Shown here piece after piece: positions 1 to 64,000 of a stretch of 64,000 nt of DNA. Within the stretch, counting starts at the first letter, position 1, and each line of letters begins with the position of its first letter. The position numbers and the translations under genes were made by a program. Below the pieces are notes generated by a model, which saw nothing but the letters and a program-made list of their open reading frames with translations, searched no databases and was not told the DNA's origin. The stretch spans positions 434,001 to 498,000 of the forward strand of contig NZ_CP156660.1 of NCBI RefSeq assembly GCF_039851975.1, written 5' to 3'. Source of the stretch: Desulfoscipio sp. XC116. GTDB taxonomy: Bacteria > Bacillota > Desulfotomaculia > Desulfotomaculales > Desulfallaceae.

Positions 1-207
1 GATTCCCAGGCTATTTTAGGGAAAACCGATGTTGGCGGATTCTTCCTTGATATAGGATGGAGCGGTCACGGCCTGCAGCTGGGGCCGGTAGTAGGTAAAA
101 TAATGGCGCAGGTAATTGCCGGTGAAACACCGGATATTGATATAACAGTAATGAGTTTGGATAGGTTTAGAACCGGAAAATTGATTCCGGAACCGGCTTG
201 TGTCTAA
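1..207 (+). CDS. C-terminal end of an FAD-dependent oxidoreductase (DAO family), partial
   Basis: The reading frame is open from the first base of the window and stops with TAA at 205-207, giving 68 residues of a protein that begins upstream. Seen: a G-W-S-G-H-G-L-Q-L-G-P run followed by a helix and then ITVMSLDRFRTGK. This matches the end of glycine/sarcosine oxidase-type flavoproteins, where the last FAD-binding strand carries a GHG(F/L)...P..G motif and the chain closes with an L..(D/F)RF..G stretch. Such enzymes oxidise amino acids or N-methyl amino acids. The substrate cannot be told from this fragment, but amino-acid catabolism genes follow directly downstream. Confidence 0.6.
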   Translation, partial: DSQAILGKTDVGGFFLDIGWSGHGLQLGPVVGKIMAQVIAGETPDIDITVMSLDRFRTGKLIPEPACV

Positions 208-386
208 AAGTATCCTTGTTTTATACCGATAACCATGGAAACTTTTGGCACAAGTAAGATTAATCCGGGTATTATGGCAGCCGTTATTCTTAACGATTAA
301 TATGTAGAGGGATTATACCCCGGATAATAAAAAATTAAATAATGCCTGTCTCTCCCGTGGTGGGGGGGTATAATTTGCTAATGTTA

Positions 387-424
387 TGCAAAGTGGTTGG
401 GTAAGGGGGCCTGACCACTTTGCA
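387..424 (+). promoter_or_regulatory. 11-bp perfect inverted repeat enclosing the gdh Shine-Dalgarno
   Basis: TGCAAAGTGGT at 387-397 is the exact reverse complement of ACCACTTTGCA at 414-424. The 16-base loop between them holds AAGGGGG (403-409), the likely ribosome binding site, and the right arm covers the TTG at 420. A TATAAT at 369-374 would start transcription just before the hairpin. An RNA hairpin here would present or mask the ribosome binding site. DNA binding by a dimeric regulator is the alternative. Confidence 0.5.
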
Positions 425-1703
425 AATTAATATGATGGGGGTCGCTGCTGAAATGAAAGAAACGGCATGGGAAATAGCGCTCATACAACTGGCCGAGGCT
501 GCCAAAATTGCCGGCTTAAGCCGGGAAACGACGGAAATGCTTAGCGAGCCGCAAAGGGTACTTATTGTTAATTTCCCTGTCAGATTGGAGAACGGGTCAA
601 CCAAGTTTTTTACCGGTTATCGGATACACCACAATCATGCTTTGGGGCAGATACAGGGCGGTACTCGTTTTAGCCCCGATGAGACATTGGAAGATGTTAA
701 GGCGCTGGCGCTGTGGATGACGGTAAAGAATTCCCTTAACGGCATTCCGGCGGGTGGCGGTAAAGGCGGTGTTCAATGCGACCCCGGCACACTTACACGC
801 CAAGAGTTGGAACGGGTATGCCGGGCTTACATCAGGGCTATTGCTCCCCTAATCGGCCCCGGCGTTGATTTTCCGGGTGCTGATATAGGTACCGGCCCGG
901 ATACGCAAAGTTGGATGCTTGACGAGTGGGAGCAAATTCATTCTTTGCGGCATGAGCCTTCGGCTATTAGCGGTAAATCTATTGCACTGGGCGGTTCACA
1001 GGGTAGATCCGCGGCCACGGGATTGGGCGTTGGCCTGGCCGTTCGGGAAACCTGCCGTCATACCGGCCGGGATATTAAAAAATTAAGTGTAGCTATTCAG
1101 GGATATGGCAAAGTAGGCTCTTGGTCCGCCCGTACGCTGGAGAGTTTCGAGGCTAAAATTGTGGCGGTAAGTGACGTTCATGGCGCGATTTACCGGGAAG
1201 AAGGATTTAGTGCGGCAGAACTGGATGCGTATATTAAACAAAATAATACACTGGCCGGCATACCCGGCTCAACTGTTATTAATAATGAAGAGCTTCTGAC
1301 CTGCCCGTGCGATGTGTTGGTTCCCGCCGCCGTTCAAGGAGTTATTACAGATAATATTGCAATGGATGTAAAGGCCCAAATAATTGTTGAGGGAGCCAAC
1401 GGGCCGACTACTCCCAGCGCTGAAAAAATTCTTGAAAAACGCGGTGTGCTGGTAGTGCCGGATATACTTGCCAATGGCGGGGGCACGGTAATTGCCTACC
1501 TGGAACGGGTTCAAGGTATTTACGGATACTACTGGGTGGAAAGTGAAGTGCACCAAAAGTTTGATAACTTATTTACAGAAACCTTTAAAGTTGTTTATGA
1601 AACATCCCGGCAAAAAGGCATTAGCATGCGTATGGCGGCATGGGTAAGAGCCTTGCGCAGGGTAGAGGAAGCTATGATAGCCCGAGGCTGGACTCAAGCT
1701 TAA
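420..1703 (+). CDS. Glu/Leu/Phe/Val dehydrogenase family protein
   Basis: NAD(P)-dependent oxidative deamination of an amino acid to a 2-oxoacid in the cytoplasm. Counted from the TTG at 420 the protein has 427 residues. The N-terminal dimerisation/substrate domain has IQGGTRF near residue 79, Lys103 in the VKN segment and the GGGKGG signature at 112-117. The C-terminal Rossmann domain has GYGKVG near residue 229. Family length is usually 410-450. Possible starts are TTG 420 (AAGGGGG 10 bases upstream), ATG 432 and ATG 453; which is used is not certain. The ferredoxin-linked 2-oxoacid oxidoreductase genes lie 33 bp downstream, so the product is probably passed to that enzyme. Glutamate is the likeliest substrate, but leucine or valine cannot be excluded. 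Confidence 0.85.
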   Translation: MQINMMGVAAEMKETAWEIALIQLAEAAKIAGLSRETTEMLSEPQRVLIVNFPVRLENGSTKFFTGYRIHHNHALGQIQGGTRFSPDETLEDVKALALWMTVKNSLNGIPAGGGKGGVQCDPGTLTRQELERVCRAYIRAIAPLIGPGVDFPGADIGTGPDTQSWMLDEWEQIHSLRHEPSAISGKSIALGGSQGRSAATGLGVGLAVRETCRHTGRDIKKLSVAIQGYGKVGSWSARTLESFEAKIVAVSDVHGAIYREEGFSAAELDAYIKQNNTLAGIPGSTVINNEELLTCPCDVLVPAAVQGVITDNIAMDVKAQIIVEGANGPTTPSAEKILEKRGVLVVPDILANGGGTVIAYLERVQGIYGYYWVESEVHQKFDNLFTETFKVVYETSRQKGISMRMAAWVRALRRVEEAMIARGWTQA

Positions 1704-1736
1704 TACTTTCTCTTAATAAAGAAATGGGGGATAATC

Positions 1737-2864
1737 GTGCAAACAAAACTGTTACAGGGCAACCAGGCCATGGCGGAAGCGGCTATATACGCAGGCGCCA
1801 GATTTTACGCAGGGTACCCGATAACACCATCCTCCGAAATTGCGGAGGAAAGCGCCAGACTGCTTCCTAAAGTAGGCGGCGTCTATGTACAGATGGAGGA
1901 TGAGATAGGCAGCATCGGTGCCATTGTCGGCGCATCGCTGGCCGGCGCCAAATCCTATACTGCCACCAGCGGTCCCGGATTTTCGCTGATGCAGGAAAAC
2001 CTGGGCATGGCGGTAATGGGTGAGGTTCCTTGTGTTATAATCAACGTGCAGCGCTCGGGGCCGAGCACCGGTTTGGCTACCAAACCTTCCCAGTCCGATA
2101 TTATGCAGGCCAGATGGGGGCGGCACGGTGACCAAAGCATCATTGCACTGTCGCCGGCAACGGTGCAGGAATGTTTTACCGTAACGGTAAAAGCTTTTAA
2201 CTTTGCCGAAAAATATCGGGTACCGGTGATACTTAACGCCGATGAAATAGTTGCCCACATGCGGGAGAATTTTACCATGCCGGCCCCGGGCGAGATTGAA
2301 GTGTGGGACAGAAAATCACCCGCGGCAGCACCGGATCAATATAGACCTTTTGAGCCGGATGACGATGGTATTGCTCCGCTGGCGGCTTACGGCAGTGATT
2401 ATGTATACCATGTTACCAGTTCCATGCATGGTTATGAAGGTTACAGCAATAACAATCCGGCCACGGCTGCCTGGAAAATAGCACATTTACATCAGAAGCT
2501 GGAACGTTATCGCGATGAAATAGTGATGACCAAGTCTTTCGATACGGATGATGCCGATATTCTGCTGATAACCTGCGGTTCCACTACCAGGGCGGCTCGT
2601 GAGGCGGCACTTGCCTTGCGCAGGCAAGGTGTGAAGGCAGGTGTGCTGCAGCTAATTACGGTATGGCCTTTTGCTGATGAACAGGTCAAGTCGCTGGGCA
2701 GAAACGCCAAAACAGTTGTGGTGCCCGAGATGAACTATAGCGGTCAATTAGCCGGTGAAATTCAAAGGATACTGGGTCCCGACAAAGATATCAGGCGGGT
2801 TAATAAATATAACGGGCAGATAATTACTCCACAGGATATTCTGACGGCAATTAAACCTGACTAA
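1737..2864 (+). CDS. korA: 2-oxoacid:ferredoxin oxidoreductase subunit alpha (KorA/VorB type)
   Basis: Alpha subunit of a four-subunit, thiamine-pyrophosphate-dependent 2-oxoacid oxidoreductase, which decarboxylates a 2-oxoacid to its acyl-CoA and reduces ferredoxin. 375 residues, the usual length for separate alpha subunits. The GYPITPSSE motif at residues 26-34 is the pyrimidine-binding signature, and the second domain runs from about residue 255 to the end. It starts at GTG 1737 behind a GGGGG ribosome binding site. The beta, gamma and delta genes follow on the same strand. Whether 2-oxoglutarate (Kor) or branched-chain 2-oxoacids (Vor) is used cannot be decided from sequence alone; the symbol is a family-level call. 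Confidence 0.85.
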   Translation: MQTKLLQGNQAMAEAAIYAGARFYAGYPITPSSEIAEESARLLPKVGGVYVQMEDEIGSIGAIVGASLAGAKSYTATSGPGFSLMQENLGMAVMGEVPCVIINVQRSGPSTGLATKPSQSDIMQARWGRHGDQSIIALSPATVQECFTVTVKAFNFAEKYRVPVILNADEIVAHMRENFTMPAPGEIEVWDRKSPAAAPDQYRPFEPDDDGIAPLAAYGSDYVYHVTSSMHGYEGYSNNNPATAAWKIAHLHQKLERYRDEIVMTKSFDTDDADILLITCGSTTRAAREAALALRRQGVKAGVLQLITVWPFADEQVKSLGRNAKTVVVPEMNYSGQLAGEIQRILGPDKDIRRVNKYNGQIITPQDILTAIKPD

Positions 2865-2985
2865 CTTGGCGTAAGTCTCCCACTTCTATAAGCGGAAGTA
2901 CAATGCCGACTAAGTCATGCATTCCGCAGTTCTAAAATTAAGGGGAGTTGAATGCCCCCCTTAATCGAGGACTTGCTTTAATAGT
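2864..2985 (+). repeat. Structured repeat copy A (two hairpins), between korA and korB
   Basis: About 120 bp that align with 7632-7755. Hairpin 1 is formed by CCCACTT and AAGCGGA around 2878-2896. Hairpin 2 pairs ATTAAGGGG (2937-2945) with CCCCCTTAAT (2956-2965). Between them is the shared block GACTAAGTCATG, and the unit ends ACTTGCTTTAA. In the other copy the bases of hairpin 2 differ but pairing is kept, so the fold rather than the sequence is conserved. Possibly a non-autonomous element end or a small structured RNA. Confidence 0.55.
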
Positions 2986-3004
2986 AACTTAGGAGGGGTT
3001 ATTC

Positions 3005-3823
3005 GTGTCACATGCTACGGGCATAAAGTATTTAAAAAAGGATTGCTTGCCACTGATGTGGTGTTCAGGCTGCGGTCACGGCACGGTACTGGGTGCTATG
3101 CTGCGTGCTTTTGAGGAACTTGGCTATGAGAATAATAATACCGTGGTAGTAACCGGTATTGGTTGTTGGGGGAAGGCGGATGATTACCTCTTGACCAATG
3201 CCCTCCATGTAACCCATGGCCGCGCACTGGCCTTTGCCACGGGGGTTAAAGCATATAATCCCAAACTGAATGTTGTGGTTCTGATGGGTGACGGTGACGG
3301 CGTTACCATAGGAGGCAACCACTTTATCCATGCTGCGCGGAGAAATATTGACGTAACAGCTATAATTGTAAACAACCTGAATTATGGCATGACCGGCGGA
3401 CAATGTTCAGGTACTACACCCGCGGGCAGTTATACCAGCACGACTCTTTATGGCAACCCGGAACGGGAAATAGATGTCTGTGCACTGGCTGAAGCAGCCG
3501 GGGCCAATTACGTGGCCAGAGGTACGGTTTATCACGGTATGCAGTTAAAAAATCATATAAAAGAAGCTCTAAATAAAAAAGGCTTTTCCTTAGTTGAAGT
3601 GGTAGGTCCCTGCCCAACCCAATTCGGCAAAAAGAATCAAATGAAAAAGCCGGTGGATATGCTAAGGTGGCTTAAAGAAAAAGGTGTAAGCAAAGAGAAA
3701 TATAACAAATTGGACAACCCGCAAGGTGAAGGATATTTTGTGATCGGTAAACTGGTAGATAAAGACGCTCCCGATTTTAATACCCGGTATGACGAAATCA
3801 GAGCCAGAGCAATGGGTTTATAA
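3005..3823 (+). CDS. korB: 2-oxoacid:ferredoxin oxidoreductase subunit beta (KorB)
   Basis: Catalytic thiamine-pyrophosphate subunit. 272 residues, normal for KorB. CSGCGHG at 20-26 supplies cysteines near the cofactor and proximal cluster. GDGDGVTIGGNHF (from about residue 96) followed by NNLNYGMTGGQ is the metal/diphosphate site of TPP enzymes. It starts at GTG 3005 behind AGGAGGGG. The unusual 140-bp gap to korA holds a structured repeat (2864-2985), whereas the following genes are closely packed. Read with korA, korC and korD as one enzyme. Confidence 0.87.
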   Translation: MSHATGIKYLKKDCLPLMWCSGCGHGTVLGAMLRAFEELGYENNNTVVVTGIGCWGKADDYLLTNALHVTHGRALAFATGVKAYNPKLNVVVLMGDGDGVTIGGNHFIHAARRNIDVTAIIVNNLNYGMTGGQCSGTTPAGSYTSTTLYGNPEREIDVCALAEAAGANYVARGTVYHGMQLKNHIKEALNKKGFSLVEVVGPCPTQFGKKNQMKKPVDMLRWLKEKGVSKEKYNKLDNPQGEGYFVIGKLVDKDAPDFNTRYDEIRARAMGL

Positions 3824-3839
3824 GGGAAGGTGAAAAGCA

Positions 3840-4367
3840 TTGAAGGGTAAATTTGAAATCATCATGGCCGGTTCCGGTGGTCAGGGGCTGGTATCTTGCG
3901 GCATAGTACTGGCTGAGGCGGCTATTATAGAAGGACAAAACGCGGTGCAAACCCAATCGTACGGCATAGCCAGCCGGGGTGGCTTCTCTAAATCAGAAGT
4001 CATTATCAGTCAAGATGAAATTATTTTTCAGCAAGTACAAGAACCGGACGTGATACTCGCCCTCACTGAGCAGGCTATGGAAATGTATGCCGGTAAGCAA
4101 AACAATATACCGGTATTTTATGATTCCACTCTTTTGAAAGCCCGCGAGGGAGAGAACTTGTTTGGTTTTCCTTTTACCGAATTGGCCAACAAGCTGGGAC
4201 ATGTAGGTACGGCCAATACCATAGCGCTGGGTGCCATGGCCGCTAAAACCGGCATGGTCAAAGTGGAAAGCCTGGTTCAAGTGCTAAAGAATAGATTTTC
4301 CGGTAAAGTGGCCGACATGAATGTAAATGCACTTTCCAAGGGTGTTGAGCTGGTAAAAAACAGTTAA
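3840..4367 (+). CDS. korC: 2-oxoacid:ferredoxin oxidoreductase subunit gamma (KorC)
   Basis: Gamma subunit of the same oxidoreductase; in this family the gamma domain helps bind coenzyme A and holds the complex together. 175 residues. The glycine-rich AGSGGQGLV at residues 10-18, the IASRGGFSKSEV segment and the internal GTANTIALGA stretch are typical. The chosen start is TTG 3840, 8 bases after GGGAAGG and 16 bp after the korB stop, indicating one transcript. Confidence 0.87.
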   Translation: MKGKFEIIMAGSGGQGLVSCGIVLAEAAIIEGQNAVQTQSYGIASRGGFSKSEVIISQDEIIFQQVQEPDVILALTEQAMEMYAGKQNNIPVFYDSTLLKAREGENLFGFPFTELANKLGHVGTANTIALGAMAAKTGMVKVESLVQVLKNRFSGKVADMNVNALSKGVELVKNS

Positions 4368-4388
4368 TTGCTCAGCTAGGGGGATAAT

Positions 4389-4637
4389 ATGAAAAAGAAT
4401 GATAAATATATAGTGGAAGTTAACACCGCCGTATGTAAAGGGTGCGGTTATTGCAAAGAAGTTTGTGTACAGAAGGTATTTGAAACCTCGGAGAAATTTA
4501 ATACTCTGGGGTATCTACCCAATGTGGCGGCACATGTAGATAAGTGTATCGGTTGTCTCAGGTGCCTCTATGTATGCCCTGATTTTGCAATCATCATTAA
4601 CGAAATAGCAAATGAAGGTGAGCCGGCATGTCAATAA
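4389..4637 (+). CDS. korD: Ferredoxin-like subunit delta, 2x[4Fe-4S] (KorD)
   Basis: 82-residue electron-transfer subunit that carries electrons from the TPP centre to free ferredoxin. Two C-x2-C-x2-C-x3-C cluster motifs are visible: Cys16/19/22/26 and Cys53/56/59/63. Both are complete, the last followed by Pro. The gene ends 10 bp inside the next reading frame (4628-4637), so the aminotransferase is probably translated by coupling from the same mRNA. Confidence 0.85.
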   Translation: MKKNDKYIVEVNTAVCKGCGYCKEVCVQKVFETSEKFNTLGYLPNVAAHVDKCIGCLRCLYVCPDFAIIINEIANEGEPACQ

Positions 4638-5812
4638 GTATTAAAATGATGGATGAATTGTCCAAGCCTTCCTGGCTGCGAAAAATGTTTGAGGAGGGCG
4701 AACGGTTAAAGGCTATTCACGGGGAAGATAAAGTATATAACTTTACCATAGGTAATCCGGGTGTGGAGCCTCCCCCGGTTTTTCACGAGGAGCTTAAGAA
4801 AATTGCGCTGAATCCCGCTCCCGGCATGCACCGTTATATGACCAACGCGGGCTATCCTGAAACAAGACAGGCGATAGCCGATGTGCTGGAAGAAGCTTCA
4901 GGCCTGCCCGTGCGTCCCAAGCATATTGTGATGACCTGCGGTGCCGGGGGCGCGTTAAATATTTTGCTTAAAACAATAATAGATCCCGGTGATGAAGTTA
5001 TTGTATTGGTGCCTTATTTCCCCTTGTACAGGGCGTATATTGACAACTACGACGGAGTTATCAAAAAGGTCAACACCAAGCCGGATTTCCAGCCCGACCT
5101 GGCTTTGCTTGAGGCGGCCATTTCGCCCAGGACCAAGGCTATAATTATTAACTCGCCCAATAACCCGACCGGTGCCGTTTATCCGGCGTCTTGCCTTGAA
5201 CAATTGAACAAATTATTAAGGGACAAGGAAAAAGAATTTAACACCGGTATATATCTAATTTCGGATGAACCCTACGCCAAGCTGGTTTACGACGATGTAC
5301 AGGTGCCCAATGTTTTTAAGTTTATAGAGAATAGTTTTTTGGTAACCTCTCATAGTAAGGATCTGGCGCTGCCCGGTGAACGTATCGGCTATGTGGCCAT
5401 GCATCCCGGAATACAAGAAGCCGATTTGCTTTTTAAAGGGCTGAACTTTAGCATGCGGGCTTTGGGTTTTGTCAACGCCCCGGCCCTGATGCAAAGATTA
5501 ATAACCAATTTACAGCGTGAAGAGGCGGATATAGAAGGATACCTGGAAAAACGCAATATTCTATATAACCATCTTACCGAGTTGGGCTTTGAAGTGGTTA
5601 AACCGGACGGTACATTTTACCTTTTCCCGAAGTCTCCGCTGCCCGATGATGTGGAATTTATAAACAGGGCCGTAAAGTACAACATTTTAGTCGTCCCGGG
5701 GGTGGATTTTGATATGCCCGGTTACTTTAGATTGTCCTTTAGCGTGGACAGAGATACGGTGGTCAATTCACTGCCGGCTTTTACCAAGTTAGCCAGGGAG
5801 TTGCAGCTTTAA
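4628..5812 (+). CDS. PLP-dependent aminotransferase, class I/II
   Basis: Fold-type I aminotransferase of 394 residues, moving an amino group between an amino acid and a 2-oxoacid. Family signatures: NSPNNPTG, SDEPYAKLVYDD (the Asp that contacts the pyridine nitrogen) and SHSKDLALPGERIGY, in which Lys244 should form the internal aldimine. It overlaps korD by 10 bp. Together with the dehydrogenase at 420-1703 it can feed 2-oxoacids into the oxidoreductase, with glutamate as amino carrier. The exact amino-acid specificity is not readable from the sequence. Confidence 0.85.
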   Translation: MSISIKMMDELSKPSWLRKMFEEGERLKAIHGEDKVYNFTIGNPGVEPPPVFHEELKKIALNPAPGMHRYMTNAGYPETRQAIADVLEEASGLPVRPKHIVMTCGAGGALNILLKTIIDPGDEVIVLVPYFPLYRAYIDNYDGVIKKVNTKPDFQPDLALLEAAISPRTKAIIINSPNNPTGAVYPASCLEQLNKLLRDKEKEFNTGIYLISDEPYAKLVYDDVQVPNVFKFIENSFLVTSHSKDLALPGERIGYVAMHPGIQEADLLFKGLNFSMRALGFVNAPALMQRLITNLQREEADIEGYLEKRNILYNHLTELGFEVVKPDGTFYLFPKSPLPDDVEFINRAVKYNILVVPGVDFDMPGYFRLSFSVDRDTVVNSLPAFTKLARELQL

Positions 5813-5852
5813 ATAAAATTGTTTAAATAAAATTGAAATTAGCCGTTTATAC

Positions 5853-5893
5853 ACAGCCGGGTCTGCTAGGATTTAATTAGCAGGCCCGGCTGT
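5853..5893. terminator. Bidirectional terminator between the aminotransferase and the crotonase-like gene
   Basis: A near-perfect 16-bp stem starting ACAGCCGGG and closing CCCGGCTGT, loop of about 8 bases, followed by CTTTAT on the plus strand. It sits between two convergent genes and can serve both. Confidence 0.7.
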
Positions 5894-5901
5894 CTTTATG
5901 T

Positions 5902-6678
5902 TTATCTCAATTTCCACTGGGGTTTTCTTTTCTCTAAAAATGCATTTACACCTTCACCGGCGTCCTCGGTTGAACACAAAATGGCGAAATGGTTATTAAC
6001 TAATTCAAAAGCTTTATCGTATTCCAAATCGCACATTTTATAAAAGGACTTTTTACCCGATTGAACAGCCAGCGGGCTTTTGGCGGCAATCTTTTGGGCC
6101 AGTTTCATTGTTTCTTCGTCCAGTTTGTCCTTGGGAACAACCTTGTTGACCAGACCGATCCTTTCCGCTTCCGCAGCGTCTATAATGTCTCCGGTTAATA
6201 ACATTTCCAGTGCTTTTTTCTTGCCTACATGACGGGAAAGGGGTACAGCCGGCCCCATGCAAAACAAGCCTACATTCACTGCTGTAGTGCCAAAACGGGC
6301 CCCTTCGGCCGCCACAGCCAAGTCGGCGGACGCTACTATGCCGGTTCCATTGGCGATAGCCATATCTTGCACGGAGGCAATCACCGGCTTGCCCATCTTC
6401 GCAATGGTCAGGCTCATTCTTTCCATTAACGCAACCCAGTTAAACTGTTCCAGGGTATTTTTGCCGCTCATTTCATTAACGTCAATGCCTGCGCAAAATG
6501 CTTTTCCATTGCTTTTAATAATTACAACTCTGGTTTCCGCGTCTTGCTCCAGCTCATCCAGCGCTTCATTCAGTTCCCGGGCCAGATCGGTAGTAAAAGT
6601 ATTTAAACTGTCCGGGCGGTTTAATGTTATTACACCTATGTGTTCAATTTTTTCAACTAACACATTTTCATAAGCCAT
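5902..6678 (-). CDS. Crotonase-superfamily protein (ECHDC3-like) lacking the catalytic glutamates
   Basis: Annotation pipelines would call this an enoyl-CoA hydratase. The protein has the crotonase fold signatures: ITLNRPDSLN, the oxyanion-hole stretch AFCAGIDVNEM and a C-terminal GEGVNAFLEKRKP. At the two hydratase glutamate positions it has other residues, Gly in ANGTGIVASAD and Ala in FGTTAVNVGLF. The run VNVGLFC...P is like vertebrate ECHDC3, so hydration activity is doubtful. Reading could begin at 6696, but GGGGAGG lies inside that extension and correctly places the ATG at 6678, giving 258 residues. A FadR-type operator-like sequence (6738-6755) lies upstream, tying it to the fad regulon. 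Confidence 0.75.
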   Translation of the reverse strand: MAYENVLVEKIEHIGVITLNRPDSLNTFTTDLARELNEALDELEQDAETRVVIIKSNGKAFCAGIDVNEMSGKNTLEQFNWVALMERMSLTIAKMGKPVIASVQDMAIANGTGIVASADLAVAAEGARFGTTAVNVGLFCMGPAVPLSRHVGKKKALEMLLTGDIIDAAEAERIGLVNKVVPKDKLDEETMKLAQKIAAKSPLAVQSGKKSFYKMCDLEYDKAFELVNNHFAILCSTEDAGEGVNAFLEKRKPQWKLR

Positions 6679-6737
6679 TTTTAATTGCCTCCCCATAAAA
6701 TTAAATTAAGTGCGTGAAAAGTACACCTTTTCTATAT

Positions 6738-6755
6738 TTACTGTATGTTCAGATA
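6738..6755 (-). promoter_or_regulatory. Putative FadR-type operator upstream of the crotonase-like gene
   Basis: TTACTGTATGTTCAGATA matches 13 of 18 positions of the perfect palindrome found in front of fadN (13363-13380), including the central TGTTCAG half. It lies 60 bp upstream of the gene start. Inferred by comparison of the two sites only. Confidence 0.4.
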
Positions 6756-6936
6756 AATATCCTTCAACGAAAATAAAAAAAGTTAACGGTACAATATGAG
6801 TCGGAGGTCGACTCCGGCAGCGGGGAAGTGGTTTTCCGATGTAATGCACGGCTTGAAAAGACGTTCTAAAGATTAAGATCGGCGGATCCTAAGATCAACG
6901 AATCCCTCTAAGGTTTAAGGTTGTCTTAAATTACTC

Positions 6937-6969
6937 AAAAAAAAACCGGGAGATAAACTCCGGTTTTCA
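6937..6969 (-). terminator. Rho-independent terminator of fadR
   Basis: AAAACCGGGAG pairs with CTCCGGTTTT around a 5-base loop. On the minus strand the stem is followed by a run of nine T. It lies directly after the fadR stop. Confidence 0.8.
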
Positions 6970-6982
6970 TATGGCAAAGTTT

Positions 6983-7597
6983 CTATATGGCAAAAGGTTC
7001 AATTTTGCCGTCTTTGGCCAGGGCGCGGGCCAGCAGGTAATACACCGGCTCGATCTGGTTGGTGAGATTGTAATGATGGCTGGACATTACCCAGGAGGTA
7101 GCTACTTCATCCATGGTGCCGAAGATCATCTGCCGGGCGAGCTTACGGTTAATGTCCTGTCTGAATGCATTGCTTTCCACACCTGCGGAGATTATTTCTT
7201 CAATGATGTTAAAATAGAGCTTTAGAGGACCTGCAATGCCTTCGCGGATACTCGTTTCCGATTGGCGCAACTGGATTTGTAAAACCAGGGCCAGATTACG
7301 GTCGGATTCCAACCGGTTAAAATGAAGGTAGATAAGTCTGGCCAGCTTTGTGAACGGGTTCTTTAAATCCTTTAATTCATGCCGGGCGCCGGCGGTAAAA
7401 TCACCCATTTTAACCTTGAACAAAGAGATCAACAAGTCTTCTTTATTCTTAAAGTATAAGTAAATAGTACCGTCCGCCACCCCGGCTTCTTTGGCGATTT
7501 TGGACACCTGGGAGTTGTGGTAGCCATTTTCCGCAATAACCTTGACGGCTGCTTCTATGATGGCGTAATATTTTTCTCCGGTGCGTTTGGCGGCCAT
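6983..7597 (-). CDS. fadR: TetR-family regulator of fatty acid degradation (FadR/YsiA-like)
   Basis: 204-residue repressor. The N-terminal helix-turn-helix (about residues 25-48, SQVSKIAKEAGVADGTIYLY followed by FKNKEDLL) is nearly that of Bacillus FadR, which represses beta-oxidation genes and is released by long-chain acyl-CoA. The rest is the helical ligand-binding domain. GGAGGAGG places the ATG at 7597. It is located between the crotonase-like gene and fadE. A perfect TetR-type palindrome in front of fadN is the likely main target. A lone half-site TGACTGA at 7626-7632 just upstream may allow autoregulation, a weak inference. Confidence 0.8.
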   Translation of the reverse strand: MAAKRTGEKYYAIIEAAVKVIAENGYHNSQVSKIAKEAGVADGTIYLYFKNKEDLLISLFKVKMGDFTAGARHELKDLKNPFTKLARLIYLHFNRLESDRNLALVLQIQLRQSETSIREGIAGPLKLYFNIIEEIISAGVESNAFRQDINRKLARQMIFGTMDEVATSWVMSSHHYNLTNQIEPVYYLLARALAKDGKIEPFAI

Positions 7598-7631
7598 GCG
7601 CCACCTCCTCCCACTTTTTTTAAGCTGACTG

Positions 7632-7755
7632 ACTTGCGTAAATCTCCCGCTTCTGTAAGTGGGAATATAACGCCAACTAAGTCATGTATTTTGCGGCTCT
7701 AAAATTCATGGGGAGTTAAATCTTCTCCTGAATTTTAGGAACTTGCTTTAAAAGT
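7632..7755 (+). repeat. Structured repeat copy B (two hairpins), between fadR and fadE
   Basis: Second copy of the unit at 2864-2985. Hairpin 1 pairs CCCGCTT with AAGTGGG; hairpin 2 pairs AAAATTCA (7701-7708) with TGAATTTT (7729-7736) and extends inward through GGGGAG/CTTCTCC. The shared core GACTAAGTCATG in copy A reads AACTAAGTCATG here. Stem bases differ from copy A with pairing preserved. It carries no reading frame of its own. Confidence 0.55.
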
Positions 7756-7770
7756 TTAAAAGCGCCGACC

Positions 7771-7804
7771 GGGAATTCATAAAAGCAAGCTTTTAAGAAT
7801 TCCC
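7771..7804 (-). terminator. Long hairpin downstream of fadE
   Basis: GGGAATTC and GAATTCCC enclose a second stem AAAAGC/GCTTTT. There is no T-run on either strand, so this may be an mRNA 3' stabiliser or a weak terminator for the fadNAE transcript. Confidence 0.4.
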
Positions 7805-7850
7805 GATAAACAACCATGTGGTTATAGGTGGCGCTTGGAGGGGTTACTGG

Positions 7851-9605
7851 TTAAATAACATACTTGCCGGCATCCAATACCTTGGCGGCAATTTTTTGTT
7901 TAACGACGATTACGTTGACCGGTGTGTACTTGGCCAGACGCTTGGCAATACTCAGGTTGGTGCGCAGCATATCGCCGCCGTCAAACATATATGCCAGTGC
8001 CTGTTTGGCCCAGGCATCCAATTTGGGGAAGGAATCATATACATAGGCCAGCGCCAGTTCACCTTTAGTTTCGGCATTTTCCGGATCATTATCCAACGCC
8101 TTTTTAGCCCGCAGCACGGCGCTTTCCATGGCGTAAATTTCAATGGCCATGTTCGCCATAATTTCGATAATTTCCTGTTCTTTGACGATCTTTTGCATGT
8201 ATTTCTGAGCTGCGGTACCGCCGACCATCAGGAACAGTTTCTTGGCCCGGTTGATAATATCCAATTCCATCTCCAAGGGGGCCTCGTCTCCGGTGGGTGT
8301 CTTAGCCCTTAATGAAGTAACCTCTGAAGCCAGGGCCTGAGCGGCCTGGAGCAACGGCAGCTGGCCCTTCATGCCGCGGCGCAGCAGCGTAGCGGGGATG
8401 ATCAGGCGGTTTACTTCGTTGGTGCCTTCAAAGATACGGTTGATCCGGGCATCGCGATAGAAACGCTCGGCCGGGAATTCCTGTGTATAACCGTAGCCGC
8501 CGTGGATTTGCACGGTTTCATCGACCACGTAATCAAGGGTTTCTGAAGCATGTACTTTGGCAATGGAGCATTCAACGGCATAGTCCTCAATAGCGGCGCC
8601 GATTTCCTTGCCGTCGGTTTTTTCCTCCAGGGCTTCTTCAATATCACCTACCAGGCGGTAAACCAAGCTCTCCGAAGCATAGATTTTAGCGGCCATTTGA
8701 GCCAGCTTGTTCTTAATCATACCAAATTTGGCAATGGGCATGCCAAACTGCTGGCGCTCCAAAGCATACTTGGCGGCTATGGACAGGGAGGCTTTGGCGG
8801 AGCCTACGCCGCCGGCACCCAGTTTATAACGGCCGATGTTCAGTATGTTAAAGGCAATAACGTGCCCTTTGCCGATTTCGCCCAGCACGTTTTCCACGGG
8901 TATTTGAGCGTCTTCAAAAACCAGTGAGCAGGTGGAGGAACCTTTGATGCCCAGCTTCTTCTCTTCCGCGCCAATAGAGAAACCGGGGGTGCCCTTATCC
9001 ACTATAAAGGCGGTAAATTTATCGCCGTCAATTTTGGCGTAGGTAACAAATACATCGGCAAATCCGGCGTTGGTAATGAAAATCTTTTCGCCGTTGACAA
9101 TGTAGTATTTGCCGTCCGCACTGAGTACTGCCTTGGCGCGGGCACCCAGCGCATCGGAGCCGGCCATGGGCTCGGTCAGGGCATAGGCGGCTACCTTTTC
9201 GCCGGTAGCCAGACCGGGCAGGTATTTCTTCTTCTGCTCTTCGTTGCCGAATAGCACGATGGGCAGTGACCCGATACCGGTATGGGCACCGTGGCTGACG
9301 GCGAAGGAACCGCCGGCGGATACGTTTTCGGTGATGATGGCGGCGGCAATTTTGCCCATTTCTCCGCCTTCGTATTCTTCCGGAATGTCGGCGGACAGCA
9401 AGCCCAGCTCGCCGGCTTTTTCCAGTATGGAGCGCATTAAACCTTCTTTTTGGTGGTCCAATTCTTCTATATTGGGCAGTATTTCATTTTGCACGAAATC
9501 GGCCACGGTATCGGCGATCATTTTATGCTCGTCGGAAAAATCTTCCGGAGTAAAAACCTGATTAGGGTCGACATCTTCCAGCAAAAACATAGATCCCTTT
9601 TGCAT
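7851..9605 (-). CDS. fadE: Acyl-CoA dehydrogenase (FadE/YusJ-like)
   Basis: FAD enzyme for the first step of beta-oxidation, acyl-CoA to trans-2-enoyl-CoA. 584 residues, the length of the Bacillus FadE type with its extra C-terminal helical region after the 380-residue core. Signatures: YALTEPMAGSDA (flavin/substrate binding), QIHGGYGYTQEFP, and FEGTNEVNRLI carrying the region of the catalytic glutamate. Last gene of the fadN-fadA-fadE operon, 39 bp after fadA. No electron-transfer flavoprotein genes are in the window. Confidence 0.88.
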   Translation of the reverse strand: MQKGSMFLLEDVDPNQVFTPEDFSDEHKMIADTVADFVQNEILPNIEELDHQKEGLMRSILEKAGELGLLSADIPEEYEGGEMGKIAAAIITENVSAGGSFAVSHGAHTGIGSLPIVLFGNEEQKKKYLPGLATGEKVAAYALTEPMAGSDALGARAKAVLSADGKYYIVNGEKIFITNAGFADVFVTYAKIDGDKFTAFIVDKGTPGFSIGAEEKKLGIKGSSTCSLVFEDAQIPVENVLGEIGKGHVIAFNILNIGRYKLGAGGVGSAKASLSIAAKYALERQQFGMPIAKFGMIKNKLAQMAAKIYASESLVYRLVGDIEEALEEKTDGKEIGAAIEDYAVECSIAKVHASETLDYVVDETVQIHGGYGYTQEFPAERFYRDARINRIFEGTNEVNRLIIPATLLRRGMKGQLPLLQAAQALASEVTSLRAKTPTGDEAPLEMELDIINRAKKLFLMVGGTAAQKYMQKIVKEQEIIEIMANMAIEIYAMESAVLRAKKALDNDPENAETKGELALAYVYDSFPKLDAWAKQALAYMFDGGDMLRTNLSIAKRLAKYTPVNVIVVKQKIAAKVLDAGKYVI

Positions 9606-9644
9606 TTTGGCTACCCCTTTCTCATTTTGATTGTTTTTTATTAA

Positions 9645-10823
9645 TTAGTCAACTATTTCAAATACGGCTGCCGCACCCATGCCGCCGCCGATGCACATGC
9701 TGACTACGCCATAATGCGCGCTTTGCCGTTTCATTTCATACAACAATTGAGTGGTAAGCTTGGAACCTGTGCAGCCCAGCGGGTGGCCGAGAGCAACGGC
9801 GCCGCCGTTAAAGTTTACCTTGCCGGCATCCAGCTCCAATACTTTGATGCAGGCCAGTGCCTGAACGGCAAACGCTTCATTAAGTTCAAATACGTCTACC
9901 TGGTCCTTGGTGATGCCGGCCAGCTTCAGTGCCTTGGGAATGGCCACGCTGGGGCCCATACCCATGATCTCCGGCGGGCAGCCGCCAACGGCGTAGGAAC
10001 GGAACACGGCCATGGGTTTTAAGCCAAGAGACGCGGCTTTTTCCCGGCTCATAATCATCACGGCGGCAGAGCCGTCACTGGTCTGCGAGCTGTTGCCCGC
10101 GGTTACCGAACCGCCGGCTTTGAATACGGGACGCAGCTTGCCTAGAATCTCCATGGTGGTGCCGGGCCGGACACCTTCATCGGTATCAAAGATAAAGGAT
10201 TTTTCAACCAGCTTGCCCTTGGAGCGGGTTTTATTGGTTACGGTAAGGGGCACGATCTGTTCTTTAAAGCGGCCTTCCTTGATGGCACTAGCCGCCTTGG
10301 CATGACTGCCCACGGAAAACTCGTCTTGTTCCTGTCTGGAAATTCCGTACATATCCGCTACGTTTTCAGCGGTTAAACCCATACCCATGTAAGCTTCGGG
10401 ACAAATGCCCATCAGATCCGGATCAGGCATGCATATATTGCCGCCCATGGGTACCAGGCTCATGCTTTCCACGCCGCCGCACAGGTATACATCGGCAAAG
10501 CCGGCCATTACCCGGGTAGCGCCGATAGCGATGGATTCCAGGCCGGAAGAGCAGAAGCGGTTTACCGTGGCGCCGGCCACAGTATTGGGCAGGCCGGCCT
10601 TCAGCACCAGCATGCGGCCTACGTTCATGCCCTGCTCGGCTTCCGGAAAGGAGCAGCCGAAAATAACGTCATCTATCTCAGCGGGGTCAAGGCCGGGTGT
10701 CCTGGCCATCAATTCCTTGATTACCGTGGTAGCCATGTATTCCGGGCGGGTTTTTTTCAATATGCCCCGGGGCGCCTTACCAACTGCGGTACGTACTGCG
10801 CTGACAATTACAGCTTCTCGCAT
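9645..10823 (-). CDS. fadA: Acetyl-CoA C-acyltransferase (3-ketoacyl-CoA thiolase)
   Basis: Thiolytic cleavage of 3-ketoacyl-CoA, last step of beta-oxidation. 392 residues, standard for thiolases. The acylated cysteine is Cys91 in [31 protein letters not shown] and the terminal [13 protein letters not shown] complete the catalytic set. Start ATG 10823 behind GGGGGTAGGA, 13 bp after fadN. The order is that of Bacillus fadN-fadA-fadE. Confidence 0.9.
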
Positions 10824-10836
10824 TATTCCTACCCCC

Positions 10837-13260
10837 CTAATTCCTCAGTGGTTTATTGAACTTCAGCATGTATCTCATCCGGTCGAGAGTCTTGGGTTCA
10901 CCCAGCAGGCTTAAAAAGGCTTCCCGCTCAAGATCCAGCAGGTCCTGCTCGGTAACTGCGGTGCCCGGTGTTACGCCTCCGCCGGTGACGATGTAAGCAA
11001 CTTTCTTGGCGATCTTGGCATCATGCTCGCTGATCTGTTTACCCCAGACCAGGGTTTGAATACCCAATTCAATGGCTGCGTAACCGGAATCGCCTACGGC
11101 CTGCATTTTCTTGGGCTGCAGCGGGGTAAATCCACCGGCGGCCATTTCCAGCACCAGGCGCTTGGCATCGCCGATAATCCGGTCACGGTTGGGGCTGACC
11201 CGGTCGGTGGGCCGCATGTACCCGTACTTGATGGCCTCGTAACCGCTGGTGGCTACCTTGGCCATGGCGATGTTTTCAAAAGCCCGGTTAATCATAGGCT
11301 GCGTAGTATTTGTGCCGCCCACTTTAACCGCGCTGACAGGAGTCATTAATTCCGCGGCGCGAAAGGCCAGTTCTTTGCAGCCGCCGCCGCCCGGTACCAG
11401 GCCTACGCCTACTTCCACCAGGCCCATGTAAGTTTCGCCGGCCGCGTTAACTTTGTGGGCGTGCAGGCAAACTTCACAGCCGCCGCCCACGGTCATGCTG
11501 TGCGGCGCCGCCACTACGGGTTTTTTGCAGTACTTGAGGCGCATGTTGGCTTTCTGGAATTCATCCACCATGATGTCCAGTTCGTCAAACTCATCATCCT
11601 CGGCTTCCATCAGTATCAGGAACAGGTTGGCGCCCACCGAGAAGTGCTGCCCGTAATTGCCGATAACCATGCCTTCGTAATTTTGTTCCACTTCTTTAAC
11701 GGCAAAGTTCATTAGGTTGCCGATATCGTCCCCGATAGAATTGGCTTTACTGTGGAATTCCAGGCATACTACGCCATCACCGATGTCAATCAGGCTGGCG
11801 CCGCTGTTGGATTTAATAACCTTATTTTGCTCTTTGAGCGGGGCCAGGAAAATAACCCCTTCGGGAATGCGTTCTTGCGCGGATTCTTTGGTATCTTGGT
11901 TGAAATAATAACGGCAGCCGTCTTTTTTCTCATAGAAGCTGGTGCGTCCGGAGGCCAGCAAATCTTCCACCACTTTGGGCACGGTACCGCCTTCGGCTTT
12001 AATACGGTCCGCTACGGCTTGCACGCCCAGGGCATCCCAGGTCTCAAAGGGCCCCATATCCCAGTTGAAGCCCCAGCGCATGGCATCATCAATGGATTGA
12101 ATGTTGTCCGCTATTTCACCCAACAGGTCGGCGGCATAAATAATGGTATCCGCGGTTACACGCCAGGCAAATTCGGCGCCTTTGTCTTTGCCGAACAAAA
12201 GGGCTTTCATTTTCTTGGCGGGCTTGCCGGCTTGTTTGGCAGCTTCCAGGGATGCAAACTTGGGCTTTTGCTTGGGCCGGTATTCCATGGTGCTGTAGTC
12301 CAGCACCAGCACTTCGCGGCCCTTTTCAGTTTTAACCTTTTTATAAAAACCTTGCTTGGTTTTATCACCCAGCCATTTATTTTCCAACATCTTTTGGAGG
12401 AATTCAGGAGCTTCGAAGACGGCCTTTTCCTTGGGATCGGTAGCTACGTCATAAACGTTTTTAGCCACGTGCACCATAATATCAAGACCTACCATGTCCA
12501 GAGTGCGGAATGACGCACTTTTGGGACGACCGAGCACGCGGCCGGTCAGCGCGTCCACTTCTTCCACGGTAAGGCCGAAGTCCAGCATGGATTTAACTGT
12601 GGCACACATACCGTAAACACCGATACGGTTGGCAATAAAGTTGGGGGTGTCCTTGCAAATAACCACACCCTTGCCCAATACCCTTTCGCCAAAGTCTTGC
12701 ATAAACTCAATGACTTCAGGCAGAGTTTCGCTGCAGGGAATGAGCTCAAGCAGCTTCATATAGCGGGGCGGGTTGAAAAAGTGTGCGCCCAGGAAATGCT
12801 GTTTAAACTCCTGTGACAGCCCTTCGCACATGCTGTTGATGGAAATACCGGAGGTGTTGGAGGCTACTATGGTTCCCGGTTTACGAATGGCTTCCACTTT
12901 TTTAAATAAGCTTTGTTTGATATCCAACCTTTCCACGACTACTTCAATAATCCAGTCGCATTCAGCCAATACACCCAGGTTGTCTTCAAAGTTGCCGGGA
13001 GTTAACAGAGCTGCGTTTTCAGGTACGTAAAACGGCGCCGGCCTGGCCTTGAGCAAGGCGGCGATAGAATTGGTGGCCAGTCGGTTCCGCACCTGCGGGC
13101 TTTCCAGGGTAAGTCCCTTTTTCTCTTCAGCGGGGGTCAGCTGGTTGGGCACGATGTCCAGCAGATAAGTGGGGATGCCCACATTGGCCAAGTGAGCGGC
13201 AATGGTTGCGCCCATTACGCCGGCCCCCAGAACTGCGGCCTTGTTGATGCTGCGCTTCAT
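10837..13260 (-). CDS. fadN: 3-hydroxyacyl-CoA dehydrogenase / enoyl-CoA hydratase (FadN/YusL-like)
   Basis: Bifunctional 807-residue enzyme. The N-terminal NAD-binding Rossmann domain has GAGVMG at 12-17. Two 3HCDH C-terminal domains follow ([12 protein letters not shown] region and the [18 protein letters not shown] segment). The crotonase-like domain is at the C-terminus, from about residue 490, including [12 protein letters not shown]. This domain order matches Bacillus FadN and not E. coli FadB. AAAGGAGG sets the start at 13260. First gene of the fad operon, behind the palindromic operator at 13363-13380. Confidence 0.88.
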
Positions 13261-13340
13261 CTTCCGGTTCCTCCTTTTACTGCATTACTGCAATATTTGC
13301 TTGTTGCACTCGCACACGCGAGTTTTAGACCTGTGGAATG

Positions 13341-13370
13341 AATATACTTTAGAAATAATCGATGACTGAA
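13341..13370 (-). promoter_or_regulatory. Putative fadN promoter
   Basis: On the minus strand TTCAGT (13370-13365) and TATATT (13346-13341) are separated by 18 bases. The -35 element lies inside the palindromic operator, so a bound repressor would block it. A short leader of about 75 bases follows before fadN. Confidence 0.5.
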
Positions 13371-13380
13371 CGTTCAGTCA
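13363..13380. promoter_or_regulatory. Perfect 18-bp palindrome, likely FadR operator
   Basis: TGACTGAACGTTCAGTCA is self-complementary over all 18 bases and resembles the TGAATGA...TCATTCA operators of Bacillus FadR. It overlaps the -35 of the fadN promoter. The regulator is very likely the TetR protein encoded at 6983-7597. Confidence 0.75.
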
Positions 13381-13664
13381 GTTCATTATTATTAAGATAT
13401 TGCATTTTTTCATAAAAATCAATAGGTCAACTTAGCCAAGTATAACCGCTTAACATGGCTGAACAACCATTCACCAGCGAAATATAGCCATTCGAATATT
13501 GAAAACAACAATTCACGGAAATAATATAGAATTTTTGGAGATGGCGCAATTAATACTAAATTGCTGACATTAATGCGGTATTCACTACCTATATCTTCAT
13601 CCTCTGATCCTCTGATGGTGCCGCGCAAGCAGTACGGGCAAGCAGCATGGATTTCTATGCTCAA

Positions 13665-13958
13665 TTAGCCGGGCAACTTGCGGTCTACCCGGGCAACAAA
13701 AACCAGGATCTGAGCTACCACTTCGTACAATTCGGGCGGGATTTCGCTGTTCACACCCAGTTTATACAGCGTTTCGGCCAGTTTGGCATCTTCGTAAACC
13801 GGTACGCCGTGGCTTTCGGCCATATCCTTAATGGCGCGGGCCAGCTCACCCCGGCCCGCGGCTGTTACCCGGGGGACCTGATCTTGGTCGGGGTTATGGT
13901 GCAGAGCGGCAGCATAGCGGTTAGCCGGTTTTTTTTCGTCTGACTTTTTATTGTCCAT
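13665..13958 (-). CDS. FlhB C-terminal-domain protein (YlqH-like)
   Basis: 97-residue cytoplasmic protein resembling only the C-terminal switch domain of FlhB/YscU export-gate proteins: N-R-Y-A-A-A-L near residue 13, then the helix GELARAIKDMAESHGVPVYED and a closing PPELYEVVAQILVFVARVD. FlhB proper would have an N-terminal membrane part and an NPTH autocleavage site; here the N-P-T-H is replaced, so cleavage is not expected. The frame is open to 14060, but the ATG at 13958 with AAAGGTG upstream fits the family. It lies 4 bp downstream of its partner gene. Stand-alone forms are common in Firmicutes and their role is not settled. Confidence 0.75.
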   Translation of the reverse strand: MDNKKSDEKKPANRYAAALHHNPDQDQVPRVTAAGRGELARAIKDMAESHGVPVYEDAKLAETLYKLGVNSEIPPELYEVVAQILVFVARVDRKLPG

Positions 13959-13962
13959 TTGA

Positions 13963-14580
13963 CTACACCTTTCGGTCCAGCAATGCGGGGGAGGCAAATC
14001 CAGTTTGGAGTTTGCGGGCTTTTTGATCCAGTATGGCACAGTGAAAGGTAATTTGCTCAAAGCCCAGTTCTCTTACCCGTTGTTTCAATTCTTCCGCATG
14101 TTCCGTTAACCGGTCGGCAATTTTTTTATTTTCGGTGTGGCAGGCTATATTTATTGTAGTATCCGTACGGCGGGTAAGCATGAAGAATAACTGTCCCAGG
14201 CTGGCGGTGGTTAGGCTAAATACGATGCCTGTCTCACTTTGGGCATGTTTATGCTTGGCGTCGCCGGGTTTGCGAAAAACAAAAAACTGGGTGTCCGGAA
14301 AAAGCTGTGTTTTGATGGGCAGGGGCAGCAGTATCGGCTCGCCGCTTTCTGTCGGGCGGTGCCGGGGATTTGCTGTTTCAGTTTCCGATGTGACATTGGC
14401 AAGCAGGTGGGGTCGCGGCATTGTTTTGTCCTGTATTTGTTCCCGGGGGGATTGTTTTTGATTTTGCTGCTCATTTAAAATAATATTAAGCAGTATTGGT
14501 ACTATTCCCGTAATATACATGAGCATACTCCCCGCCTTGCCGATGAAATATATCCCTGCCTCAAACGTTTTTCCGAGCAT
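13963..14580 (-). CDS. Protein with a FliK C-terminal-like domain (YlqG-type partner)
   Basis: 205 residues. The first 35 residues are hydrophobic (GSMLMYITGIVPILLNIIL), then a polar linker. From about residue 95 a domain of alternating strands ends in a helix (ADRLTEHAEELKQRVRELGF) like the C-terminal domain of flagellar hook-length control proteins. Known YlqG-type proteins pair with YlqH in Firmicutes, and here the two genes are 4 bp apart. It is shorter than typical YlqG, and the similarity is by pattern only. Confidence 0.5.
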   Translation of the reverse strand: MLGKTFEAGIYFIGKAGSMLMYITGIVPILLNIILNEQQNQKQSPREQIQDKTMPRPHLLANVTSETETANPRHRPTESGEPILLPLPIKTQLFPDTQFFVFRKPGDAKHKHAQSETGIVFSLTTASLGQLFFMLTRRTDTTINIACHTENKKIADRLTEHAEELKQRVRELGFEQITFHCAILDQKARKLQTGFASPALLDRKV

Positions 14581-14777
14581 ATTTGCCGGACGTTCGGTAT
14601 ATTATTGTATTTCATTCAGCATGGTTCTTTTTCCTGCATTAAACGATAAAACATGTTATAAAAACTATCTGGTTCGTTCCGGCAGGTTTTGCCATTTTAT
14701 TGGCGAAATAAAGAATAATGTTAAATTACATTTAATACTCTCGTTGGATCTAAACAAGTAATATGAGGGATTAAGAT

Positions 14778-15437
14778 ATGGACTTGGAAACAATCTTTGT
14801 CACGGCGCTGGCGGTTGGCTTTTCCGGCGCTATTATGCCGGGACCGCTGTTGACGGTAACCATTGGGGAATCTATCCGGCGCGGTTTTATAGCCGGACCG
14901 CTTTTAATGGTGGGGCATGCTCTGTTGGAAATTTTGTTGGTGCTCTTGTTGGTTTGGGGAGCGGCGGATTTTCTGTCGGCGGATCGGGTGCAAACTATAA
15001 TTGCCGTGGTGGGAGGGCTATTTTTAATCTACATGGGCTGGACCATGTACCGGGATGCCAGGCAGGGCAGGGTCTCGTTGCAGCTGTCTCCCGGCGATGA
15101 GACGGCCGGTGGTGAGCAGCCGGCCGGCGGCCGGTTCAGGCTGCATCCGGTACCGGCGGGCATTTTGGTGAGTTTATCCAATCCTTACTGGAGTTTTTGG
15201 TGGGCTACGGTGGGGCTGACTTATATCACTATCTCCATGGCCCGGGGAACGGCCGGACTGCTGGCGTTTATGAGCGGGCACCTGTTGTCTGATTTTATCT
15301 GGTACGGGTTGGTATCGGGGACGGTGGCCGGTGGACGCCGGTTTTTGAACCAGCAGCTTTATCGCGGCGTTATAGTTGTTTGTGGAGCTTTCTTGGTGGG
15401 GCTGGGCGGTTTTTTTGTATATCGGGGCCTGGCTTAA
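14778..15437 (+). CDS. LysE/RhtB-family exporter
   Basis: 219-residue inner-membrane protein with about six hydrophobic segments. The N-terminal GFSGAIMPGP (residues 15-24) is the family's G-x3-P-G-P motif, and SLSNPYWSFWW near residue 133 is the second conserved loop. These carriers export amino acids or related small molecules. Divergent from the YlqG-like gene, with an AT-rich 200-bp gap between them. Start ATG 14778 after GAGGGA. Substrate unknown. Confidence 0.82.
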   Translation: MDLETIFVTALAVGFSGAIMPGPLLTVTIGESIRRGFIAGPLLMVGHALLEILLVLLLVWGAADFLSADRVQTIIAVVGGLFLIYMGWTMYRDARQGRVSLQLSPGDETAGGEQPAGGRFRLHPVPAGILVSLSNPYWSFWWATVGLTYITISMARGTAGLLAFMSGHLLSDFIWYGLVSGTVAGGRRFLNQQLYRGVIVVCGAFLVGLGGFFVYRGLA

Positions 15438-15510
15438 CACATAATATGGCATATGTCTCACTTTAAGGAAAGGAGTTGATTGCCCGTGGCGGCTTGGCCG
15501 TGATACGGGT

Positions 15511-16923
15511 ATGTTTATGTCCGTTGTATTCTGTGGTATTTGTCCTCACCCGCCCGTGATGGTGCCCGAAGTAGGGCGGGGCCGGGATATTGAGGTCGCC
15601 AATACAAAAGAAGCTTTACTGGAATTGGGGCGGCGGATAAACGACAGCAATGCGGATGCACTGGTAATGATTTCCCCGCATGGCACTGTGTTTAGTGACG
15701 GCATCGGCATCAATGCGGTAAAAGAGCTTAAGGGTGACCTGGGCCGATTCGGTGCTTCCGGGGTACGCTTTACGCTGGCAAATGATTTGCAATTGGTGCG
15801 CAAAATAGAAGAAACGGCCGGTCTGAGAGGGATTACGGCAGCCGGTATAGATAATGACCTGGCGGCCCGCCTGGGTGTGTCCACTGAACTTGATCACGGT
15901 ATCACGGCGCCGCTCTATTTTGTCCGTGCAGCGGGTGTGCGTATCCCTTTGGTGCATGTATCCATGAGCTTGCTGCCTTTTCACGAGCTTTATTCGTTCG
16001 GGATGGCCATGCGGGATGCCGCTGCGGCATTAGGCAGAAAAGTGGCTGTGCTGGCCAGCGGGGATCTTTCCCACCGGCTGACCCCGGATGCGCCGGCCGG
16101 CTATCACCCATCCGGGAAGGATTTTGATCAACGGTTGGCGGATCTGGTAGGGACGGCCGATGTGGAGGGTATCTGTGGGTTTGATGCCGACTTGCTGGCA
16201 GATGCCGGGGAATGCGGTCTGCGAGCTATCATAATGATGCTGGGCGTACTGGACGGGGTGGCGGTAAACAGTGAAGTACTGTCCTACGAAGGCCCGTTCG
16301 GGGTTGGTTATCTGGTAGCTGCTTTAACGCCCGGCCCGCAGGATGATCATCGCCGGTGGCTGGAAAAGTTGCGGCATACGGCACTGGCCCGGGCCGGCCA
16401 AAAAAGAGCGGCTGAAAGTTATCCCGTGCGGCTTGCCCGCGCGGTGCTGGAGCACTATTACAGTGAAAGGGATAAACCTTTTAAGCCGGCGGAGGCGCCG
16501 GATGAATTTTCCGGCCGCCGGGCCGGGGTATTCGTATCGCTTAAAAAGCACGGTCAGCTGAGAGGCTGTATCGGCACTATTGCTCCCACATATAATAATA
16601 TTGTCGAAGAAATTACCGAAAACGCCATAAGCGCAGCTACCCGGGATCCCCGCTTTAATCCGGTGGAGCGCGAGGAATTGCCCGAACTGGATATCTCGGT
16701 GGATATATTGACTGAACCGGCGCCTGTGCGGAGCATGGATGACCTGGACCCCCATCAATATGGAGTTATTGTTTCCGCGGGGGGCCGGCGGGGATTACTG
16801 CTGCCTGATTTGGAGGGTATTGACACGGCAGATGAACAAGTGGCTGTCGCCAGGCAAAAAGCGGGTATCGGCCCGGGGGAAGAAGTCCGCTTGGAGCGTT
16901 TTGAGGTGGTTAGATATCGGTAG
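15511..16923 (+). CDS. AmmeMemoRadiSam fusion: Memo domain plus AMMECR1 domain
   Basis: 470 residues joining AmmeMemoRadiSam protein B (Memo, about 1-265, extradiol-dioxygenase-like fold) to protein A (AMMECR1, about 290-470). Memo-type histidines are seen in ICPHPPVMVPE, ISPHG, LDHG and SGDLSHRL. AMMECR1 shows LRGCIG at 350-355. The radical SAM third member is the next gene. The function of this conserved trio is unresolved; a role in RNA or protein modification has been suggested. Start: ATG 15511 or 15517. The best ribosome binding site (AAAGGAG, 15469-15475) instead fits a GTG at 15486 that opens a 5-codon frame ending at 15503, suggesting coupled translation. Confidence 0.85.
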   Translation: MFMSVVFCGICPHPPVMVPEVGRGRDIEVANTKEALLELGRRINDSNADALVMISPHGTVFSDGIGINAVKELKGDLGRFGASGVRFTLANDLQLVRKIEETAGLRGITAAGIDNDLAARLGVSTELDHGITAPLYFVRAAGVRIPLVHVSMSLLPFHELYSFGMAMRDAAAALGRKVAVLASGDLSHRLTPDAPAGYHPSGKDFDQRLADLVGTADVEGICGFDADLLADAGECGLRAIIMMLGVLDGVAVNSEVLSYEGPFGVGYLVAALTPGPQDDHRRWLEKLRHTALARAGQKRAAESYPVRLARAVLEHYYSERDKPFKPAEAPDEFSGRRAGVFVSLKKHGQLRGCIGTIAPTYNNIVEEITENAISAATRDPRFNPVEREELPELDISVDILTEPAPVRSMDDLDPHQYGVIVSAGGRRGLLLPDLEGIDTADEQVAVARQKAGIGPGEEVRLERFEVVRYR

Positions 16924-16964
16924 GACCGGGTAACAGTAAATGACCCTTGCAAGGAGATGGTCGG

Positions 16965-17966
16965 GTGCGCCGCGAGGTTATGTTTTACACCAAAGGGCCG
17001 GGGGATCAGGTTAATTGCCAGGTGTGTCCCCGGTTATGCAATATTGCTCCGGGAAAGCGGGGGTTTTGCCGGGTGCGGGAAAACGAGGGAGGCACTCTTT
17101 ATGCTACAAATTACAGTGAGTGTTCTTCCTCCGCCCTGGACCCTATCGAAAAGAAGCCGCTGTATCACTTTTTCCCCGGTCACTTGATATTGTCCCTGGG
17201 CACGGTGGGCTGTAATCTGCGCTGCGGTTTCTGCCAAAACTGGCGGATTGCCCAGCAAACGCCCCGGACTGTCAGCCTGGCACCGGACCGGGCGGTGGAA
17301 ATGGCTTTGCAGCAAAAAGAGCGCGGTTATCCCTGTGTGGGGCTGGCATATACCTACTCGGAACCTTTCATGTGGTATGAATATGTGTACGATACCGCCA
17401 AGCTGGCCCGTGACGCCGGACTTAAAAATGTGCTGGTAACCAATGGCTATGTTAATAAACAGCCGCTGCGGGAACTGCTTCCTTATATCGATGCCATGAA
17501 CATTGATGTTAAGGCTTTTACCGATGATTTTTACCGTTCCACCTGTGCCGGTCGGCTGGATCCCGTCTTACGTACCGTGGAGTTGGTCCACGGGCATTGC
17601 CATATAGAAATTACCACTCTTTTGGTAACCGGTTTAAACGACAGCCCGGAGGAGATCAGCCGCCTGGTGGATTGGTTGTCCGGTGTGGATCCGGATATAC
17701 CGCTGCATTTTTCCCGTTACTTTCCCAACTACAAGTTGGATCTGCCGCCCACTCCCGAGGAAACTTTAAGGTTGGCCGGGGACATGGCCCGGCAAAAGCT
17801 GCGCTATGTGTATATAGGCAACGCCCCTCATCTAAAGGCTTCCAGCACGATTTGTCCGGGTTGCGGCGCTGTGCTTATCAACCGGGAGGGTTATCAAACG
17901 CAGGTGGGAGAAATGACCGGCGGGGCCTGCTCCCGGTGCGGGGAAAAGATACCTCTGGTGATGTAG
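16965..17966 (+). CDS. AmmeMemoRadiSam system radical SAM enzyme
   Basis: 333 residues from GTG 16965, placed by AAGGAG at 16951-16956; the frame is open further upstream but that part contains the ribosome binding site. An N-terminal Cys-rich segment (CQVCPRLCNIAPGKRGFC) precedes the radical SAM C-x3-C-x2-C at Cys83/87/90, which would bind a [4Fe-4S] cluster and S-adenosylmethionine. A C-terminal zinc-ribbon-like pair (CPGCG ... CSRCG) follows. Gene order and fusion match the conserved AmmeMemoRadiSam cluster. Substrate unknown. Confidence 0.88.
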   Translation: MRREVMFYTKGPGDQVNCQVCPRLCNIAPGKRGFCRVRENEGGTLYATNYSECSSSALDPIEKKPLYHFFPGHLILSLGTVGCNLRCGFCQNWRIAQQTPRTVSLAPDRAVEMALQQKERGYPCVGLAYTYSEPFMWYEYVYDTAKLARDAGLKNVLVTNGYVNKQPLRELLPYIDAMNIDVKAFTDDFYRSTCAGRLDPVLRTVELVHGHCHIEITTLLVTGLNDSPEEISRLVDWLSGVDPDIPLHFSRYFPNYKLDLPPTPEETLRLAGDMARQKLRYVYIGNAPHLKASSTICPGCGAVLINREGYQTQVGEMTGGACSRCGEKIPLVM

Positions 17967-18148
17967 GATGGTATAAGGCAGGCCCCAAACAGTTTTGTTG
18001 CTTGCCATTAGCTTACGGGCTATTGTTATTAATTTCGGGTGGGACGTAAAAGCCTGTCTAAAAAGTGCATTATTCAATGCAACAGTATATCAGACGGTCT
18101 TCCCGGTGTGGTCTTTATTTTTATTTTGGGTGAAAGGGACGGTGTGCT

Positions 18149-18901
18149 ATGCCTTTGCTGGAACAGGTGGTTAAACTGGCCGATTTGCTGCTGACCAGTA
18201 AAAAAACGGTGGTGTTGACCGGGGCCGGTATATCCACCGAAAGCGGCATTCCTGATTTTCGCAGCCCGGGCGGTCTGTGGTCCAAGGCTGACCCGATGTA
18301 TGCATTTTCCGCCGACACCTTTAATTACCGACCCGCGGTTTTTTACCGGGACGGTCTGCCCCATCTGGCCTCTATTAACTCGGCCCGGCCCAATCGGGCC
18401 CATGAAGTGCTGGCGGCGCTGGAAAAGGCCGGTTTATTGGACTGCGTGATTACTCAAAATGTGGATAGCCTGCACCAGCGCGCCGGTTCCGCCGGCGTAT
18501 GGGAGGTGCATGGTCATTTGCGTTCGGCAACCTGTATGCAGTGTGGCGGGCAAATAATCTGGGATTATTTATTGGATAAAGTAATGGCCGGTCAAATACC
18601 GCCGCGTTGTAATAATTGCCACGGCATTTACAAGCCGGACTGCGTGTTTTTCGGCGATCCCCTGACCGTTGATTTTATGGAAGCCACCAGGGCGGTATCC
18701 AACAGTGAATTAATGCTGGTAATAGGCTCCAGCCTTGAGGTTGAGCCGGTCAACCATTTGCCCGCGCTGGCCGGCAAGCTGGTTATTATCAACATCGGCG
18801 CCACCGCTGCGGACAGTAAGGCGAAGCTTATCATCAATCACCGGGCCGGGGAAACTATGGATATGTTGTATAAGGAATTGCTCAGGCGGCAGGTGATTTA
18901 A
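18149..18901 (+). CDS. NAD-dependent protein deacylase, Sir2 family
   Basis: 250-residue sirtuin that removes acyl groups from lysine using NAD. GAGIS at 25-29 and IPDFRSPGGLW form the NAD loop; TQNVDSLHQRAG and His121 in EVHGH are the catalytic core. Two cysteine pairs (CMQCG and CNNCHG) form the zinc ribbon. Regulation of acyl-CoA-related enzymes elsewhere in the window is possible but only inferred. A 180-bp gap without features separates it from the radical SAM gene. Start ATG 18149. Confidence 0.9.
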   Translation: MPLLEQVVKLADLLLTSKKTVVLTGAGISTESGIPDFRSPGGLWSKADPMYAFSADTFNYRPAVFYRDGLPHLASINSARPNRAHEVLAALEKAGLLDCVITQNVDSLHQRAGSAGVWEVHGHLRSATCMQCGGQIIWDYLLDKVMAGQIPPRCNNCHGIYKPDCVFFGDPLTVDFMEATRAVSNSELMLVIGSSLEVEPVNHLPALAGKLVIINIGATAADSKAKLIINHRAGETMDMLYKELLRRQVI

Positions 18902-19044
18902 TTGGCCGGCCAGTTAATCATCCTGAAAATAGGTGTAGTAATTGTCTAAATCTTGGATATAATATACCCGTGAAATGTGGCGGGGTTGTCCCGGATAATG
19001 TGCCTCTAAAAGAGCTAAAAATTGATATCAGGAGAGTTGTTAGA

Positions 19045-21357
19045 TTGGCAAACGCCAGAACGGAAGAGCTAAAAAAAGAATTACTTGACTATATCTCTGC
19101 GGGCGGTCAGGTTAGCCTGCTTGATTTGTGGAGTCGGACCGGGAGCGGGCTCGATGAGCTGTCAGGGGCGCTGCAATCTCTGGCTACCCGGGGGGAAGTG
19201 ACGGTGGCCGGTCCCCAGGGCGGTCCGCCGGAGCAAGTTTTATTGAGCTTGTCCAACGGTGCCGGAGAAGCGGCCGCCAGACTTGCCGGGAGAGAAAAAC
19301 GATTGGCCGCTGGAATAATTGCATCCAATATGCCTGTGCTGAAGGGGAAGCTGCTGGCTCAAGCGCAAGAAATGATCAGGGAATTGTTGAGTGACGGGGT
19401 GCCCCGTACCAGGGAGCAATTAGCGGAAATATTAACTGTTGAACTGCCGCTCAAGCTGCCCGGCAGTATGCCTGATGTTGTTATGCGGCCCGACCATGCC
19501 TTTACATTGCGGGATACCCCGGCAGGCCGGGCGGAACTGGCCCGCAGGACTGAAGAGGTGCGGGCCCGCAGCGAGCGGGTGCAAAAGCAGCGCCGGCAGG
19601 TAGATGAACTATTGGAGGAGCGCGAAGTCCTTACCGGTGAAGAAATCAGTCAAGCGCTGGGTGAAGAATTGCTGCCCGAGGCGGTGGCTCACTTGATTTG
19701 CCTGCCCGGCGATAGTTACGCCCACCCGGACAGCGACGCGGCCTGGGATGAGGCGGCCAGATACCTGTCCCGCAGTGAGCCTATAAGCCGCAAGGAATTT
19801 GTTCGCATGTTCAAACGCTATAAAAAACTGGTAGCGCATATTAAAAAGGGGCGGGAGGAACCTCCTTTTGTTATATTGCCCGACGGGCGCGTTACTGTGG
19901 ATACGCAGCCCGAAGGCGCGGAGGAATTGCGCCGCCGGGAGATACTGGCTTATGTACACTATACACTGAAACAAAAAATGGGTGGACGCTCGTTTTTTAC
20001 CCTGGAGGATTTTGCTCCCCGGGAACGTAAACTGGCCCGGCAGGAGGCTCTGCAGGCCGGTTGTGTCGAGCTGAAATTGGGGAGGCGGGAGCTGTTTTGT
20101 GCCCCTATTAAGGCTGACTCGGGGAAAATAGCCCGTGAGCTCAATGAGCTTACCGGGCTGGATCTGGCGGTCCGGGGTGGCCCGACGGTGCCGGTGGCTT
20201 ACCTTATAGATAATTCGTATACCGCCCGGGAAGTGGGGCGCTTGCTGGGCATGCATCCCGGTGATGTGGGCGGTTTGCGGGAACTGGGACACCTGCAGGG
20301 TTTTCAAATGGAAGGGGTTGTTCGTTACTGGCGCGTTTGTGTTGATGCCTTGCATCGTTCTCCCAACATGGAAAGGCTGCTGCGGCGGGCCGAGAAAATA
20401 AAAACAGGCGATGCCGCCAGAATACTGAATATAACCCAGGACCAGATCAAACGCTTGACCAGAGAGGGGCATCTGCGTGGGGCCGGGCGGTCGGAGCGGG
20501 GCACGTACTTGCTGCGCCGGGGTGATGTGGAGGACTTGCTGGCCCGCCTGCCCGATATTAGGGCGGGCTGGGGCGAAACACCCGGTCAAAGTCCGGACCG
20601 CCCGGTGCGGCGTAAAAAGCGACGCCCCAGGCGAAATAAAACCGAGGCGGTCCGGGCGCCCGGGCCGATAATACTGGATGAATATCAACAAAAATCCATT
20701 GCCGCGCTGCTGGACGGCCATTCGGTGCTGGTGGCGGCGCCAACCGGCACAGGTAAAACGCTGATTGCCGAGCGCTTGGTGGACAATATTTTAGAACAGG
20801 GCCGGGAGGTGGTTTACACGTCTCCCATTAAAGCCCTTTCCAACCAGAAATATCGTGATTTTGCCCGTCAGTACGGTCATTATCAAGTGGGATTAATTAC
20901 GGGTGACGTATCGATTAACGAGCGGGCGCGGCTTCTGGTGATGACCACCGAGATTTTCCGCAACTGGTGCTTTGCCAACCCGGAGTGGATGGATAATATA
21001 TCCCATGTGATATTTGACGAAGTCCATTACCTGGACGATGTGGAACGTGGCACGGCCTGGGAAGAAAGTATTATTTTTGCGCCTCCGCACATGCGTATAC
21101 TGGGCCTTTCCGCCACGGTGCCCAATATCCATGAGATAGCCCGCTGGATGGAGGAAGTAAGGGGCAGCAAGGTGATGGTAGTGGAAGAATACCGGCGGGC
21201 CGTACCGCTGGAAATCAATTGGCTTACCCCGGATAACGAGGTGCTTGATGAAGATGAGGCGCTTGATGAAATTGAAGCGCTGCGCCAGGTAGGCAGTCGT
21301 ACCCGGTATAGCTACGGCGGCGGCAGGGAGGGGGGTAAATATGGCTCTGGTGAATAA
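19045..21357 (+). CDS. Ski2-like DEAD/DEAH helicase, N-terminal part (DNA-binding domains + RecA1)
   Basis: 770 residues from TTG 19045, which AGGAGAG (19030-19036) supports; the frame is open to GTG 18970. The first 550 residues are rich in predicted helices, including a MerR/excisionase-like helix-turn-helix (AARILNITQDQIKRLTREGH). A basic linker leads into RecA1 with Walker A APTGTGKT (about residue 564), TSPIKALSNQKYRDF and Walker B FDEVHYLDD. It ends abruptly after RecA1. RecA2 is encoded in the next frame from 21341, overlapping by 17 bp. Removal of one G from the G6 tract at 21331-21336 region would fuse both frames, so this is either a genuine two-gene split or one frameshifted gene. 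Confidence 0.75.
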   Translation: MANARTEELKKELLDYISAGGQVSLLDLWSRTGSGLDELSGALQSLATRGEVTVAGPQGGPPEQVLLSLSNGAGEAAARLAGREKRLAAGIIASNMPVLKGKLLAQAQEMIRELLSDGVPRTREQLAEILTVELPLKLPGSMPDVVMRPDHAFTLRDTPAGRAELARRTEEVRARSERVQKQRRQVDELLEEREVLTGEEISQALGEELLPEAVAHLICLPGDSYAHPDSDAAWDEAARYLSRSEPISRKEFVRMFKRYKKLVAHIKKGREEPPFVILPDGRVTVDTQPEGAEELRRREILAYVHYTLKQKMGGRSFFTLEDFAPRERKLARQEALQAGCVELKLGRRELFCAPIKADSGKIARELNELTGLDLAVRGGPTVPVAYLIDNSYTAREVGRLLGMHPGDVGGLRELGHLQGFQMEGVVRYWRVCVDALHRSPNMERLLRRAEKIKTGDAARILNITQDQIKRLTREGHLRGAGRSERGTYLLRRGDVEDLLARLPDIRAGWGETPGQSPDRPVRRKKRRPRRNKTEAVRAPGPIILDEYQQKSIAALLDGHSVLVAAPTGTGKTLIAERLVDNILEQGREVVYTSPIKALSNQKYRDFARQYGHYQVGLITGDVSINERARLLVMTTEIFRNWCFANPEWMDNISHVIFDEVHYLDDVERGTAWEESIIFAPPHMRILGLSATVPNIHEIARWMEEVRGSKVMVVEEYRRAVPLEINWLTPDNEVLDEDEALDEIEALRQVGSRTRYSYGGGREGGKYGSGE

Positions 21358-22891
21358 TACCGCGTGTGTGGGTGTAATTGAGTCGATCCAGGACCACCTG
21401 CCCACTCTTTATTTTGTATTCAGCAGGGGGCGAACTGAACTTCTAGCCGAGGAACTAAGCCGGGAATGGGACTTTTTGCTGCCTGAAGAAAAGAGCCGGG
21501 TAAGTAATGTGATTGAAAGGGCCGAGCAGGTATCGCCGGGTTTATTCGGGGGACGTCGCAAGCATTTGCGGCGCTTGCTGCTGCAGGGTATCGGCTATCA
21601 CCATGCCGGCCTGTCACCCGCTTTAAAGGAATTGGTGGAAAACCTTTACGAGGCCAGATTAATTTTTGTGCTTTTTTGCACGGAAACCTTTGCTGTGGGG
21701 ATTAATTTCCCGGCGGCGAGTACGGTATTTGACGCCACCCGTAAATGGGACGGGCGCAACCATCGCGGGCTGCTCAACCGGGAGTTCTTTCAAATGGCCG
21801 GTCGGGCCGGTCGGCGCGGCTTTGACCGGGTGGGCCATGTTTATGTTAATATAGATGAAAAGTTTCCTGAACAAACCGGCTTTTTTGATGAAAGCCAGGT
21901 GGAGCCGGTGCGGGGGCGGTTGGTGATCTCCCCCAATACAGCGCTTAGTTTGCTGCACTGGAAAACCGATGCTGAAATAGAACGTTATCTTTCCCAGAAC
22001 CTGGCGGTGTATCAGAATAACCGGGAAATTGCCAGCCTGGCCGGAGAATTGGAGACGGTGGAAGAAAAAATTTTCACCTTGCGCAAAAACTTTTGCGCGG
22101 ATAAAGACGGGCCGGCTTGTCCCATGCTGCGGGAAAAACTGAAAAAAGAACTGAACCGGCTGCGTAACCGCAGACGGCGTCATAAGCCCGAGATACCGGG
22201 GCGGATAGCTGAAATTAAGTCTATCTTGTCCCAACCGGCTAAAGGCTGCTTGCATCATGACTGCCGGGACGCTCATGATGAAATCACCGCTCTGGTGGAG
22301 CGCAAAAAGGAACTGGTGCGGCGCGGCCGGCAGCTGAAAAAATATGCTGTGGACTATCACCAGGAATTTCGCCGCATGTGCAATTTGCTGGAAAGACTCG
22401 GCTTTATTGAGGGTAAAACGCTGCTGCCCCGGGGGTTGTTTGCGCTGCACTTACACGTGCAGGAAATACTGGTTACCGAGCTGGTGTTTTCAGGCATACT
22501 GCGTGAAGCCGCACCGGCCGAAGCCGCCGCTATCTTGGCGGGGATCGACTACCAGCCCGGCCGGGACGAAGTGGTTTTGCCCGGTGCATATAATATGGAC
22601 AATGCGGCACTGTTAAGAAATGAACTGTTGGACGCCGGCGTTCCCGAGCATTTGTGTGTTTGGTCACCGCTGCCCGGCCCACTGGCTGAAGCTTGGTATA
22701 ACAATGCCACTTTTGAGGAGTTGCAGAAACGCTGTAATTTGCATGAAGGCGATATATTTTCCACTATCCGCAGGGAAATTGATGTACTGAGACAAATTGA
22801 GCGGGCTGCCGGCGAAGACCGTTCCTTCAGGCAGGCCATGAACGGAATTAGGAACATGCTGGACCGGGACGAGGTAGCGGTATTGATTTAG
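21341..22891 (+). CDS. Ski2-like helicase, C-terminal part (RecA2 + accessory domain)
   Basis: 516 residues that carry what the preceding gene lacks: RecA2 with YFVFSRGRTE, the GIGYHHAGLSP motif, ETFAVGINFPA and the motif VI arginines in QMAGRAGRRG (about 152-161). An accessory region with four cysteines (FCADKDGPACP ... GCLHHDC) follows, as in Ski2/Mtr4-type helicases. A strong purine-rich ribosome binding site (GGGAGGGGGG) lies just before ATG 21341, so independent translation is possible. Alone it has no Walker motifs and should be inactive. A combined product of about 1280 residues would be a complete helicase. Confidence 0.75.
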   Translation: MALVNNTACVGVIESIQDHLPTLYFVFSRGRTELLAEELSREWDFLLPEEKSRVSNVIERAEQVSPGLFGGRRKHLRRLLLQGIGYHHAGLSPALKELVENLYEARLIFVLFCTETFAVGINFPAASTVFDATRKWDGRNHRGLLNREFFQMAGRAGRRGFDRVGHVYVNIDEKFPEQTGFFDESQVEPVRGRLVISPNTALSLLHWKTDAEIERYLSQNLAVYQNNREIASLAGELETVEEKIFTLRKNFCADKDGPACPMLREKLKKELNRLRNRRRRHKPEIPGRIAEIKSILSQPAKGCLHHDCRDAHDEITALVERKKELVRRGRQLKKYAVDYHQEFRRMCNLLERLGFIEGKTLLPRGLFALHLHVQEILVTELVFSGILREAAPAEAAAILAGIDYQPGRDEVVLPGAYNMDNAALLRNELLDAGVPEHLCVWSPLPGPLAEAWYNNATFEELQKRCNLHEGDIFSTIRREIDVLRQIERAAGEDRSFRQAMNGIRNMLDRDEVAVLI

Positions 22892-22902
22892 GAGGGTGGC
22901 AA

Positions 22903-23367
22903 GTGGCATTTTTGGGGCAGGCGGGTGTTTTGCTCCTGGTCATAATTATACTGGGCATTGTGGGGCATAATTATGTGGTGGCGGCTGCCGCGGGGGCGCT
23001 GCTGGCCTTGCGTTTGCTGCACGGCGAGGCGCTGTTTCCCATACTGGAAAAAAACGCGCTCAATATAGGTATAGGCATTATTACCCTGGCGATTTTAATA
23101 CCCTTTGCCAGCGGGGGTATTGGCTGGGCCGAACTGTATAGAACGCTGGCCAGCCCCACCGGGCTGGTGGCTCTGGCTGCGGGTATTTTTGTAGCTTTTT
23201 TGGGAGGGCGGGGAGTCGGTTTTCTTACCGGCCATCCCCAGATAATGATAGGGCTGATGGCCGGCACTATAGTGGGCGTGGCCTTCTTTAGGGGCGTGCC
23301 GGTGGGGCCGCTTATCGCCGCGGGCATGGTAGCGCTGGTCATGGGAGTATTCGGCTATGGCAAGTAA
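22903..23367 (+). CDS. UPF0756 (DUF441) membrane protein
   Basis: 154 residues, almost wholly hydrophobic, with four to five membrane segments and the family's GHPQIMIGLMAGTIVG stretch near the C-terminus. GTG start at 22903 behind TAGGAGGG, 11 bp after the helicase. Function of the family is unknown. Confidence 0.8.
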   Translation: MAFLGQAGVLLLVIIILGIVGHNYVVAAAAGALLALRLLHGEALFPILEKNALNIGIGIITLAILIPFASGGIGWAELYRTLASPTGLVALAAGIFVAFLGGRGVGFLTGHPQIMIGLMAGTIVGVAFFRGVPVGPLIAAGMVALVMGVFGYGK

Positions 23368-24619
23368 GGGAAACGCGGGGTTTTACGGAGAAAATTGCAG
23401 GGGCGGGGGAAGCAGGTATGTATGGACGCGGCCCTTCTCCCGTGCCGATCTTGCCGGCATCTGTGTAAAGTTCAGCGAACGGAAGGTGACGAATAAGTTG
23501 CGGATAAACGAATTAAGTGCACTGGTGCGGGGTATGACGGGTCATCCCCGCATTATTTTTGACCGTTTGTTCGATGTCTGGCAGGGTGCCGGTGAATTAA
23601 TACTGCCTGAGGGAATTAAAGACTGGGTGCGGGAGCGGTTCGGCAGTTCGGTGGGGGTGGAAAAACAAAGCATTGTTAAAATAGTCAACCGGGTCACCCT
23701 GGAGGGCGCTTTGTTCAATAAGCTGCGCAGCAGGCGGCCGCTGGCTTGCGGTGAAGAACGGCGGCTTGAAGATATCATTGCCGAACACCGGGAGGGCTGC
23801 GCCTTTTGTCAGGCGGACGATAGCACACCCCTGGACGTATTTGGACGGCTTAGCATACCGGGTGCGGTTACCGCCGCCAATGTGGCCAAGTATGACCGCT
23901 GGCACAGTTTAATTATTCCTGATGAACATAACCCCCTGTGCTTTGATGACGAAAGGGTAGCCAATAATTTTGCCCTGGCGGGCGTCTGGTTTAATCGGGT
24001 ACTTGAACAGGCCGGTCAAGCAAGGGATAAGGAGTCCCTGTATCCTTTTTTAATGTGGAACTGTCTGTGGCCTGCCGGCTCCTCGGTAGTGCACGGGCAC
24101 TTGCAGGTTACCGTGACCGGGGGAATGCATTATCCTCAAGTGGAGCGGCTGCGCCGGGCGGCTTTGGGCTACAGGAAGCGCTATGGCGCCAATTACTTCG
24201 ACGATCTTTGCGCAGCGCACCGGTCCGTTGGGCTGGCTGTGGAATCCGGGCGGGCGCGAGTTCTTATATCCCTTACTCCGATCAAAGAAAAGGAAACCTG
24301 GATTGTTATGCCGGAGGAAGACGAAGGTCACCTGGAGAGTCTGCCCCGGTTGGGCCGGCTGGTGGGCCGGGTATTGGCATGCCTGCGGCAAACCGGCACC
24401 ACCAGTTTTAATGCGGCGGTTTACCTGCCCCCGCCGGTGCCGACAAGTGAGGACTGGTCGGGCTTTCCGCTGCTGGCCCGGGTGGTGGACCGGGGTGACG
24501 CTTTGGGACGTACTGCTGATTTTGGGGGGATGGAGCTTTTCGCGGCTTCGGTGGTAGCTGCCGACCCATTTAGCTTGCTGTCTGATATGCACGATCAATT
24601 ATGCGTAAGCCACTTGTGA
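23357..24619 (+). CDS. Galactose-1-phosphate uridylyltransferase-like protein (HIT superfamily)
   Basis: Up to 420 residues. A C-x2-C pair (CAFCQ), the strand HSLIIPDEHNPL and, most tellingly, SSVVHGHLQVTV resemble the nucleotidyl-transfer histidine region of GalT (H-P-H there, H-G-H here). The ORF begins at ATG 23357 inside the previous gene, but the first 45 residues look unlike the family, so a start near TTG 23495 is also possible. Nucleotidyl transfer or hydrolysis on a sugar phosphate is the family-level expectation. The actual substrate is not inferable. Confidence 0.6.
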   Translation: MASKGNAGFYGENCRGGGSRYVWTRPFSRADLAGICVKFSERKVTNKLRINELSALVRGMTGHPRIIFDRLFDVWQGAGELILPEGIKDWVRERFGSSVGVEKQSIVKIVNRVTLEGALFNKLRSRRPLACGEERRLEDIIAEHREGCAFCQADDSTPLDVFGRLSIPGAVTAANVAKYDRWHSLIIPDEHNPLCFDDERVANNFALAGVWFNRVLEQAGQARDKESLYPFLMWNCLWPAGSSVVHGHLQVTVTGGMHYPQVERLRRAALGYRKRYGANYFDDLCAAHRSVGLAVESGRARVLISLTPIKEKETWIVMPEEDEGHLESLPRLGRLVGRVLACLRQTGTTSFNAAVYLPPPVPTSEDWSGFPLLARVVDRGDALGRTADFGGMELFAASVVAADPFSLLSDMHDQLCVSHL

Positions 24620-24707
24620 GCATATGCTTGGCAGAACATCTACAGGTCTTTTTTTCTATCAATCCTTAGGCTGTGCCCTATTTTCTCATTATATTTGCAT
24701 GGTAATA

Positions 24708-24735
24708 TTGACATATTGGAGAGATCGTGTAGAAT
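24708..24735 (+). promoter_or_regulatory. Promoter of padR with nearby palindrome
   Basis: TTGACA (24708-24713), 16-base spacer, TAGAAT (24730-24735). Just downstream, ATATATACATAGATATA and the perfect palindrome CGATGCATCG (24751-24760) are candidate PadR binding sites for autoregulation. Confidence 0.6.
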
Positions 24736-24899
24736 ATATACATAGATATACGATGCATCGGATCACTATATTATATTATTTTATTGGCAGCCTTTAAGTA
24801 TAACTGGTTAATAATTTCCCGGCGCAGCATAAAGTCTTTGCTTTGAGTTTATACGATGTTCATTAAGCGGCTATTAATTAACCGGAAGGGAGAGAGGCT

Positions 24900-25253
24900 A
24901 TGAAAATTAACAAGGAATTGCTAAAAGGCAGCACCGTCATATTAATCCTTTCGTTGCTTGAGCGTAAGCATATGTACGGCTATGAAATCATCAAGGAAAT
25001 TGAAAAGCACTCCGGTGGCGTTTTTGCTTTTAAGGAAGGCACTCTTTACCCGATACTACACTCCCTGGAAGCGAAGGAAATGGTTGAAGCATATTGGACC
25101 GAGTCCGAAGGCGCCCGACGCAGAAAATACTATCGTTTAACGGATTTAGGCAGGCTGCAGCTCAAGGAAAGAAAGACCGAGTGGGCTGTTTTCCGCTCCA
25201 CAGTGGATAAGATTTTAGGGGAGGGGGCTGTATATGGACTTGGAACACAATGA
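24900..25253 (+). CDS. PadR-family transcriptional regulator
   Basis: 117-residue winged-helix regulator with the PadR pattern: STVILILSLLERKHMYGYEI at the N-terminus, FKEGTLYPILHSLE, and ARRRKYYRLTDLGR. ATG 24900 follows AAGGGAGAG. It overlaps the next gene by 20 bp (25234-25253), so the two products are co-translated. PadR regulators often control a neighbouring membrane protein that carries a HAAS-type N-terminal domain, exactly the arrangement here. Confidence 0.88.
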   Translation: MKINKELLKGSTVILILSLLERKHMYGYEIIKEIEKHSGGVFAFKEGTLYPILHSLEAKEMVEAYWTESEGARRRKYYRLTDLGRLQLKERKTEWAVFRSTVDKILGEGAVYGLGTQ

Positions 25254-26535
25254 AAATATCCGAACCTATCTTGATGCCGTATGTTCGCAGATTAAATGGC
25301 GGGACATGCATGCCCAGATAAGAATGGAATTGTTAAGCCATATTAGTGAATTGGTTGAAGAGTATGAGCAGGGAGGTACTCTAGAAGAAGATGCGGTTAA
25401 GCAGGCACTTGATCACATGGGCAATGCCCTGGAATTGGGAAAAAATTTGCATCATGTTCACAGGCCGCGCATTGAATGGAGTATAGTTGCCATAGTTGCC
25501 TCTTTTCTTGGTCTTGGGCTTTTTACCCTGTATTCTCTGGAAGTTAACGGCCTGCTCATGGTAGAAGCATCTTCGCTGTTTATAAGGAGCATTATTTTTA
25601 CGCTGGCCGGTGTGCTGATAGCGGTGGGCGTGAACTTTTTCAATTACCAAAATCTCAAGTCCCTCTCCTGGCATTTATACATAGGGACGCTGCTGGTTTG
25701 GCTTTATGTGCTTTGGCAGGGACCGCTTTATATGGATAAACCTTATTTGCATCTAGGTTTTATCAGCATTGATTTTGTTGAAGCCGCCCCTTTTTTCCTG
25801 GCCATTGCCATTGCCGGTATCTTTGCGGATTGGGATTGGGACTGGCATCAGCCAAACTGCTTGCTAAAAGCTTTTACGATGCTGATGATTCCGGTTATAC
25901 TGGCTTTGATGAGTCCCTCCATGACAGCGGCCTTTTTGTATACACTGGTTTTCTTGATCATTATGCGAGTGTCCGGGGCTAAAATAAAAGACATTGGCTT
26001 AATTATTTTGTTTCCCCTGGCTCTGACCATTTTTAGCGTGGTAATATGTCCTTACCGTATGGCGCACCTTGGGGCATTTTTAAACCCTCGCCAGGATCCC
26101 CAGGGTAGTGGGTATATGGTCATACAATCAATTGAAGCTATCCGGTCAGCCGGATTTTGGGGGCAGGGTTTTAACTTGCCCGCGGGAACCCTGCCCTGTG
26201 TGCATACTGAGTTGATTTTTGCCTGTATCGTATATAGTTTTGGCTGGGTGGCCGGTTTGGCTGTGGTGGTTTTGGCAACTGCTTTATTCATCAGAATCTT
26301 GCGGGTTGCCAGACTGGTAAAAGACCGTTACGGCCGGTTACTGGTCAGTGGCCTGGTGGGTATGCTTATGATTCAGTTTTACTGGAATATCCTAATGACA
26401 CTCGGGTTGGCCCCCTTGGCCGGGTTCAGCCTGCCGTTGGTCAGCTACGGCGGTTCCCAACTAATTGTCCAGTTGGTGCTATTTGGCTTGCTATTAAGCA
26501 TATACCGGCGCAAAGATGTTGTCGCGGCTTTGTAG
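25234..26535 (+). CDS. HAAS-type domain fused to an FtsW/RodA/SpoVE-like membrane protein
   Basis: 433 residues. Residues 1-75 form a soluble helical domain (permease-prefix/HAAS type: KWRDMHAQIRMELLSHISEL, then DAVKQALDHMGNALELG) known as a partner of PadR regulators. The remaining 350 residues have about ten membrane segments and the SEDS-family signature PLVSYGGSQ near the C-terminus (PLPFISYGGS in FtsW). SEDS proteins polymerise peptidoglycan from lipid II. Regulation by the overlapping PadR gene is inferred. A role in stress-related or sporulation wall synthesis is plausible but unproven. Confidence 0.75.
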   Translation: MDLEHNENIRTYLDAVCSQIKWRDMHAQIRMELLSHISELVEEYEQGGTLEEDAVKQALDHMGNALELGKNLHHVHRPRIEWSIVAIVASFLGLGLFTLYSLEVNGLLMVEASSLFIRSIIFTLAGVLIAVGVNFFNYQNLKSLSWHLYIGTLLVWLYVLWQGPLYMDKPYLHLGFISIDFVEAAPFFLAIAIAGIFADWDWDWHQPNCLLKAFTMLMIPVILALMSPSMTAAFLYTLVFLIIMRVSGAKIKDIGLIILFPLALTIFSVVICPYRMAHLGAFLNPRQDPQGSGYMVIQSIEAIRSAGFWGQGFNLPAGTLPCVHTELIFACIVYSFGWVAGLAVVVLATALFIRILRVARLVKDRYGRLLVSGLVGMLMIQFYWNILMTLGLAPLAGFSLPLVSYGGSQLIVQLVLFGLLLSIYRRKDVVAAL

Positions 26536-26553
26536 ATTCGTACATTTTCAACG

Positions 26554-26592
26554 CTGCCGGGCGACCTTGTTTTAAGGTTGCCCGGCATTTTC
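26554..26592 (+). terminator. Terminator of the padR-ftsW-like operon
   Basis: A 14-bp stem beginning TGCCGGGC and closing GCCCGGCA with one G-U pair and a 7-base loop, followed by TTTTCG. It lies 18 bp after the stop. Confidence 0.75.
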
Positions 26593-27008
26593 GTGGACAT
26601 CAGGATATCAGAAACCCAGGAACCGGACGGTACTAAAACATTGTCAAGCATAGTGCATCTTTTAGCGGTAATGAACTGACAACTCGTATGGAAGCAGGTG
26701 CTATGTTTTTTACTCGCCCAGAGGGGCCGCTGCGAACCACGCACTTTGTCTCGTTGGCTAAAGCTTACCTTGATTCAAGCCTTGAAACCCATTAATGAGG
26801 TCGTGCCGCATGTTCTTAGAATTGTGGGTCAAAAGATATTGCCATACCGATTTGGGTAGGAGGCCAAACTAGCTATGGAACAAATGTAATACGTATTTAC
26901 GTCTATTTTTTAAATGTGTTTTTGGGGGAGGTAATTAAAAAAGTATTTGGTACAAAATATTCACCAAACGAAAAAAAAGAATAAAATTGAACGAGGAGGG
27001 TACAAAGT
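26593..27008. other. Gene-poor stretch with sigma-cassette and leader-block remnants
   Basis: No intact gene. On the minus strand 26600-26660 holds the first codons of the SigO-like gene (ATG then LDNVLVPSGS), after which homology stops. On the plus strand 26700-26795 an open run (ELTTRMEAGAMFFTRPEGPL) looks like a scrap of a lost protein that I do not recognise. 26874-26935 is a copy of the leader block repeated at 27.9, 33.8, 38.1 and 39.5 kb. Confidence 0.5.
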
Positions 27009-27736
27009 GTGAAAAGGAAATTCCTTCTGACTATCTGTTTTATTTTTTTAATAGTTTTCTCAATCAGTTATTCCTCTATAACACCGATCAAAATCTGGCA
27101 GAAGCCATCAAAGGTGAGGAGAACCAAATGGAACTTGCTAAAACCGATGACGTTGTATTGCTTGCGAATAAACAATCGGAAGGCGGTATGTTCAAAGAAA
27201 TTACCGTACAGACCGAGTGTAAAAGCAAAACCTTTCCCTGGGTTAATACATCTAATCCAACGTACGTTCCAATTGCTCACATTACGGATGTGAATAAGGA
27301 TGGTAGAAAGGAAATTGTGGTTATTCTAACAACAGGGACCGGAACAGGAGTTCATTTAGAGGAAATTCATGTTTTGAATAGAGAGAATTTGACTGAGATT
27401 ATCCCTGGAGTTGAGAATCCCTTTGATGCTATATATAAAAAAGTGGGTTCTAAAATCTCTAAAAATAACGGCAAAGTAAACGTGGTCGTAGAGTGGGATG
27501 ATAAAAAAATTGAAAAGACTTATAATGAATCGGATGCTGGGGTTTGGAATAAAGGTGTTGGTTTTGGAGGCTTTGTAAATTATCAATTGCACAACAATAA
27601 TATTTATGCAATTGTACCGGGATTTGCAACCCCAAGCTTAACTGTTGTAGAAGCAATAGTTGAATATGATTCAGATTTTAAAGCAAGAAGTATTACGGTT
27701 AAAGACATAGACGAAGCGGACTGGCCAGACTGCTGA
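27009..27736 (+). pseudogene. Chimeric, frameshifted copy of the lipoprotein gene at 33870-34640
   Basis: GTG 27009 (after GGAGGG) opens a good signal peptide, KRKFLLTICFIFLIVFSIS, without a lipobox cysteine. That frame runs off into nonsense. The body (MELAKTDDVV... from ATG 27128) lies in another frame and is about 500 bp nearly identical to the intact copy; only one difference is visible up to about 27615, after which the last 35 residues diverge. The 5' end seems to come from another secreted-protein gene. The body contains the FG-GAP-like DVNKDGRKEIVV motif. Without a frame correction it cannot be exported. Confidence 0.65.
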
Positions 27737-28075
27737 CTAACCAGTTGAATAAAAGCTTCCGAGCCCTGTGTGTCAACCCGTAGGGTTGTTCACAGGGGGA
27801 ACTTTTGTGTCTAATTGTTCAATAATTACTAGAATACGGAAAACAAATAGGGAAATATCCAGCTCGGTTAGAATGGATTATTAGTTAAATTTTATAGAAC
27901 AATGTAATGCATATTGCGTCTATTCTTTAAATGTGTTTTTCCGGAGGTAATTATAGCCAAGAAAAATATTGTGTGAATACTTGATCAAGTTATTGCAAAT
28001 ATTGAGTTGCCAACTCAGCTGTGTTGGCAGAGAGCGGTTTCGGAAGGCGTTGCCTGGTGGTGGGGCTCCACCTAA
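27735..28075 (+). repeat. Leader/promoter block copy (long form)
   Basis: Region without a gene. It starts with a remnant of the RsoA-like gene (minus strand), then a strong hairpin 27764-27797 (CCCTGTG...CACAGGG with inner AACCC/GGGTT), then AT-rich sequence shared with 33626-33832 and 38058-38310, ending with a conserved hairpin TGCCAAC/GTTGGCA near 28009-28030. Homology with the 38-kb copy stops near 28064, which probably marks the left edge of the IS110 insertion. Confidence 0.55.
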
Positions 28076-28233
28076 ACGGGTTAACAAGTTGCTGATTCTC
28101 ATTTAGTGGATGAGATTCTTGATGGAAGGAGCATTCCTGTAATCATTAAAAACGACCTTTGAAAAAAGAGACGCCCATCAATACAATGGTAATGTGCTAA
28201 TCCCGCAAAAGAAGGCACAAAACCAAAATTGAG

Positions 28234-28243
28234 GAGGCGCCTC
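28234..28243 (+). promoter_or_regulatory. Palindrome over the transposase ribosome binding site
   Basis: GAGGCGCCTC is a perfect 10-bp palindrome overlapping the GAGGAGG ribosome binding site and ending just before ATG 28247. If folded or dimerised in RNA it would limit transposase translation. Confidence 0.4.
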
Positions 28244-28246
28244 TAC

Positions 28247-29527
28247 ATGAAGCGTACACAAAACGAGAAGATTATGCAAATCAGAATTGAAACCTTGGTA
28301 GTCGGAATCGACATTGGGAAAGAAACCCACTACGCCAGAGCCTTTGATTACAGAGGGATTGAACTGGGTAAGCTGCTGAAATTCAGCAACACGGCGGAAG
28401 GATTTAAACTCCTGGACCGATGGATGCAGGACATTTGCAAGCAGCAAGGAAAGTCGGAAATCATCGCCGGCTTTGAGCCCACTGGACATTACTGGTTTTC
28501 ATTGGGTGACCATCTCAAGCGCCAAGGCCATAAACTGGCCATAGTCAACCCATTCCATGTCAAACGCACCAAGGAACTGGATGACAACAGCCCCACCAAG
28601 AATGACCGCAAGGACCCGAAGACAATCGCCATGCTGGTGAAAGACGGGCGTTACCGGGAGGTGTACATCCCGGACAAGATCTATCAAGAACTACGGGAAG
28701 CGGTGGATGAAAGAGAGCGGCTGCAAAAGCAGCTAACTGCTATCCACAACAGGGTTGTTCGCTGGCTGGATATCCGGTTTCCAGAGTTTGACGGTGTATT
28801 CAAGAAATGGACAGGAAAAACGGCGCTTCTGACGCTTCGGATATATTCTACACCAGCCAAGGTTTTGGAAGCCGGCGCGGACAAAATACTGGCCACCTGG
28901 AGGACAGTTGTAAAGCGCTCTGTGGGCATAAAAAGAGCACAAGCGCTGGTAAAAGCTGCAACCAACAGCATTGGCAGAACCAACGGCCATGTAGCTTCAG
29001 AAGCCAGCTTGCAGAACCTGCTTGCTGAGTACGAATTGTACTGTGTACAGCTTGAACGCTTGGAACAACTGATATTGGAACTGTTGCTTCAAGTTCCGAA
29101 CGCAGTCAAACTCTTGGGCATCAAGGGAGTTGGTTTGGTTACAGCCACAACCTTTGTCGGTGAAACCGGTGATATCCACAGGTTCGAAGACCCACGGCAG
29201 ATACAAAAGCTGGCCGGCTTCAACCTGGTAGAGAACAGTTCCGGCAAGCACAAAGGAAAGACCACCATCAGTCACCGGGGACGGAAGCGGTTACGACATG
29301 GGCTGTTCATGACCATGATCGCCATCCTGGGCAAGAATCCGGAGTTTAGGGAACTGCACCACCGCAACCTGACCAGGGAAAAGAACCCGCTAAACAAGAT
29401 GCAATCCATTGTTGCCCTCTGTGGAAAACTCATCCGTGTATTCTACGCCATTCTCAGCAAGGGCGTTGATTACAATCCGGAGAAGATGATGGGCGATATT
29501 CAACAGTCGGTGAAAACAGCCGCATAA
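28247..29527 (+). CDS. IS110-family transposase (DEDD recombinase)
   Basis: 426 residues from ATG 28247; the frame is open to TTG 28229, but the ribosome binding site GAGGAGG supports the ATG. The N-terminal RuvC-like DEDD domain shows GIDIGKETHYARA, GFEPTGHYW and NDRKDPKTIA. The C-terminal domain has IKGVGLVTA and KTTISHRGRKRLRH, which carries the candidate nucleophilic serine. A coiled segment (about 215-290) lies between. Appears intact. IS110 recombinases move through a circular intermediate guided by a bridge RNA. Confidence 0.88.
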   Translation: MKRTQNEKIMQIRIETLVVGIDIGKETHYARAFDYRGIELGKLLKFSNTAEGFKLLDRWMQDICKQQGKSEIIAGFEPTGHYWFSLGDHLKRQGHKLAIVNPFHVKRTKELDDNSPTKNDRKDPKTIAMLVKDGRYREVYIPDKIYQELREAVDERERLQKQLTAIHNRVVRWLDIRFPEFDGVFKKWTGKTALLTLRIYSTPAKVLEAGADKILATWRTVVKRSVGIKRAQALVKAATNSIGRTNGHVASEASLQNLLAEYELYCVQLERLEQLILELLLQVPNAVKLLGIKGVGLVTATTFVGETGDIHRFEDPRQIQKLAGFNLVENSSGKHKGKTTISHRGRKRLRHGLFMTMIAILGKNPEFRELHHRNLTREKNPLNKMQSIVALCGKLIRVFYAILSKGVDYNPEKMMGDIQQSVKTAA

Positions 29528-29993
29528 AGACGTAGAGACATCCTAACAAAACATAGAAACAACATAAGCACATCATCGCCGAGTGGAGAGTGCCGCAGCC
29601 CATCCAGACGATGATGTGAATGACCCAAACATTATCCACATGCTTTATAACGCACCTTGAGAACGGAGAGCCGGGACAGTCAGGTTGAATTTTTCCATTA
29701 GGGCAAAGACCCGGTTAAGGAGCATGACTGACGTTCCACCTCTTGGATAGGCAGGACGAAGGAATTTCGGGCGGAGACCCAGGAAGACATGGGAGGTTTG
29801 CTGCCGGGAGATGGTGTGGAATCCCACTGGCCACAATACAAAAAACACGCGGCCTTGGTGAAGGTCACACGCCATCATCCAGAATTACACATTGATGTAA
29901 ATAACAAGAGACGAGCTCTCCAAGCACAAATTGAAAAACTAAGAAAAACGAAGGTATTTAAAGATAATTGAAGATTATTAAGGGAGATATTAT
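29528..29993. other. Non-coding 3' region of the IS110 element and scrap of a coding frame
   Basis: About 350 bp directly after the transposase are GC-richer, contain several short inverted repeats, and have no convincing gene; a candidate location for a 3' guide-type RNA or element end. From about 29850 to 29971 a plus-strand frame (HIDVNNKRRALQAQIEKLRK) reads like the charged C-terminus of a lost protein, ending 22 bp before the next gene. Confidence 0.4.
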
Positions 29994-30764
29994 ATGAGGG
30001 GTTTATTTTCTTTGTCCGTATTTCTTTTAATTATCATTATTACTGGATGCTCATCTACTATTGATAACCAAGCGTTAAAAAATAATAATGCTTTGCATCA
30101 AAAGGAAGAAATATCTGATCATAGTACCTTTGAAAATAATGAGCTGTCTATAGGTTTCAATAATGTAAAAATAATTTGTGAAAATAAGCACCCAAAAGAT
30201 GGTTCTACCTGTAAACAACCCGCTTTGTTAATCGATAACGAAAGATATCCTTTGCCTGCTGAATATTCCGTGGGTGCTGTGCTGAAGCTTGGTGATTTTA
30301 ACCATGACAATAATATAGATATATTTATTAAGAATGTTTTGGGTGGCGGAACCAATATATATGTAACAGAAGGTTATGTTTACTCTTTTGAAAACAATAA
30401 GCCTAATGAAATATTTGCTGGCAACCATGAAGATCCAATAGATTATATTGACAAAAATATTTCATTTGAGATCAATAAATGCAACAAAGATAATTACAAT
30501 TTCGTAGTTAAGAAAAAGGATAAGATAATTGGCACAACCAATATATCTCAAGAAAAATTATACACTAATGAAATACCATCGAAAGATGATGTGCAATGTG
30601 GAAACATATTGGACTATGATGTGATTTCTGGAAAGATTGCAGTGCGAGTTGGATTAAGTTTGTTTATAACAAGTTATGCTGGAGATTTAACTCTTACTTA
30701 TGATTATATTGATAACAAATTTAAAATTATAGATGTTCAATATGATTTTAAAGACGGTGAATAA
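29994..30764 (+). CDS. Predicted lipoprotein with an FG-GAP-like segment
   Basis: 256 residues. Signal peptide GLFSLSVFLLIIIITG followed by Cys in a lipobox (I-T-G-C). The mature part is polar and AT-rich in codon use. LKLGDFNHDNNIDIFIKN resembles the D-x-N-x-D-G-x-x-D calcium-binding turn of FG-GAP/VCBS repeats, also seen in the 33.9-kb lipoprotein. Two cysteines (near CENKHP and CKQP) may form a disulfide. Start ATG 29994 after AAGGGAG. I do not recognise the family. Its siting in the sigma/hydrolase region suggests a cell-surface partner role. Confidence 0.6.
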   Translation: MRGLFSLSVFLLIIIITGCSSTIDNQALKNNNALHQKEEISDHSTFENNELSIGFNNVKIICENKHPKDGSTCKQPALLIDNERYPLPAEYSVGAVLKLGDFNHDNNIDIFIKNVLGGGTNIYVTEGYVYSFENNKPNEIFAGNHEDPIDYIDKNISFEINKCNKDNYNFVVKKKDKIIGTTNISQEKLYTNEIPSKDDVQCGNILDYDVISGKIAVRVGLSLFITSYAGDLTLTYDYIDNKFKIIDVQYDFKDGE

Positions 30765-30902
30765 AGTGAATACATGTTTTCTTTCTCAGCACTTCAGTAG
30801 ACGGACCTATTTAAAATTAAGCAGGGCTTCTCCCTCTTAGTTCTTCTTTAGAGCTAACCCGAATGGCGTGCATTAAATAGAAAAACAAAAGGAGGTCTCT
30901 TA

Positions 30903-31766
30903 TTGCCCATGGGTAAATTGAATAAGGAAAAATTAATTGTTCTATTAGTCCTTTCGGTAGTAATTGGCGCTTCTGGTTGTTCAAGTAATCCAAAAACAAG
31001 TAGTATTGACCAGATAAAAAATAGCCCGGCACAAGCGCAAGATCAAGTACTAAGCCAGGCTATACAATCAAAAAAATGGCCGGAAGAGCTGAGTCTTACC
31101 TCACCCTCCAAATTAGCTCCGCCATTTCAAACTATTTCTGAAGAGTTATTAAAAACTAGCGATTTCCCTATTTTTTTACCTACTTATTTTCCCTCCCCTA
31201 ATGTTAAAGATATGAAATGGTCCCTCAATCTCAAAACAGGGAAAAATAATTTTACTATAGAAATCGGCAAAGGCTTACTATCAAGAAAGGGAGTGGCTTA
31301 CGAAGCCGGAATACTTTCTGGTAACGTTAGGCAACCTGATGAATCACCATTAAAAAAACAGTTCGAGAGTGAAAATATAGGAATTAACTCCATTAATCTT
31401 CCAAACGGAATAAAAGGCAAGGAATTTCTAGCCGATGGGTATCCCAATGTTGTTGGTAGTAATGCAATCATTTGGAAAACTGATAAATGGTGTTTTTTCG
31501 TAACGGCATCCCCGGGTAATGGTTCTGGCAGCACTGTTGATTACGCACATCAAATCGTCAATACCTTAGGTAAAAACGATCAAGGTTTTTTAGCTCTTCC
31601 TGGAAAATTGAGTTTTATTTACACTGGCGCCAATCATCCACTTACAGAAATTTACTGGAAAGCTAACGACTCTACATGGTATTGTTTTAATTGGAGTGGC
31701 GATCCAAAGGAAGCTATTCAAATTTGGCGTAGTATGGCATATATAGGTGGCGAAAATGTGAAATGA
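30903..31766 (+). CDS. Predicted lipoprotein of unknown function
   Basis: 287 residues from TTG 30903 (GGAGG seven bases upstream); ATG 30909 is equally possible. Signal peptide EKLIVLLVLSVVIGASG with lipobox cysteine in A-S-G-C. The mature part contains a low-complexity linker, then a folded region (FPIFLPTYFPSP, KGKEFLADGYPN, WCFFVTASPG) and an aromatic C-terminus (STWYCFNWSGDPKEA). No enzyme motif found. Codon use is AT-rich like its neighbours. Membrane-anchored extracellular protein, function unknown. Confidence 0.6.
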   Translation: MPMGKLNKEKLIVLLVLSVVIGASGCSSNPKTSSIDQIKNSPAQAQDQVLSQAIQSKKWPEELSLTSPSKLAPPFQTISEELLKTSDFPIFLPTYFPSPNVKDMKWSLNLKTGKNNFTIEIGKGLLSRKGVAYEAGILSGNVRQPDESPLKKQFESENIGINSINLPNGIKGKEFLADGYPNVVGSNAIIWKTDKWCFFVTASPGNGSGSTVDYAHQIVNTLGKNDQGFLALPGKLSFIYTGANHPLTEIYWKANDSTWYCFNWSGDPKEAIQIWRSMAYIGGENVK

Positions 31767-31856
31767 GTGAGTGGTAGTCCAGTAAGGCTTCATACTCTAC
31801 CTCGTTCGGATTTACTTCTGCAAAAAATTTGCGGTTTTTAAATGGGATACCATAAC

Positions 31857-31907
31857 AAGAGAGAAAGCCTAATAACCTATCAAAATTGGTTTTTAAACTT
31901 TCTCTTT
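31857..31907 (+). terminator. Long hairpin after the lipoprotein gene
   Basis: AAGAGAGAAAG pairs with CTTTCTCTTT, with an inner AACC/GGTT stem. The rest of 31767-32113 holds the short minus-strand frame 31956-32066 and the 60-bp element. Confidence 0.45.
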
Positions 31908-31955
31908 GTAGAACTTCCCTAAATTTCCTTGTACTTTGTAAAACTATGCCGATGG

Positions 31956-32066
31956 CTAATTCGCAATGGCAATTCCATTAGCTAGGTCACCAAAAGTATT
32001 GCAAATCTGCCGGGCATAAAGATTAACAGTGCTCTTTTGATTGGTGAATCTATTATAGACCACCAT
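31956..32066 (-). CDS. Small protein, 36 residues, unrecognised
   Basis: ATG 32066 to TAG 31956 encodes a polar, amphipathic peptide containing TVNLYARQICNTFGDLANG. Its first four codons (M-V-V-Y) lie within the 60-bp element at 32059-32118, so the start is supplied by the inserted DNA or the true start was lost. It may be the 3' end of a truncated gene. No clear ribosome binding site. Confidence 0.3.
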   Translation of the reverse strand: MVVYNRFTNQKSTVNLYARQICNTFGDLANGIAIAN

Positions 32067-32118
32067 GCCGCCAACACGGCACCATCAGAGGATGAAATTA
32101 CCTGACGCTATTTTTAGG
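32059..32118. mobile_element. 60-bp element, copy 1, flanked by ATAG
   Basis: Exactly 60 bp, flanked on both sides by ATAG (32055-32058 and 32119-32122). The reverse complement matches 56 of 60 bases of the insert at 43718-43777 that splits a CRISPR repeat. It contains TGCCG-6-CGGCA and an A/T-rich second half. It overlaps the stop codon of the lysozyme-like gene. Too small to code for anything; behaves as a miniature non-autonomous element. Confidence 0.65.
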
Positions 32119-32719
32119 ATAGGCTAATGCTTGTGTCGAGAACTCCTTTTCCTACCTGTCCGGATCCGTTAAACAGAGCTCCCGCGGACGCCCCATATTG
32201 CGTAAGTTGATCAGATTCAGGGAGATAATAACCCGTTTGTCCTGACCAAGGGTAGAAAGCATTATTGGAATGTCCACAATAGTTGCCGTTCCAGGCTGTC
32301 GCTGCCATAGCCATCATTTGAATCTGGTTATTATTCCCAAGGCTTTTTAGTTTTTTGAACGCTGCGCTTAGAAACGTAGCACAAATGGCTAGATTGTTAT
32401 AATAGTTACTTCCGCAAATTGAGGAACACCAAGTGTATTTATTGTTACACCAAGCATTCCATTTATCGAACATGGCTTTGCCGATTTGACAAACGCCAGC
32501 TCCGCTGGTATTGCAGGGGTCACATCCTACGTTTATTCCACCGGCTCCAGATCCGGATAGAGTTTCAAGAGAAGCTATAGTCGCTAGTGTTGCTGGATTA
32601 ATGCCTTTATTATGTGCAGCTGAATTAATGTGTCCAGGCATACTGTTCGTGGTGAAATGACATGATGAATAATTATGGTTATAGGTACTTCCTACACATC
32701 CTCCTGGATTATAACTCAT
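32114..32719 (-). CDS. Lysozyme/lytic-transglycosylase-like protein, Cys-rich, no signal peptide
   Basis: 201 residues from ATG 32719 (AAAGG eight bases upstream; ATG 32728 is also in frame). HNKGINPATLATIASLETLSG and GAGVCQIGKAMFDKWN follow the pattern of SLT-type transglycosylases, helix with catalytic Glu then G-(L/V)-x-Q-I. About ten cysteines and many Asn/Gly residues are unusual. There is no signal peptide, so export would need a holin, cell lysis or release from a mother cell. It lies downstream of the SigO-like gene on the same strand, as the SleB-type hydrolase does in the next cassette. Confidence 0.55.
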   Translation of the reverse strand: MSYNPGGCVGSTYNHNYSSCHFTTNSMPGHINSAAHNKGINPATLATIASLETLSGSGAGGINVGCDPCNTSGAGVCQIGKAMFDKWNAWCNNKYTWCSSICGSNYYNNLAICATFLSAAFKKLKSLGNNNQIQMMAMAATAWNGNYCGHSNNAFYPWSGQTGYYLPESDQLTQYGASAGALFNGSGQVGKGVLDTSISLS

Positions 32720-32954
32720 TTTTTTCATCCTTTCTTATGCAAATTTAAATGAGGTTTATGTTCTGTAACTTGCCAGCGGTTAAGGGACATCTTTAACGGC
32801 TACTTTTTTCGATATTGTTTTCTAAGTTTTTTAACTGTGACTTGTTAGGTTAGACCAAGATTCTTCACAGCTTCTGTTAAGTAAAGCAATACAAGATTGT
32901 ACTTTAACTCCCTTGCCTTCGGTTACGGGATGATTGTCCGTCCTGGATGAGTTT

Positions 32955-33404
32955 CTACTTGGCGGTGGGCTCGTCCAGGATAAAATGATGCAACTTGTTT
33001 AACGCGCGGTTTTTTATGCGATGGACTACAGGTTGTGACACTTCCAGTTCCCTAGCCGTCTCCCGTTCGGTAAATCCATCCAGGATCGTTGATTTAATCA
33101 CCATTTGTTCTTGTGGCGTTAACAACGAGAGGGCTTTCTGGATAAAAACCGCGTCTTCCGCGCTATTGGAAACATCTTCGGCGGCAAAGATCGTATCAAT
33201 CAAACTCAATGCATCGGAATCAGCGTTCTGCTTCGCCGGACCATCCAAGATTAAAAGCTCGCGCTCATCCAACTGCCGGTACTTTTTCGCCAACCTGATC
33301 GCTTCGCGACGCAGACCGGTTAAGAACCAAGCAATCGCCTGAACTTCCTTTGGATCAAAGACATAATCGCGGGAACCGGACGGTAATAAAACATCGTCAA
33401 GTAT
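32955..33404 (-). CDS. SigO-like sigma factor region-4 protein, copy at 33 kb (start codon lost or ATA)
   Basis: The frame is open from ATA 33404 (I/M-L-D-D-V-L-L-P-S-G-S-R-D-Y-V) to the stop at 32955, 149 codons. Nearly identical to the 35.4-kb copy. The C-terminal half is a sigma-70 region-4 helix-turn-helix: LLTPQEQMVIKSTILDGFTE then RETARELEVSQPVVHRIKNR. The ancestral ATG seems to have become ATA, and the TTG used in the other copy is TTA here; the next start (TTG 33293) would make 112 residues. Expected role: DNA-binding half of a two-part sigma factor. Confidence 0.65.
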   Translation of the reverse strand: MLDDVLLPSGSRDYVFDPKEVQAIAWFLTGLRREAIRLAKKYRQLDERELLILDGPAKQNADSDALSLIDTIFAAEDVSNSAEDAVFIQKALSLLTPQEQMVIKSTILDGFTERETARELEVSQPVVHRIKNRALNKLHHFILDEPTAK

Positions 33405-33869
33405 AGTTCATTTTCACACCCCCTTTTACTAAAATTGAAATTACCCTCTTACTATATAAAGAGAAAAAAGAGGGCCTTTTTGATACCCCCTTCTTCCAAA
33501 AAAAAATTCTTTTTAGGTTTAATTTTTATCCTTTCCTAAAGCTAAAATCAACCGGATACTCATGAATCGCATTTATTATAATGCCTTGACCAACGAACTA
33601 TACTTTTAAATCGCCGGATTTAGCTGACCGAGCAGTTGAATAAAAGCTTCCAAGCCTTGTGTGTCAATCCGTAGGGTTGTCCACAGGGGGAACTTTTATA
33701 TTTAATTGTTCAATAATTATTAGAATATGGAAAACAAATAGGGGGAATATCTAGCTCGGGTAGAATGGATTATTAGTTAAATTTTATGGAACAAATGTAA
33801 TACGTATTTACGTCTATTTTTTAAATGTGTCTGATTTGATGCTCATGCTGTGAATTAAAAAATGCTGGG
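33405..33869. other. Intergenic: sigma leader, broken RsoA-like gene, leader block
   Basis: 33430-33500 is the leader shared with the 35.9-kb and 37.9-kb copies (GGGGGTGTGAAAATGAACTA on the minus strand, and a CCCTCTT/AAGAGGG hairpin). 33536-33660, minus strand, is the RsoA-like gene with in-frame stops (AFIQLLGQLNPAI, stop). 33655-33688 is the conserved CAC-AGGG hairpin. 33690-33832 is the AT-rich leader block in front of the lipoprotein. Confidence 0.55.
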
Positions 33870-34640
33870 GTGAAAATGGTGTTCAGAAAAGCTTTACTAA
33901 TTTGCGCATTAATGCTGGTGGTTGCAGGTTGTGGAGAAAGCACCAATAAACCTGAAGTCAATAATAACACTGAATCGGCGCCGGTTACAGAACAGACTTC
34001 ATCGGAGGCAAAGGAGAACCAAATGGAACTTGCTAAAACCGATGACGTTGTATTGCTTGCGAATAAACAATCGGAAGGCGGTATGTTCAAAGAAATTACC
34101 GTACAGACCGAGTGTAAAAGCAAAACCTTTCCCTGGGTTAATACATCTAATCCAACGTACGTTCCAATTGCTCACATTACGGATGTGAATAAGGATGGTA
34201 GAAAGGAAATTGTGGTTATTCTAACAACAGGGACCGGAACAGGAGTTCATTTAGAGGAAATTCATGTTTTGAATAGAGAGAATTTGACTGAGATTATCCC
34301 TGGAGTTGAGAATCCCTTTGATGCTATATATAAAAAAGTGGGTTCTAAAATCTCTAAAAATAACGGCAAAGTAAACGTGGTCGTAGAGTGGGATGATAAA
34401 AAAATTGAAAAGACTTATAATGAATCGGATGCTGGGGTTTGGAATAAAGGTGTTGGTTTTGGAGGCATTGTAAATTATCAATTGCACAACAATAATATTT
34501 ATGCAATTGTACCAGGAAGTATTGCTACGACTTGGTATGTTGTGGTAGCTATAGTTGAATATGGTCCAGATCTTAAAGTAAGGAATATTACTATTAAAGA
34601 CATGGATAAAACTAACTATCCAGATGTAATTGAAGATTGA
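33870..34640 (+). CDS. Predicted lipoprotein with FG-GAP/VCBS-like motif (intact copy)
   Basis: 256 residues. Signal peptide RKALLICALMLVVAG with lipobox cysteine (V-A-G-C), then an acidic Ser/Thr linker. The body includes AHITDVNKDGRKEIVVILTT, a D-x-N-x-D-G turn typical of FG-GAP repeats, and a beta-rich C-terminus. About 500 bp of the body are duplicated at 27.1 kb. It sits behind a leader block, divergent from the sigma/hydrolase cassette at 32-33.7 kb. Surface-anchored; function unknown. Confidence 0.7.
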   Translation: MKMVFRKALLICALMLVVAGCGESTNKPEVNNNTESAPVTEQTSSEAKENQMELAKTDDVVLLANKQSEGGMFKEITVQTECKSKTFPWVNTSNPTYVPIAHITDVNKDGRKEIVVILTTGTGTGVHLEEIHVLNRENLTEIIPGVENPFDAIYKKVGSKISKNNGKVNVVVEWDDKKIEKTYNESDAGVWNKGVGFGGIVNYQLHNNNIYAIVPGSIATTWYVVVAIVEYGPDLKVRNITIKDMDKTNYPDVIED

Positions 34641-34784
34641 AATAGGAGTTGCGAAATGTAAGCATTAATTTAGAATCAAGAGCCATTATTTCCCATCATC
34701 CCACCACAGCGGGTGCCCCGCTGCATATTGCATCCAACTGGATGATGATGGAATATGTAAAACTTAACCGAATTCGAATGGGGC

Positions 34785-34830
34785 AAAAAAAAGCAGCTCC
34801 AAAAAGGTTTTCTTCAGAGCTGCTTTTTTG
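34785..34830. terminator. Bidirectional terminator between lipoprotein and SleB-like hydrolase
   Basis: AAAAAAGCAGCT pairs with AGCTGCTTTTTT around a 20-base loop. T-runs follow the stem on both strands, fitting the two convergent genes. Confidence 0.8.
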
Positions 34831-34844
34831 CTTTCTATTGATAT

Positions 34845-35318
34845 TTAATAACCTTCTACACGAAAAAATGTGTGATCTTGAATAACAACCTCTTCAATTA
34901 CTTTTTTAGGTTTGCTACCAGGATCAGGAAATGTGTAATGCTTATTGCCATTGGGATAACTTATGCGCTCTTCATATAACCAGTTGGCATTAAACCAGAG
35001 ACAATTACCAATCGGGTTCGCTCCACCGTTTTGAGCTATGCTTAGAGATTTACTCCATGCACTACTGCCGGTGTCAGGACAAAGTGCTTCGCTTCGATCC
35101 ATACCTGCAAATGCCCCATCTTTTAATATAACGCCGGCCACAGTATTTCCACCGAACTCACTGCTGTTCTTTGCTTTTCGGTTTACTACAACCCAGTAAA
35201 CACCTCTTTTTCCAGTCAACGATTGATCTTCGGCTTCAGAGTAGATACAACGAGCAAGTAAATCAACGCTATCCAGCCCCTTAAATTGACTTTTGTTATC
35301 TAAACATGCTCCTGCCAT
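34845..35318 (-). CDS. SleB/CwlJ-type cell wall hydrolase without signal peptide
   Basis: 157 residues. LLARCIYSEAEDQSLTGKRG followed by VYWVVVNRKA is the start of the SleB (Hydrolase_2) domain, with the catalytic glutamate in YSEAE. GGNTVAGVILKDGAFAG and NPIGNCLWFNAN continue the fold. Like CwlJ it has no signal peptide; CwlJ acts in the spore coat, so a spore-associated role is possible. GAGGAGGAA places ATG 35318. It follows the SigO-like gene by 128 bp on the same strand, as the lysozyme-like gene does at 32 kb. Confidence 0.8.
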   Translation of the reverse strand: MAGACLDNKSQFKGLDSVDLLARCIYSEAEDQSLTGKRGVYWVVVNRKAKNSSEFGGNTVAGVILKDGAFAGMDRSEALCPDTGSSAWSKSLSIAQNGGANPIGNCLWFNANWLYEERISYPNGNKHYTFPDPGSKPKKVIEEVVIQDHTFFRVEGY

Positions 35319-35446
35319 TGGGAAATTCCTCCTCGCCTATTTGTTTTTTAGTTGCCCCCTTTACTTGATAAGCAGGAAGCATTACGCTAAGTAACAACAA
35401 CTCCCTGCCTTCGGGTGCGGGATGATTGTCCGTCCTGGATGAGTTT

Positions 35447-35878
35447 CTACTTGGCGGTGGGCTCGTCCAGGATAAAATGATGCAACTTGTTTAACGCGCG
35501 GTTTTTTATGCGATGGACTACAGGTTGTGACACTTCCAGTTCCCTAGCCGTCTCCCGTTCGGTAAATCCATCCAGGATCGTTGCTTTAATCACCATTTGT
35601 TCTTGTGGCGTTAACAACGAGAGGGCTTTCTGGATAAAAACCGCGTCTTCCGCGCTATTGGAAACATCTTCGGCGGTAAAGATCGTATCAATCAAACTCA
35701 ATGCATCGGAATCAGCGTTCTGCTCCGCCGGACCATCCAAGATTAAAAGCTCGCGTTCATCCAACTGCCGGTACTTTTTCGCCAACCTGATCGCCTCGCG
35801 ACGCAGACCGGTTAAGAACCAAGCAATCGCCCGAGCTTCCTTCGGATCAAAGACATAATCGCGGGAACCGGACGGCAA
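35447..35878 (-). CDS. SigO-like sigma factor region-4 protein (best-preserved copy)
   Basis: 143 residues from TTG 35878; the homologous frame continues to ATA 35896, where the 26.6-kb relic has ATG. The N-terminal half is helical (REAIRLAKKYRQLDERELLI); the C-terminal half is a clear sigma-70 region 4 (LLTPQEQMVIKATILDGFTE, then ARELEVSQPVVHRIKN). No region 2 is present, matching SigO of the Bacillus SigO-RsoA pair, where a separate small protein supplies region 2. A hairpin with TCCTGG/CCAGGA arms spans the stop. The downstream gene is the SleB-like hydrolase. Confidence 0.75.
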   Translation of the reverse strand: MPSGSRDYVFDPKEARAIAWFLTGLRREAIRLAKKYRQLDERELLILDGPAEQNADSDALSLIDTIFTAEDVSNSAEDAVFIQKALSLLTPQEQMVIKATILDGFTERETARELEVSQPVVHRIKNRALNKLHHFILDEPTAK

Positions 35879-35896
35879 TAAAGCATCATCAAGTAT

Positions 35897-36314
35897 AGTT
35901 CATTTTCACACCCCCTTTTACTAAAATTGAAATTACCCTCTTACTATATAAAGAGAAAAAAGAGGACCTTTTTGATACCCCTTTCTTCCAAAAAAATTTC
36001 TTTTTTAGGTTTAATTTTTATCCTTTTTTAAAACTAAAATCAACCGGATACCTATGAATCGCATTTATTATAATGCCTTGACCAACGAACTATACTTTTT
36101 AATCGCCGGATTTAGCTAACCAACCAGTTGAATAAAAGCTTTCCTAGTGCCCACTTTTAGCCTTGGCAGCCTGTTCTACTTCTTGGACGTGGCCTCCCTT
36201 TTCACGCTGTGTATCTAATTATTGGCGTTTTTCCGGACTACCAATAAATATAGGGGATGGTACAATAACATTTACAATTAGAAATATTAAGTCAGCGAAA
36301 AATGGTAGTAATCT
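35897..36314. other. Intergenic: sigma leader and broken RsoA-like gene
   Basis: 35905-36000 repeats the leader seen at 33.4 kb. 36036-36180, minus strand, is an RsoA-like gene with in-frame stops (FIQLVG, stop, then LNPAIKKYSSLVKA). The remaining 130 bp show nothing recognisable. Confidence 0.5.
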
Positions 36315-36476
36315 ATGATGCAAATTTTGCAATTTGTTTGGAATGAGGATATTATTGAGCATATTGTCAGGCATAATGTCATGCATGAGGAAATAGAAGG
36401 GGTTTGTTTTGGAAAGGGATTAAAGCTAAATGGCTTAGTCACTCGTTGGATTAAAGAACAGCTTTGCAGTATTTAA
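36315..36476 (+). pseudogene. Fragment resembling a BrnT/DUF4258-type toxin
   Basis: 53 codons. ILQFVWNEDIIEHIVRHNVM followed by HEEIEGVCFG matches the N-terminal pattern (F.W-(D/N)-E-x-N/I-x-E-H-I-x-x-H-x-V-x-x-E-E) of small RNase-like toxins of the BrnT/DUF4258 group. After VCFG the sequence deviates and stops, and no antitoxin follows. No good ribosome binding site. Probably a decayed gene. Confidence 0.35.
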
Positions 36477-37020
36477 TGACCTTTCACATGGCGACCTGGC
36501 ATTGATTATTAATACGGATTGTTCATCCGTAACCCGTGTATGCTTAATAAGTTGAAAGAAGAGGATTTTGTTCAGTTAGGGTATCAGTGGTTGTGGATCA
36601 AAAATTCACTGGCCTCTTTTGAATTGAATCTTATGTTCAGATCGCAGTCTATGGAGAGCAATATACAGTCGTTTATTTAATGTACAGGAGTTATATAGTT
36701 TCAGCCGTATATTGTTATCTAACGTTATTAGAGGTACTAATAAGCATCTTCTTTATTATGGAAAAATGTTTCTATTGGTATTGGGGTTCAAACGCATACT
36801 TAATCTGGCTAACTTGGTCAAGATATGTAGCTGAGTACCAATGCCGGTCTAAAACGAATGTTGGTCGCAAAACCCGATGCAACTTGGGTTTGTACCAGCG
36901 AGGGTCTCTCTGGTGGTTCCCCATACGGATATGCCATAATTATCATTCTCCTCTTTTATTCATTTTTCCCCTTGCATCCAAGGCGAGGAAGGAATAAAAT
37001 AAGGCATCTTTCCTTGCCTT
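36477..37020. other. Degenerate region without a recognisable gene
   Basis: A plus-strand 46-codon frame at 36540-36680 (NKLKEEDFVQLGYQWLW) has no ribosome binding site and no known relatives. A longer Cys/Trp-rich frame at 36680-36997 looks spurious. Nothing else is supported. Confidence 0.4.
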
Positions 37021-37145
37021 TGGGTACGGGATGATTGTCCGTCCTGGACGAGTCTCTACTTGGCGGTGGGCTCGTCCAGGATAAGATGATGCAACTTGTT
37101 TAACGCGCGGTTTTTTATGCGATGGACGACAGGTTGTGACACTCA
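37021..37145 (-). pseudogene. 3' end of a SigO-like gene, deleted copy
   Basis: Matches the last 35 codons and the stop region of the SigO-like genes, including the terminal hairpin, here with a perfect TCCTGGACGAG / CTCGTCCAGGA stem. It is joined directly at about 37143 to the RsoA-like gene, so the intervening leader and the N-terminal part of the sigma gene are deleted. Confidence 0.6.
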
Positions 37146-37148
37146 AAA

Positions 37149-37346
37149 TCAAGCCGGATACTTATGAATAGCATTCATTAACCCAAAAATCAAATCCGAA
37201 TAGCATTCATTATAATGCCTTGACCAATGGCTATACTTTTTAATCGCTGGATTTAGCTGACCAACCAGTTGAATAAAAGCTTTTCTATCGCCATTTTTAG
37301 CCCTGGCAACCAGCTCATGAAACTTTAATTTCCTCTTCAACAGCAT
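37149..37346 (-). CDS. RsoA-like small protein (sigma region-2-like, HTH_16)
   Basis: 65 residues. FHELVARAKNGDRKAFIQLV and the end ECYSDLIFGLMNAIHKY resemble the core-binding region 2 of sigma factors (D-L-x-x-x-G-L-x-x-A-I-x-K-Y). Small proteins of this kind (RsoA in Bacillus, HTH_16 proteins of conjugative elements) work together with a region-4 protein. GGGGAGG precedes ATG 37346, whose first base follows the stop of the upstream 37-codon gene. The normal end (YPVDFSFRKG in relics) is lost by the deletion that joins it to the sigma fragment. Confidence 0.6.
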   Translation of the reverse strand: MLLKRKLKFHELVARAKNGDRKAFIQLVGQLNPAIKKYSHWSRHYNECYSDLIFGLMNAIHKYPA

Positions 37347-37460
37347 TCAGCCTCCCCTCATTTTTTTAGAATCGCTAAATAATTGGATCACTTGCCAACT
37401 CATTATGGAGGAAGCCGCCACCAGTAAGCTGTTAAGGATGCAAAGCGGAACAATCCTCAT
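37347..37460 (-). CDS. Small one-membrane-segment peptide upstream of the RsoA-like gene
   Basis: 37 residues: VPLCILNSLLVAASSIMSWQ is hydrophobic, followed by a charged tail. GGGGAG is well spaced before ATG 37460, and TGA (37347-37349) abuts the ATG of the RsoA-like gene, so translation is coupled. In Bacillus the sigO/rsoA region also carries tiny membrane proteins (YvrJ type); similarity in sequence is not established. Confidence 0.45.
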   Translation of the reverse strand: MRIVPLCILNSLLVAASSIMSWQVIQLFSDSKKMRGG

Positions 37461-38057
37461 TTTAAAGCTCCCCGCAGCGATATTAACAGAAAGACAATCT
37501 CTTCAGTGACTACCACTACAAGAAACAGGTAGGTTACATGAACACTGGCGGTTAACTTGGCTAGACATGATACATCACATGTCTCGAAGCTTATAATTTT
37601 AGTACACCCACGTTGTTTGACAAATATTTCATGATTTGTAATTTTTTAATAGTTTATCTATATAGACGAATAATAATCAAAAATGTTCCAAAATCTCTTT
37701 GATTATTTTTCTCAATTAGACTTCAGCAGCCCATTAATTCAACGTACACTCTGACGATATCGTTTTATTAAAAACCCAGAAATTAAATTACACTCCGTCG
37801 TACCAATTGATATAAGTGGCTATAAAAAACATGCAAGTATTGCAGGCAATTCAAAAGGAGCTGGCACACGCTTTCAATAAAGCATACTTGTTCGCTAAAT
37901 AACCCCCCCCTCTTTTTTATATAAAGAGAAAATAAAGGATCTTTCTGATAACTTGCTTTGGAAAAAATTTTCTCGCAAATGATTTTACATATCAAAGATG
38001 CAATTAGTCTTAAATATGTAAACCGGATCATTATAAATATTAATGTGGCTTATCAAT
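37461..38057. other. Non-coding stretch with a further sigma-leader relic
   Basis: No gene seen. 37905-37975 repeats the leader with TATATAAAGAGAAAATAAAG and the following TTTCTGATA, as at 33.45 and 35.94 kb, marking another cassette copy reduced to its leader. The rest is AT-rich and featureless. Confidence 0.4.
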
Positions 38058-38310
38058 ATTACTATTACTAGAATATAGAGAACAAATAAGGACAAATACC
38101 GACTCTGTTAGTATGGATTATTAGTCAAATTATATGGAACAACGTAACACATACTTGCGTCTACTGTATAAATGTGCTTTTTCGGTAGGTAATGCAACCA
38201 AGGAAAATATTGTTACGAATACTTGGTCAAGTTATATACGAGTATTGAGTTGCCGATTCAGTTGTGCTGGCAGAGAGTGGTTTTGGGGGGGGCGTTGCCT
38301 GGCGGCGGGT
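38058..38310 (+). repeat. Leader/promoter block copy at 38 kb
   Basis: Aligns with 27830-28064 (about 75-80 percent by eye) and its first part with 33720-33832. The shared core reads GGAACAACGTAACACATACT, then TTGCGTCTACT and AAATGTGC. The terminal hairpin TGCC...GGCA is kept with altered bases. The lipoprotein start at 38658 lies 350 bp downstream; the stretch between has no gene. Confidence 0.5.
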
Positions 38311-38657
38311 TTGTTATAGATTGTTCTTTTAAAGGCGGGGAATTTAAAACGAATAAAATTTATTTTAATGACTTTTCGAGTTAATAACGATATTAGGTGG
38401 AAATTTCTGATTAACGGATGGATTTCTGTTTTGCCACCGGAGCAACAAGAAATGAGACCGGTTTGCTTTGTTTGCTTGAATGACTAAAGCAAGCAATTTT
38501 TCTAATCGTTGCTGGGATGGATGATCAAGCTTATCTATAAAAAAGGCTTATTTATAAATTTTCTTCAGCTTGTATAGTCTTTGAATCTGTCGTAGATTTA
38601 CTATTGTCGTGTATATGTTTTTTTTATACAATGACAAGTGAAGTAGGGGGGAAAATC

Positions 38658-39239
38658 TTGAAACCTTGGGTTTTGCCGATTTGTTTTGCTTCTGTTCTTT
38701 TTTTAAACGGCTGTGGTGGCAATATCTCGAATGCTAATACTTCAATTAATGAGCGATCTATCGCGCAGACTAACAAGTTTATACCTAGTCCAATAGTCCT
38801 CTATTCAATTCCAGATGATAAACTTAAATCACCTATCAAAGAACTTATACACTATGAAACAGGAGATGTATCTTCTGTTCCTTTGCTTACTTATCAAGAA
38901 TGGGAAGATCGTGGAGGGCGCCAACCTTGGAGAATGGAGCCTTTTTCTGTTCTCCAAGTTGTAATTAGCAATTTAGTTCCGGAAAATATCTCAACTAAAG
39001 AAAATATGTTGTATAGCTTTAAAAAATCCGGAAATACAGCTGAAAACAAAGATGGTGTCGTCATAAAACTGATTAATCCAAAGGATGATTCTTTGAACAA
39101 TCCTTCGCATGCCTCAAAACTGACTTATAAAATGCTTGTTCCGCATTTAGGATCCTATGATATTACAATTCAACAACCACAAGAATCAGTAGAGTTCATT
39201 ATTACTAAAATTGTACTTAATCCTAATTCCACAGATTAG
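38658..39239 (+). CDS. Predicted lipoprotein of unknown function
   Basis: 193 residues from TTG 38658, chosen because AGGGGGGAAAA lies just upstream and the signal peptide (KPWVLPICFASVLFLNG, then Cys) begins there; the frame is open to 38604. The mature part starts with an Asn/Ser linker, then SPIVLYSIPDDKLKSPIKEL, and ends in beta-rich sequence (LGSYDITIQQPQESVEF). No motif of known function. Codon use is AT-rich like the other lipoproteins of the region. Confidence 0.6.
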   Translation: MKPWVLPICFASVLFLNGCGGNISNANTSINERSIAQTNKFIPSPIVLYSIPDDKLKSPIKELIHYETGDVSSVPLLTYQEWEDRGGRQPWRMEPFSVLQVVISNLVPENISTKENMLYSFKKSGNTAENKDGVVIKLINPKDDSLNNPSHASKLTYKMLVPHLGSYDITIQQPQESVEFIITKIVLNPNSTD

Positions 39240-39630
39240 AAAATTTAAGGAAAATCAATGCTTGGGAGTCTTGAACATAAGTATAATTAACGTATTGAAA
39301 AGAGGTGTGAAAGATTTGACATTCGGCTGAAAAGTTATTCCAAAGCAGAGCGACAAATGGTACATCTAAACAAGATACTACGAATATCTCGTCATTTGCT
39401 CGGGTTGCGACAGAGATAATACCATCTGCGGCTGAAGATATAATTCCGGCCGAAGAAAGAATATAGAACAACGTAACACATACTTGCGTCTACTGTGTAA
39501 ATGTGCTTTTCCGGTAGGTAATGCAACCTCCTTTTCTAAATCTTTTTGAAAAAACATATGGGCAGTATTATCCACATTGTGGTTGCTGTCTACATGGTGT
39601 AGTTTTCTTTAACTTTTTATTATTCACCTA
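39240..39630. other. Intergenic with a fifth leader-block copy
   Basis: 39466-39533 repeats the core of the leader block (AACAACGTAACACATACTTG through GGTAGGTAATGCAACC), but the downstream gene is the convergent MFS exporter, so this copy leads into nothing. No other feature seen. Confidence 0.5.
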
Positions 39631-41076
39631 TTATTTTTCTTGCGGGGGCGTTTCCGATCCCGATTTTTTATGCATCTTCAAGAACAGCGTGGGGATCGCG
39701 GCAATTACGGTAAAACCAATTGCCCACCAGAATGAGACGTCATATGCATGGGCAATCGCATGAAGGTCGGTATCGGTGTGGCCCGCCATTTGGTGCTGAG
39801 CGACGGTCGCTAGAATGGCCGACCCAAAAGCACCGCCGATGGTCTGGAAGATCCTCGTGGAGATACTTGCGTGGGGAACTTGCTCTCTTTGAAGTCCAAT
39901 GAGGGCGGATGCCATGATTGCAATAAACAAACCGCCAAGCCCCGCCCCTCTGATCAATAAGGCGCTAGCCAAAAGAATCATATTCGTATCCGTATCCGCA
40001 AAAGCAAACGGCAGTGTACCGATGGCAATGGCGGCGAGGCTTAGCAGCACAACATTGCGCGAGCCGTTACGGTCGGCTGTTTTTCCAGCCCAGCTTCTGG
40101 TGAGCAGCATACCTATGCCTTGCGGAAGCAACCACAATCCGGCGTACAGGGCGCTTGCTCCGCGCACCTCCTGATAATAGAGCGGCAGCATTAGCAAAGC
40201 CCCGTTCGTGATAATCCCGCTGAAAATTAGCAGGATATTGGAAGCGGAAAAATTGACAGATTTAAACAGCCGCAGATTCAGAGCCGGTTCCCGTTTTGTA
40301 TTTAGAGCATAGACGACATAAGCAGCCATCAAAACGACGCCGATGATAAGAGGAACATAGACCGCGCTGTTGTTCAATCCTCCGTGCGTCGCCACCTGAG
40401 CAATGCCGTAGATCAGAAGGGCAAACGCGGGGGAAAGCAAAACCATACCGATCACATCAATGGACGCGTTCTTTTCCACATGCTTGTCGGCCGGTATCCC
40501 CCATATGGCTAACGGGATCGCCACGATGCAAATCGGAATATTAACCCAAAATATAGCGCGCCAGCTCGCACTGCTGACGATAATTCCTCCTAGCACCGGG
40601 CCCAGGATCGGCCCGAGCAGAGCGGGAATGCTGATGATGGACATGGTCTGACCGAGATTGCGTCCGCCGGATACTTGCACAAGCTTCGTTTGCAATACCG
40701 GCATGAGTAACCCGGCGCCGACACCCTGAATGACCCGAAAAACAATCAGGCTTTCTATGTTCCATGATAATATAGAGCATACGGAGCCAATTAAAAAAAG
40801 CACCAATGAAAAGATGTAGGATTGTTTGCAGCCAAACCGTTTGGTGGCCCACCCCGAAATCGGGATGACCAACCCCATCGCCAGAACGTATCCTGTCGTG
40901 ACCCACTGTACGGTGGAAATGGCTGTTTTCATATCGGATGCAATTGTATGGATGGCCACATTGACCATCGTTGAATCAAACAGTGGCGCAAGCGCACCGA
41001 CAAGCAGAACAATAGCAGCTCTGAGCACGATCGGATCGAGTTTTTCTTTTGCCGGTTTTACATTCTCTGTATTCAT
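39631..41076 (-). CDS. DHA2-family MFS drug efflux transporter (EmrB/QacA type)
   Basis: 481 residues from ATG 41076 (GGAG upstream; the frame is open to 41082). About 14 membrane segments. APLFDSTMVNVAIHTIASDM is the conserved first helix with the D-x-T-x-V-N-V-A signature, QWVTTGYVLAMG follows, and the motif C region GPILGPVLGGIIV is typical of proton-drug antiporters. Divergent from its TetR neighbour across a 21-bp perfect inverted repeat. Expected to export hydrophobic toxic compounds. Base composition is higher in GC than the surrounding cassettes, consistent with separate acquisition. Confidence 0.85.
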   Translation of the reverse strand: MNTENVKPAKEKLDPIVLRAAIVLLVGALAPLFDSTMVNVAIHTIASDMKTAISTVQWVTTGYVLAMGLVIPISGWATKRFGCKQSYIFSLVLFLIGSVCSILSWNIESLIVFRVIQGVGAGLLMPVLQTKLVQVSGGRNLGQTMSIISIPALLGPILGPVLGGIIVSSASWRAIFWVNIPICIVAIPLAIWGIPADKHVEKNASIDVIGMVLLSPAFALLIYGIAQVATHGGLNNSAVYVPLIIGVVLMAAYVVYALNTKREPALNLRLFKSVNFSASNILLIFSGIITNGALLMLPLYYQEVRGASALYAGLWLLPQGIGMLLTRSWAGKTADRNGSRNVVLLSLAAIAIGTLPFAFADTDTNMILLASALLIRGAGLGGLFIAIMASALIGLQREQVPHASISTRIFQTIGGAFGSAILATVAQHQMAGHTDTDLHAIAHAYDVSFWWAIGFTVIAAIPTLFLKMHKKSGSETPPQEK

Positions 41077-41088
41077 TAGCAAACTCCT

Positions 41089-41135
41089 ATCATAGCCATA
41101 TTAGGAAACGCTGGGTTTCCTAATATGGCTATGAT
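41089..41135. promoter_or_regulatory. 21-bp perfect inverted repeat between the MFS and TetR genes
   Basis: Arms 41089-41109 and 41115-41135 (outer bases ATCATAGCC, inner bases TAGGAAAC) are fully complementary around GCTGG. TATAAT at 41135-41140 is the -10 of tetR. A partial second copy of the core, TAGGAAACCTGGAGTTT, lies at 41160-41176. Best read as the operator at which the TetR protein represses both genes. Confidence 0.7.
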
Positions 41136-41235
41136 ATAATAAATATAAATCTTCGTCAATAGGAAACCTGGAGTTTTTTATGTGCTTTTCTACAGCATAG
41201 GTACATTTATTGTTGAGACTCGGAGGAAAATAAAA

Positions 41236-41853
41236 GTGGATGAACGAAAGAAGGGTACGCGCCGTCGCGGAGAAATTTTGGAAGAGGCGATCCTGCATGC
41301 CGCATGGGAGGAGCTCTCCGAAACCGGCTATACGGATATGACGATGAAAAGCGTCGCAACGCGGGCGGGGACAAATAAGGCCGTCCTTTATCGCCGTTGG
41401 GACAATAAGACGGAGCTTGCGATTGCCGCCATACATAAATATTTGCCGAAAATTACAAATGATATTCCAAACACAGGTAGCCTGCGCAGTGATCTGTGTG
41501 CTTATCTGCATGCGCGTGTTGAACCGCTGAGAATAATTGGCGTGCAGACGATCAGGGGGCTTATTATGGAACCGGTGGTGTGGCGCAGTATAATCTCATT
41601 CATGCCGCAAATCATTGAGCGTAGATCAGAGAGCAAGCTGACGGCGGCTATGGCGGCGATTTTGAAAAACGCGGAACTTCGCGGTGAAATAAGCCTTGAG
41701 AAGCTAACGCCCCGGATCATCTCGTTGCCGTTGGATCTGCTGCAGTACGAGCTGATTACAAAGCTGGAGCCCGTATCCGACGAAGTCATAGAAGAGATTG
41801 TCGATAATATTTTTATTCCTCTTGTTCATGTGCAGGCGGGTATTATCAAATAG
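41236..41853 (+). CDS. TetR/AcrR-family regulator of the MFS exporter
   Basis: 205 residues from GTG 41236, placed by GGAGG at 41221-41225; the frame is open to 41182. The helix-turn-helix is at about residues 28-52 (TMKSVATRAGTNKAVLYRRW); the C-terminal domain is the TetR_C type with RGLIMEPVVW. Divergent arrangement with a drug exporter and a shared palindromic operator is the classical repressor-efflux pair. Confidence 0.82.
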   Translation: MDERKKGTRRRGEILEEAILHAAWEELSETGYTDMTMKSVATRAGTNKAVLYRRWDNKTELAIAAIHKYLPKITNDIPNTGSLRSDLCAYLHARVEPLRIIGVQTIRGLIMEPVVWRSIISFMPQIIERRSESKLTAAMAAILKNAELRGEISLEKLTPRIISLPLDLLQYELITKLEPVSDEVIEEIVDNIFIPLVHVQAGIIK

Positions 41854-41929
41854 GGAGAGAATCCGGTTATTGTAGGAAAAAAATGAAAATGCCAGTGGCT
41901 GTTTATTGATTTTTTAGTTGCCCCTTTAC

Positions 41930-42480
41930 TTAATAAGTAAGAGGCATTACACTAAGTAACAACAACTCCCTACCTTCGGGTACGGGATGATTGTCCGTCC
42001 TGGATGAGTTTCTACTTGGCGGTGGGCTCGTCCAGGATAAAATGATGTAATTTGTTCAACGCGCGATTTTTTATGCGATGGACTACAGGTTGCTACACTC
42101 CCAGTTCCCTAGCCGTTTTCCGTTCAGTAAATCCATCCAGGATCGTTGCCTAACCACCATTTGTTCTTGTGGCATTAACAACGAGAGGGCTTCCCGGATA
42201 AAAACCGTGTCCTCCGCGCTAATGGGAACATCTTCGGCAGCAAAAATGATATCAATCAAGCTTAATTCATCGGAATCAGCGTTCTGATCCACCGGACTAT
42301 TTAAGATCAAAAGCTCGCGCTCATCCAACTACCGGTACTTTTTCGTCAACCTGATCGTTTTGAGACGCAGACCGGTTAAGAATCAAGCAATCACCCGGGC
42401 TTCCTTTTGATCAAAGACATAATCGCGGGAACCGGACGGTAGTAAAGCATCGTCAAGTATAATGCATCTTCATCACCCCC
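41930..42480 (-). pseudogene. Decayed SigO-like gene copy
   Basis: Covers the whole gene of the 35.4-kb copy plus 100 bp downstream and its leader (GGGGGGTGATGAAGATG on the minus strand). It has an in-frame stop in the N-terminal half (Trp codon changed in the AIAWFLTG region), a frameshift in region 4 near 42150 and the same ATA in place of the start. The frame still open is 42083-42328. No hydrolase follows; the TetR/MFS pair occupies that side. Confidence 0.65.
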
Positions 42481-42772
42481 CCTTTCCTGAAATTCTTTTG
42501 GGATAAAGAATATATCCGGTTGGGGTACAACGAAATATCCTTCCCGATAGATTATGGGTTTGAAAAAGGAGGAGATGAAAATATAATCTAGAACAAAGGG
42601 ATAGAGCAGGAAAATCTTTGTCGTCGATCTCCGGTAGCGTACAAACGCCGGGGGGGCGACGACATTCTATAATTGAAAAAAACTTATAGTATAAGGTTTT
42701 CGAGAATATTGTCACAGTGACTTCCAATAAGCTTTTAATTTAGGAAGCCCTATTTTTAGGTAAACGCGACGG
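42481..42772 (+). promoter_or_regulatory. Likely CRISPR leader
   Basis: AT-rich, gene-free 290 bp directly before the first perfect repeat. Repeats at the opposite end of the array are degenerate, so this end is the promoter-bearing, newest-spacer end. Contains TTGAAAAAAACTTATAGTAT (42673-42692) as possible promoter sequence. Confidence 0.5.
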
Positions 42773-43862
42773 GTTATTAGACTACCTATGAGGAATTGAA
42801 ACGGTAAAACAAACCGTGCGTCCTCAGCCGGTATACCTAAGTTATTAGACTACCTATGAGGAATTGAAACAGACAGGAATGGATAATCTGATGATTACGC
42901 CGAATGGGTTATTAGACTACCTATGAGGAATTGAAACTTTAGGCACTCCACCCATATCTGGGCTGCACACGTGTTATTAGACTACCTATGAGGAATTGAA
43001 ACTAATAAACACCGGTTGGAGTAGGTGTACAACCTTCGTTATTAGACTACCTATGAGGAATTGAAACCTAGCCCAACTGAAATGCCCAACAAATGACTAA
43101 CAAAGTTATTAGACTACCTATGAGGAATTGAAACTTTTGCTAAGCCTTATGATATTCCCGCCAGTATCAAGGTTATTAGACTACCTATGAGGAATTGAAA
43201 CTCGGCTTCAATAACAGCCTCAATAAACCGTGTAAAAGTTATTAGACTACCTATGAGGAATTGAAACGATGAATTGGAATTTTGGGAAACTGAGTCCCCC
43301 GACGTTATTAGACTACCTATGAGGAATTGAAACACCCGCTCAACATTATTGCTCATTGATTTTTGCCTCGTTATTAGACTACCTATGAGGAATTGAAACG
43401 TGGAAGCTGCATCTGCTGAAGTCGAACGCCGGGTGGTTATTAGACTACCTATGAGGAATTGAAACTTTCTTTGTCGAAACCAAAAATTATGAAATCCGTT
43501 GGTTATTAGACTACCTGTGAGGAATTGAAACTTTTACCCTCGACCATTTTTACACCAAAACGACTTGTTATTAGACTACCTATGAGGAATTGAAACCGCT
43601 CTAACGATACTTTAGCGTAGACCTGTGTCGTGGTTATTAGACTACCTATGAGGAATTGAAACCTGGCTGGACCGGTTAGGCCGCTCGGCCAGGATTATCC
43701 GTTATTAAACTACCTATCCTGAAAATAGCGTTAGGTAATTTCATTTTCTGATGGTGCCGTGTTGGCGGCATGGTGGTCTATAAGGAATTGAAACTATATT
43801 CACTTGTCGGTAAGCCAGCCTTATCGGCCAGTGTTATTAGACTAACTATAAGGAATCGAAAC
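42773..43862 (+). CRISPR. CRISPR array, 16 repeats of 30 bp, 15 spacers, no cas genes in the window
   Basis: The repeat begins GTTATTAGAC and ends GGAATTGAAAC (first copy 42773-42802). Fourteen copies are perfect or have one change (G in repeat 12). Repeat 15 (43701-43794) is interrupted by a 60-bp insert, and repeat 16 (43833-43862) has several changes. Spacers are 35-38 bp and all different. The ATTGAAAC 3' end is common in type I-A/I-B and III systems. With no cas genes within 20 kb on either side it must depend on cas genes elsewhere or be inactive. Confidence 0.97.
43718..43777. mobile_element. 60-bp element, copy 2, inserted in CRISPR repeat 15
   Basis: The repeat is split after GTTATTAAACTACCTAT (43701-43717) and resumes AAGGAATTGAAAC at 43782. 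The insert is 60 bp, flanked by CTAT on both sides (43714-43717, 43778-43781), which looks like a 4-bp target duplication. The reverse complement matches 32059-32118 at 56 of 60 bases, and there too the flanks are ATAG (CTAT reversed). Confidence 0.7.
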
Positions 43863-43865
43863 TTA

Positions 43866-44170
43866 CGACAAGATAGGGGCTCTGAAAACTGTCGTTTTTG
43901 CCATAAAGATAAACGCTGAACGCCATTGTCACGCTGATGGTTTTCGATGGTTTCTTCCTGCTTGCGCTTTTCTCGGGCAGCAGCTTTAGCATTCTTAGAG
44001 GTGGCGAATACCTTGTCAGTGCTTTCTAAAGTTCCTTCTGCCAGCGATGAACCAAAACTGACATGTACACTGTATTTCGAGGCAATTTGACCTATATGGC
44101 GTTCTTCCGATAAACCTTCCGAAAGCGAAACGATTTGCAATTTTTGTTCCGGTGTAACTTGGAAATTATC
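43866..44170 (-). pseudogene. IS3-family transposase OrfA remnant
   Basis: The minus-strand frame contains VTPEQKLQIVSLSEGLSEER and HIGQIASKYSVH, the start of an IS3-type OrfA helix-turn-helix protein, followed by a garbled recognition helix and a Lys/Glu-rich coiled stretch (AAREKRKQEETIEN). It runs straight into the degenerate end of the CRISPR array. No OrfB is present. Confidence 0.5.
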
Positions 44171-44191
44171 CTGGTAAATTACTATTAATTG

Positions 44192-44220
44192 TTGACAGAT
44201 AATTCTAAAAACCATATAAT
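44192..44220 (+). promoter_or_regulatory. Consensus promoter of the MarR gene
   Basis: TTGACA (44192-44197), 17-base spacer, TATAAT (44215-44220): a perfect housekeeping sigma promoter 47 bp before the ATG. Confidence 0.85.
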
Positions 44221-44266
44221 GTTGGTACACAAATAATTACTATGCAAATTAAGAGGTTGATTAGCT

Positions 44267-44713
44267 ATGCGTGGTCAAACACACCAGTACGGACCGGAAA
44301 AATATATCTGCTTTAAACTAAGCAAGGTAATGCGCAGGGTGCAGCGGTATTATGAAAGCAACCTGGCCTCTTTTGAAATCACTCCCGTACAGTTTTACGT
44401 ATTAAGTGCGCTGTGGGAGAATGACGGCATGAAATTTAAAGAACTGGCCAGGGGCATAAATATGGACGGCTCCACTCTTACCGGTATTCTGGACCGTATG
44501 GAGCGCGGGGGGTATGTAGAAAGAAGAAACGACCCGGAGGATCGCCGCTCCTTGTTGATTTTTTTAACTTCCAAGGCTAAGGAACATGGCGCATCCATGA
44601 TTAAACTGGCTGAAAAGCTGGATATGGAAATAAAAGGGCAGTTTTCCCCGGCGGATTTTAATACATTTTTAAAAGTGCTGGATGAACTTATTGACACCGA
44701 TGAAAAACCTTAA
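44267..44713 (+). CDS. MarR-family transcriptional regulator
   Basis: 148 residues. Winged-helix core: FEITPVQFYVLSALWENDGM, KFKELARGINMDGSTLTGIL (recognition helix) and DRMERGGYVERRNDPEDRRS (wing with the conserved D-x-R motif), within a dimerising helical frame. ATG 44267 follows AAGAGGTTGA. It stands alone behind a perfect consensus promoter; the nearest possible target is the 4Fe-4S protein gene 390 bp downstream. Ligand unknown. Confidence 0.87.
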   Translation: MRGQTHQYGPEKYICFKLSKVMRRVQRYYESNLASFEITPVQFYVLSALWENDGMKFKELARGINMDGSTLTGILDRMERGGYVERRNDPEDRRSLLIFLTSKAKEHGASMIKLAEKLDMEIKGQFSPADFNTFLKVLDELIDTDEKP

Positions 44714-45104
44714 TTCGCGGCTTATTGTCGCTAATACTTTCGCTTCTTGTAAGAAACGTTGCACGTACCACGATAAACGAATATATGTCATTGCCGGGTA
44801 ATGTCATTGCGAACGTGAGCGAAGCAGTCCCGGGAAGCGGATCCCCAAAGAAATGCCAACTGTAAAGCGGAGATTGCTTCGTCGCTTTGCTCCTCGCAAT
44901 GACATACTTTCAAGCATCGCGGGTTTTATTCATAGCAATGACATACTTTTTCAAGCGTCACAGGGCTGTATGCATAGCAATGATAAACTAAACCATTTTA
45001 AGCTCTTTATGGTGCCGTTGCAGTGGCATGGTGCTTTAACAGCAATTCTTTTTTAAATTAAACTGGTTTATTTTTTGTATTAAGAAACGGAGGTTTTGAC
45101 AGGC
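44714..45104. other. Intergenic with a palindromic repeat (MITE-like)
   Basis: 44802-44904 is bounded by TGTCATTGCGA and TCGCAATGACA as terminal inverted repeats, with further inner pairing (GCGAAGCA with TGCTTCGTCGC). Two short degraded direct copies of TAGCAATGACATACTTT-like sequence follow. ATGGTGCCG...GGCATGGTG at 45009-45034 resembles the left half of the 60-bp element. No gene. Confidence 0.6.
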
Positions 45105-46217
45105 ATGGGACATTTAATAAATGCCAAGGAAGAGGTTTACCGGGCGCTGGCCGAGCGCTTAAACAAAAATCCGGTGGGAGCGCCGGTTAACGAGTTTTTA
45201 ATGGGGATTTTGTACCGGCTTTTTACGGAAAGCGAGGCGCAGTTGGGCGGCAAGTTTCCTCTGTTGCCCATGCCGGCGGCTAAGATTGCCGATATCACCG
45301 GCATGAAAGAAGCCGAACTGGTGCAAACCCTGGACGGTATGGCTGACAAGGGATTGGTATTGGACCTGCCGCGCAAAAACACCACTTATTACATGCTGGC
45401 GCCCATGGTGGTAGGGTTTTTTGAATATACTTTCATGCGGGTGCGGGATAACATCAATATGAAAGAGCTGGCGGATCTTTTTGATAAGTATTTTATCAGT
45501 CCGGGGGTGCGGGAGGAGATTTTCGGCGGGGATACTAAAATGTTTAAAGCCCTGGTCTATGAAAATGTCATACCCGCTGCCGTGGAAACCGAGGTTTTGG
45601 ACTATGAAAAGGCCTCGGAAATTATCCGTGCGTCCGGTGGCGGTGCGCTGGGTATGTGCTCCTGCCGGCATAAGGCCGCTCATCTTGGCAAAGCCTGTGA
45701 CGCGCCCGTGGAGGATGTGTGCACTTCCCTGGGCGGTGCGGCCCGCTGGCTGGTGAGCCGGGGACTGGCCAGGGCGGCTGCGGTGGATGAGTTGCTGCGT
45801 GTACTGGATAAGACAGAGAAGCTGGGGTTGGTGCATTTGGGCGACAATGTGCTCAACAGTCCCGCTTATATATGTCACTGCTGCGGCTGTTGCTGTGGTG
45901 TGCTGCGGACCATTAACGAGTCCGGTCTGCAGGCCGTGCACCCGAGCAACTTTATACCTGCGGTGGATGTTGATTTGTGCACAGGGTGCGGCATCTGCAC
46001 GGAAAGCTGCCATATCAAAGCTATTGAAATGGTTGTAGCCGATGATGGGTCGGAAGTATCGGCGGTATTGGAAGATCGATGTATCGGCTGCGGTGCATGT
46101 GCTTCCGCTTGTCCCACCGGAGCACTGTCCATGTCCCGTCGTGCGGTATTGCATATTCCTCCCGTCAATAAGGGGGAACAGTTCTTGCGCATAGCCAAAG
46201 AAAAGGGACGGGTCTAA
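45105..46217 (+). CDS. 4Fe-4S dicluster protein with N-terminal winged-helix-like region
   Basis: 370 residues from ATG 45105 (GGAGG 11 bases upstream; the frame is open to TTG 45096, too close to that site). Residues 1-100 look like a winged-helix (AKIADITGMKEAELVQTLDG, then ADKGLVLDL). The middle holds CSCRHKAAHLGKACDAP and an extraordinary CHCCGCCCG. The C-terminus has two ferredoxin motifs (CTGCGICTESC and CIGCGACASACP). Such proteins occur in anaerobes as electron-transfer partners; the redox partner is not evident. The TDT-type transporter follows. Confidence 0.75.
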   Translation: MGHLINAKEEVYRALAERLNKNPVGAPVNEFLMGILYRLFTESEAQLGGKFPLLPMPAAKIADITGMKEAELVQTLDGMADKGLVLDLPRKNTTYYMLAPMVVGFFEYTFMRVRDNINMKELADLFDKYFISPGVREEIFGGDTKMFKALVYENVIPAAVETEVLDYEKASEIIRASGGGALGMCSCRHKAAHLGKACDAPVEDVCTSLGGAARWLVSRGLARAAAVDELLRVLDKTEKLGLVHLGDNVLNSPAYICHCCGCCCGVLRTINESGLQAVHPSNFIPAVDVDLCTGCGICTESCHIKAIEMVVADDGSEVSAVLEDRCIGCGACASACPTGALSMSRRAVLHIPPVNKGEQFLRIAKEKGRV

Positions 46218-46329
46218 ACATTATTAACTATTTTATAGAAACCTGCCTCTGAAAACCCACGGGCTCGTCCCGGAGGAGGTTCACGCGCATAAGACAGGTT
46301 TTCACGTAAAACTTTAATTAATTCAAGAG

Positions 46330-46372
46330 CTTTGCAGCGTTCAAGTGGTACAATAATGCTGCAAAGTTTTTT
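46330..46372 (+). terminator. Rho-independent terminator just upstream of the TDT transporter gene
   Basis: CTTTGCAGC (46330-46338) pairs with GCTGCAAAG (46358-46366), then TTTTTT. It lies 28 bp before ATG 46400, so it either ends the 4Fe-4S transcript or acts as an attenuator. A long imperfect stem (GAAACCTG ... CAGGTTTTC, 46239-46302) precedes it. Confidence 0.65.
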
Positions 46373-46399
46373 ATTTTTATGACAACGGGGGATGTGCAT

Positions 46400-47452
46400 A
46401 TGAAGAGCTCGCATACATTAATAGCAAATTTTGCTCCATCGTGGTTTGCCAGTGTCATGGGTACTGGTATTGTAGCTATAACCAGCTATTTTTACAGTAC
46501 CGGGTTTCCCTGGCTTAAGGGTTTGGCCACCATGGCCTGGATGTTGAACATGTTTTTATTCGCTATATTACTGGTGCCCTGGGTGTTAAGATTCATTCGG
46601 CACAGTAAAGAAGCACTGGCGGACTTGAGGGAACCGGTTACCGGACAGTTTTATGCCACTATGCCTATCGCCTGCCTGGTGGTGGCAGCCGATCTGCTGA
46701 TTGTGGGCGTGGATAGCCTGGGGCCGTACCGGGCCATTGGTATGGCTAAAATTATTTGGATTATGGGTGCGCTATTAGCTTTGTTGGGTGCGGTGATCAT
46801 TCCGTTGCTGAACTTTACCAATCGGGAAGTGCGGGTGGAAAGTATCAATCCGGCCTGGTTTATGCCTCCGGTAGCCCTCATTGTCATCCCCGTTCCCGGA
46901 GCCAAGTTAATTGCTTACTGGCCCGAAAGCTGGCAATTAATGATGCTTGCTTTTAACTATGTGGCCTGGGGCAGTGGTTTCTTCCTTTTTCTGGTGTTGG
47001 AGGCCATATGCTTGTACCGTTTTATCTGCCGGCCTCCCTTGTCCGGTAAATTGGCCCCTACCGCCTGGATTAATTTGGGGCCCATTGGTGTCGGTACTAT
47101 TGCTTTGTTGAATCTGGCGCCTGCCAGTGTACCTTTTCTAGGTCCTTATGTGCAGCCGGTATTGCAACTGCTGGCCCTTTTTTTATGGGGGTTTGGGTTT
47201 TGGTGGCTTATCTGCGCCATTTATTTAACTATTTATTATTTCAGAAATAAGGACTTGCCATTTTCCCTGGCCTGGTGGGCTTTTACTTTCCCGCTGGGTG
47301 CATATGCCGGGGCTACATACCTGGTAGCCGGATTTTTAAATGCACCGCTGATAAACGGCTATGGTTTTATGTGCTACCTGTTATTGCTGGCTTTGTGGGT
47401 TGTTGTCTTTGCGCGCACGCTGGTGGGCGTTGGCAAAAGGGAGTTTTTCTAG
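46400..47452 (+). CDS. TDT-family (TehA/SLAC1-like) transporter
   Basis: 350 residues from ATG 46400, set by GGGGG at 46387-46391; the frame is open to 46379. About ten membrane helices. FAPSWFASVMGTGIVAI at the N-terminus is the family signature, as in C4-dicarboxylate/malate carriers, TehA and plant SLAC1. TDT proteins pass dicarboxylates, sulfite or small anions. The substrate here is unknown. An attenuator-like terminator directly upstream suggests conditional expression. Confidence 0.82.
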   Translation: MKSSHTLIANFAPSWFASVMGTGIVAITSYFYSTGFPWLKGLATMAWMLNMFLFAILLVPWVLRFIRHSKEALADLREPVTGQFYATMPIACLVVAADLLIVGVDSLGPYRAIGMAKIIWIMGALLALLGAVIIPLLNFTNREVRVESINPAWFMPPVALIVIPVPGAKLIAYWPESWQLMMLAFNYVAWGSGFFLFLVLEAICLYRFICRPPLSGKLAPTAWINLGPIGVGTIALLNLAPASVPFLGPYVQPVLQLLALFLWGFGFWWLICAIYLTIYYFRNKDLPFSLAWWAFTFPLGAYAGATYLVAGFLNAPLINGYGFMCYLLLLALWVVVFARTLVGVGKREFF

Positions 47453-47495
47453 TGATTGTCATGCGGCCATTCCGGACATTCCAGCCGTTCATCAT

Positions 47496-47645
47496 GGACC
47501 AAACCGTTGGATGCCGCCGGCTACGCACTCAATAAGCTGCGGCGGTTCTCCGGTCAGGCTGCTGATCGCTCCGCCTGCTTCTTGCACCGGTACCATACCG
47601 GCAGCCCGGTCCACACTAATACAACGTTGTGTGCTCAAGCGGCAG
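47496..47645 (-). pseudogene. Possible remnant of an inositol-monophosphatase-family gene
   Basis: In the minus strand a frame reads VDRAAGMVPVQEAGGAISSL followed by TGEP and stops near 47496. The D-x-A-A-G-x-x-x-x-x-E-A-G-G pattern is that of the C-terminal metal-binding strand of inositol monophosphatases. No start or N-terminal part exists. The region is the only gene-free DNA between the transporter and the metallo-beta-lactamase gene. Confidence 0.3.
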
Positions 47646-47711
47646 GAATCAACGTGTGAGTACAAGAATCTTATAAATAAGAAAAAAGATATATCGGATT
47701 GCGAGGGAGAA

Positions 47712-50700
47712 GTGTTGCGCTATATAGCCCTGGGCGGTGGCAGCGAGGTGGGGGCCAGCTGCAATTTGCTTCAAATGGACGGCACAAACGTTTTACTGGA
47801 CGCCGGCATTCGCATGGGCGGTGGCGCGGCGGGCGGACCCGCGGATGCGCTGCCTGATCTGGCGCTGCTGCAGGAAGCGGGCGGGGTGGATGCGGTGCTT
47901 GTTTCCCATGCCCACCTGGACCATATCGGCGCGCTGCCGCTGGTACACCGGGCCTACCCGGCGGCGCCCATATACGCCACCGCGCCTACGGTGCACCTGA
48001 TGCGGGTACTATTGGCCGATGCCCTCAAAATAATGTCCATCAAGGCTGAGCAGGAATTGGAATGCCCTCTTTACGATGCCGATTTGGTGGCCAGGATGTT
48101 TACCCGGGTGGTTCCCGTGCCTATGGGAGGCAGCGTAGTGCTGCCCGGGGGAATAAAAGTGTTCTTTTTCCCGGCCGGTCACATACTGGGGGCTGCTATG
48201 CTCGGGCTGGAAGGGGCCGCGGGACGTGTGCTGTATACGGGCGATATATCCGCAGGTAACCAGCGCACCATATCCGGCATGGTGGCGCCTGATTTTGCGC
48301 CTCATTTGCTGGTGATGGAATCAACCTACGGCAATCGCCTGCATGCCAACCGGCAGCGGGAGGAAAAGACTTTGGCGCAAACCGTGGCGGAGGTCATCGC
48401 GTCGGGCGGACATGCGTTGATCCCGGCCTTTGCGCTGGGGCGCGCCCAGGAGATTATACTGCTTATACTGGCCCATCAGCAGGCCGGGTTAATACCGAAG
48501 TTCCCCATCTGGGTGGACGGCATGGTGCGCAGCATCTGTCAGGCCTATCTGAACTTTCCCGAATTATTGCGCGGCCCGCTTAAGCGGTTTATCAACAACG
48601 GGGGCAACCCGTTTTTCCGGGACAGGGGCCTGGCCAGACCGGTTACGGCCGCACCTATGCGGGAAAAGGTGCTGGCCGGTGCTCCCGCTTGTATTATTGC
48701 CAGTTCCGGTATGCTAACCGGCGGACCTTCGCAGTTTTACGCCTCTCGCCTGGCGGATGATCCCCGGCATGCTATTATATTTTGCGGTTACCAGGATGAG
48801 GAAAGCCCCGGCCGCCGCTTGCTGGCACTAGCCGATGACCCGGAGGCCACTATTGCCTTGGGCGGCGTGGAAAAGCGCGTGCGGTGCCGGCTGGCTCAGT
48901 ATGGCCTGTCCGCCCATGCGGACGCGGGTGAGCTGGCGTCTCTGGCCGCCCGGCTGCGTCCCCGCCGGGTGGTGCTGGTGCACGGTGATGACGATGCCAG
49001 ACAGGCGCTGGCCCAAACTCTGGCGGACAGCAGGCGGGCTGTGCTGGCCCCGGAGAATGGCCAGTGGCTGGATTTTTCTTTCCGGCATGACAAGTTGGGG
49101 AAGTATACCCCCGCCTCCGCCGCCCGCGCCGCCAAGGCGGTGTCCGGACATGAACGCGGCGGCCCGCCTAATCCGGAGGTGCTGTGGGATGGCCTAGTAC
49201 GCGGGCCGTCTACCCGCAATAAGCTGTATACGGCCGAAGAATTGGCCGTATTATGGTTCGGGGGTGGAATAACGCCCGAGCGGCAGGCACAGATGGCGGC
49301 TATGCTAAAGTCCGACCGGCGCTATTTCGCCGCGGATTGGAAACATCCTTACTTCTACCGGCCCCGCCGTCCGGATCAGGTGGCGGCGGACAGGCTGCGG
49401 GAGTCTATCATGCGGGGTGTGCCTCATCTGCCGGGCAAATTGGTTTTGGTGCGCGATGGCGGCGGTGCGGTGCGGGCCGGTATATGCTACGCGGTGGACG
49501 AACTGGGGTTTTACGCCTGGAAAGTGGGTCGGGACGGTACCTGGCATCCGGCGGAGAGTTTGCTGGAGGTCGTTGGCCCCTGGTATGAGCCGGAGGAAGC
49601 AAATATATTACCGGGGGAAAGAGGACCGGGCCGGTGCGCTGAAGCCCGGTGCGAAAGCGGAGTGGCGGTACAAATAAGCGGGCCGGCCGGGGAAAGTGAG
49701 ACGGTTGAGGAGAGTAAGCCGGGGGCCATGCCGGTCGATAGCATGGTGCGGGCCGAACAAAAACAAAGGCTGCATCAATTTCTGTTAAAGGTAAAGCCTT
49801 TGTACCGGAGGCTTAAGCCCGAGGCGTTATGGGAAAAGATGCAGCAGCTTGGCGCGGGACCGGCGAGCGCGAGCCGGTGGCTTGACTTGCTGGGGTTGGA
49901 AGCTGATGTTGAATCTTTGACGGCCCTGGCCTGGCGATTGAATACTCACCCCGACTGCTTTACCCGGCAGTCTGCCCCCGGAGGCACGCCGCTTTATGAG
50001 TGCCGTGCGGATGCGCCCCGGGACCAGGCCGCGCCCGACGAGGAAATGGTGGACCGTATGGAGCAAAATGCGGCGCTGGCTGTGGCGGAAAAGCTGTTTG
50101 GACCGGAAAGCGGGCTGTACCGCAAGGGGCTGGACTTATCTGAGGGGGAAATAACGCTGTATTTTCATTTTCCCGCTCCGGCGGCGGTGCTGTACGGTCC
50201 GCAAATCGAGGAACTGGGCGCTGCAACGGGCTGGTCGGTGCGGGTGCATCCCGAGCCCCATCACGGTGCTTTGGCCGATGCCGCCCGCCGCATACTGCCG
50301 GAAACCTGGCAAATACTGCGTAATCCCTCTATTCACCGGGAAGATGATCTGGTGAGCGTGCGGTGCGAAATTCCTCCGGACGAGGAGAACGCAGTGCCTG
50401 AACTGGGCAGACGCTTTAAGGAGCTAACCGGGCAGACACTGGTGATTGAAAGGCCCGGCGGTGATGGGGCGATTGGAGCCGGTGGGGCGCTTTCCGCCGG
50501 TGATGCCGACGGTGCCGCCAATACAGCCGGTATTGTTGGTTCCGGCGATGCCGGCATGGAAATAAATGCCGCTTACGCGGCTATTCGCACTGCGCTGCGG
50601 CAGGCGGGGGCGGTAGTGTATAAGGTTGGCAAAAAGCGGGACGGCGGTGGCGAATATATAGAAGTGAGTTTTATCAGCCCCGATGTGGGGGAGCGGTACC

Positions 50701-50966
50701 GGGGTTTGCTGGCTGAGCTGCAAGAACAAACCGGGTGGTTGGTGCGCATTAATCCCCGGCCCAACCAAAATGAAATAAAATCGCGAGTTCGTACGGCTCT
50801 GGACCCGGCCTGGGGGCTGGTTAAAGAGCCCGGTTTCTTTGCAAAGGAACGCCTGGTACGGGTCAAGTTAAAAAACCCTCCGGCGGATGATGATCCCCGG
50901 TGGGTGGCGCTGGTGGATAAAATTGGTACTGAGACGGGATATGCACTGGAGTGCATAAATGTATAA
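47712..50966 (+). CDS. Large MBL-fold beta-CASP protein with duplicated C-terminal unit
   Basis: About 1084 residues; start GTG 47712 or TTG 47715 after GAGGGAGA (the frame is open to 47361, inside the transporter gene). Residues 1-460 form a metallo-beta-lactamase/beta-CASP nuclease: SHAHLDHIGALPLV (metal-binding H-x-H-x-D-H), STYGNRLH, PAFALGRAQE, SAHADAGEL and VLVHGDDDA. This is the CPSF73/RNase J family of RNA processing enzymes. The remaining 600 residues are unusual: a domain at about 495-620 (YFAADWKHPYFYRP), then two tandem units of about 130 residues (near 800-920 and 950-1084) that each end ...P.G.TG.  The role of the C-terminus is unknown. Confidence 0.75.
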   Translation: MLRYIALGGGSEVGASCNLLQMDGTNVLLDAGIRMGGGAAGGPADALPDLALLQEAGGVDAVLVSHAHLDHIGALPLVHRAYPAAPIYATAPTVHLMRVLLADALKIMSIKAEQELECPLYDADLVARMFTRVVPVPMGGSVVLPGGIKVFFFPAGHILGAAMLGLEGAAGRVLYTGDISAGNQRTISGMVAPDFAPHLLVMESTYGNRLHANRQREEKTLAQTVAEVIASGGHALIPAFALGRAQEIILLILAHQQAGLIPKFPIWVDGMVRSICQAYLNFPELLRGPLKRFINNGGNPFFRDRGLARPVTAAPMREKVLAGAPACIIASSGMLTGGPSQFYASRLADDPRHAIIFCGYQDEESPGRRLLALADDPEATIALGGVEKRVRCRLAQYGLSAHADAGELASLAARLRPRRVVLVHGDDDARQALAQTLADSRRAVLAPENGQWLDFSFRHDKLGKYTPASAARAAKAVSGHERGGPPNPEVLWDGLVRGPSTRNKLYTAEELAVLWFGGGITPERQAQMAAMLKSDRRYFAADWKHPYFYRPRRPDQVAADRLRESIMRGVPHLPGKLVLVRDGGGAVRAGICYAVDELGFYAWKVGRDGTWHPAESLLEVVGPWYEPEEANILPGERGPGRCAEARCESGVAVQISGPAGESETVEESKPGAMPVDSMVRAEQKQRLHQFLLKVKPLYRRLKPEALWEKMQQLGAGPASASRWLDLLGLEADVESLTALAWRLNTHPDCFTRQSAPGGTPLYECRADAPRDQAAPDEEMVDRMEQNAALAVAEKLFGPESGLYRKGLDLSEGEITLYFHFPAPAAVLYGPQIEELGAATGWSVRVHPEPHHGALADAARRILPETWQILRNPSIHREDDLVSVRCEIPPDEENAVPELGRRFKELTGQTLVIERPGGDGAIGAGGALSAGDADGAANTAGIVGSGDAGMEINAAYAAIRTALRQAGAVVYKVGKKRDGGGEYIEVSFISPDVGERYRGLLAELQEQTGWLVRINPRPNQNEIKSRVRTALDPAWGLVKEPGFFAKERLVRVKLKNPPADDDPRWVALVDKIGTETGYALECINV

Positions 50967-50994
50967 TGCAAAAAACAATTACAGGGGATGTAAT

Positions 50995-51031
50995 TGCCTG
51001 AACATACTATTCTGTTAGTTATGTTCAGGCA
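50995..51031. terminator. Hairpin between convergent genes
   Basis: TGCCTGAACATA (50995-51006) and TATGTTCAGGCA (51020-51031) form a perfect 12-bp stem with a 13-base loop. There is no T-run. It sits between the beta-CASP gene and the small minus-strand gene. Confidence 0.55.
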
Positions 51032-51067
51032 TCATTCGTTCCCTGGTATTGATGTGCGCAAATATAA

Positions 51068-51298
51068 CTACTTTCTTTGCTTCTTGGTTTCATTTTCCGG
51101 TGGACGCATAAAAAGCGGCATTACCTGGGTGTGAAAAGATTCCAACCCCGCATTGATACTGGTTAGTGCTTCGCGCATGGAACTAATCGCCTGACCCAGG
51201 TTATTCAGCCTTCCGGCTGGATCAGGGGTGTTGGCGGCCATTAGCAGCATAAGAGTGACCAGGGGATGGGTGTAAGGAGTCTGGTTGTTGTTTGGCAT
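51068..51298 (-). CDS. Small conserved-looking hypothetical protein
   Basis: 76 residues, helical with an amphipathic middle (NLGQAISSMREALTSINAGL) and a basic tail (ENETKKQRK). No signal peptide or membrane segment. A strong ribosome binding site (AAGGAGGTG) sits upstream of ATG 51298, which argues for a real gene. Function not recognised. It is divergent from argC. Confidence 0.55.
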   Translation of the reverse strand: MPNNNQTPYTHPLVTLMLLMAANTPDPAGRLNNLGQAISSMREALTSINAGLESFHTQVMPLFMRPPENETKKQRK

Positions 51299-51387
51299 AC
51301 TAGCCGGTGCACCTCCTTGTTATAAATAAAATTTGTTCGTTAAAGGTAATTTATGAAAAAGTGCCTCTATATGTGCAGGGAAAACTA

Positions 51388-51416
51388 TTGTATTATTATT
51401 CATGTTTATGTATAAT
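51388..51416 (+). promoter_or_regulatory. Promoter of the arginine cluster
   Basis: TTGTAT (51388-51393), 17 bases, TATAAT (51411-51416). The AT-rich stretch around it (TATTATTATTCATGTTTATG) could contain ArgR boxes, but no good match to the palindromic ARG box was seen. Confidence 0.6.
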
Positions 51417-51445
51417 TATTTTATTGCATTCGGAGGTTATTTGTT

Positions 51446-52489
51446 ATGAAAATTAAGGTTGGCATAATTGGTGCCACGGGCTATGCCGGGGCGGAGCTGG
51501 TGCGCATATTGTCGTCACACCCCGAGGCCTGGCTGGTGAATTTAACCACCCGGAGCTATGGGGGTAAGTCGTTTTGCGAGGTTTACCCGCATTTATACAA
51601 ATATGTGGACCAAAAATGCCGGGAGCTTGACTTGCCGGCGTTAGTCGGCGAAGCCGATGTTATTTTTACGGCCCTGCCCCACGGGCATGCCATACCGGTG
51701 GCCGAGGAAGTTTTAAAGCAAGGTAAAAAGTTTATTGACCTGGGTGCTGATTTTCGCTTTGCTAGCCGGGAAGTATACGAGCAATGGTACAAAGTGGAAC
51801 ACACGGCGCCCGACCTGCTGGGGCAGGCGGTGTACGGGTTGCCCGAGTTGTATCGCGATAGGATTAAAACGGCCTCTCTGGTAGGCAATCCGGGCTGTTA
51901 TCCCACCAGTGTAATACTGGGTCTGGCGCCGCTTTTGGCGCACGGTTTGGTGGACACCGGCACGGTGGTGGCGGATAGTAAATCCGGAGTTTCGGGTGCC
52001 GGCCGGGGGCTGTCCCTGGGCGTTCATTTTGCCGAGGTCAATGAAAATTTCCGTGCTTATAATGTAGGCATGCATCGGCATACGCCCGAAATCGAGCAGG
52101 AGCTGGGCAAGCTGGCGGGTGAAGATATGGTGATATCATTTACCCCGCACCTTACTCCCATGAACAGAGGTATTTTAAGCACCGTCTATGCCAAACTCAA
52201 GCAAGAGATAACCTTGGGACAGGTGCGTTCTATTTATGAGGAGTATTACCGCAACGATTATTTTGTACGCCTGCTCCCCCCGGGGATATTACCCCAAACC
52301 AAGGCGGTATCCGGTTCCAACCACTGCGACGTGGTGCCTGTGGTGGACCCGCGCACCGGGCGGGTAGTGGTTATTTCGGCTATTGATAACTTGATCAAGG
52401 GGGCGGCGGGCCAGGCGGTGCAAAACATGAACCTGATGTGCGGTTTGCCGGAAACTATGGGCCTGGATAGACCGGGGTTATATCCCTAA
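51446..52489 (+). CDS. argC: N-acetyl-gamma-glutamyl-phosphate reductase
   Basis: Third step of arginine synthesis: NADPH reduction of N-acetylglutamyl phosphate to the semialdehyde. 347 residues, standard. The Rossmann motif GATGYAGAEL is at the N-terminus, the catalytic cysteine (about residue 151) in GNPGCYPTS, and HRHTPEIEQEL is near the active-site histidine. ATG 51446 follows CGGAGG. First gene of argC-J-B-D-F-G, which here lacks argH and argR. A palindrome AAGCTTAA/TTAAGCTT (52493-52515) lies just after the stop. Confidence 0.95.
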   Translation: MKIKVGIIGATGYAGAELVRILSSHPEAWLVNLTTRSYGGKSFCEVYPHLYKYVDQKCRELDLPALVGEADVIFTALPHGHAIPVAEEVLKQGKKFIDLGADFRFASREVYEQWYKVEHTAPDLLGQAVYGLPELYRDRIKTASLVGNPGCYPTSVILGLAPLLAHGLVDTGTVVADSKSGVSGAGRGLSLGVHFAEVNENFRAYNVGMHRHTPEIEQELGKLAGEDMVISFTPHLTPMNRGILSTVYAKLKQEITLGQVRSIYEEYYRNDYFVRLLPPGILPQTKAVSGSNHCDVVPVVDPRTGRVVVISAIDNLIKGAAGQAVQNMNLMCGLPETMGLDRPGLYP

Positions 52490-52650
52490 GCCAAGCTTAA
52501 GTCTGAATTAAGCTTAATGCCAAATTAAATTTTAGATGATAGCTTGCTAAGTCCCTCCGCTCCCTGGCCGAATTGTTTTGAACCCGGGCTGTGTGGGGGC
52601 TGACTGAGCAATACCGCATGCATTATCAGGTAATTTGGAGGAAAATGAAT

Positions 52651-53865
52651 ATGTCTCAAGCAACGTTTAAGGAAATTACCGGCGGGGTGACGGCTCCGCT
52701 GGGTTTTACCGCCTCCGGGGCGGTAGCGGGTATCAAACATGAAAGAAAAGATGTCGCTTTGATATATTCGGAGCGGGAAGCATCCGCCGCCGGTGTTTTT
52801 ACTGCCAATATAGTAAAAGCGGCCCCCGTTCTGTTGACTATGCAACACATCGAAAGCGGCAAAGCCCGGGCCGTGGTGGCTAACAGCGGCAATGCCAATG
52901 CCTGTGTCGGCCCCCGGGGGCTTGAAGATGCCCGGGCCATGGCGGCCGAGGCCGCGGGATTGCTGCAGATCCCCGAAGAACAGGTACTGGTTGCTTCCAC
53001 CGGTGTAATCGGCCAGCTTATGCCTATGGACAGGGTGCTGTCCGGTATTCGGCGGGCGGCGGCTGAATTAAGCAGAGATGGCGGTGTAGATGCCGCTGCC
53101 GCTGTCATGACTACCGATACTGTATCCAAGGAAGCGGCGGTGACGGTGGAACTGGGCGGTGTTAAAGCTACTATTGGCGGTATGGCCAAGGGTTCGGGGA
53201 TGATTCACCCCAACATGGCCACTATGTTGTGTTTTATTACCACCGATGCCGCTATTGAGGCCGATTGGCTGCATAAAGCGCTGACCACAGCGGTGGAGCG
53301 TACCTTTAACATGATTACCGTGGACGGTGATACCAGTACTAACGATATGTTGGTGGTGCTAGCCAACGGTGCGGCGGGCAACCGGGTTATTGACGGTGCT
53401 AATTCGAATTACGCGGCGTTCGTCGCGGCGTTGGAAGCAGTGTGCCGCAAGCTGGCCGTGGCTGTGGCCGCGGACGGCGAGGGGGCTACCCGGCTGCTGG
53501 AAGTGCGGGTGCGGGGCGCTTCTAGCGAGCGCGACGCCCGGCTGGTGGCCCGGGCCGTGGCTTCCTCCAGCCTGGTTAAGGCAGCCGTTTTTGGCAAGGA
53601 CGCCAACTGGGGGCGGATAATCTGTGCCGCCGGATATTCCGGTGCCGGCTTTAACCCGGAGAGCGTGGATATATATGTAGGAGATGTGCAGGTGGCTGAA
53701 AACGGCGGGGGATTGCCCTTCAGCGAGGAACGGGCCGCCGAGGTGCTTGGCGGCGACGAAGTGGTATTTACCATTGATTTGCATAACGGCGACAGCTGCG
53801 CTGCCGCTTGGGGCTGTGATCTTACCTATGATTACGTGCGTATTAACGGCAGTTACCGCACTTAG
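52651..53865 (+). CDS. argJ: Glutamate N-acetyltransferase / amino-acid acetyltransferase
   Basis: Transfers acetyl from N-acetylornithine to glutamate, closing the acetyl cycle (first and fifth steps). 404 residues. The self-cleavage site is in [11 protein letters not shown], Thr191 being the expected N-terminal nucleophile of the beta chain. [12 protein letters not shown] is the conserved N-terminal strand. The start ATG 52651 has GGAGG nine bases upstream; ATG 52645 and an open frame to 52591 are less likely. Bifunctional or monofunctional type cannot be told; no argA was seen in the window. Confidence 0.94.
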
Positions 53866-53921
53866 GTTACGCAGTTAGTTTAATAAAGTTTAAGCCTGAC
53901 CCCGGGAAAGGAGGTGGTGGG

Positions 53922-54809
53922 GTGCCGAGCCCTATGGAAAAGGCGGGTATTTTAGTGGAGGCCCTGCCTTACATAAAAAAGTTTTATGGTAAAACAGTGG
54001 TTATTAAATATGGCGGCCATGCCATGGTTAATTGCGAACTTAAAAAAGCGGTTTTAACAGACGCCGTATTGATGAAATATGTGGGTATGCATCCCGTTAT
54101 TGTGCACGGCGGGGGGCCGGAAATCACCGGTATGTTGAAGAGAGTGGGCAAGGAAAGTAATTTTGTGGGGGGACTGCGGGTTACTGACGCCGAGACGATG
54201 GAAATTGCCCAGATGGTGCTGGTAGGTAAAATAAACAAAGATATTGTGGGTATGATTAACGACATCGGCGGCCATGCGGTGGGTCTCTCCGGTAAAGACG
54301 GCAATTTACTGGTGGCCGATAAAAAAATGGGCCGGGTGCGCAGGCCGGACGGCACCGAGGAGATGGTCGATATCGGCCTGGTTGGTGAGGTGCGCCAGGT
54401 GAACCCCGGTATCGTGGCCACGGTAATCCGGGAAGGCTATATTCCCGTGGTGGCGCCGGTAGCCGTGGGTGAGGGCGGCGATAGCTACAATGTGAATGCG
54501 GACAGCGCCGCGGGAGCGCTGGCGGTGGCCCTCAACGCCGATAAACTGATTATTCTCACCGATGTGGAAGGTATACTGGCTGATCGCCATGACAAAGCAT
54601 CGTTGATTTCCACGGTAGCCAGGCAGGAAATACCTCAGCTGGTGGAGCGGGGTATTATTGACGGGGGGATGATCCCTAAAGTGGAGTGCTGCGTATCCGC
54701 ACTGCGGGGAGGCGTGGGCAGCACCCATATTTTAGACGGTCGGGTGCAGCATTCCGTGCTGCTGGAGATATTTACCGATCAGGGTGTGGGTACTATGGTG
54801 ACCAATTAA
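53922..54809 (+). CDS. argB: Acetylglutamate kinase
   Basis: Phosphorylates N-acetylglutamate (second step), usually the arginine-inhibited control point. 295 residues. VIKYGGHAM (lysine of the phosphate site), HGGGPEI and [10 protein letters not shown], which carries binding residues, are all present. GTG 53922 follows AAAGGAGG. The N-terminal extension ahead of VIKYGG (about 25 residues) is of the type seen in arginine-sensitive hexameric kinases, so feedback control is plausible. Confidence 0.94.
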
Positions 54810-54986
54810 GGAAATTGGATTATAATTTTAATTTAGGATACGTAAAAAGATGTAGGTGCTATGGCATAATTTTAGGCATTGGTGTTAGTGATATAATGGT
54901 AACAAGTAAGCATACGGCAGCAATGGGAAACTGTGCTGTTTGTGTGCTGTTTGTTGCCCGACGGGGCTTGTAGGGAGGATGAAGCT

Positions 54987-55052
54987 TTGGGAAACAAAAA
55001 AACTGTGCTCCCCTTGCTTTATTGGAACTGGACAGAAAGAAGGGCGAAATAA
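54987..55052 (+). CDS. Possible 21-residue leader peptide coupled to argD
   Basis: GGGAGG (54973-54978) precedes TTG 54987, which opens 21 codons (GNKKTVLPLLYWNWTERRAK) whose TAA (55050-55052) is followed at once by the GTG of argD. argD itself has only a weak ribosome binding site. The rest of the 240-bp argB-argD gap (54810-54986) shows no gene. The peptide contains two Arg codons side by side (AGA AGG). Confidence 0.35.
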   Translation: MGNKKTVLPLLYWNWTERRAK

Positions 55053-56249
55053 GTGAATACCAGTGATATTATGCAATTAAGTGATAAATATGTTATGCAT
55101 ACCTACGGGCGTATTGCCATGGCTCCGGTACGGGGCGAAGGAACGCTGTTGTGGGACGCCGAAGGGCGGGCATATTTAGATTTTGTGGCCGGTATAGCGG
55201 TTAATTGCCTGGGGCATTGCCACCCCGCGGTGGTGCGGGCGATACAGGAACAGGCCGCCCGGTTGATGCACGTCAGCAACCTGTATTACATCGAGCCTCA
55301 GGCCCGGCTGGCCGAAATTTTGGTGGAAAACAGCTGCGCCGACCGCGCATTCTTTTGCAACAGCGGGGCCGAGGCCAATGAGGGGGCTATTAAACTGGCC
55401 CGCAAATGGGCTAAAAAACAGCATGGCCCGGACCGGTATGAGATAATTACCGCGGAGAATTCGTTCCACGGCCGCACTCTGGCCGCTATTACAGCTACCG
55501 GGCAGCCGAAATATCAAAAATACTTTGAGCCGCTGCCGCCGGGTTTTAAATATGTTCCTTTTAACGACTTGGATGCGCTGGCCGGGGCGGTTGGTCCGCA
55601 TACTTGTGCTATTATGCTGGAGCCGGTGCAGGGTGAGAGCGGCGTTCGGCCTGCTGCTGCGGAATACTTGTCCGGCGTGCGGGAACTGTGCGACAGGAAC
55701 GGCCTGCTGCTGATTTTTGATGAAGTGCAGTGCGGCCTGGGGCGTACCGGCAAGTTTCTGGCCTATCAGCATTACGGTGTGGAGCCGGATATTTTTACTC
55801 TGGCCAAGGCGCTGGGCGGCGGCTTTCCCATTGGCGCCCTGTTGGCTAAGGAGCAGGTGGCCGGGGCATTTGCGCCGGGCGATCACGCCAGCACCTTCGG
55901 GGGCAACCCGCTGGCTTGCGCTGCGGGTTTGGCTGCCATGCAGACTATTGTTAACGGCGGTGTTCTGGAAAACTGCAATAGAGTCGGGGCATACTTTAAA
56001 GAAAAACTGCATGAGCTGGCCGGGAAATACAGTTTTATCAGGGAAGTGCGCGGTATGGGGTTGATGCTGGGCATGGAACTTGCCATGCCGGGCGGGGATA
56101 TTGTCAACCGCTGCCGGGAGCGGGGTTTGTTGATTAACTGTGCCAACAATACCGTGCTGCGGATTGTGCCGCCGCTGATTATTACTAACGCTGACGTAGA
56201 CAGGGCCTTGGAGATTATAGACGGGGTATTGCGGGAGCAGCAAGCTTAA
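55053..56249 (+). CDS. argD: Acetylornithine aminotransferase
   Basis: PLP enzyme converting N-acetylglutamate semialdehyde to N-acetylornithine. 398 residues. FCNSGAEANEGAIKLAR is the class-III signature, FDEVQCGLGRTG holds the Asp binding the pyridine ring, and Lys252 in TLAKALGGGFPIGA is the PLP lysine. GTG start at 55053 directly abuts the stop of a short upstream frame, suggesting coupled translation. Confidence 0.94.
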   Translation: MNTSDIMQLSDKYVMHTYGRIAMAPVRGEGTLLWDAEGRAYLDFVAGIAVNCLGHCHPAVVRAIQEQAARLMHVSNLYYIEPQARLAEILVENSCADRAFFCNSGAEANEGAIKLARKWAKKQHGPDRYEIITAENSFHGRTLAAITATGQPKYQKYFEPLPPGFKYVPFNDLDALAGAVGPHTCAIMLEPVQGESGVRPAAAEYLSGVRELCDRNGLLLIFDEVQCGLGRTGKFLAYQHYGVEPDIFTLAKALGGGFPIGALLAKEQVAGAFAPGDHASTFGGNPLACAAGLAAMQTIVNGGVLENCNRVGAYFKEKLHELAGKYSFIREVRGMGLMLGMELAMPGGDIVNRCRERGLLINCANNTVLRIVPPLIITNADVDRALEIIDGVLREQQA

Positions 56250-56573
56250 CGACGTTATACGGAATCATACGATGTTAAACACATAATTCATGGCCGGAGC
56301 GGCTAGCCAAACATAAACTATAGTTTAGTAATCTGTGCAGGCAATAACGGCACCTATCGAAACGGCGAAACCTTTGTTTGAAAAGTAATTTACGCTGTAG
56401 TAATAATTAAGTTTTAATATATAGCCGCCTTTGGGCAAATGAAATTGTTTGTTGGTTATATATGGTATAAATTGATGCAGCATGCGATCTTGCAGTAAAA
56501 TGATTAAACATTACACGCTTTATTTAGAGTGTAAAAACTATAGAGTGTGAAAACTGGAAAAGCGGTGATATAA
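56250..56573 (+). promoter_or_regulatory. argF leader region with hairpin and direct repeats
   Basis: 324 bp without a gene. Seen: a G/A-rich block GGCAATAACGGCACCTATCG then AAACGGCGAAACC (56341-56375) that could form a small aptamer-like fold; TATAAA at 56466-56471 as a possible -10; a hairpin TTACACGC/GAGTGTAA (56512-56535); and two 16-base direct repeats starting AGAGTGTAAAAAC and AGAGTGTGAAAAC (56527-56557) just before argF. Nothing matches a riboswitch I can name with confidence. Confidence 0.35.
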
Positions 56574-57521
56574 ATGAACTCTGTCAAGGAGACATTAAAA
56601 GGGAGAGACTTGCTCTCCCTGCGCGATTTTACTCCCCGGCAAATTGCTTTTATACTTGATTTTGCCGCCGAGCTTAAACGAATGCAGAAGCAAGGCGAGC
56701 CTCATGCACTGCTGCAGGGGCAAACGCTGGGGATGATCTTTCAAAAGTCCTCTACCCGCACCCGGGTGAGCTTCGAGGTGGGCATGTACCAGCTGGGCGG
56801 GCATGCTTTGTTCTTAAGCTCCCACGATATACAGTTGGGGCGGGGGGAAAGCATTGCCGACACCGGGCGGGTGTTGGGGCGCTACGTGGACGGCGTTATG
56901 ATCCGCACCTTTGCGCAGAGTGATGTGGAGGAATTGGCCGGGTACGCACCGGTACCGGTAATTAATGGCCTTACGGACTTATTGCACCCCTGCCAGATAC
57001 TGGCCGACTTATTGACGGTGCAAGAGCATAAGGGACGGCTGGCCGGGCTGAAACTGGCTTATGTGGGCGACGGCAACAATATATGCCACTCGCTTCTATA
57101 TGGCTGTGCCAAAACAGGCGTTAACATCAGCGTGGCTTCGCCGGAGGGATACCTGCCCCGGGAGGATATCGTGGCGGCGGCCCGGCAGGACGCCCAGGAG
57201 ACGGGCGCATCCGTTTCCATAACTACTAAACCTGAGGAGGCCGTGTCGGGGGCCGATGTGCTGGTTACCGATGTTTGGGCCAGTATGGGACAGGAGAGTG
57301 AACAACAGGCCCGGATGAAGGTGTTTGCTTCTTACCAGGTTAATGCCCGGCTGGCGGCTCTGGCGGCACCGGACTACATATTCCTGCATTGCCTGCCTGC
57401 CCACCGGGGTGAGGAAGTGGCCGCTGAAATAATCGACGGTCCCCATGCGGTGGTATTTGACGAGGCCGAAAACAGGCTGCACGCCCAGAAGGCCGTTATG
57501 GCTCTTTTGATGGCAAAATAA
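56574..57521 (+). CDS. argF: Ornithine carbamoyltransferase
   Basis: Carbamoyl phosphate + ornithine to citrulline. 315 residues. SSTRTRVSFE (about 59-68) binds carbamoyl phosphate, HPCQILADLLT follows near residue 137, and HCLPAHRGEE (about residue 267) carries the Cys that binds ornithine. ATG 56574. Separated from argD by a 324-bp leader, so it may have its own promoter. Confidence 0.95.
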   Translation: MNSVKETLKGRDLLSLRDFTPRQIAFILDFAAELKRMQKQGEPHALLQGQTLGMIFQKSSTRTRVSFEVGMYQLGGHALFLSSHDIQLGRGESIADTGRVLGRYVDGVMIRTFAQSDVEELAGYAPVPVINGLTDLLHPCQILADLLTVQEHKGRLAGLKLAYVGDGNNICHSLLYGCAKTGVNISVASPEGYLPREDIVAAARQDAQETGASVSITTKPEEAVSGADVLVTDVWASMGQESEQQARMKVFASYQVNARLAALAAPDYIFLHCLPAHRGEEVAAEIIDGPHAVVFDEAENRLHAQKAVMALLMAK

Positions 57522-57587
57522 AGGCTGTTAACACCCCCCATATTTTTGTTGTATCTGGGGCATGTAATTTAGAAGGGAGTTAGCGAT

Positions 57588-58796
57588 ATGAAGAAAGTGG
57601 TTTTGGCGTATTCAGGAGGACTGGACACCTCCATTATTATACCCTGGCTGAAGGAGAACTACGGTTATGAAGTCATTGCCATGGCTGCGGATGTGGGTCA
57701 GGGGGAGGAGCTTGAGCCGCTGCATGAAAAGGCGTTGAAGAGTGGGGCCAGCAAGCTGTATATTGAGGACCTCAAGCGTGAATTTGTCACCGACTATATT
57801 TACCCCACTCTAAAAGCCGGGGCCATTTATGAAGGAAAATACCTGTTGGGCACTTCCATGGCCCGGCCGCTGATCGGCAAAAGGCTGGTGGAAATTGCCG
57901 AGCGGGAGGGGGCCGAGGCGATATCCCACGGCGCCACCGGCAAGGGTAACGATCAGGTGCGCTTTGAACTGGCGGTCAAGGCGTTAAAGCCTGAATTAAA
58001 GATAATTGCTCCCTGGCGGGAGTGGGATATCCGCTCCCGGGATGATGCCATTGACTATGCCGAGGCCAGGGGCATTCCCATACCCGTGACCAAATCGCGG
58101 CCCTACAGTATGGACCGCAACCTCTGGCATCTATCCCACGAAGGCGGAGCCTTGGAAGATCCGGGCCAGGAGCCGCCGGACGATGTGCTGTTGCTTACCG
58201 TGCCGCCTGAAAAGGCGCCGGATGAGCCTACTTACGTGGAAATATATTTTGAACAGGGTATTCCCCAAAAAGTCAACGGCCGGGAATTGCTCCCCGATGA
58301 ACTGATTATGGAACTGAACAGACTGGGCGGAGCCAACGGTATTGGCATTGTGGATATGGTGGAAAACCGGCTGGTGGGTATGAAATCCCGGGGTGTTTAT
58401 GAAACGCCGGGAGGCACCATATTGTTTTTAGCCCACCGGGAGCTTGAGCTGCTTACCATTGACCGGATTACCTTGCATTACAAGGAGATGGTGGCTTCCC
58501 GCTATACCGAGCTGGTATATGACGGGGTGTGGTTCTCGCCGCTGCGTGAAGCCCTGGACGCCTTTGTGGACGTAACCCAGCGCACGGTTACCGGTACGGT
58601 GCGTATGAAGCTGTACAAGGGCAACTGCACCCCGGCCGGGACCACCTCGCCATACTCTCTTTATAATGAAGAGTTGGCCACCTTTGGTCGTGACGAAGTA
58701 TACAGCCAGGCCGACGCCGCCGGGTTCATCAACCTGTTCGGGCTGCCGCTGCAGGTGCGGGCGCTTATGGAAAGAAAAACAGGATTGCGGAAATAG
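57588..58796 (+). CDS. argG: Argininosuccinate synthase
   Basis: ATP-dependent joining of citrulline and aspartate. 402 residues, full length. The PP-loop AYSGGLDTS is at residues 7-15, with [12 protein letters not shown] and the C-terminal EGGALEDP and [11 protein letters not shown] segments present. ATG 57588 after AGAAGGGAG. It is followed by a strong terminator instead of argH. A 60-bp piece of a second, diverged argG lies at 60970-61027. Confidence 0.95.
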
Positions 58797-58808
58797 CCAA
58801 CTAAGATA

Positions 58809-58851
58809 ACGAGAAGCGGGGCCGGCTAGCGCGCCCCGCTTCTCGTTTTTT
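58809..58851 (+). terminator. Terminator of the arg cluster
   Basis: Perfect 14-bp stem, ACGAGAAGCGGGGC with GCCCCGCTTCTCGT, 10-base loop, then TTTTTT. Confidence 0.95.
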
Positions 58852-58908
58852 AGTTCATAATAAATTAAATCTTATCTAAAAAGTGTTTTTTACATTCGGC
58901 TTCAGAAC

Positions 58909-59148
58909 TTAAGAATAATCTTTGTCAGGAACTGTTAAGGACAACCCCAGACCAACACCGATAAGCGTTCCAGCCACGGGATAATAACCTGCGCTGTATG
59001 TTATGAAATACCATAATGGGGTTAATATTGAATATTGTGAGGTGGGTGTGAGCCAGTTAAAAAAATCATTCAAATATAGCAATGGTGTTATAAGTAGCAC
59101 AATGGATGGAATGGCAAAGATGGCAAATAACCTCCAGTTCCATGACAA
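58909..59148 (-). CDS. Small membrane protein
   Basis: 79 residues from TTG 59148 (AAAGG upstream, inside the previous stop region). Two membrane segments (LFAIFAIPSIVLLITPLLYL and AGTLIGVGLGLSLTV) separated by an aromatic loop. It follows the secreted-protein gene by 10 bp and is probably co-transcribed with it. Function unknown. Confidence 0.5.
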   Translation of the reverse strand: MSWNWRLFAIFAIPSIVLLITPLLYLNDFFNWLTPTSQYSILTPLWYFITYSAGYYPVAGTLIGVGLGLSLTVPDKDYS

Positions 59149-59158
59149 GTTATATCCT

Positions 59159-59815
59159 TTAGTAACCTTGAACAGTTATCTTACCAGTGCTGCTACTGCA
59201 ATAAGTATATGCTGATGAAGTTCTGGAATAGTTAGCACCGTCCTTTGTAAGTGTCAATTGTGCGGTTGTTAAGCGCGTGCGTCCACCATCAATAAGCCTT
59301 GTAGAATAGCTATTCACGATACCTTTACCCTTACCAAGTAATTCGGGTTTGAACGCATTAAACTCAGATATAAAATAATTTCCTGTATCAGGGTGTTGTG
59401 AGACTCTAATTGCAAAAGAAAATTTAACAGTAATATCAAAGTTGCTTTTATATTGAGTATCTTTCCAATCATGTATTGTAACTTCTTTAGACTTAGAGGA
59501 GCTTTTCGTTGTTGTGGTCTCTGAATTTGTTAGAAGTTCGCAATTAATCCGTACCTTTTCAGCGAATTCTGATTCATCTGGAAAGCCGTTTTCGATGAAC
59601 CATTCAATGGGTTCTAATGAAGCTTTTATACCATATTTTCCTGTAATTTCGGAAAGTATTCTACCATATTCAGAATACTTTTCCTGCTGTACTGAGCTTG
59701 CCCCAATAGAACCTATGCTAGATTCATCTTCTGCTGCAAATGCTGCAACACCCATACTGAATAATAACGACAAAGATAACATAACTCCCAATATTTTTTT
59801 CATTGTATGTTTCAT
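59159..59815 (-). CDS. Predicted secreted protein of unknown function
   Basis: 218 residues. Signal peptide KKILGVMLSLSLLFSMGVAA with a likely cut after AFA (about residue 27). The mature part begins acidic, has a Ser/Thr/Lys-rich middle (TTTTKSSSKSKEV) and a beta-rich C-terminus (FDITVKFSFAIRVSQHPDTG, then GNYFISEF). GAGGAGG sets ATG 59815. No enzyme motif. Paired with the small membrane protein downstream. Confidence 0.6.
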   Translation of the reverse strand: MKHTMKKILGVMLSLSLLFSMGVAAFAAEDESSIGSIGASSVQQEKYSEYGRILSEITGKYGIKASLEPIEWFIENGFPDESEFAEKVRINCELLTNSETTTTKSSSKSKEVTIHDWKDTQYKSNFDITVKFSFAIRVSQHPDTGNYFISEFNAFKPELLGKGKGIVNSYSTRLIDGGRTRLTTAQLTLTKDGANYSRTSSAYTYCSSSTGKITVQGY

Positions 59816-60182
59816 TTTATTTCCTCCTCGTAAAACTTCGCAACAAACAATATCTACTAATCATAAAAAAGCAAACCATAGCTCATCCCCTTAATTTATT
59901 ATGAACACTTTTGGAAAACCTAAAGCTACCTCAAACAAGGGCCATTGTTTTTTTATTTCCAATTTGGTGGTGTATGAGATAACAATCTAAAACGGAAATT
60001 ATCCGAGGATATTTACATTTACGCTGATAACAAAATGTTCTTATTAACTATAATACTGCTGAAAGTCGGTTTTGGATTACGTTTCCATGAAATAATTTAC
60101 CAACATAATGCGATAATCTTTGCACAACAAAGCCGGCAGCTTATATGCTGCCGGCTTAAACTGAATAAATTTGAAATGTTGT
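59816..60182. other. Intergenic with a strong hairpin
   Basis: AAGCCGGCAGC (60130-60140) and GCTGCCGGCTT (60147-60157) form an 11-bp stem, positioned as terminator of the minus-strand gene at 60183. The rest is AT-rich with no gene seen; 59816-59900 should contain the promoter of the secreted-protein gene. Confidence 0.55.
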
Positions 60183-60638
60183 TTAATCAATGTAACAGGA
60201 ATCCGAAACTATCTTTTGTGGCTGTTTCGGGTATTCGATATCATTGTGGATAATCTGATGGTAAGAGAGAGTTCGATAATATACGCCCGTTTGAACGGAA
60301 ATATTCTTAGAGTGGCTCACGTATACGTTATTATTGGCTGTTTTGCGGTATCCGTTCGATACTGTTTGCCAGGAGGACCCGTTCCACTTTTGCAGGTAGA
60401 TCTCGACATAAATTTCATCCACAATGCGGTTGGCCTGGCTGTAGCCTTTGATGGTTACCGTTCCGTCATCATTATTAATTAGAGAACAGTTCCAATCAGC
60501 AAGATACTTTGTAGATAGAATGCCTATTTCACTTTGTTCTGCCGGTGGCGGGGGCGGCGGGGTCGGGGATGCTGCCGGCGGCCTGGCAACAATAAATAAA
60601 AAAACCAAACACAGCGCGGTACATAAAAATCTTTTCAT
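60183..60638 (-). CDS. Predicted secreted protein, proline-rich linker plus beta domain
   Basis: 151 residues from ATG 60638 (GGAGG 11 bases upstream; in-frame ATGs at 60644 and 60656 are less well placed). Signal peptide KRFLCTALCLVFLFIVA, then a Pro-rich linker (SPTPPPPPPAE), then a beta-rich domain with TVTIKGYSQANRIVDEIYVE and LQKWNGSSWQTVSNG. This resembles DUF6147-type secreted domains of clostridia, a weak recall. Extracellular; function unknown. Confidence 0.55.
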   Translation of the reverse strand: MKRFLCTALCLVFLFIVARPPAASPTPPPPPPAEQSEIGILSTKYLADWNCSLINNDDGTVTIKGYSQANRIVDEIYVEIYLQKWNGSSWQTVSNGYRKTANNNVYVSHSKNISVQTGVYYRTLSYHQIIHNDIEYPKQPQKIVSDSCYID

Positions 60639-60711
60639 GTACATACATACCTCCATCGTTTTACATATAAGACTGTGTTTGGCCTGTTTTGGATTAAGTT
60701 TTTTTAAAATT

Positions 60712-60981
60712 TTATTCCAGGGATTCAGCCATTTTAACAGCTTCTTCCGGGCTTAAAATACCGGCTATTTGGTAAACCATAACACCTTCGTCCCATGCTA
60801 TGGAGGCAAAGTGGTCTTTTTCCCTGATCATCAACAGTGCCGGTTTCCCATTTATCAGCACGTCGTGCACAGTGGTATCGTCGGTATCGTAACCCTGCGA
60901 TCTGACAGCTTCGCCGGCGACGGACATCTGGTTAAAAACAATGTGTTTTTTATCCTGACGGGTGTAAGTTGCCCCCCGACG
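60712..60981 (-). pseudogene. C-terminal fragment, DUF4367-like
   Basis: The minus-strand frame runs from about 60981 (TRQDKKHIVFNQMSVAGEAV) to the stop at 60712, ending GVMVYQIAGILSPEEAVKMA. The pattern of a hydrophobic strand followed by (L/I)S-x-E-E-x-x-x-x-A-E-S-(L/I) is that of DUF4367/outer-domain proteins. The N-terminal part is missing and replaced by an argG scrap, so the gene is broken. Confidence 0.45.
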
Positions 60982-61027
60982 AATCGATCATGGAATTGAA
61001 CAAACTGGGCGGGGCCAACGGTATTAA
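60970..61027 (+). pseudogene. Fragment of a second argG
   Basis: Codes LPPDESIMELNKLGGANGIK on the plus strand. It aligns without gaps to argG 58285-58342 ([20 protein letters not shown]) at about 80 percent of bases. Neither end continues. It marks a recombination junction between an argG copy and the DUF4367-like gene. Confidence 0.65.
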
Positions 61028-61060
61028 GAGGATTTTCTTATGTCCGATGCTGCGAGCTAA

Positions 61061-61240
61061 CTAATAGTTAATGTATTGATTGAGGCTGAGATTTTCCTCT
61101 TTTGCCTTTTGAAACCAAAGTACGGTGAAGTGATTTAGCATACGGATACTAAACTTGCCAGTGCCCACCTTCGGGCGGCTGATCCTTAGAAAGGCATATC
61201 CATGAGGATGTTTTGTTTCGGTATTATGGACATGCCACAT
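61061..61240 (-). pseudogene. HicB-antitoxin-like C-terminal remnant
   Basis: Minus-strand frame with RISRPKVGTGKFSIRMLNHF then WFQKAKEENLSLNQYIN. The pattern G-K-F-x-x-R-x-x...A-x-x-E-x-x-S-L-N-Q-Y is the ribbon-helix-helix end of HicB antitoxins, with one helix corrupted. No HicA partner. Confidence 0.35.
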
Positions 61241-61284
61241 GTTGCATGTTACAATATTTCTAAACAAATTTAAGATAAATTGAA

Positions 61285-61597
61285 ACATTTGATTTGTGGG
61301 GTGCCTTGGCACCTAAGAGTGAGAAGTACCGCCACCAAGACGTAAGGCGTGGCAACGCTCACTAAGCCTCTGCCGCAAGGCGGGAAGCTTCTTGGTCTGA
61401 ACTCCCTCTCTTCGGGAAGGCGGGGCCAGACAGCTACAATCAAAGATAGTGGTTGGAGCAAGAAAAGCTGGCTCCTACGCAGATGTGCGATAAAAAAATG
61501 GTTATCACCCTGGCGGTTTGGACATAGATATTCTATGGACAAGAAGCTGGGGAGTGGTAATGTGAAGTATAGAATCCGCGGGAAAAGGGGTGTTATT
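61285..61597. other. GC-rich, hairpin-rich stretch before the toxin-antitoxin pair
   Basis: No convincing gene. Several nested inverted repeats: GGTGCC/GGCACC (61299-61313), GCCGCAAGGC (61372-61381), and GTCTG...CAGAC (61396-61431) enclosing CCC...GGG. Frames on both strands stay open by composition only. Could be a structured RNA or the end of a lost mobile element. Confidence 0.35.
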
Positions 61598-61765
61598 ATG
61601 CCTACAGCTATTGTTGCACGTAAGTCAAAAAAAGGGCCTGCCCCAACTAGTATTACTGCATCAAAGGAAATAAAAGGCAATAAGATGGTAATGGCTAAAA
61701 TCAAGCAAAGCTACAGGGAGGCTCAATTAGGACAAACGGTATCCCTGCGCGATCTTATTAAATGA
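61598..61765 (+). CDS. Antitoxin-like protein
   Basis: 55 residues from ATG 61598 (AAGGGG upstream). A basic N-terminus (VARKSKKGP) and an acidic/amphipathic C-terminus (REAQLGQTVSLRDLIK) are the usual layout of antitoxins for RelE-type toxins. It overlaps the toxin gene by 4 bp (ATGA), the typical coupled arrangement. The frame is open far upstream, but the earlier part looks non-coding. Confidence 0.6.
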   Translation: MPTAIVARKSKKGPAPTSITASKEIKGNKMVMAKIKQSYREAQLGQTVSLRDLIK

Positions 61766-62049
61766 TTGAAGTAATACTGCCTAAGTGGATACAAAGATAT
61801 CTAAATGCCCCCAAAAGGTGCCCCAGGCAACTCAAGGAAATGTTTATTAATGAAATGAGCGCTCTTTATGAAGACATAGAAGTGGGGGAAGTTTTGGTAG
61901 GCGATTTAGCGGGGCATTATAAAATTAATTTTACTTTTAAGGGCGTTGATTACCGTATTATATATACTGTATTAAGCGATGAAGAAATACTTATTGTTTA
62001 CTGTGGGCCGAGGGAAAACGCTTACAAGATAATTAAAAGGACGTTATAA
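61762..62049 (+). CDS. RelE/ParE-superfamily toxin
   Basis: 95 residues. The core VLVGDLAGHYKINFTFKGVD then YRIIYTVLSDEEILIVYCG follows the RelE fold (beta strands with conserved Y-R-(I/V)-x-Y and a C-terminal R/K-x-x-x-Y: PRENAYKIIKR). Such toxins cleave ribosome-bound mRNA. It forms a type II toxin-antitoxin module with the overlapping upstream gene and is followed by a good terminator. Confidence 0.7.
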   Translation: MIEVILPKWIQRYLNAPKRCPRQLKEMFINEMSALYEDIEVGEVLVGDLAGHYKINFTFKGVDYRIIYTVLSDEEILIVYCGPRENAYKIIKRTL

Positions 62050-62077
62050 ACACTCTCATACGAGGGTGTTTTTGTTT
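62047..62077 (+). terminator. Terminator of the toxin-antitoxin operon
   Basis: AAACACTCTC pairs with GAGGGTGTTT around ATAC, followed by TTTGTTTTG. Confidence 0.8.
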
Positions 62078-62260
62078 TGTCGAGAAAGGTGGTGATTAGT
62101 AGGTATTTGAACCTGTAGTTAGTTGGTAAATAAAAGAAAGGATGAGAATCTATTAGGATATCATACAGCCGCCCGGTCTTTTTTTATTTGCCTTGCCGCC
62201 ATGAATAAAAGTTATTATACTTAGTTTAAGTTGGTTCAAATAACTTTTAGAGGGTTTTCC

Positions 62261-63391
62261 ATGCTGGTGCGAATACTTTACCTGATATCCAGACTTTTAC
62301 CGGGCATTGCCCTGATGCTGGCGGTAGCCGTGCTGGCCAGAGGCGGCGCCGATCTGGGCTTTCCGCAGTGGCCGGGGCTGGAAACGATATTCGCCTCAAA
62401 ACCGCTGACCGGCAAAATATTAATTGACGTACTGCACCTGAATTATATTCTTATTTCCATCTTAACCGGCATGCTGCTGAGAAACCTGGTGGGGTTGCCG
62501 GAGGTGCTCGTGCCGGGCGTAAGGACTTCCCGACTGTTTATCAAAATTGGCGTAATTCTGCTGGGTTCGTTGTACAGCATTGCCGATCTGGCCAGCTTGG
62601 GCTTGACCGCCTTTTTAATTATCTTTTTGTTTATTTCCCTGACCCTTTTATTTACCCTTTATCTCGGCCAAAAGACGGGCATGTCCCCCGCTGCCGCCTC
62701 TTTGCTGGCGGCCGGCACGGCCGTTTGCGGGGTTTCGGCAATTGTAGCCGCGGCTCCCGCCGTCAGGGCTAAAATATCCGACGTGGCTTATTCCATAGCT
62801 ACCATCCTTGCCGTGGGACTGATTCTTTTATTAACCTTCCCGACCATCGGCACGGTGCTGGGGCTGAGTCCCCACCAGTTCGGGGTCTGGGCCGGCACGG
62901 GCATAGTCAATTCCGGCCAGGTGCTGGCAGCCGCCCTGGCCTTCGACCACGGCACCGCCCACAGGGTTTCCGAGAGTTTAAAAACGGGAGAAATTTTTAA
63001 TTTAACCAGGATCATCTTTCTTCCGTTTGTTGTGCTGGCCCTGGCGGTGTATAACAGCCGCCGGCTGGAGGATGAAGAAAATGAGTACGCCATACACACG
63101 AGTTTTTGGGACAAGTTTCCTTTGTTCGTAATCGGGTTTTTCGTTGTGGTGCTGCTGACCTCATTCGGCCTGCTGGGTGAAACATCCCCGCCATCCGCTG
63201 AGCTGGTGTTTATACGCAACCTTTACAACTGGTTCTTTGCCATCGGCCTTTCCGGCCTGGGTATGCAGATATCCCTGGGTGAATTGCGTAAAGCAGGCGG
63301 TAAACCGCTGGTGGTGGGGACAGCGGCCGCCGTGGTCAAAGCCGTGGGGGCGCTGGTGGTGGTGCTGCTGTTCATCAGCCGGCAATCGTAA
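62261..63391 (+). CDS. YeiH-family (UPF0324) putative sulfate/anion exporter
   Basis: 376 residues from ATG 62261 (AGAGGG nine bases upstream; the frame is open to TTG 62231). About ten membrane helices with the internal VPGVRTSRLFIKIGVILLGS repeat motif and GTAVCGVSAIVAAAPAV, typical of the family. The C-terminus FAIGLSGLGMQISLGELRKAGGKP is also conserved. Family members are called putative sulfate exporters, and in some bacteria sit beside a LysR regulator; none is visible here. Substrate unproven. Confidence 0.85.
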   Translation: MLVRILYLISRLLPGIALMLAVAVLARGGADLGFPQWPGLETIFASKPLTGKILIDVLHLNYILISILTGMLLRNLVGLPEVLVPGVRTSRLFIKIGVILLGSLYSIADLASLGLTAFLIIFLFISLTLLFTLYLGQKTGMSPAAASLLAAGTAVCGVSAIVAAAPAVRAKISDVAYSIATILAVGLILLLTFPTIGTVLGLSPHQFGVWAGTGIVNSGQVLAAALAFDHGTAHRVSESLKTGEIFNLTRIIFLPFVVLALAVYNSRRLEDEENEYAIHTSFWDKFPLFVIGFFVVVLLTSFGLLGETSPPSAELVFIRNLYNWFFAIGLSGLGMQISLGELRKAGGKPLVVGTAAAVVKAVGALVVVLLFISRQS

Positions 63392-63638
63392 CGGCACGGA
63401 GCCGGACAGCTAAACTTTGGCGGGAGCGCCACCTCCGCCGAAGCGGAAAAGCAGAAGGGGTTGTTGCACAACGGGCTAAATAGTTCATAGTGCCGCAGCT
63501 TTTTATAAAGATACCAAATTATTATCGGAATAATTGGCTGAACTTAGGAAAGGGAGTATCGCTTACTACTCTAAGAAAGTAGTTTCGCGACACCCCCTCT
63601 TGGAATTAGCTGAAGCTACCGGCGAGGAGGGAATTGTC

Positions 63639-63773
63639 TTGACAGACCGGCATGACCGGAACAATGATGAACAGGATAATTTAAATTTACTTTTAAATTC
63701 CGACCGCTTGGAAGATTACGCCGCTCTGGCCGTATCGGCACTGATTTTAATACTGGTGCTGCTGTTTCATTAA
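63639..63773 (+). CDS. Small C-terminally anchored membrane protein
   Basis: 44 residues from TTG 63639, which GAGGAGG (63624-63630) supports; the frame is open to 63534. A charged N-terminus (TDRHDRNNDEQD) and one C-terminal membrane segment (YAALAVSALILILVLLFH). No relative recognised. It lies 250 bp after the YeiH-type gene and may be functionally tied to it or independent. Confidence 0.45.
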   Translation: MTDRHDRNNDEQDNLNLLLNSDRLEDYAALAVSALILILVLLFH

Positions 63774-64000
63774 CCCGGTTGGCCGCTGTCTTTTAAAAAC
63801 ACCACCGTACCGGCATAAAACCCGCCGGCATCGTACAGGGGCGCCAGTTCACAGTAAACATCCCCGAAGGATAAATCCCTTCTGGTTACAGAACCCGACC
63901 CGATGTTGCTTTCAACCAGTCCGGCCAGTTCAGTGTTCACATGATTAATATCGGCATCCGGCTTCACGCCGCCCAGGTAATAACTGGCCATCATGTTACA
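63770..64000 (-). CDS. C-terminal part of a PAS-like sensory protein, cut by the window edge
   Basis: The minus-strand frame is open to the window end and stops at 63770, giving 76 residues. VTRRDLSFGDVYCELAPLYD then AGGFYAGTVVFLKDSGQ has the feel of the last strands of a PAS domain (x-x-P-L-x-D-x-x-G-x-x-x-G-x-V-x-x-x-x-D). PAS domains sense small ligands or redox state. With only the tail visible this is a weak call. Confidence 0.35.
   Translation of the reverse strand, partial: CNMMASYYLGGVKPDADINHVNTELAGLVESNIGSGSVTRRDLSFGDVYCELAPLYDAGGFYAGTVVFLKDSGQPG

Follow-up and report, generated by a model that had tools for sequence, protein, structure and literature searches.

Split sigma-factor cassettes with a frame break at the sigO-like start in Desulfoscipio sp. 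XC116 and relatives: putative effector-immunity loci

A stretch of 64,000 nucleotides of Desulfoscipio sp. XC116 (contig NZ_CP156660.1, positions 434,001 to 498,000; hereafter the window) contains two intact and several decayed sigO-like genes, one intact rsoA-like gene, two cargo genes whose products lack a signal peptide, and four lipoprotein genes on the opposite strand (Table 1). Related cassettes recur across families. The anatomy common to many of them is a holin-like gene, an rsoA-like gene, a sigO-like gene, a variable effector gene without a signal sequence, and then a convergent gene for an exported protein, usually a lipoprotein. This anatomy, a shared promoter-like block and a frame break at the beginning of sigO are read directly from the sequences. 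We consider it probable that the loci are self-amplifying antibacterial effector-immunity cassettes under a TcdR/UviA-like split sigma factor with a programmed +1 frameshift.

We infer frameshifting, self-activation, export, immunity and target as parts of one scheme. The first unit would supply a membrane protein resembling holins and the RsoA-like region-2 protein, and the second unit the SigO-like region-4 protein and the effector. Because both units would be transcribed from one type of promoter, the sigma factor would boost its own synthesis as well as that of the effector. The SigO-like protein would be made only when the ribosome slips by +1 at a UGA located 4–6 codons past the start; the positive loop would thereby stay silent as long as termination at UGA is not slow. 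The effector, in many cases an enzyme that cleaves peptidoglycan, would exit via the holin or when producer cells lyse, and the exported product of the convergent gene would shield the producer.

Table 1. Features of the cassette array in the window
Feature	Coordinates	Strand	Remarks
Promoter-like block before sigO copy 2	35942..35977	-	0 mismatches
Promoter-like block before sigO copy 1	33450..33485	-	0 mismatches
Promoter-like block upstream of holin relic and rsoA	37915..37950	-	3 mismatches
SigO-like copy 2	35447..35903	-	start codon 35903-35901, UGA 35891-35889, rest in +1 frame to 35447
SigO-like copy 1	32955..33411	-	start codon 33411-33409, UGA 33399-33397, rest in +1 frame
Third sigO copy, 3' relic adjoining intact rsoA	37056..37142	-	repeat comparison
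Decayed sigO copy	42012..42467	-	start codon 42467-42465, UGA 42455-42453, further stops after
sigO start relic	26609..26661	-	similar relic and its promoter block at syntenic place in genome G006
RsoA-like gene, only intact close copy found in genome	37149..37346	-	HTH_16
Broken rsoA relic before sigO copy 2	36090..36151	-	repeat comparison
Broken rsoA relic before sigO copy 1	33598..33659	-	repeat comparison
Holin-like gene, C-terminal relic (last third)	37350..37490	-	residues 60-108 of G006 protein, 72% identity
SleB/CwlJ-type cargo of copy 2 (cell wall hydrolase domain, PF07486)	34845..35318	-	no strong N-terminal hydrophobic segment
Transglycosylase-like cargo of copy 1 (assigned by motif only)	32114..32728	-	no N-terminal hydrophobic segment
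Convergent lipoprotein facing SleB-like cargo, presumed immunity protein	33870..34640	+	weak PliI match
Convergent lipoprotein facing SLT-like cargo	30903..31766	+	homologous pair in G006
Orphan lipoprotein	29994..30764	+	G006 homologue 82%
Orphan lipoprotein	38604..39239	+	G006 homologue 89%
Broken second copy of the 33870 lipoprotein gene	26987..27736	+	signal-like part in another frame

Copies of the split sigma factor and their promoter-like block

Both intact SigO-like genes matched Sigma70_r4 (PF04545) with 31.9 and 33.5 bits (cut-off 24.1), and the Pfam and PDB matches of their products fall on region 4, without region 2. The two copies are 97–98% alike over 300-nt stretches. The decayed copy near 42 kb is still 88% and 70% alike in two stretches of that length and 93% alike in one of 132 nt; the values are 95% (132 nt) for the 3' relic near 37.0 kb and 77–83% (53 nt) for the start relic near 26.6 kb. 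The RsoA-like product matched HTH_16 (PF12645) with 22.8 bits (cut-off 22). Using an HMM seeded with ten rsoA genes, an rsoA-like gene was found near 29 of 36 sigO-like loci, some of which had themselves supplied seeds for this HMM and for that of the holin. The multi-copy, region-4-only gene with relics and a separate region-2-like partner, as described in the initial annotation, is thus confirmed by Pfam and repeat comparison, and the two proteins are conserved as a pair. That annotation contained neither the holin-like gene nor the layout with two promoters, nor the frame break where sigO begins.

Searches of the Desulfoscipio genome for further sigO or rsoA copies returned only ordinary sigma factors (25% and 32% identity), and a search for the holin-like gene gave no match beyond the relic and no intact holin. 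Both intact sigO copies adjoin a broken rsoA, and the sole intact rsoA adjoins a mostly deleted sigO. This array is decaying, and both sigO copies would depend on a single rsoA. The holin HMM matched near 18 of the 36 loci, a count that includes seed loci. In the loci scanned, the holin-like family had no Pfam match; PHROG 1299 holin was matched weakly (E 0.006–0.013) in 3 of 3 scanned against PHROGs, and the holin-like matches are weak save one BhlA.

A common promoter-like block, TATYAAA-N-CTCTTTATA, lies ahead of both units and hardly occurs elsewhere. Searched with an 11-base spacer, the pattern occurred 22 times in 11 genomes, compared with twice for the reversed control, and all three sites in the Desulfoscipio genome lie inside the window. 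In G006 it is also found upstream of the holin-like gene. The sequence at 37.9 kb, which had been taken for a leader-only relic, is another such block and, as in the relatives, lies ahead of the holin-rsoA unit.

The frame break at the start of sigO

The 36 loci are the 37 rows of at least 100 bits, out of 49 found, minus the first L055 copy at a contig edge. The rows below 100 bits (L058, L110, L158, both L159 and L163–L169) were left out; among them, L058 and L110 have a +1 break at UGA and L167 at UAA, L158, L165, L166 and one L159 are in-frame, and the others are single-chain or ambiguous. L048 and L161 were excluded as duplicates, identical over 150 nt to copies in L047 and L063, and L146, L056 and L093 were excluded for lacking the start. 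L156 has an extra frame break within the gene.

Genes with the frame break have a good ribosome site and start codon, UGA after 4–6 codons, and the remainder in the +1 frame. A +1 break at NNN-UGA was found in 17 of the 36 loci, each behind an 8-base ribosome-site match for the out-of-frame start; UGA-C occurs in 12 of these and a Thr codon comes last in 13. Across all 19 cases of +1, the stop is UGA in 17, UAA in two and UAG in none. The break is kept at the same place in independent genomes. Seven of the 36 loci have an in-frame start and other loci are different, decayed or ambiguous; therefore, the break is not universal. Two cases with a C-run would need a −1 shift. The initial annotation placed the sigO starts of the window at 33404 and 35878, which are poor; a clear ribosome site is found only for 33411 in copy 1 and for 35903 in copy 2, and each of these opens a different frame, which closes at UGA after 4 codons.

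Synthesis of the SigO-like protein apparently requires a programmed +1 frameshift at UGA, to judge from the sequence pattern. A reading without recoding, which we regard as rather unlikely, takes the short frame as a leader peptide and lets translation of the SigO-like protein begin in that protein's frame, either at an internal or non-standard codon or through reinitiation past the UGA. Some loci would accommodate it: in G006, an in-frame ATG follows the first ATG by 7 nt, a weak TTG at 35878 is in frame in copy 2 of the window, and two Pelotomaculum loci, with the apparent start ATT, have an in-frame GTG overlapping the ribosome site. In 13 of the 17 NNN-UGA loci, no in-frame start lies ahead of the conserved part, and nine of these have ATG (six) or GTG (three) 24–27 nt inside it, without a strong ribosome site. 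However, the other four have no ATG, GTG or TTG until 48–108 nt into the conserved part, and starting there would lose the invariant R10 and more; copy 1 of the window is among them, its earliest being a TTG at 69 nt. The ribosome-site match that serves the out-of-frame start in every NNN-UGA locus and the predominance of UGA over UAG also argue against an internal start. The stretch directly after the shift is poorly constrained, as this alternative would allow. The codon-position test there is weak (47/51/57 differences at positions 1/2/3), and the same amino acid was found at 38 of 125 sites in the sigO frame versus 20 of 116 in the ATG frame.

Programmed frameshifting, if true, would make this sigma factor a new bacterial use of recoding beyond the release factor gene; no earlier report was found in the open-access literature. 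Automatic annotation would probably give such genes false starts or pseudogene calls. A broader reading, to which we give somewhat less than even credence, is that of a widespread clostridial-type effector-immunity system, in which the +1 frameshift at UGA gates a split sigma factor for interchangeable wall-degrading effectors that leave through a holin and, in one genome, perhaps for a contractile tail as well. Such gating would tie the system to release factor 2 activity. Since the break persists while its form varies (UGA, UAA and the two C-run −1 cases), recoding would be the selected trait.

Exchangeable cargo and convergent partners

The initial annotation assigned wall enzymes without signal peptides to two sigO copies. 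This holds at the domain level for the SleB/CwlJ-like cargo, which matched PF07486 (36.3 bits) and the solved SleB 4f55 (E=5e-5); against the full-length SleB model TIGR02869 it scored 32.6 bits, far under the cut-off of 236.5, so the likeness is confined to the domain. The SLT-like cargo is assigned by motif alone: searches of Pfam, PHROGs and PDB sequences returned no match for it, and its single-sequence structure model (pLDDT 36) was not usable. The lipoprotein at 33870 weakly resembles the PliI lysozyme inhibitor (E 0.011; 15.8 bits, cut-off 27), and its single-sequence model (pLDDT 44) was not used.

Partner families travel with cargo families between the window and G006. The G006 homologue of the 29994 lipoprotein faces a second SleB-type hydrolase, and that of the 38604 lipoprotein faces a 220-aa cargo, both absent from the window. 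Between the G006 homologues of the SLT-like cargo and its lipoprotein lies a 364-aa ORF, transposase-like by eye.

Cargo and partner pairs were listed by eye, and 2 of 29 were dropped for wrong coordinates (L058, L169). In 22 of the 36 loci (L147 included), a signal-less cargo faces a convergent exported or membrane protein; the remaining 14 lack this arrangement. The N-terminal hydropathy peak is below 2.0 in all 26 cargos listed and at least 2.0 in all 27 usable convergent proteins, 18 of which have a lipobox motif. In 5 of the 22 pairs, the partner belongs to a DUF4179 anti-sigma-like family and is not a lipoprotein. One convergent lipoprotein approaches the Tli3 T6SS immunity family (26.7 bits, just below the cut-off of 27). 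Wall hydrolases lie downstream of the homologues elsewhere, as the initial annotation had led one to expect: cargos matched SleB-type Hydrolase_2, Amidase_3, an Rv2525c-like glycoside hydrolase and M15 peptidase with PG_binding_1. A sub-threshold glucosaminidase match was also seen. One cargo is a Bcn5-like polymorphic bacteriocin with M14, SH3 and an Ntox44 tail, and many further cargos besides the SLT-like one matched no family. In one genome, a phage tail-sheath gene lies downstream of the sigma gene.

A spore or cell-cycle module, in which the split sigma factor would run wall enzymes for sporulation, germination or autolysis beside ordinary envelope lipoproteins, appears very improbable. 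The SleB-like cargo, the Germane domains in one convergent protein and the named hosts, mostly spore-forming clostridia, would suit it. However, the cargo varies by locus and includes the Ntox44-tailed protein, the partners change along with it, and the cassettes are patchy, occurring in 18 of 113 genomes of the order (the class-level search took in the identical set). The germination branch of the initial interpretation is unsupported.

An origin from phage, as lysis genes since domesticated or as what is left of a prophage, with holin and endolysin under a phage-type regulator and no immunity function, would account for the holin-like protein adjoining lytic enzymes, the PHROG endolysin matches of the SleB-like cargo and the tail-sheath gene. 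We judge this origin improbable. Viral-contig, phage and plasmid searches with the sigma protein gave no close relatives: the viral-contig scan confirmed none, and phage records gave only matches below 60% identity, the top ones at 31%. Moreover, phage lysis genes are not known to be accompanied by a convergent gene for an exported partner.

The favored branch of the initial interpretation is competition with lipoprotein immunity, for which the 22 paired loci and the Bcn5-like cargo speak. That interpretation is partly supported overall: the pair of sigma genes and the downstream wall enzymes recur in relatives, and the 14 unpaired loci do not fit. If the proposal is true, anaerobic environmental bacteria would have a further route for antibacterial effectors, by way of a sigma factor and a holin, and many uncharacterized effector and immunity families would become testable.

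Comparison with known systems

The shift site of prfB is CUU UGA C. As described in two reports, prfB (RF2) has a +1 frameshift at UGA early in the gene (PMC12421855, PMC5009743), and the sigO break is likewise +1 at UGA, mostly UGA-C, and early. Unlike prfB, it lies in a different gene, its last codon before UGA is mostly ACC or ACU, and the only ribosome-like site of the window copies belongs to the start codon, with none close to the shift. A search of 5 genomes for the prfB-like site pattern gave 12 real versus 13 control matches and therefore says nothing on prfB in these genomes.

In TcdR/TcdE-type loci of large clostridial toxins, an alternative sigma factor stands beside a holin and a signal-less cargo (PMC9527704, PMC10223161), and the cassettes pair similar elements. 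However, TcdR-type sigma factors are single-chain, whereas the cassette sigma is split. The −35 element reported for the TcdR group is TTTACA (PMC4031146), which the promoter-like block does not have, carrying TATYAAA there.

The closest known systems are SigO-RsoA and the Bcn5-UviA-UviB loci. As in Bacillus SigO-RsoA, regions 4 and 2 are on separate proteins, a likeness of domain content and layout. SigO-RsoA transcribes its own operon, and in the cassettes the same promoter block precedes both units. Its known targets are oxdC-yvrL, yvrJ and the sigma operon, whereas the cassettes would target effectors; the accounts consulted mention no SigO-RsoA frame break.

The Bcn5-UviA-UviB-endolysin bacteriocin loci of Clostridium perfringens, in the sections of the review describing them, join a sigma factor, a holin and a signal-less wall-active effector (PMC9527704). 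The cassettes resemble them in the sigma factor and the signal-less wall-active effector and, given the mostly weak holin matches, perhaps in the holin, and one relative carries the M14, SH3 and PG-binding domain set of Bcn5 homologues (PMC9527704). The word "immunity" is absent from the main text of that review. Unlike the Bcn5 loci as described there, the cassettes have the sigma factor in two genes, a frame break in sigO and, in the loci scanned, a holin-like family without a Pfam match, and they combine many cargo families in repeated cassettes with a convergent exported partner.

Split sigma-factor cassettes in the window and in related genomes

The window contains two intact SigO-like genes, each encoding only region 4 of a sigma factor, one intact RsoA-like gene for the region-2-like partner, two intact cargo genes, and four lipoprotein genes on the opposite strand. 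Three further sigma copies are all relics. Whole-genome searches revealed no additional close copy of either the sigma gene or rsoA, and just the last third of the holin-like gene is left in this genome. Each intact sigO-like gene adjoins a broken rsoA, and the intact rsoA adjoins a mostly deleted sigO. If the system is functional in this genome at all, its two SigO proteins have to share one RsoA, and export has to rely on something other than the holin.

A profile search for SigO-like proteins covered 113 genomes of the order and a 398-genome sample of the phylum. It found relatives, some of them partial, in 18 of the former (E 1e-15) and 31 of the latter (E 1e-12); the weakest matches from the phylum sample are open frames of ~245–300 aa resembling ordinary sigma factors. 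Named hosts include Pelotomaculum, Desulfofundulus, Desulfotruncus, and Thermoanaerobacter; no relative was confirmed in a scan of viral contigs. In the loci L163, L164, L168, and L159, regions 2 and 4 are apparently fused into a single chain of ~200–250 aa. The same-genus relative G006 has four kinds of cargo (two SleB-type hydrolases, an SLT-like protein, and a 220-aa protein without a known family), each with its own convergent signal-bearing protein. The four lipoproteins of the window share 74–91% identity with these four partners, so two of them look like orphans whose cargo was lost here.

Features observed in the window and in individual SigO-like loci
Sequence	Position	Feature	Remark
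Window	28229-29527	IS110-family transposase	Downstream of broken lipoprotein copy
Window	32053-32123	Inverted recurrence of a stretch near the CRISPR array end	71 nt, 94% complementary
Window	39631-41082	Efflux-transporter-like gene	Between cassette relics; named by eye
Window	41182-41853	Divergent TetR-like regulator	Between cassette relics; named by eye
Window	42752-43862	CRISPR array	30-nt repeat, 15 copies (repeat search)
L049	10693-12758	Cargo of ~104–112-aa family facing DUF4179-type gene	Same arrangement in L050, L061, L063, L065
L057	692-2736	SigO-like gene with +1 UGA, promoter-like site, phage tail-sheath gene	Site with 3 mismatches
L072	2289	sigO frame without ATG, GTG or TTG; other frames without ribosome-sited start	Thermoanaerobacter thermocopriae; promoter block and cargo present
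L147	2987-8111	Bcn5-like 1326-aa protein after sigO	SH3, PG_binding_1, M14 peptidase, Ntox44

Cassette anatomy and cargo

Counts were made on 36 split SigO-like loci with at least 100 bits and upstream DNA present. A typical cassette begins with the holin-like gene and rsoA, followed by the promoter block, sigO, and the cargo, and ends with a convergent gene for an exported protein. Profiles built from 10 RsoA-like and 8 holin-like proteins of the counted and sister loci placed an RsoA-like gene nearby in 29 loci and a holin-like gene in 18, including the relic in the window. A signal-less cargo opposes a convergent exported or membrane protein in 22 loci, and the partner comes from one family in five of these pairs; the member that was scanned belongs to DUF4179 and has an ECF sigma gene next to it. 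The partners in L049, L050, L061, L063, and L065 are of the DUF4179 type rather than lipoproteins, an assignment resting on one scanned member, and an ECF sigma gene adjoins them wherever the stretch covers that place. Among the 14 other loci, sigO is followed in some by transporters, recombinases, a solitary holin, or a tail-sheath operon, and in some by nothing clear; in L155, an Amidase_3 cargo is accompanied by a lipoprotein encoded on its own strand. In L057, where the promoter-like site and tail-sheath gene follow sigO, a contractile tail may be controlled by the same sigma factor.

Pfam searches identified Hydrolase_2 and Amidase_3 (5e-44 and 9e-41) among the cargos, as well as an Rv2525c-like glycoside hydrolase in two cargos and an M15 peptidase with PG_binding_1 in one, these three lying in loci below 100 bits and thus outside the 36. 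Two cargos gave sub-threshold glucosaminidase matches, and many others matched no family. By a crude measure, the N-terminal hydropathy peak was below 2.0 in all 26 cargos, three exceeding 1.5, and all 27 usable partners reached at least 2.0 within the first 75 residues. A lipobox motif was present in 18 of the 27, and the match in L061 is probably due to chance. One partner scores just below the threshold for Tli3, a T6SS immunity family.

A frame break at the start of sigO

In 17 of the 36 loci, an ATG or GTG with an 8-base ribosome-site match, from a motif list fitted to the very loci counted, opens a frame of 4–6 codons terminated by UGA; the +1 frame then carries the conserved SigO-like sequence. 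The sigO frame of 13 of these lacks ATG, GTG, or TTG ahead of the conserved part; an ATG (six loci) or GTG (three) lies 24–27 nt into it, and the first possible start of the remaining four lies 48–108 nt into it. The codon before UGA is ACC (8), ACT (4), GCT (2), ACA, GAT, or TTC (1 each), and the base after it is C (12), T (2), A (2), or G (1). UAA replaces UGA in two further loci, the apparent start is ATT in two, and a −1 shift at a C5 run would be needed in two. Of the remaining loci, seven start in frame, and six are decayed or of unclear type.

The break is common to two copies, one decayed copy, and one relic in the window, and also occurs in genomes of one or two contigs (G006, G022, and this genome); therefore, sequencing error is unlikely as its general cause. 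UGA in 17 of the 19 +1 cases is above expectation (P = 7e-5 at an assumed p of 0.45, the loci being related). In a quick tree built from 41 sequences, with 18 of 38 inner branches open, the in-frame start type was clustered (5 changes versus a shuffled mean of 9.8; 0/500 as low), and the +1 UGA type less strongly so (9 versus 13.7; 3/500 as low). The substitution test after the shift was weak.

Promoter layout and comparison with known systems

The block TATYAAAA-N11-TTTCTCTTTATATRGTA, a pattern derived from part of the loci later scanned, was searched in 11 genomes with up to three mismatches allowed. It gave 22 sites and the reversed pattern 2; two of the 11 genomes had no site of the block. 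All three sites in this genome lie inside the window. A few sites have no cassette gene behind them, one each in the genomes G006 (at a sigO relic), G036, G042, and G015, the last lying away from any observed cassette. In 26 of the 36 loci, the block was found 75–123 nt upstream of the conserved sigO sequence (up to five mismatches, a setting without a control), and in six of nine loci scanned (up to four mismatches) it also lies ahead of the holin-like or rsoA unit.

The function of every cassette step is what we infer. In L147, a convergent lipoprotein faces the Bcn5-like protein, sigO starts in frame, and no rsoA was found within 2.1 kb upstream. PMC9527704 describes SH3, PG-binding, and M14 domains in Bcn5 homologues; the L147 cargo has the same set with Ntox44 in addition. 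Among known systems, the cassettes are closest to the Bcn5-UviA-UviB and TcdR-TcdE loci, and the sigma factor to SigO-RsoA. Three points appear new: a conserved frame break inside a sigma gene, a cargo that is exchangeable and comes with a convergent partner, and a promoter layout of two units.
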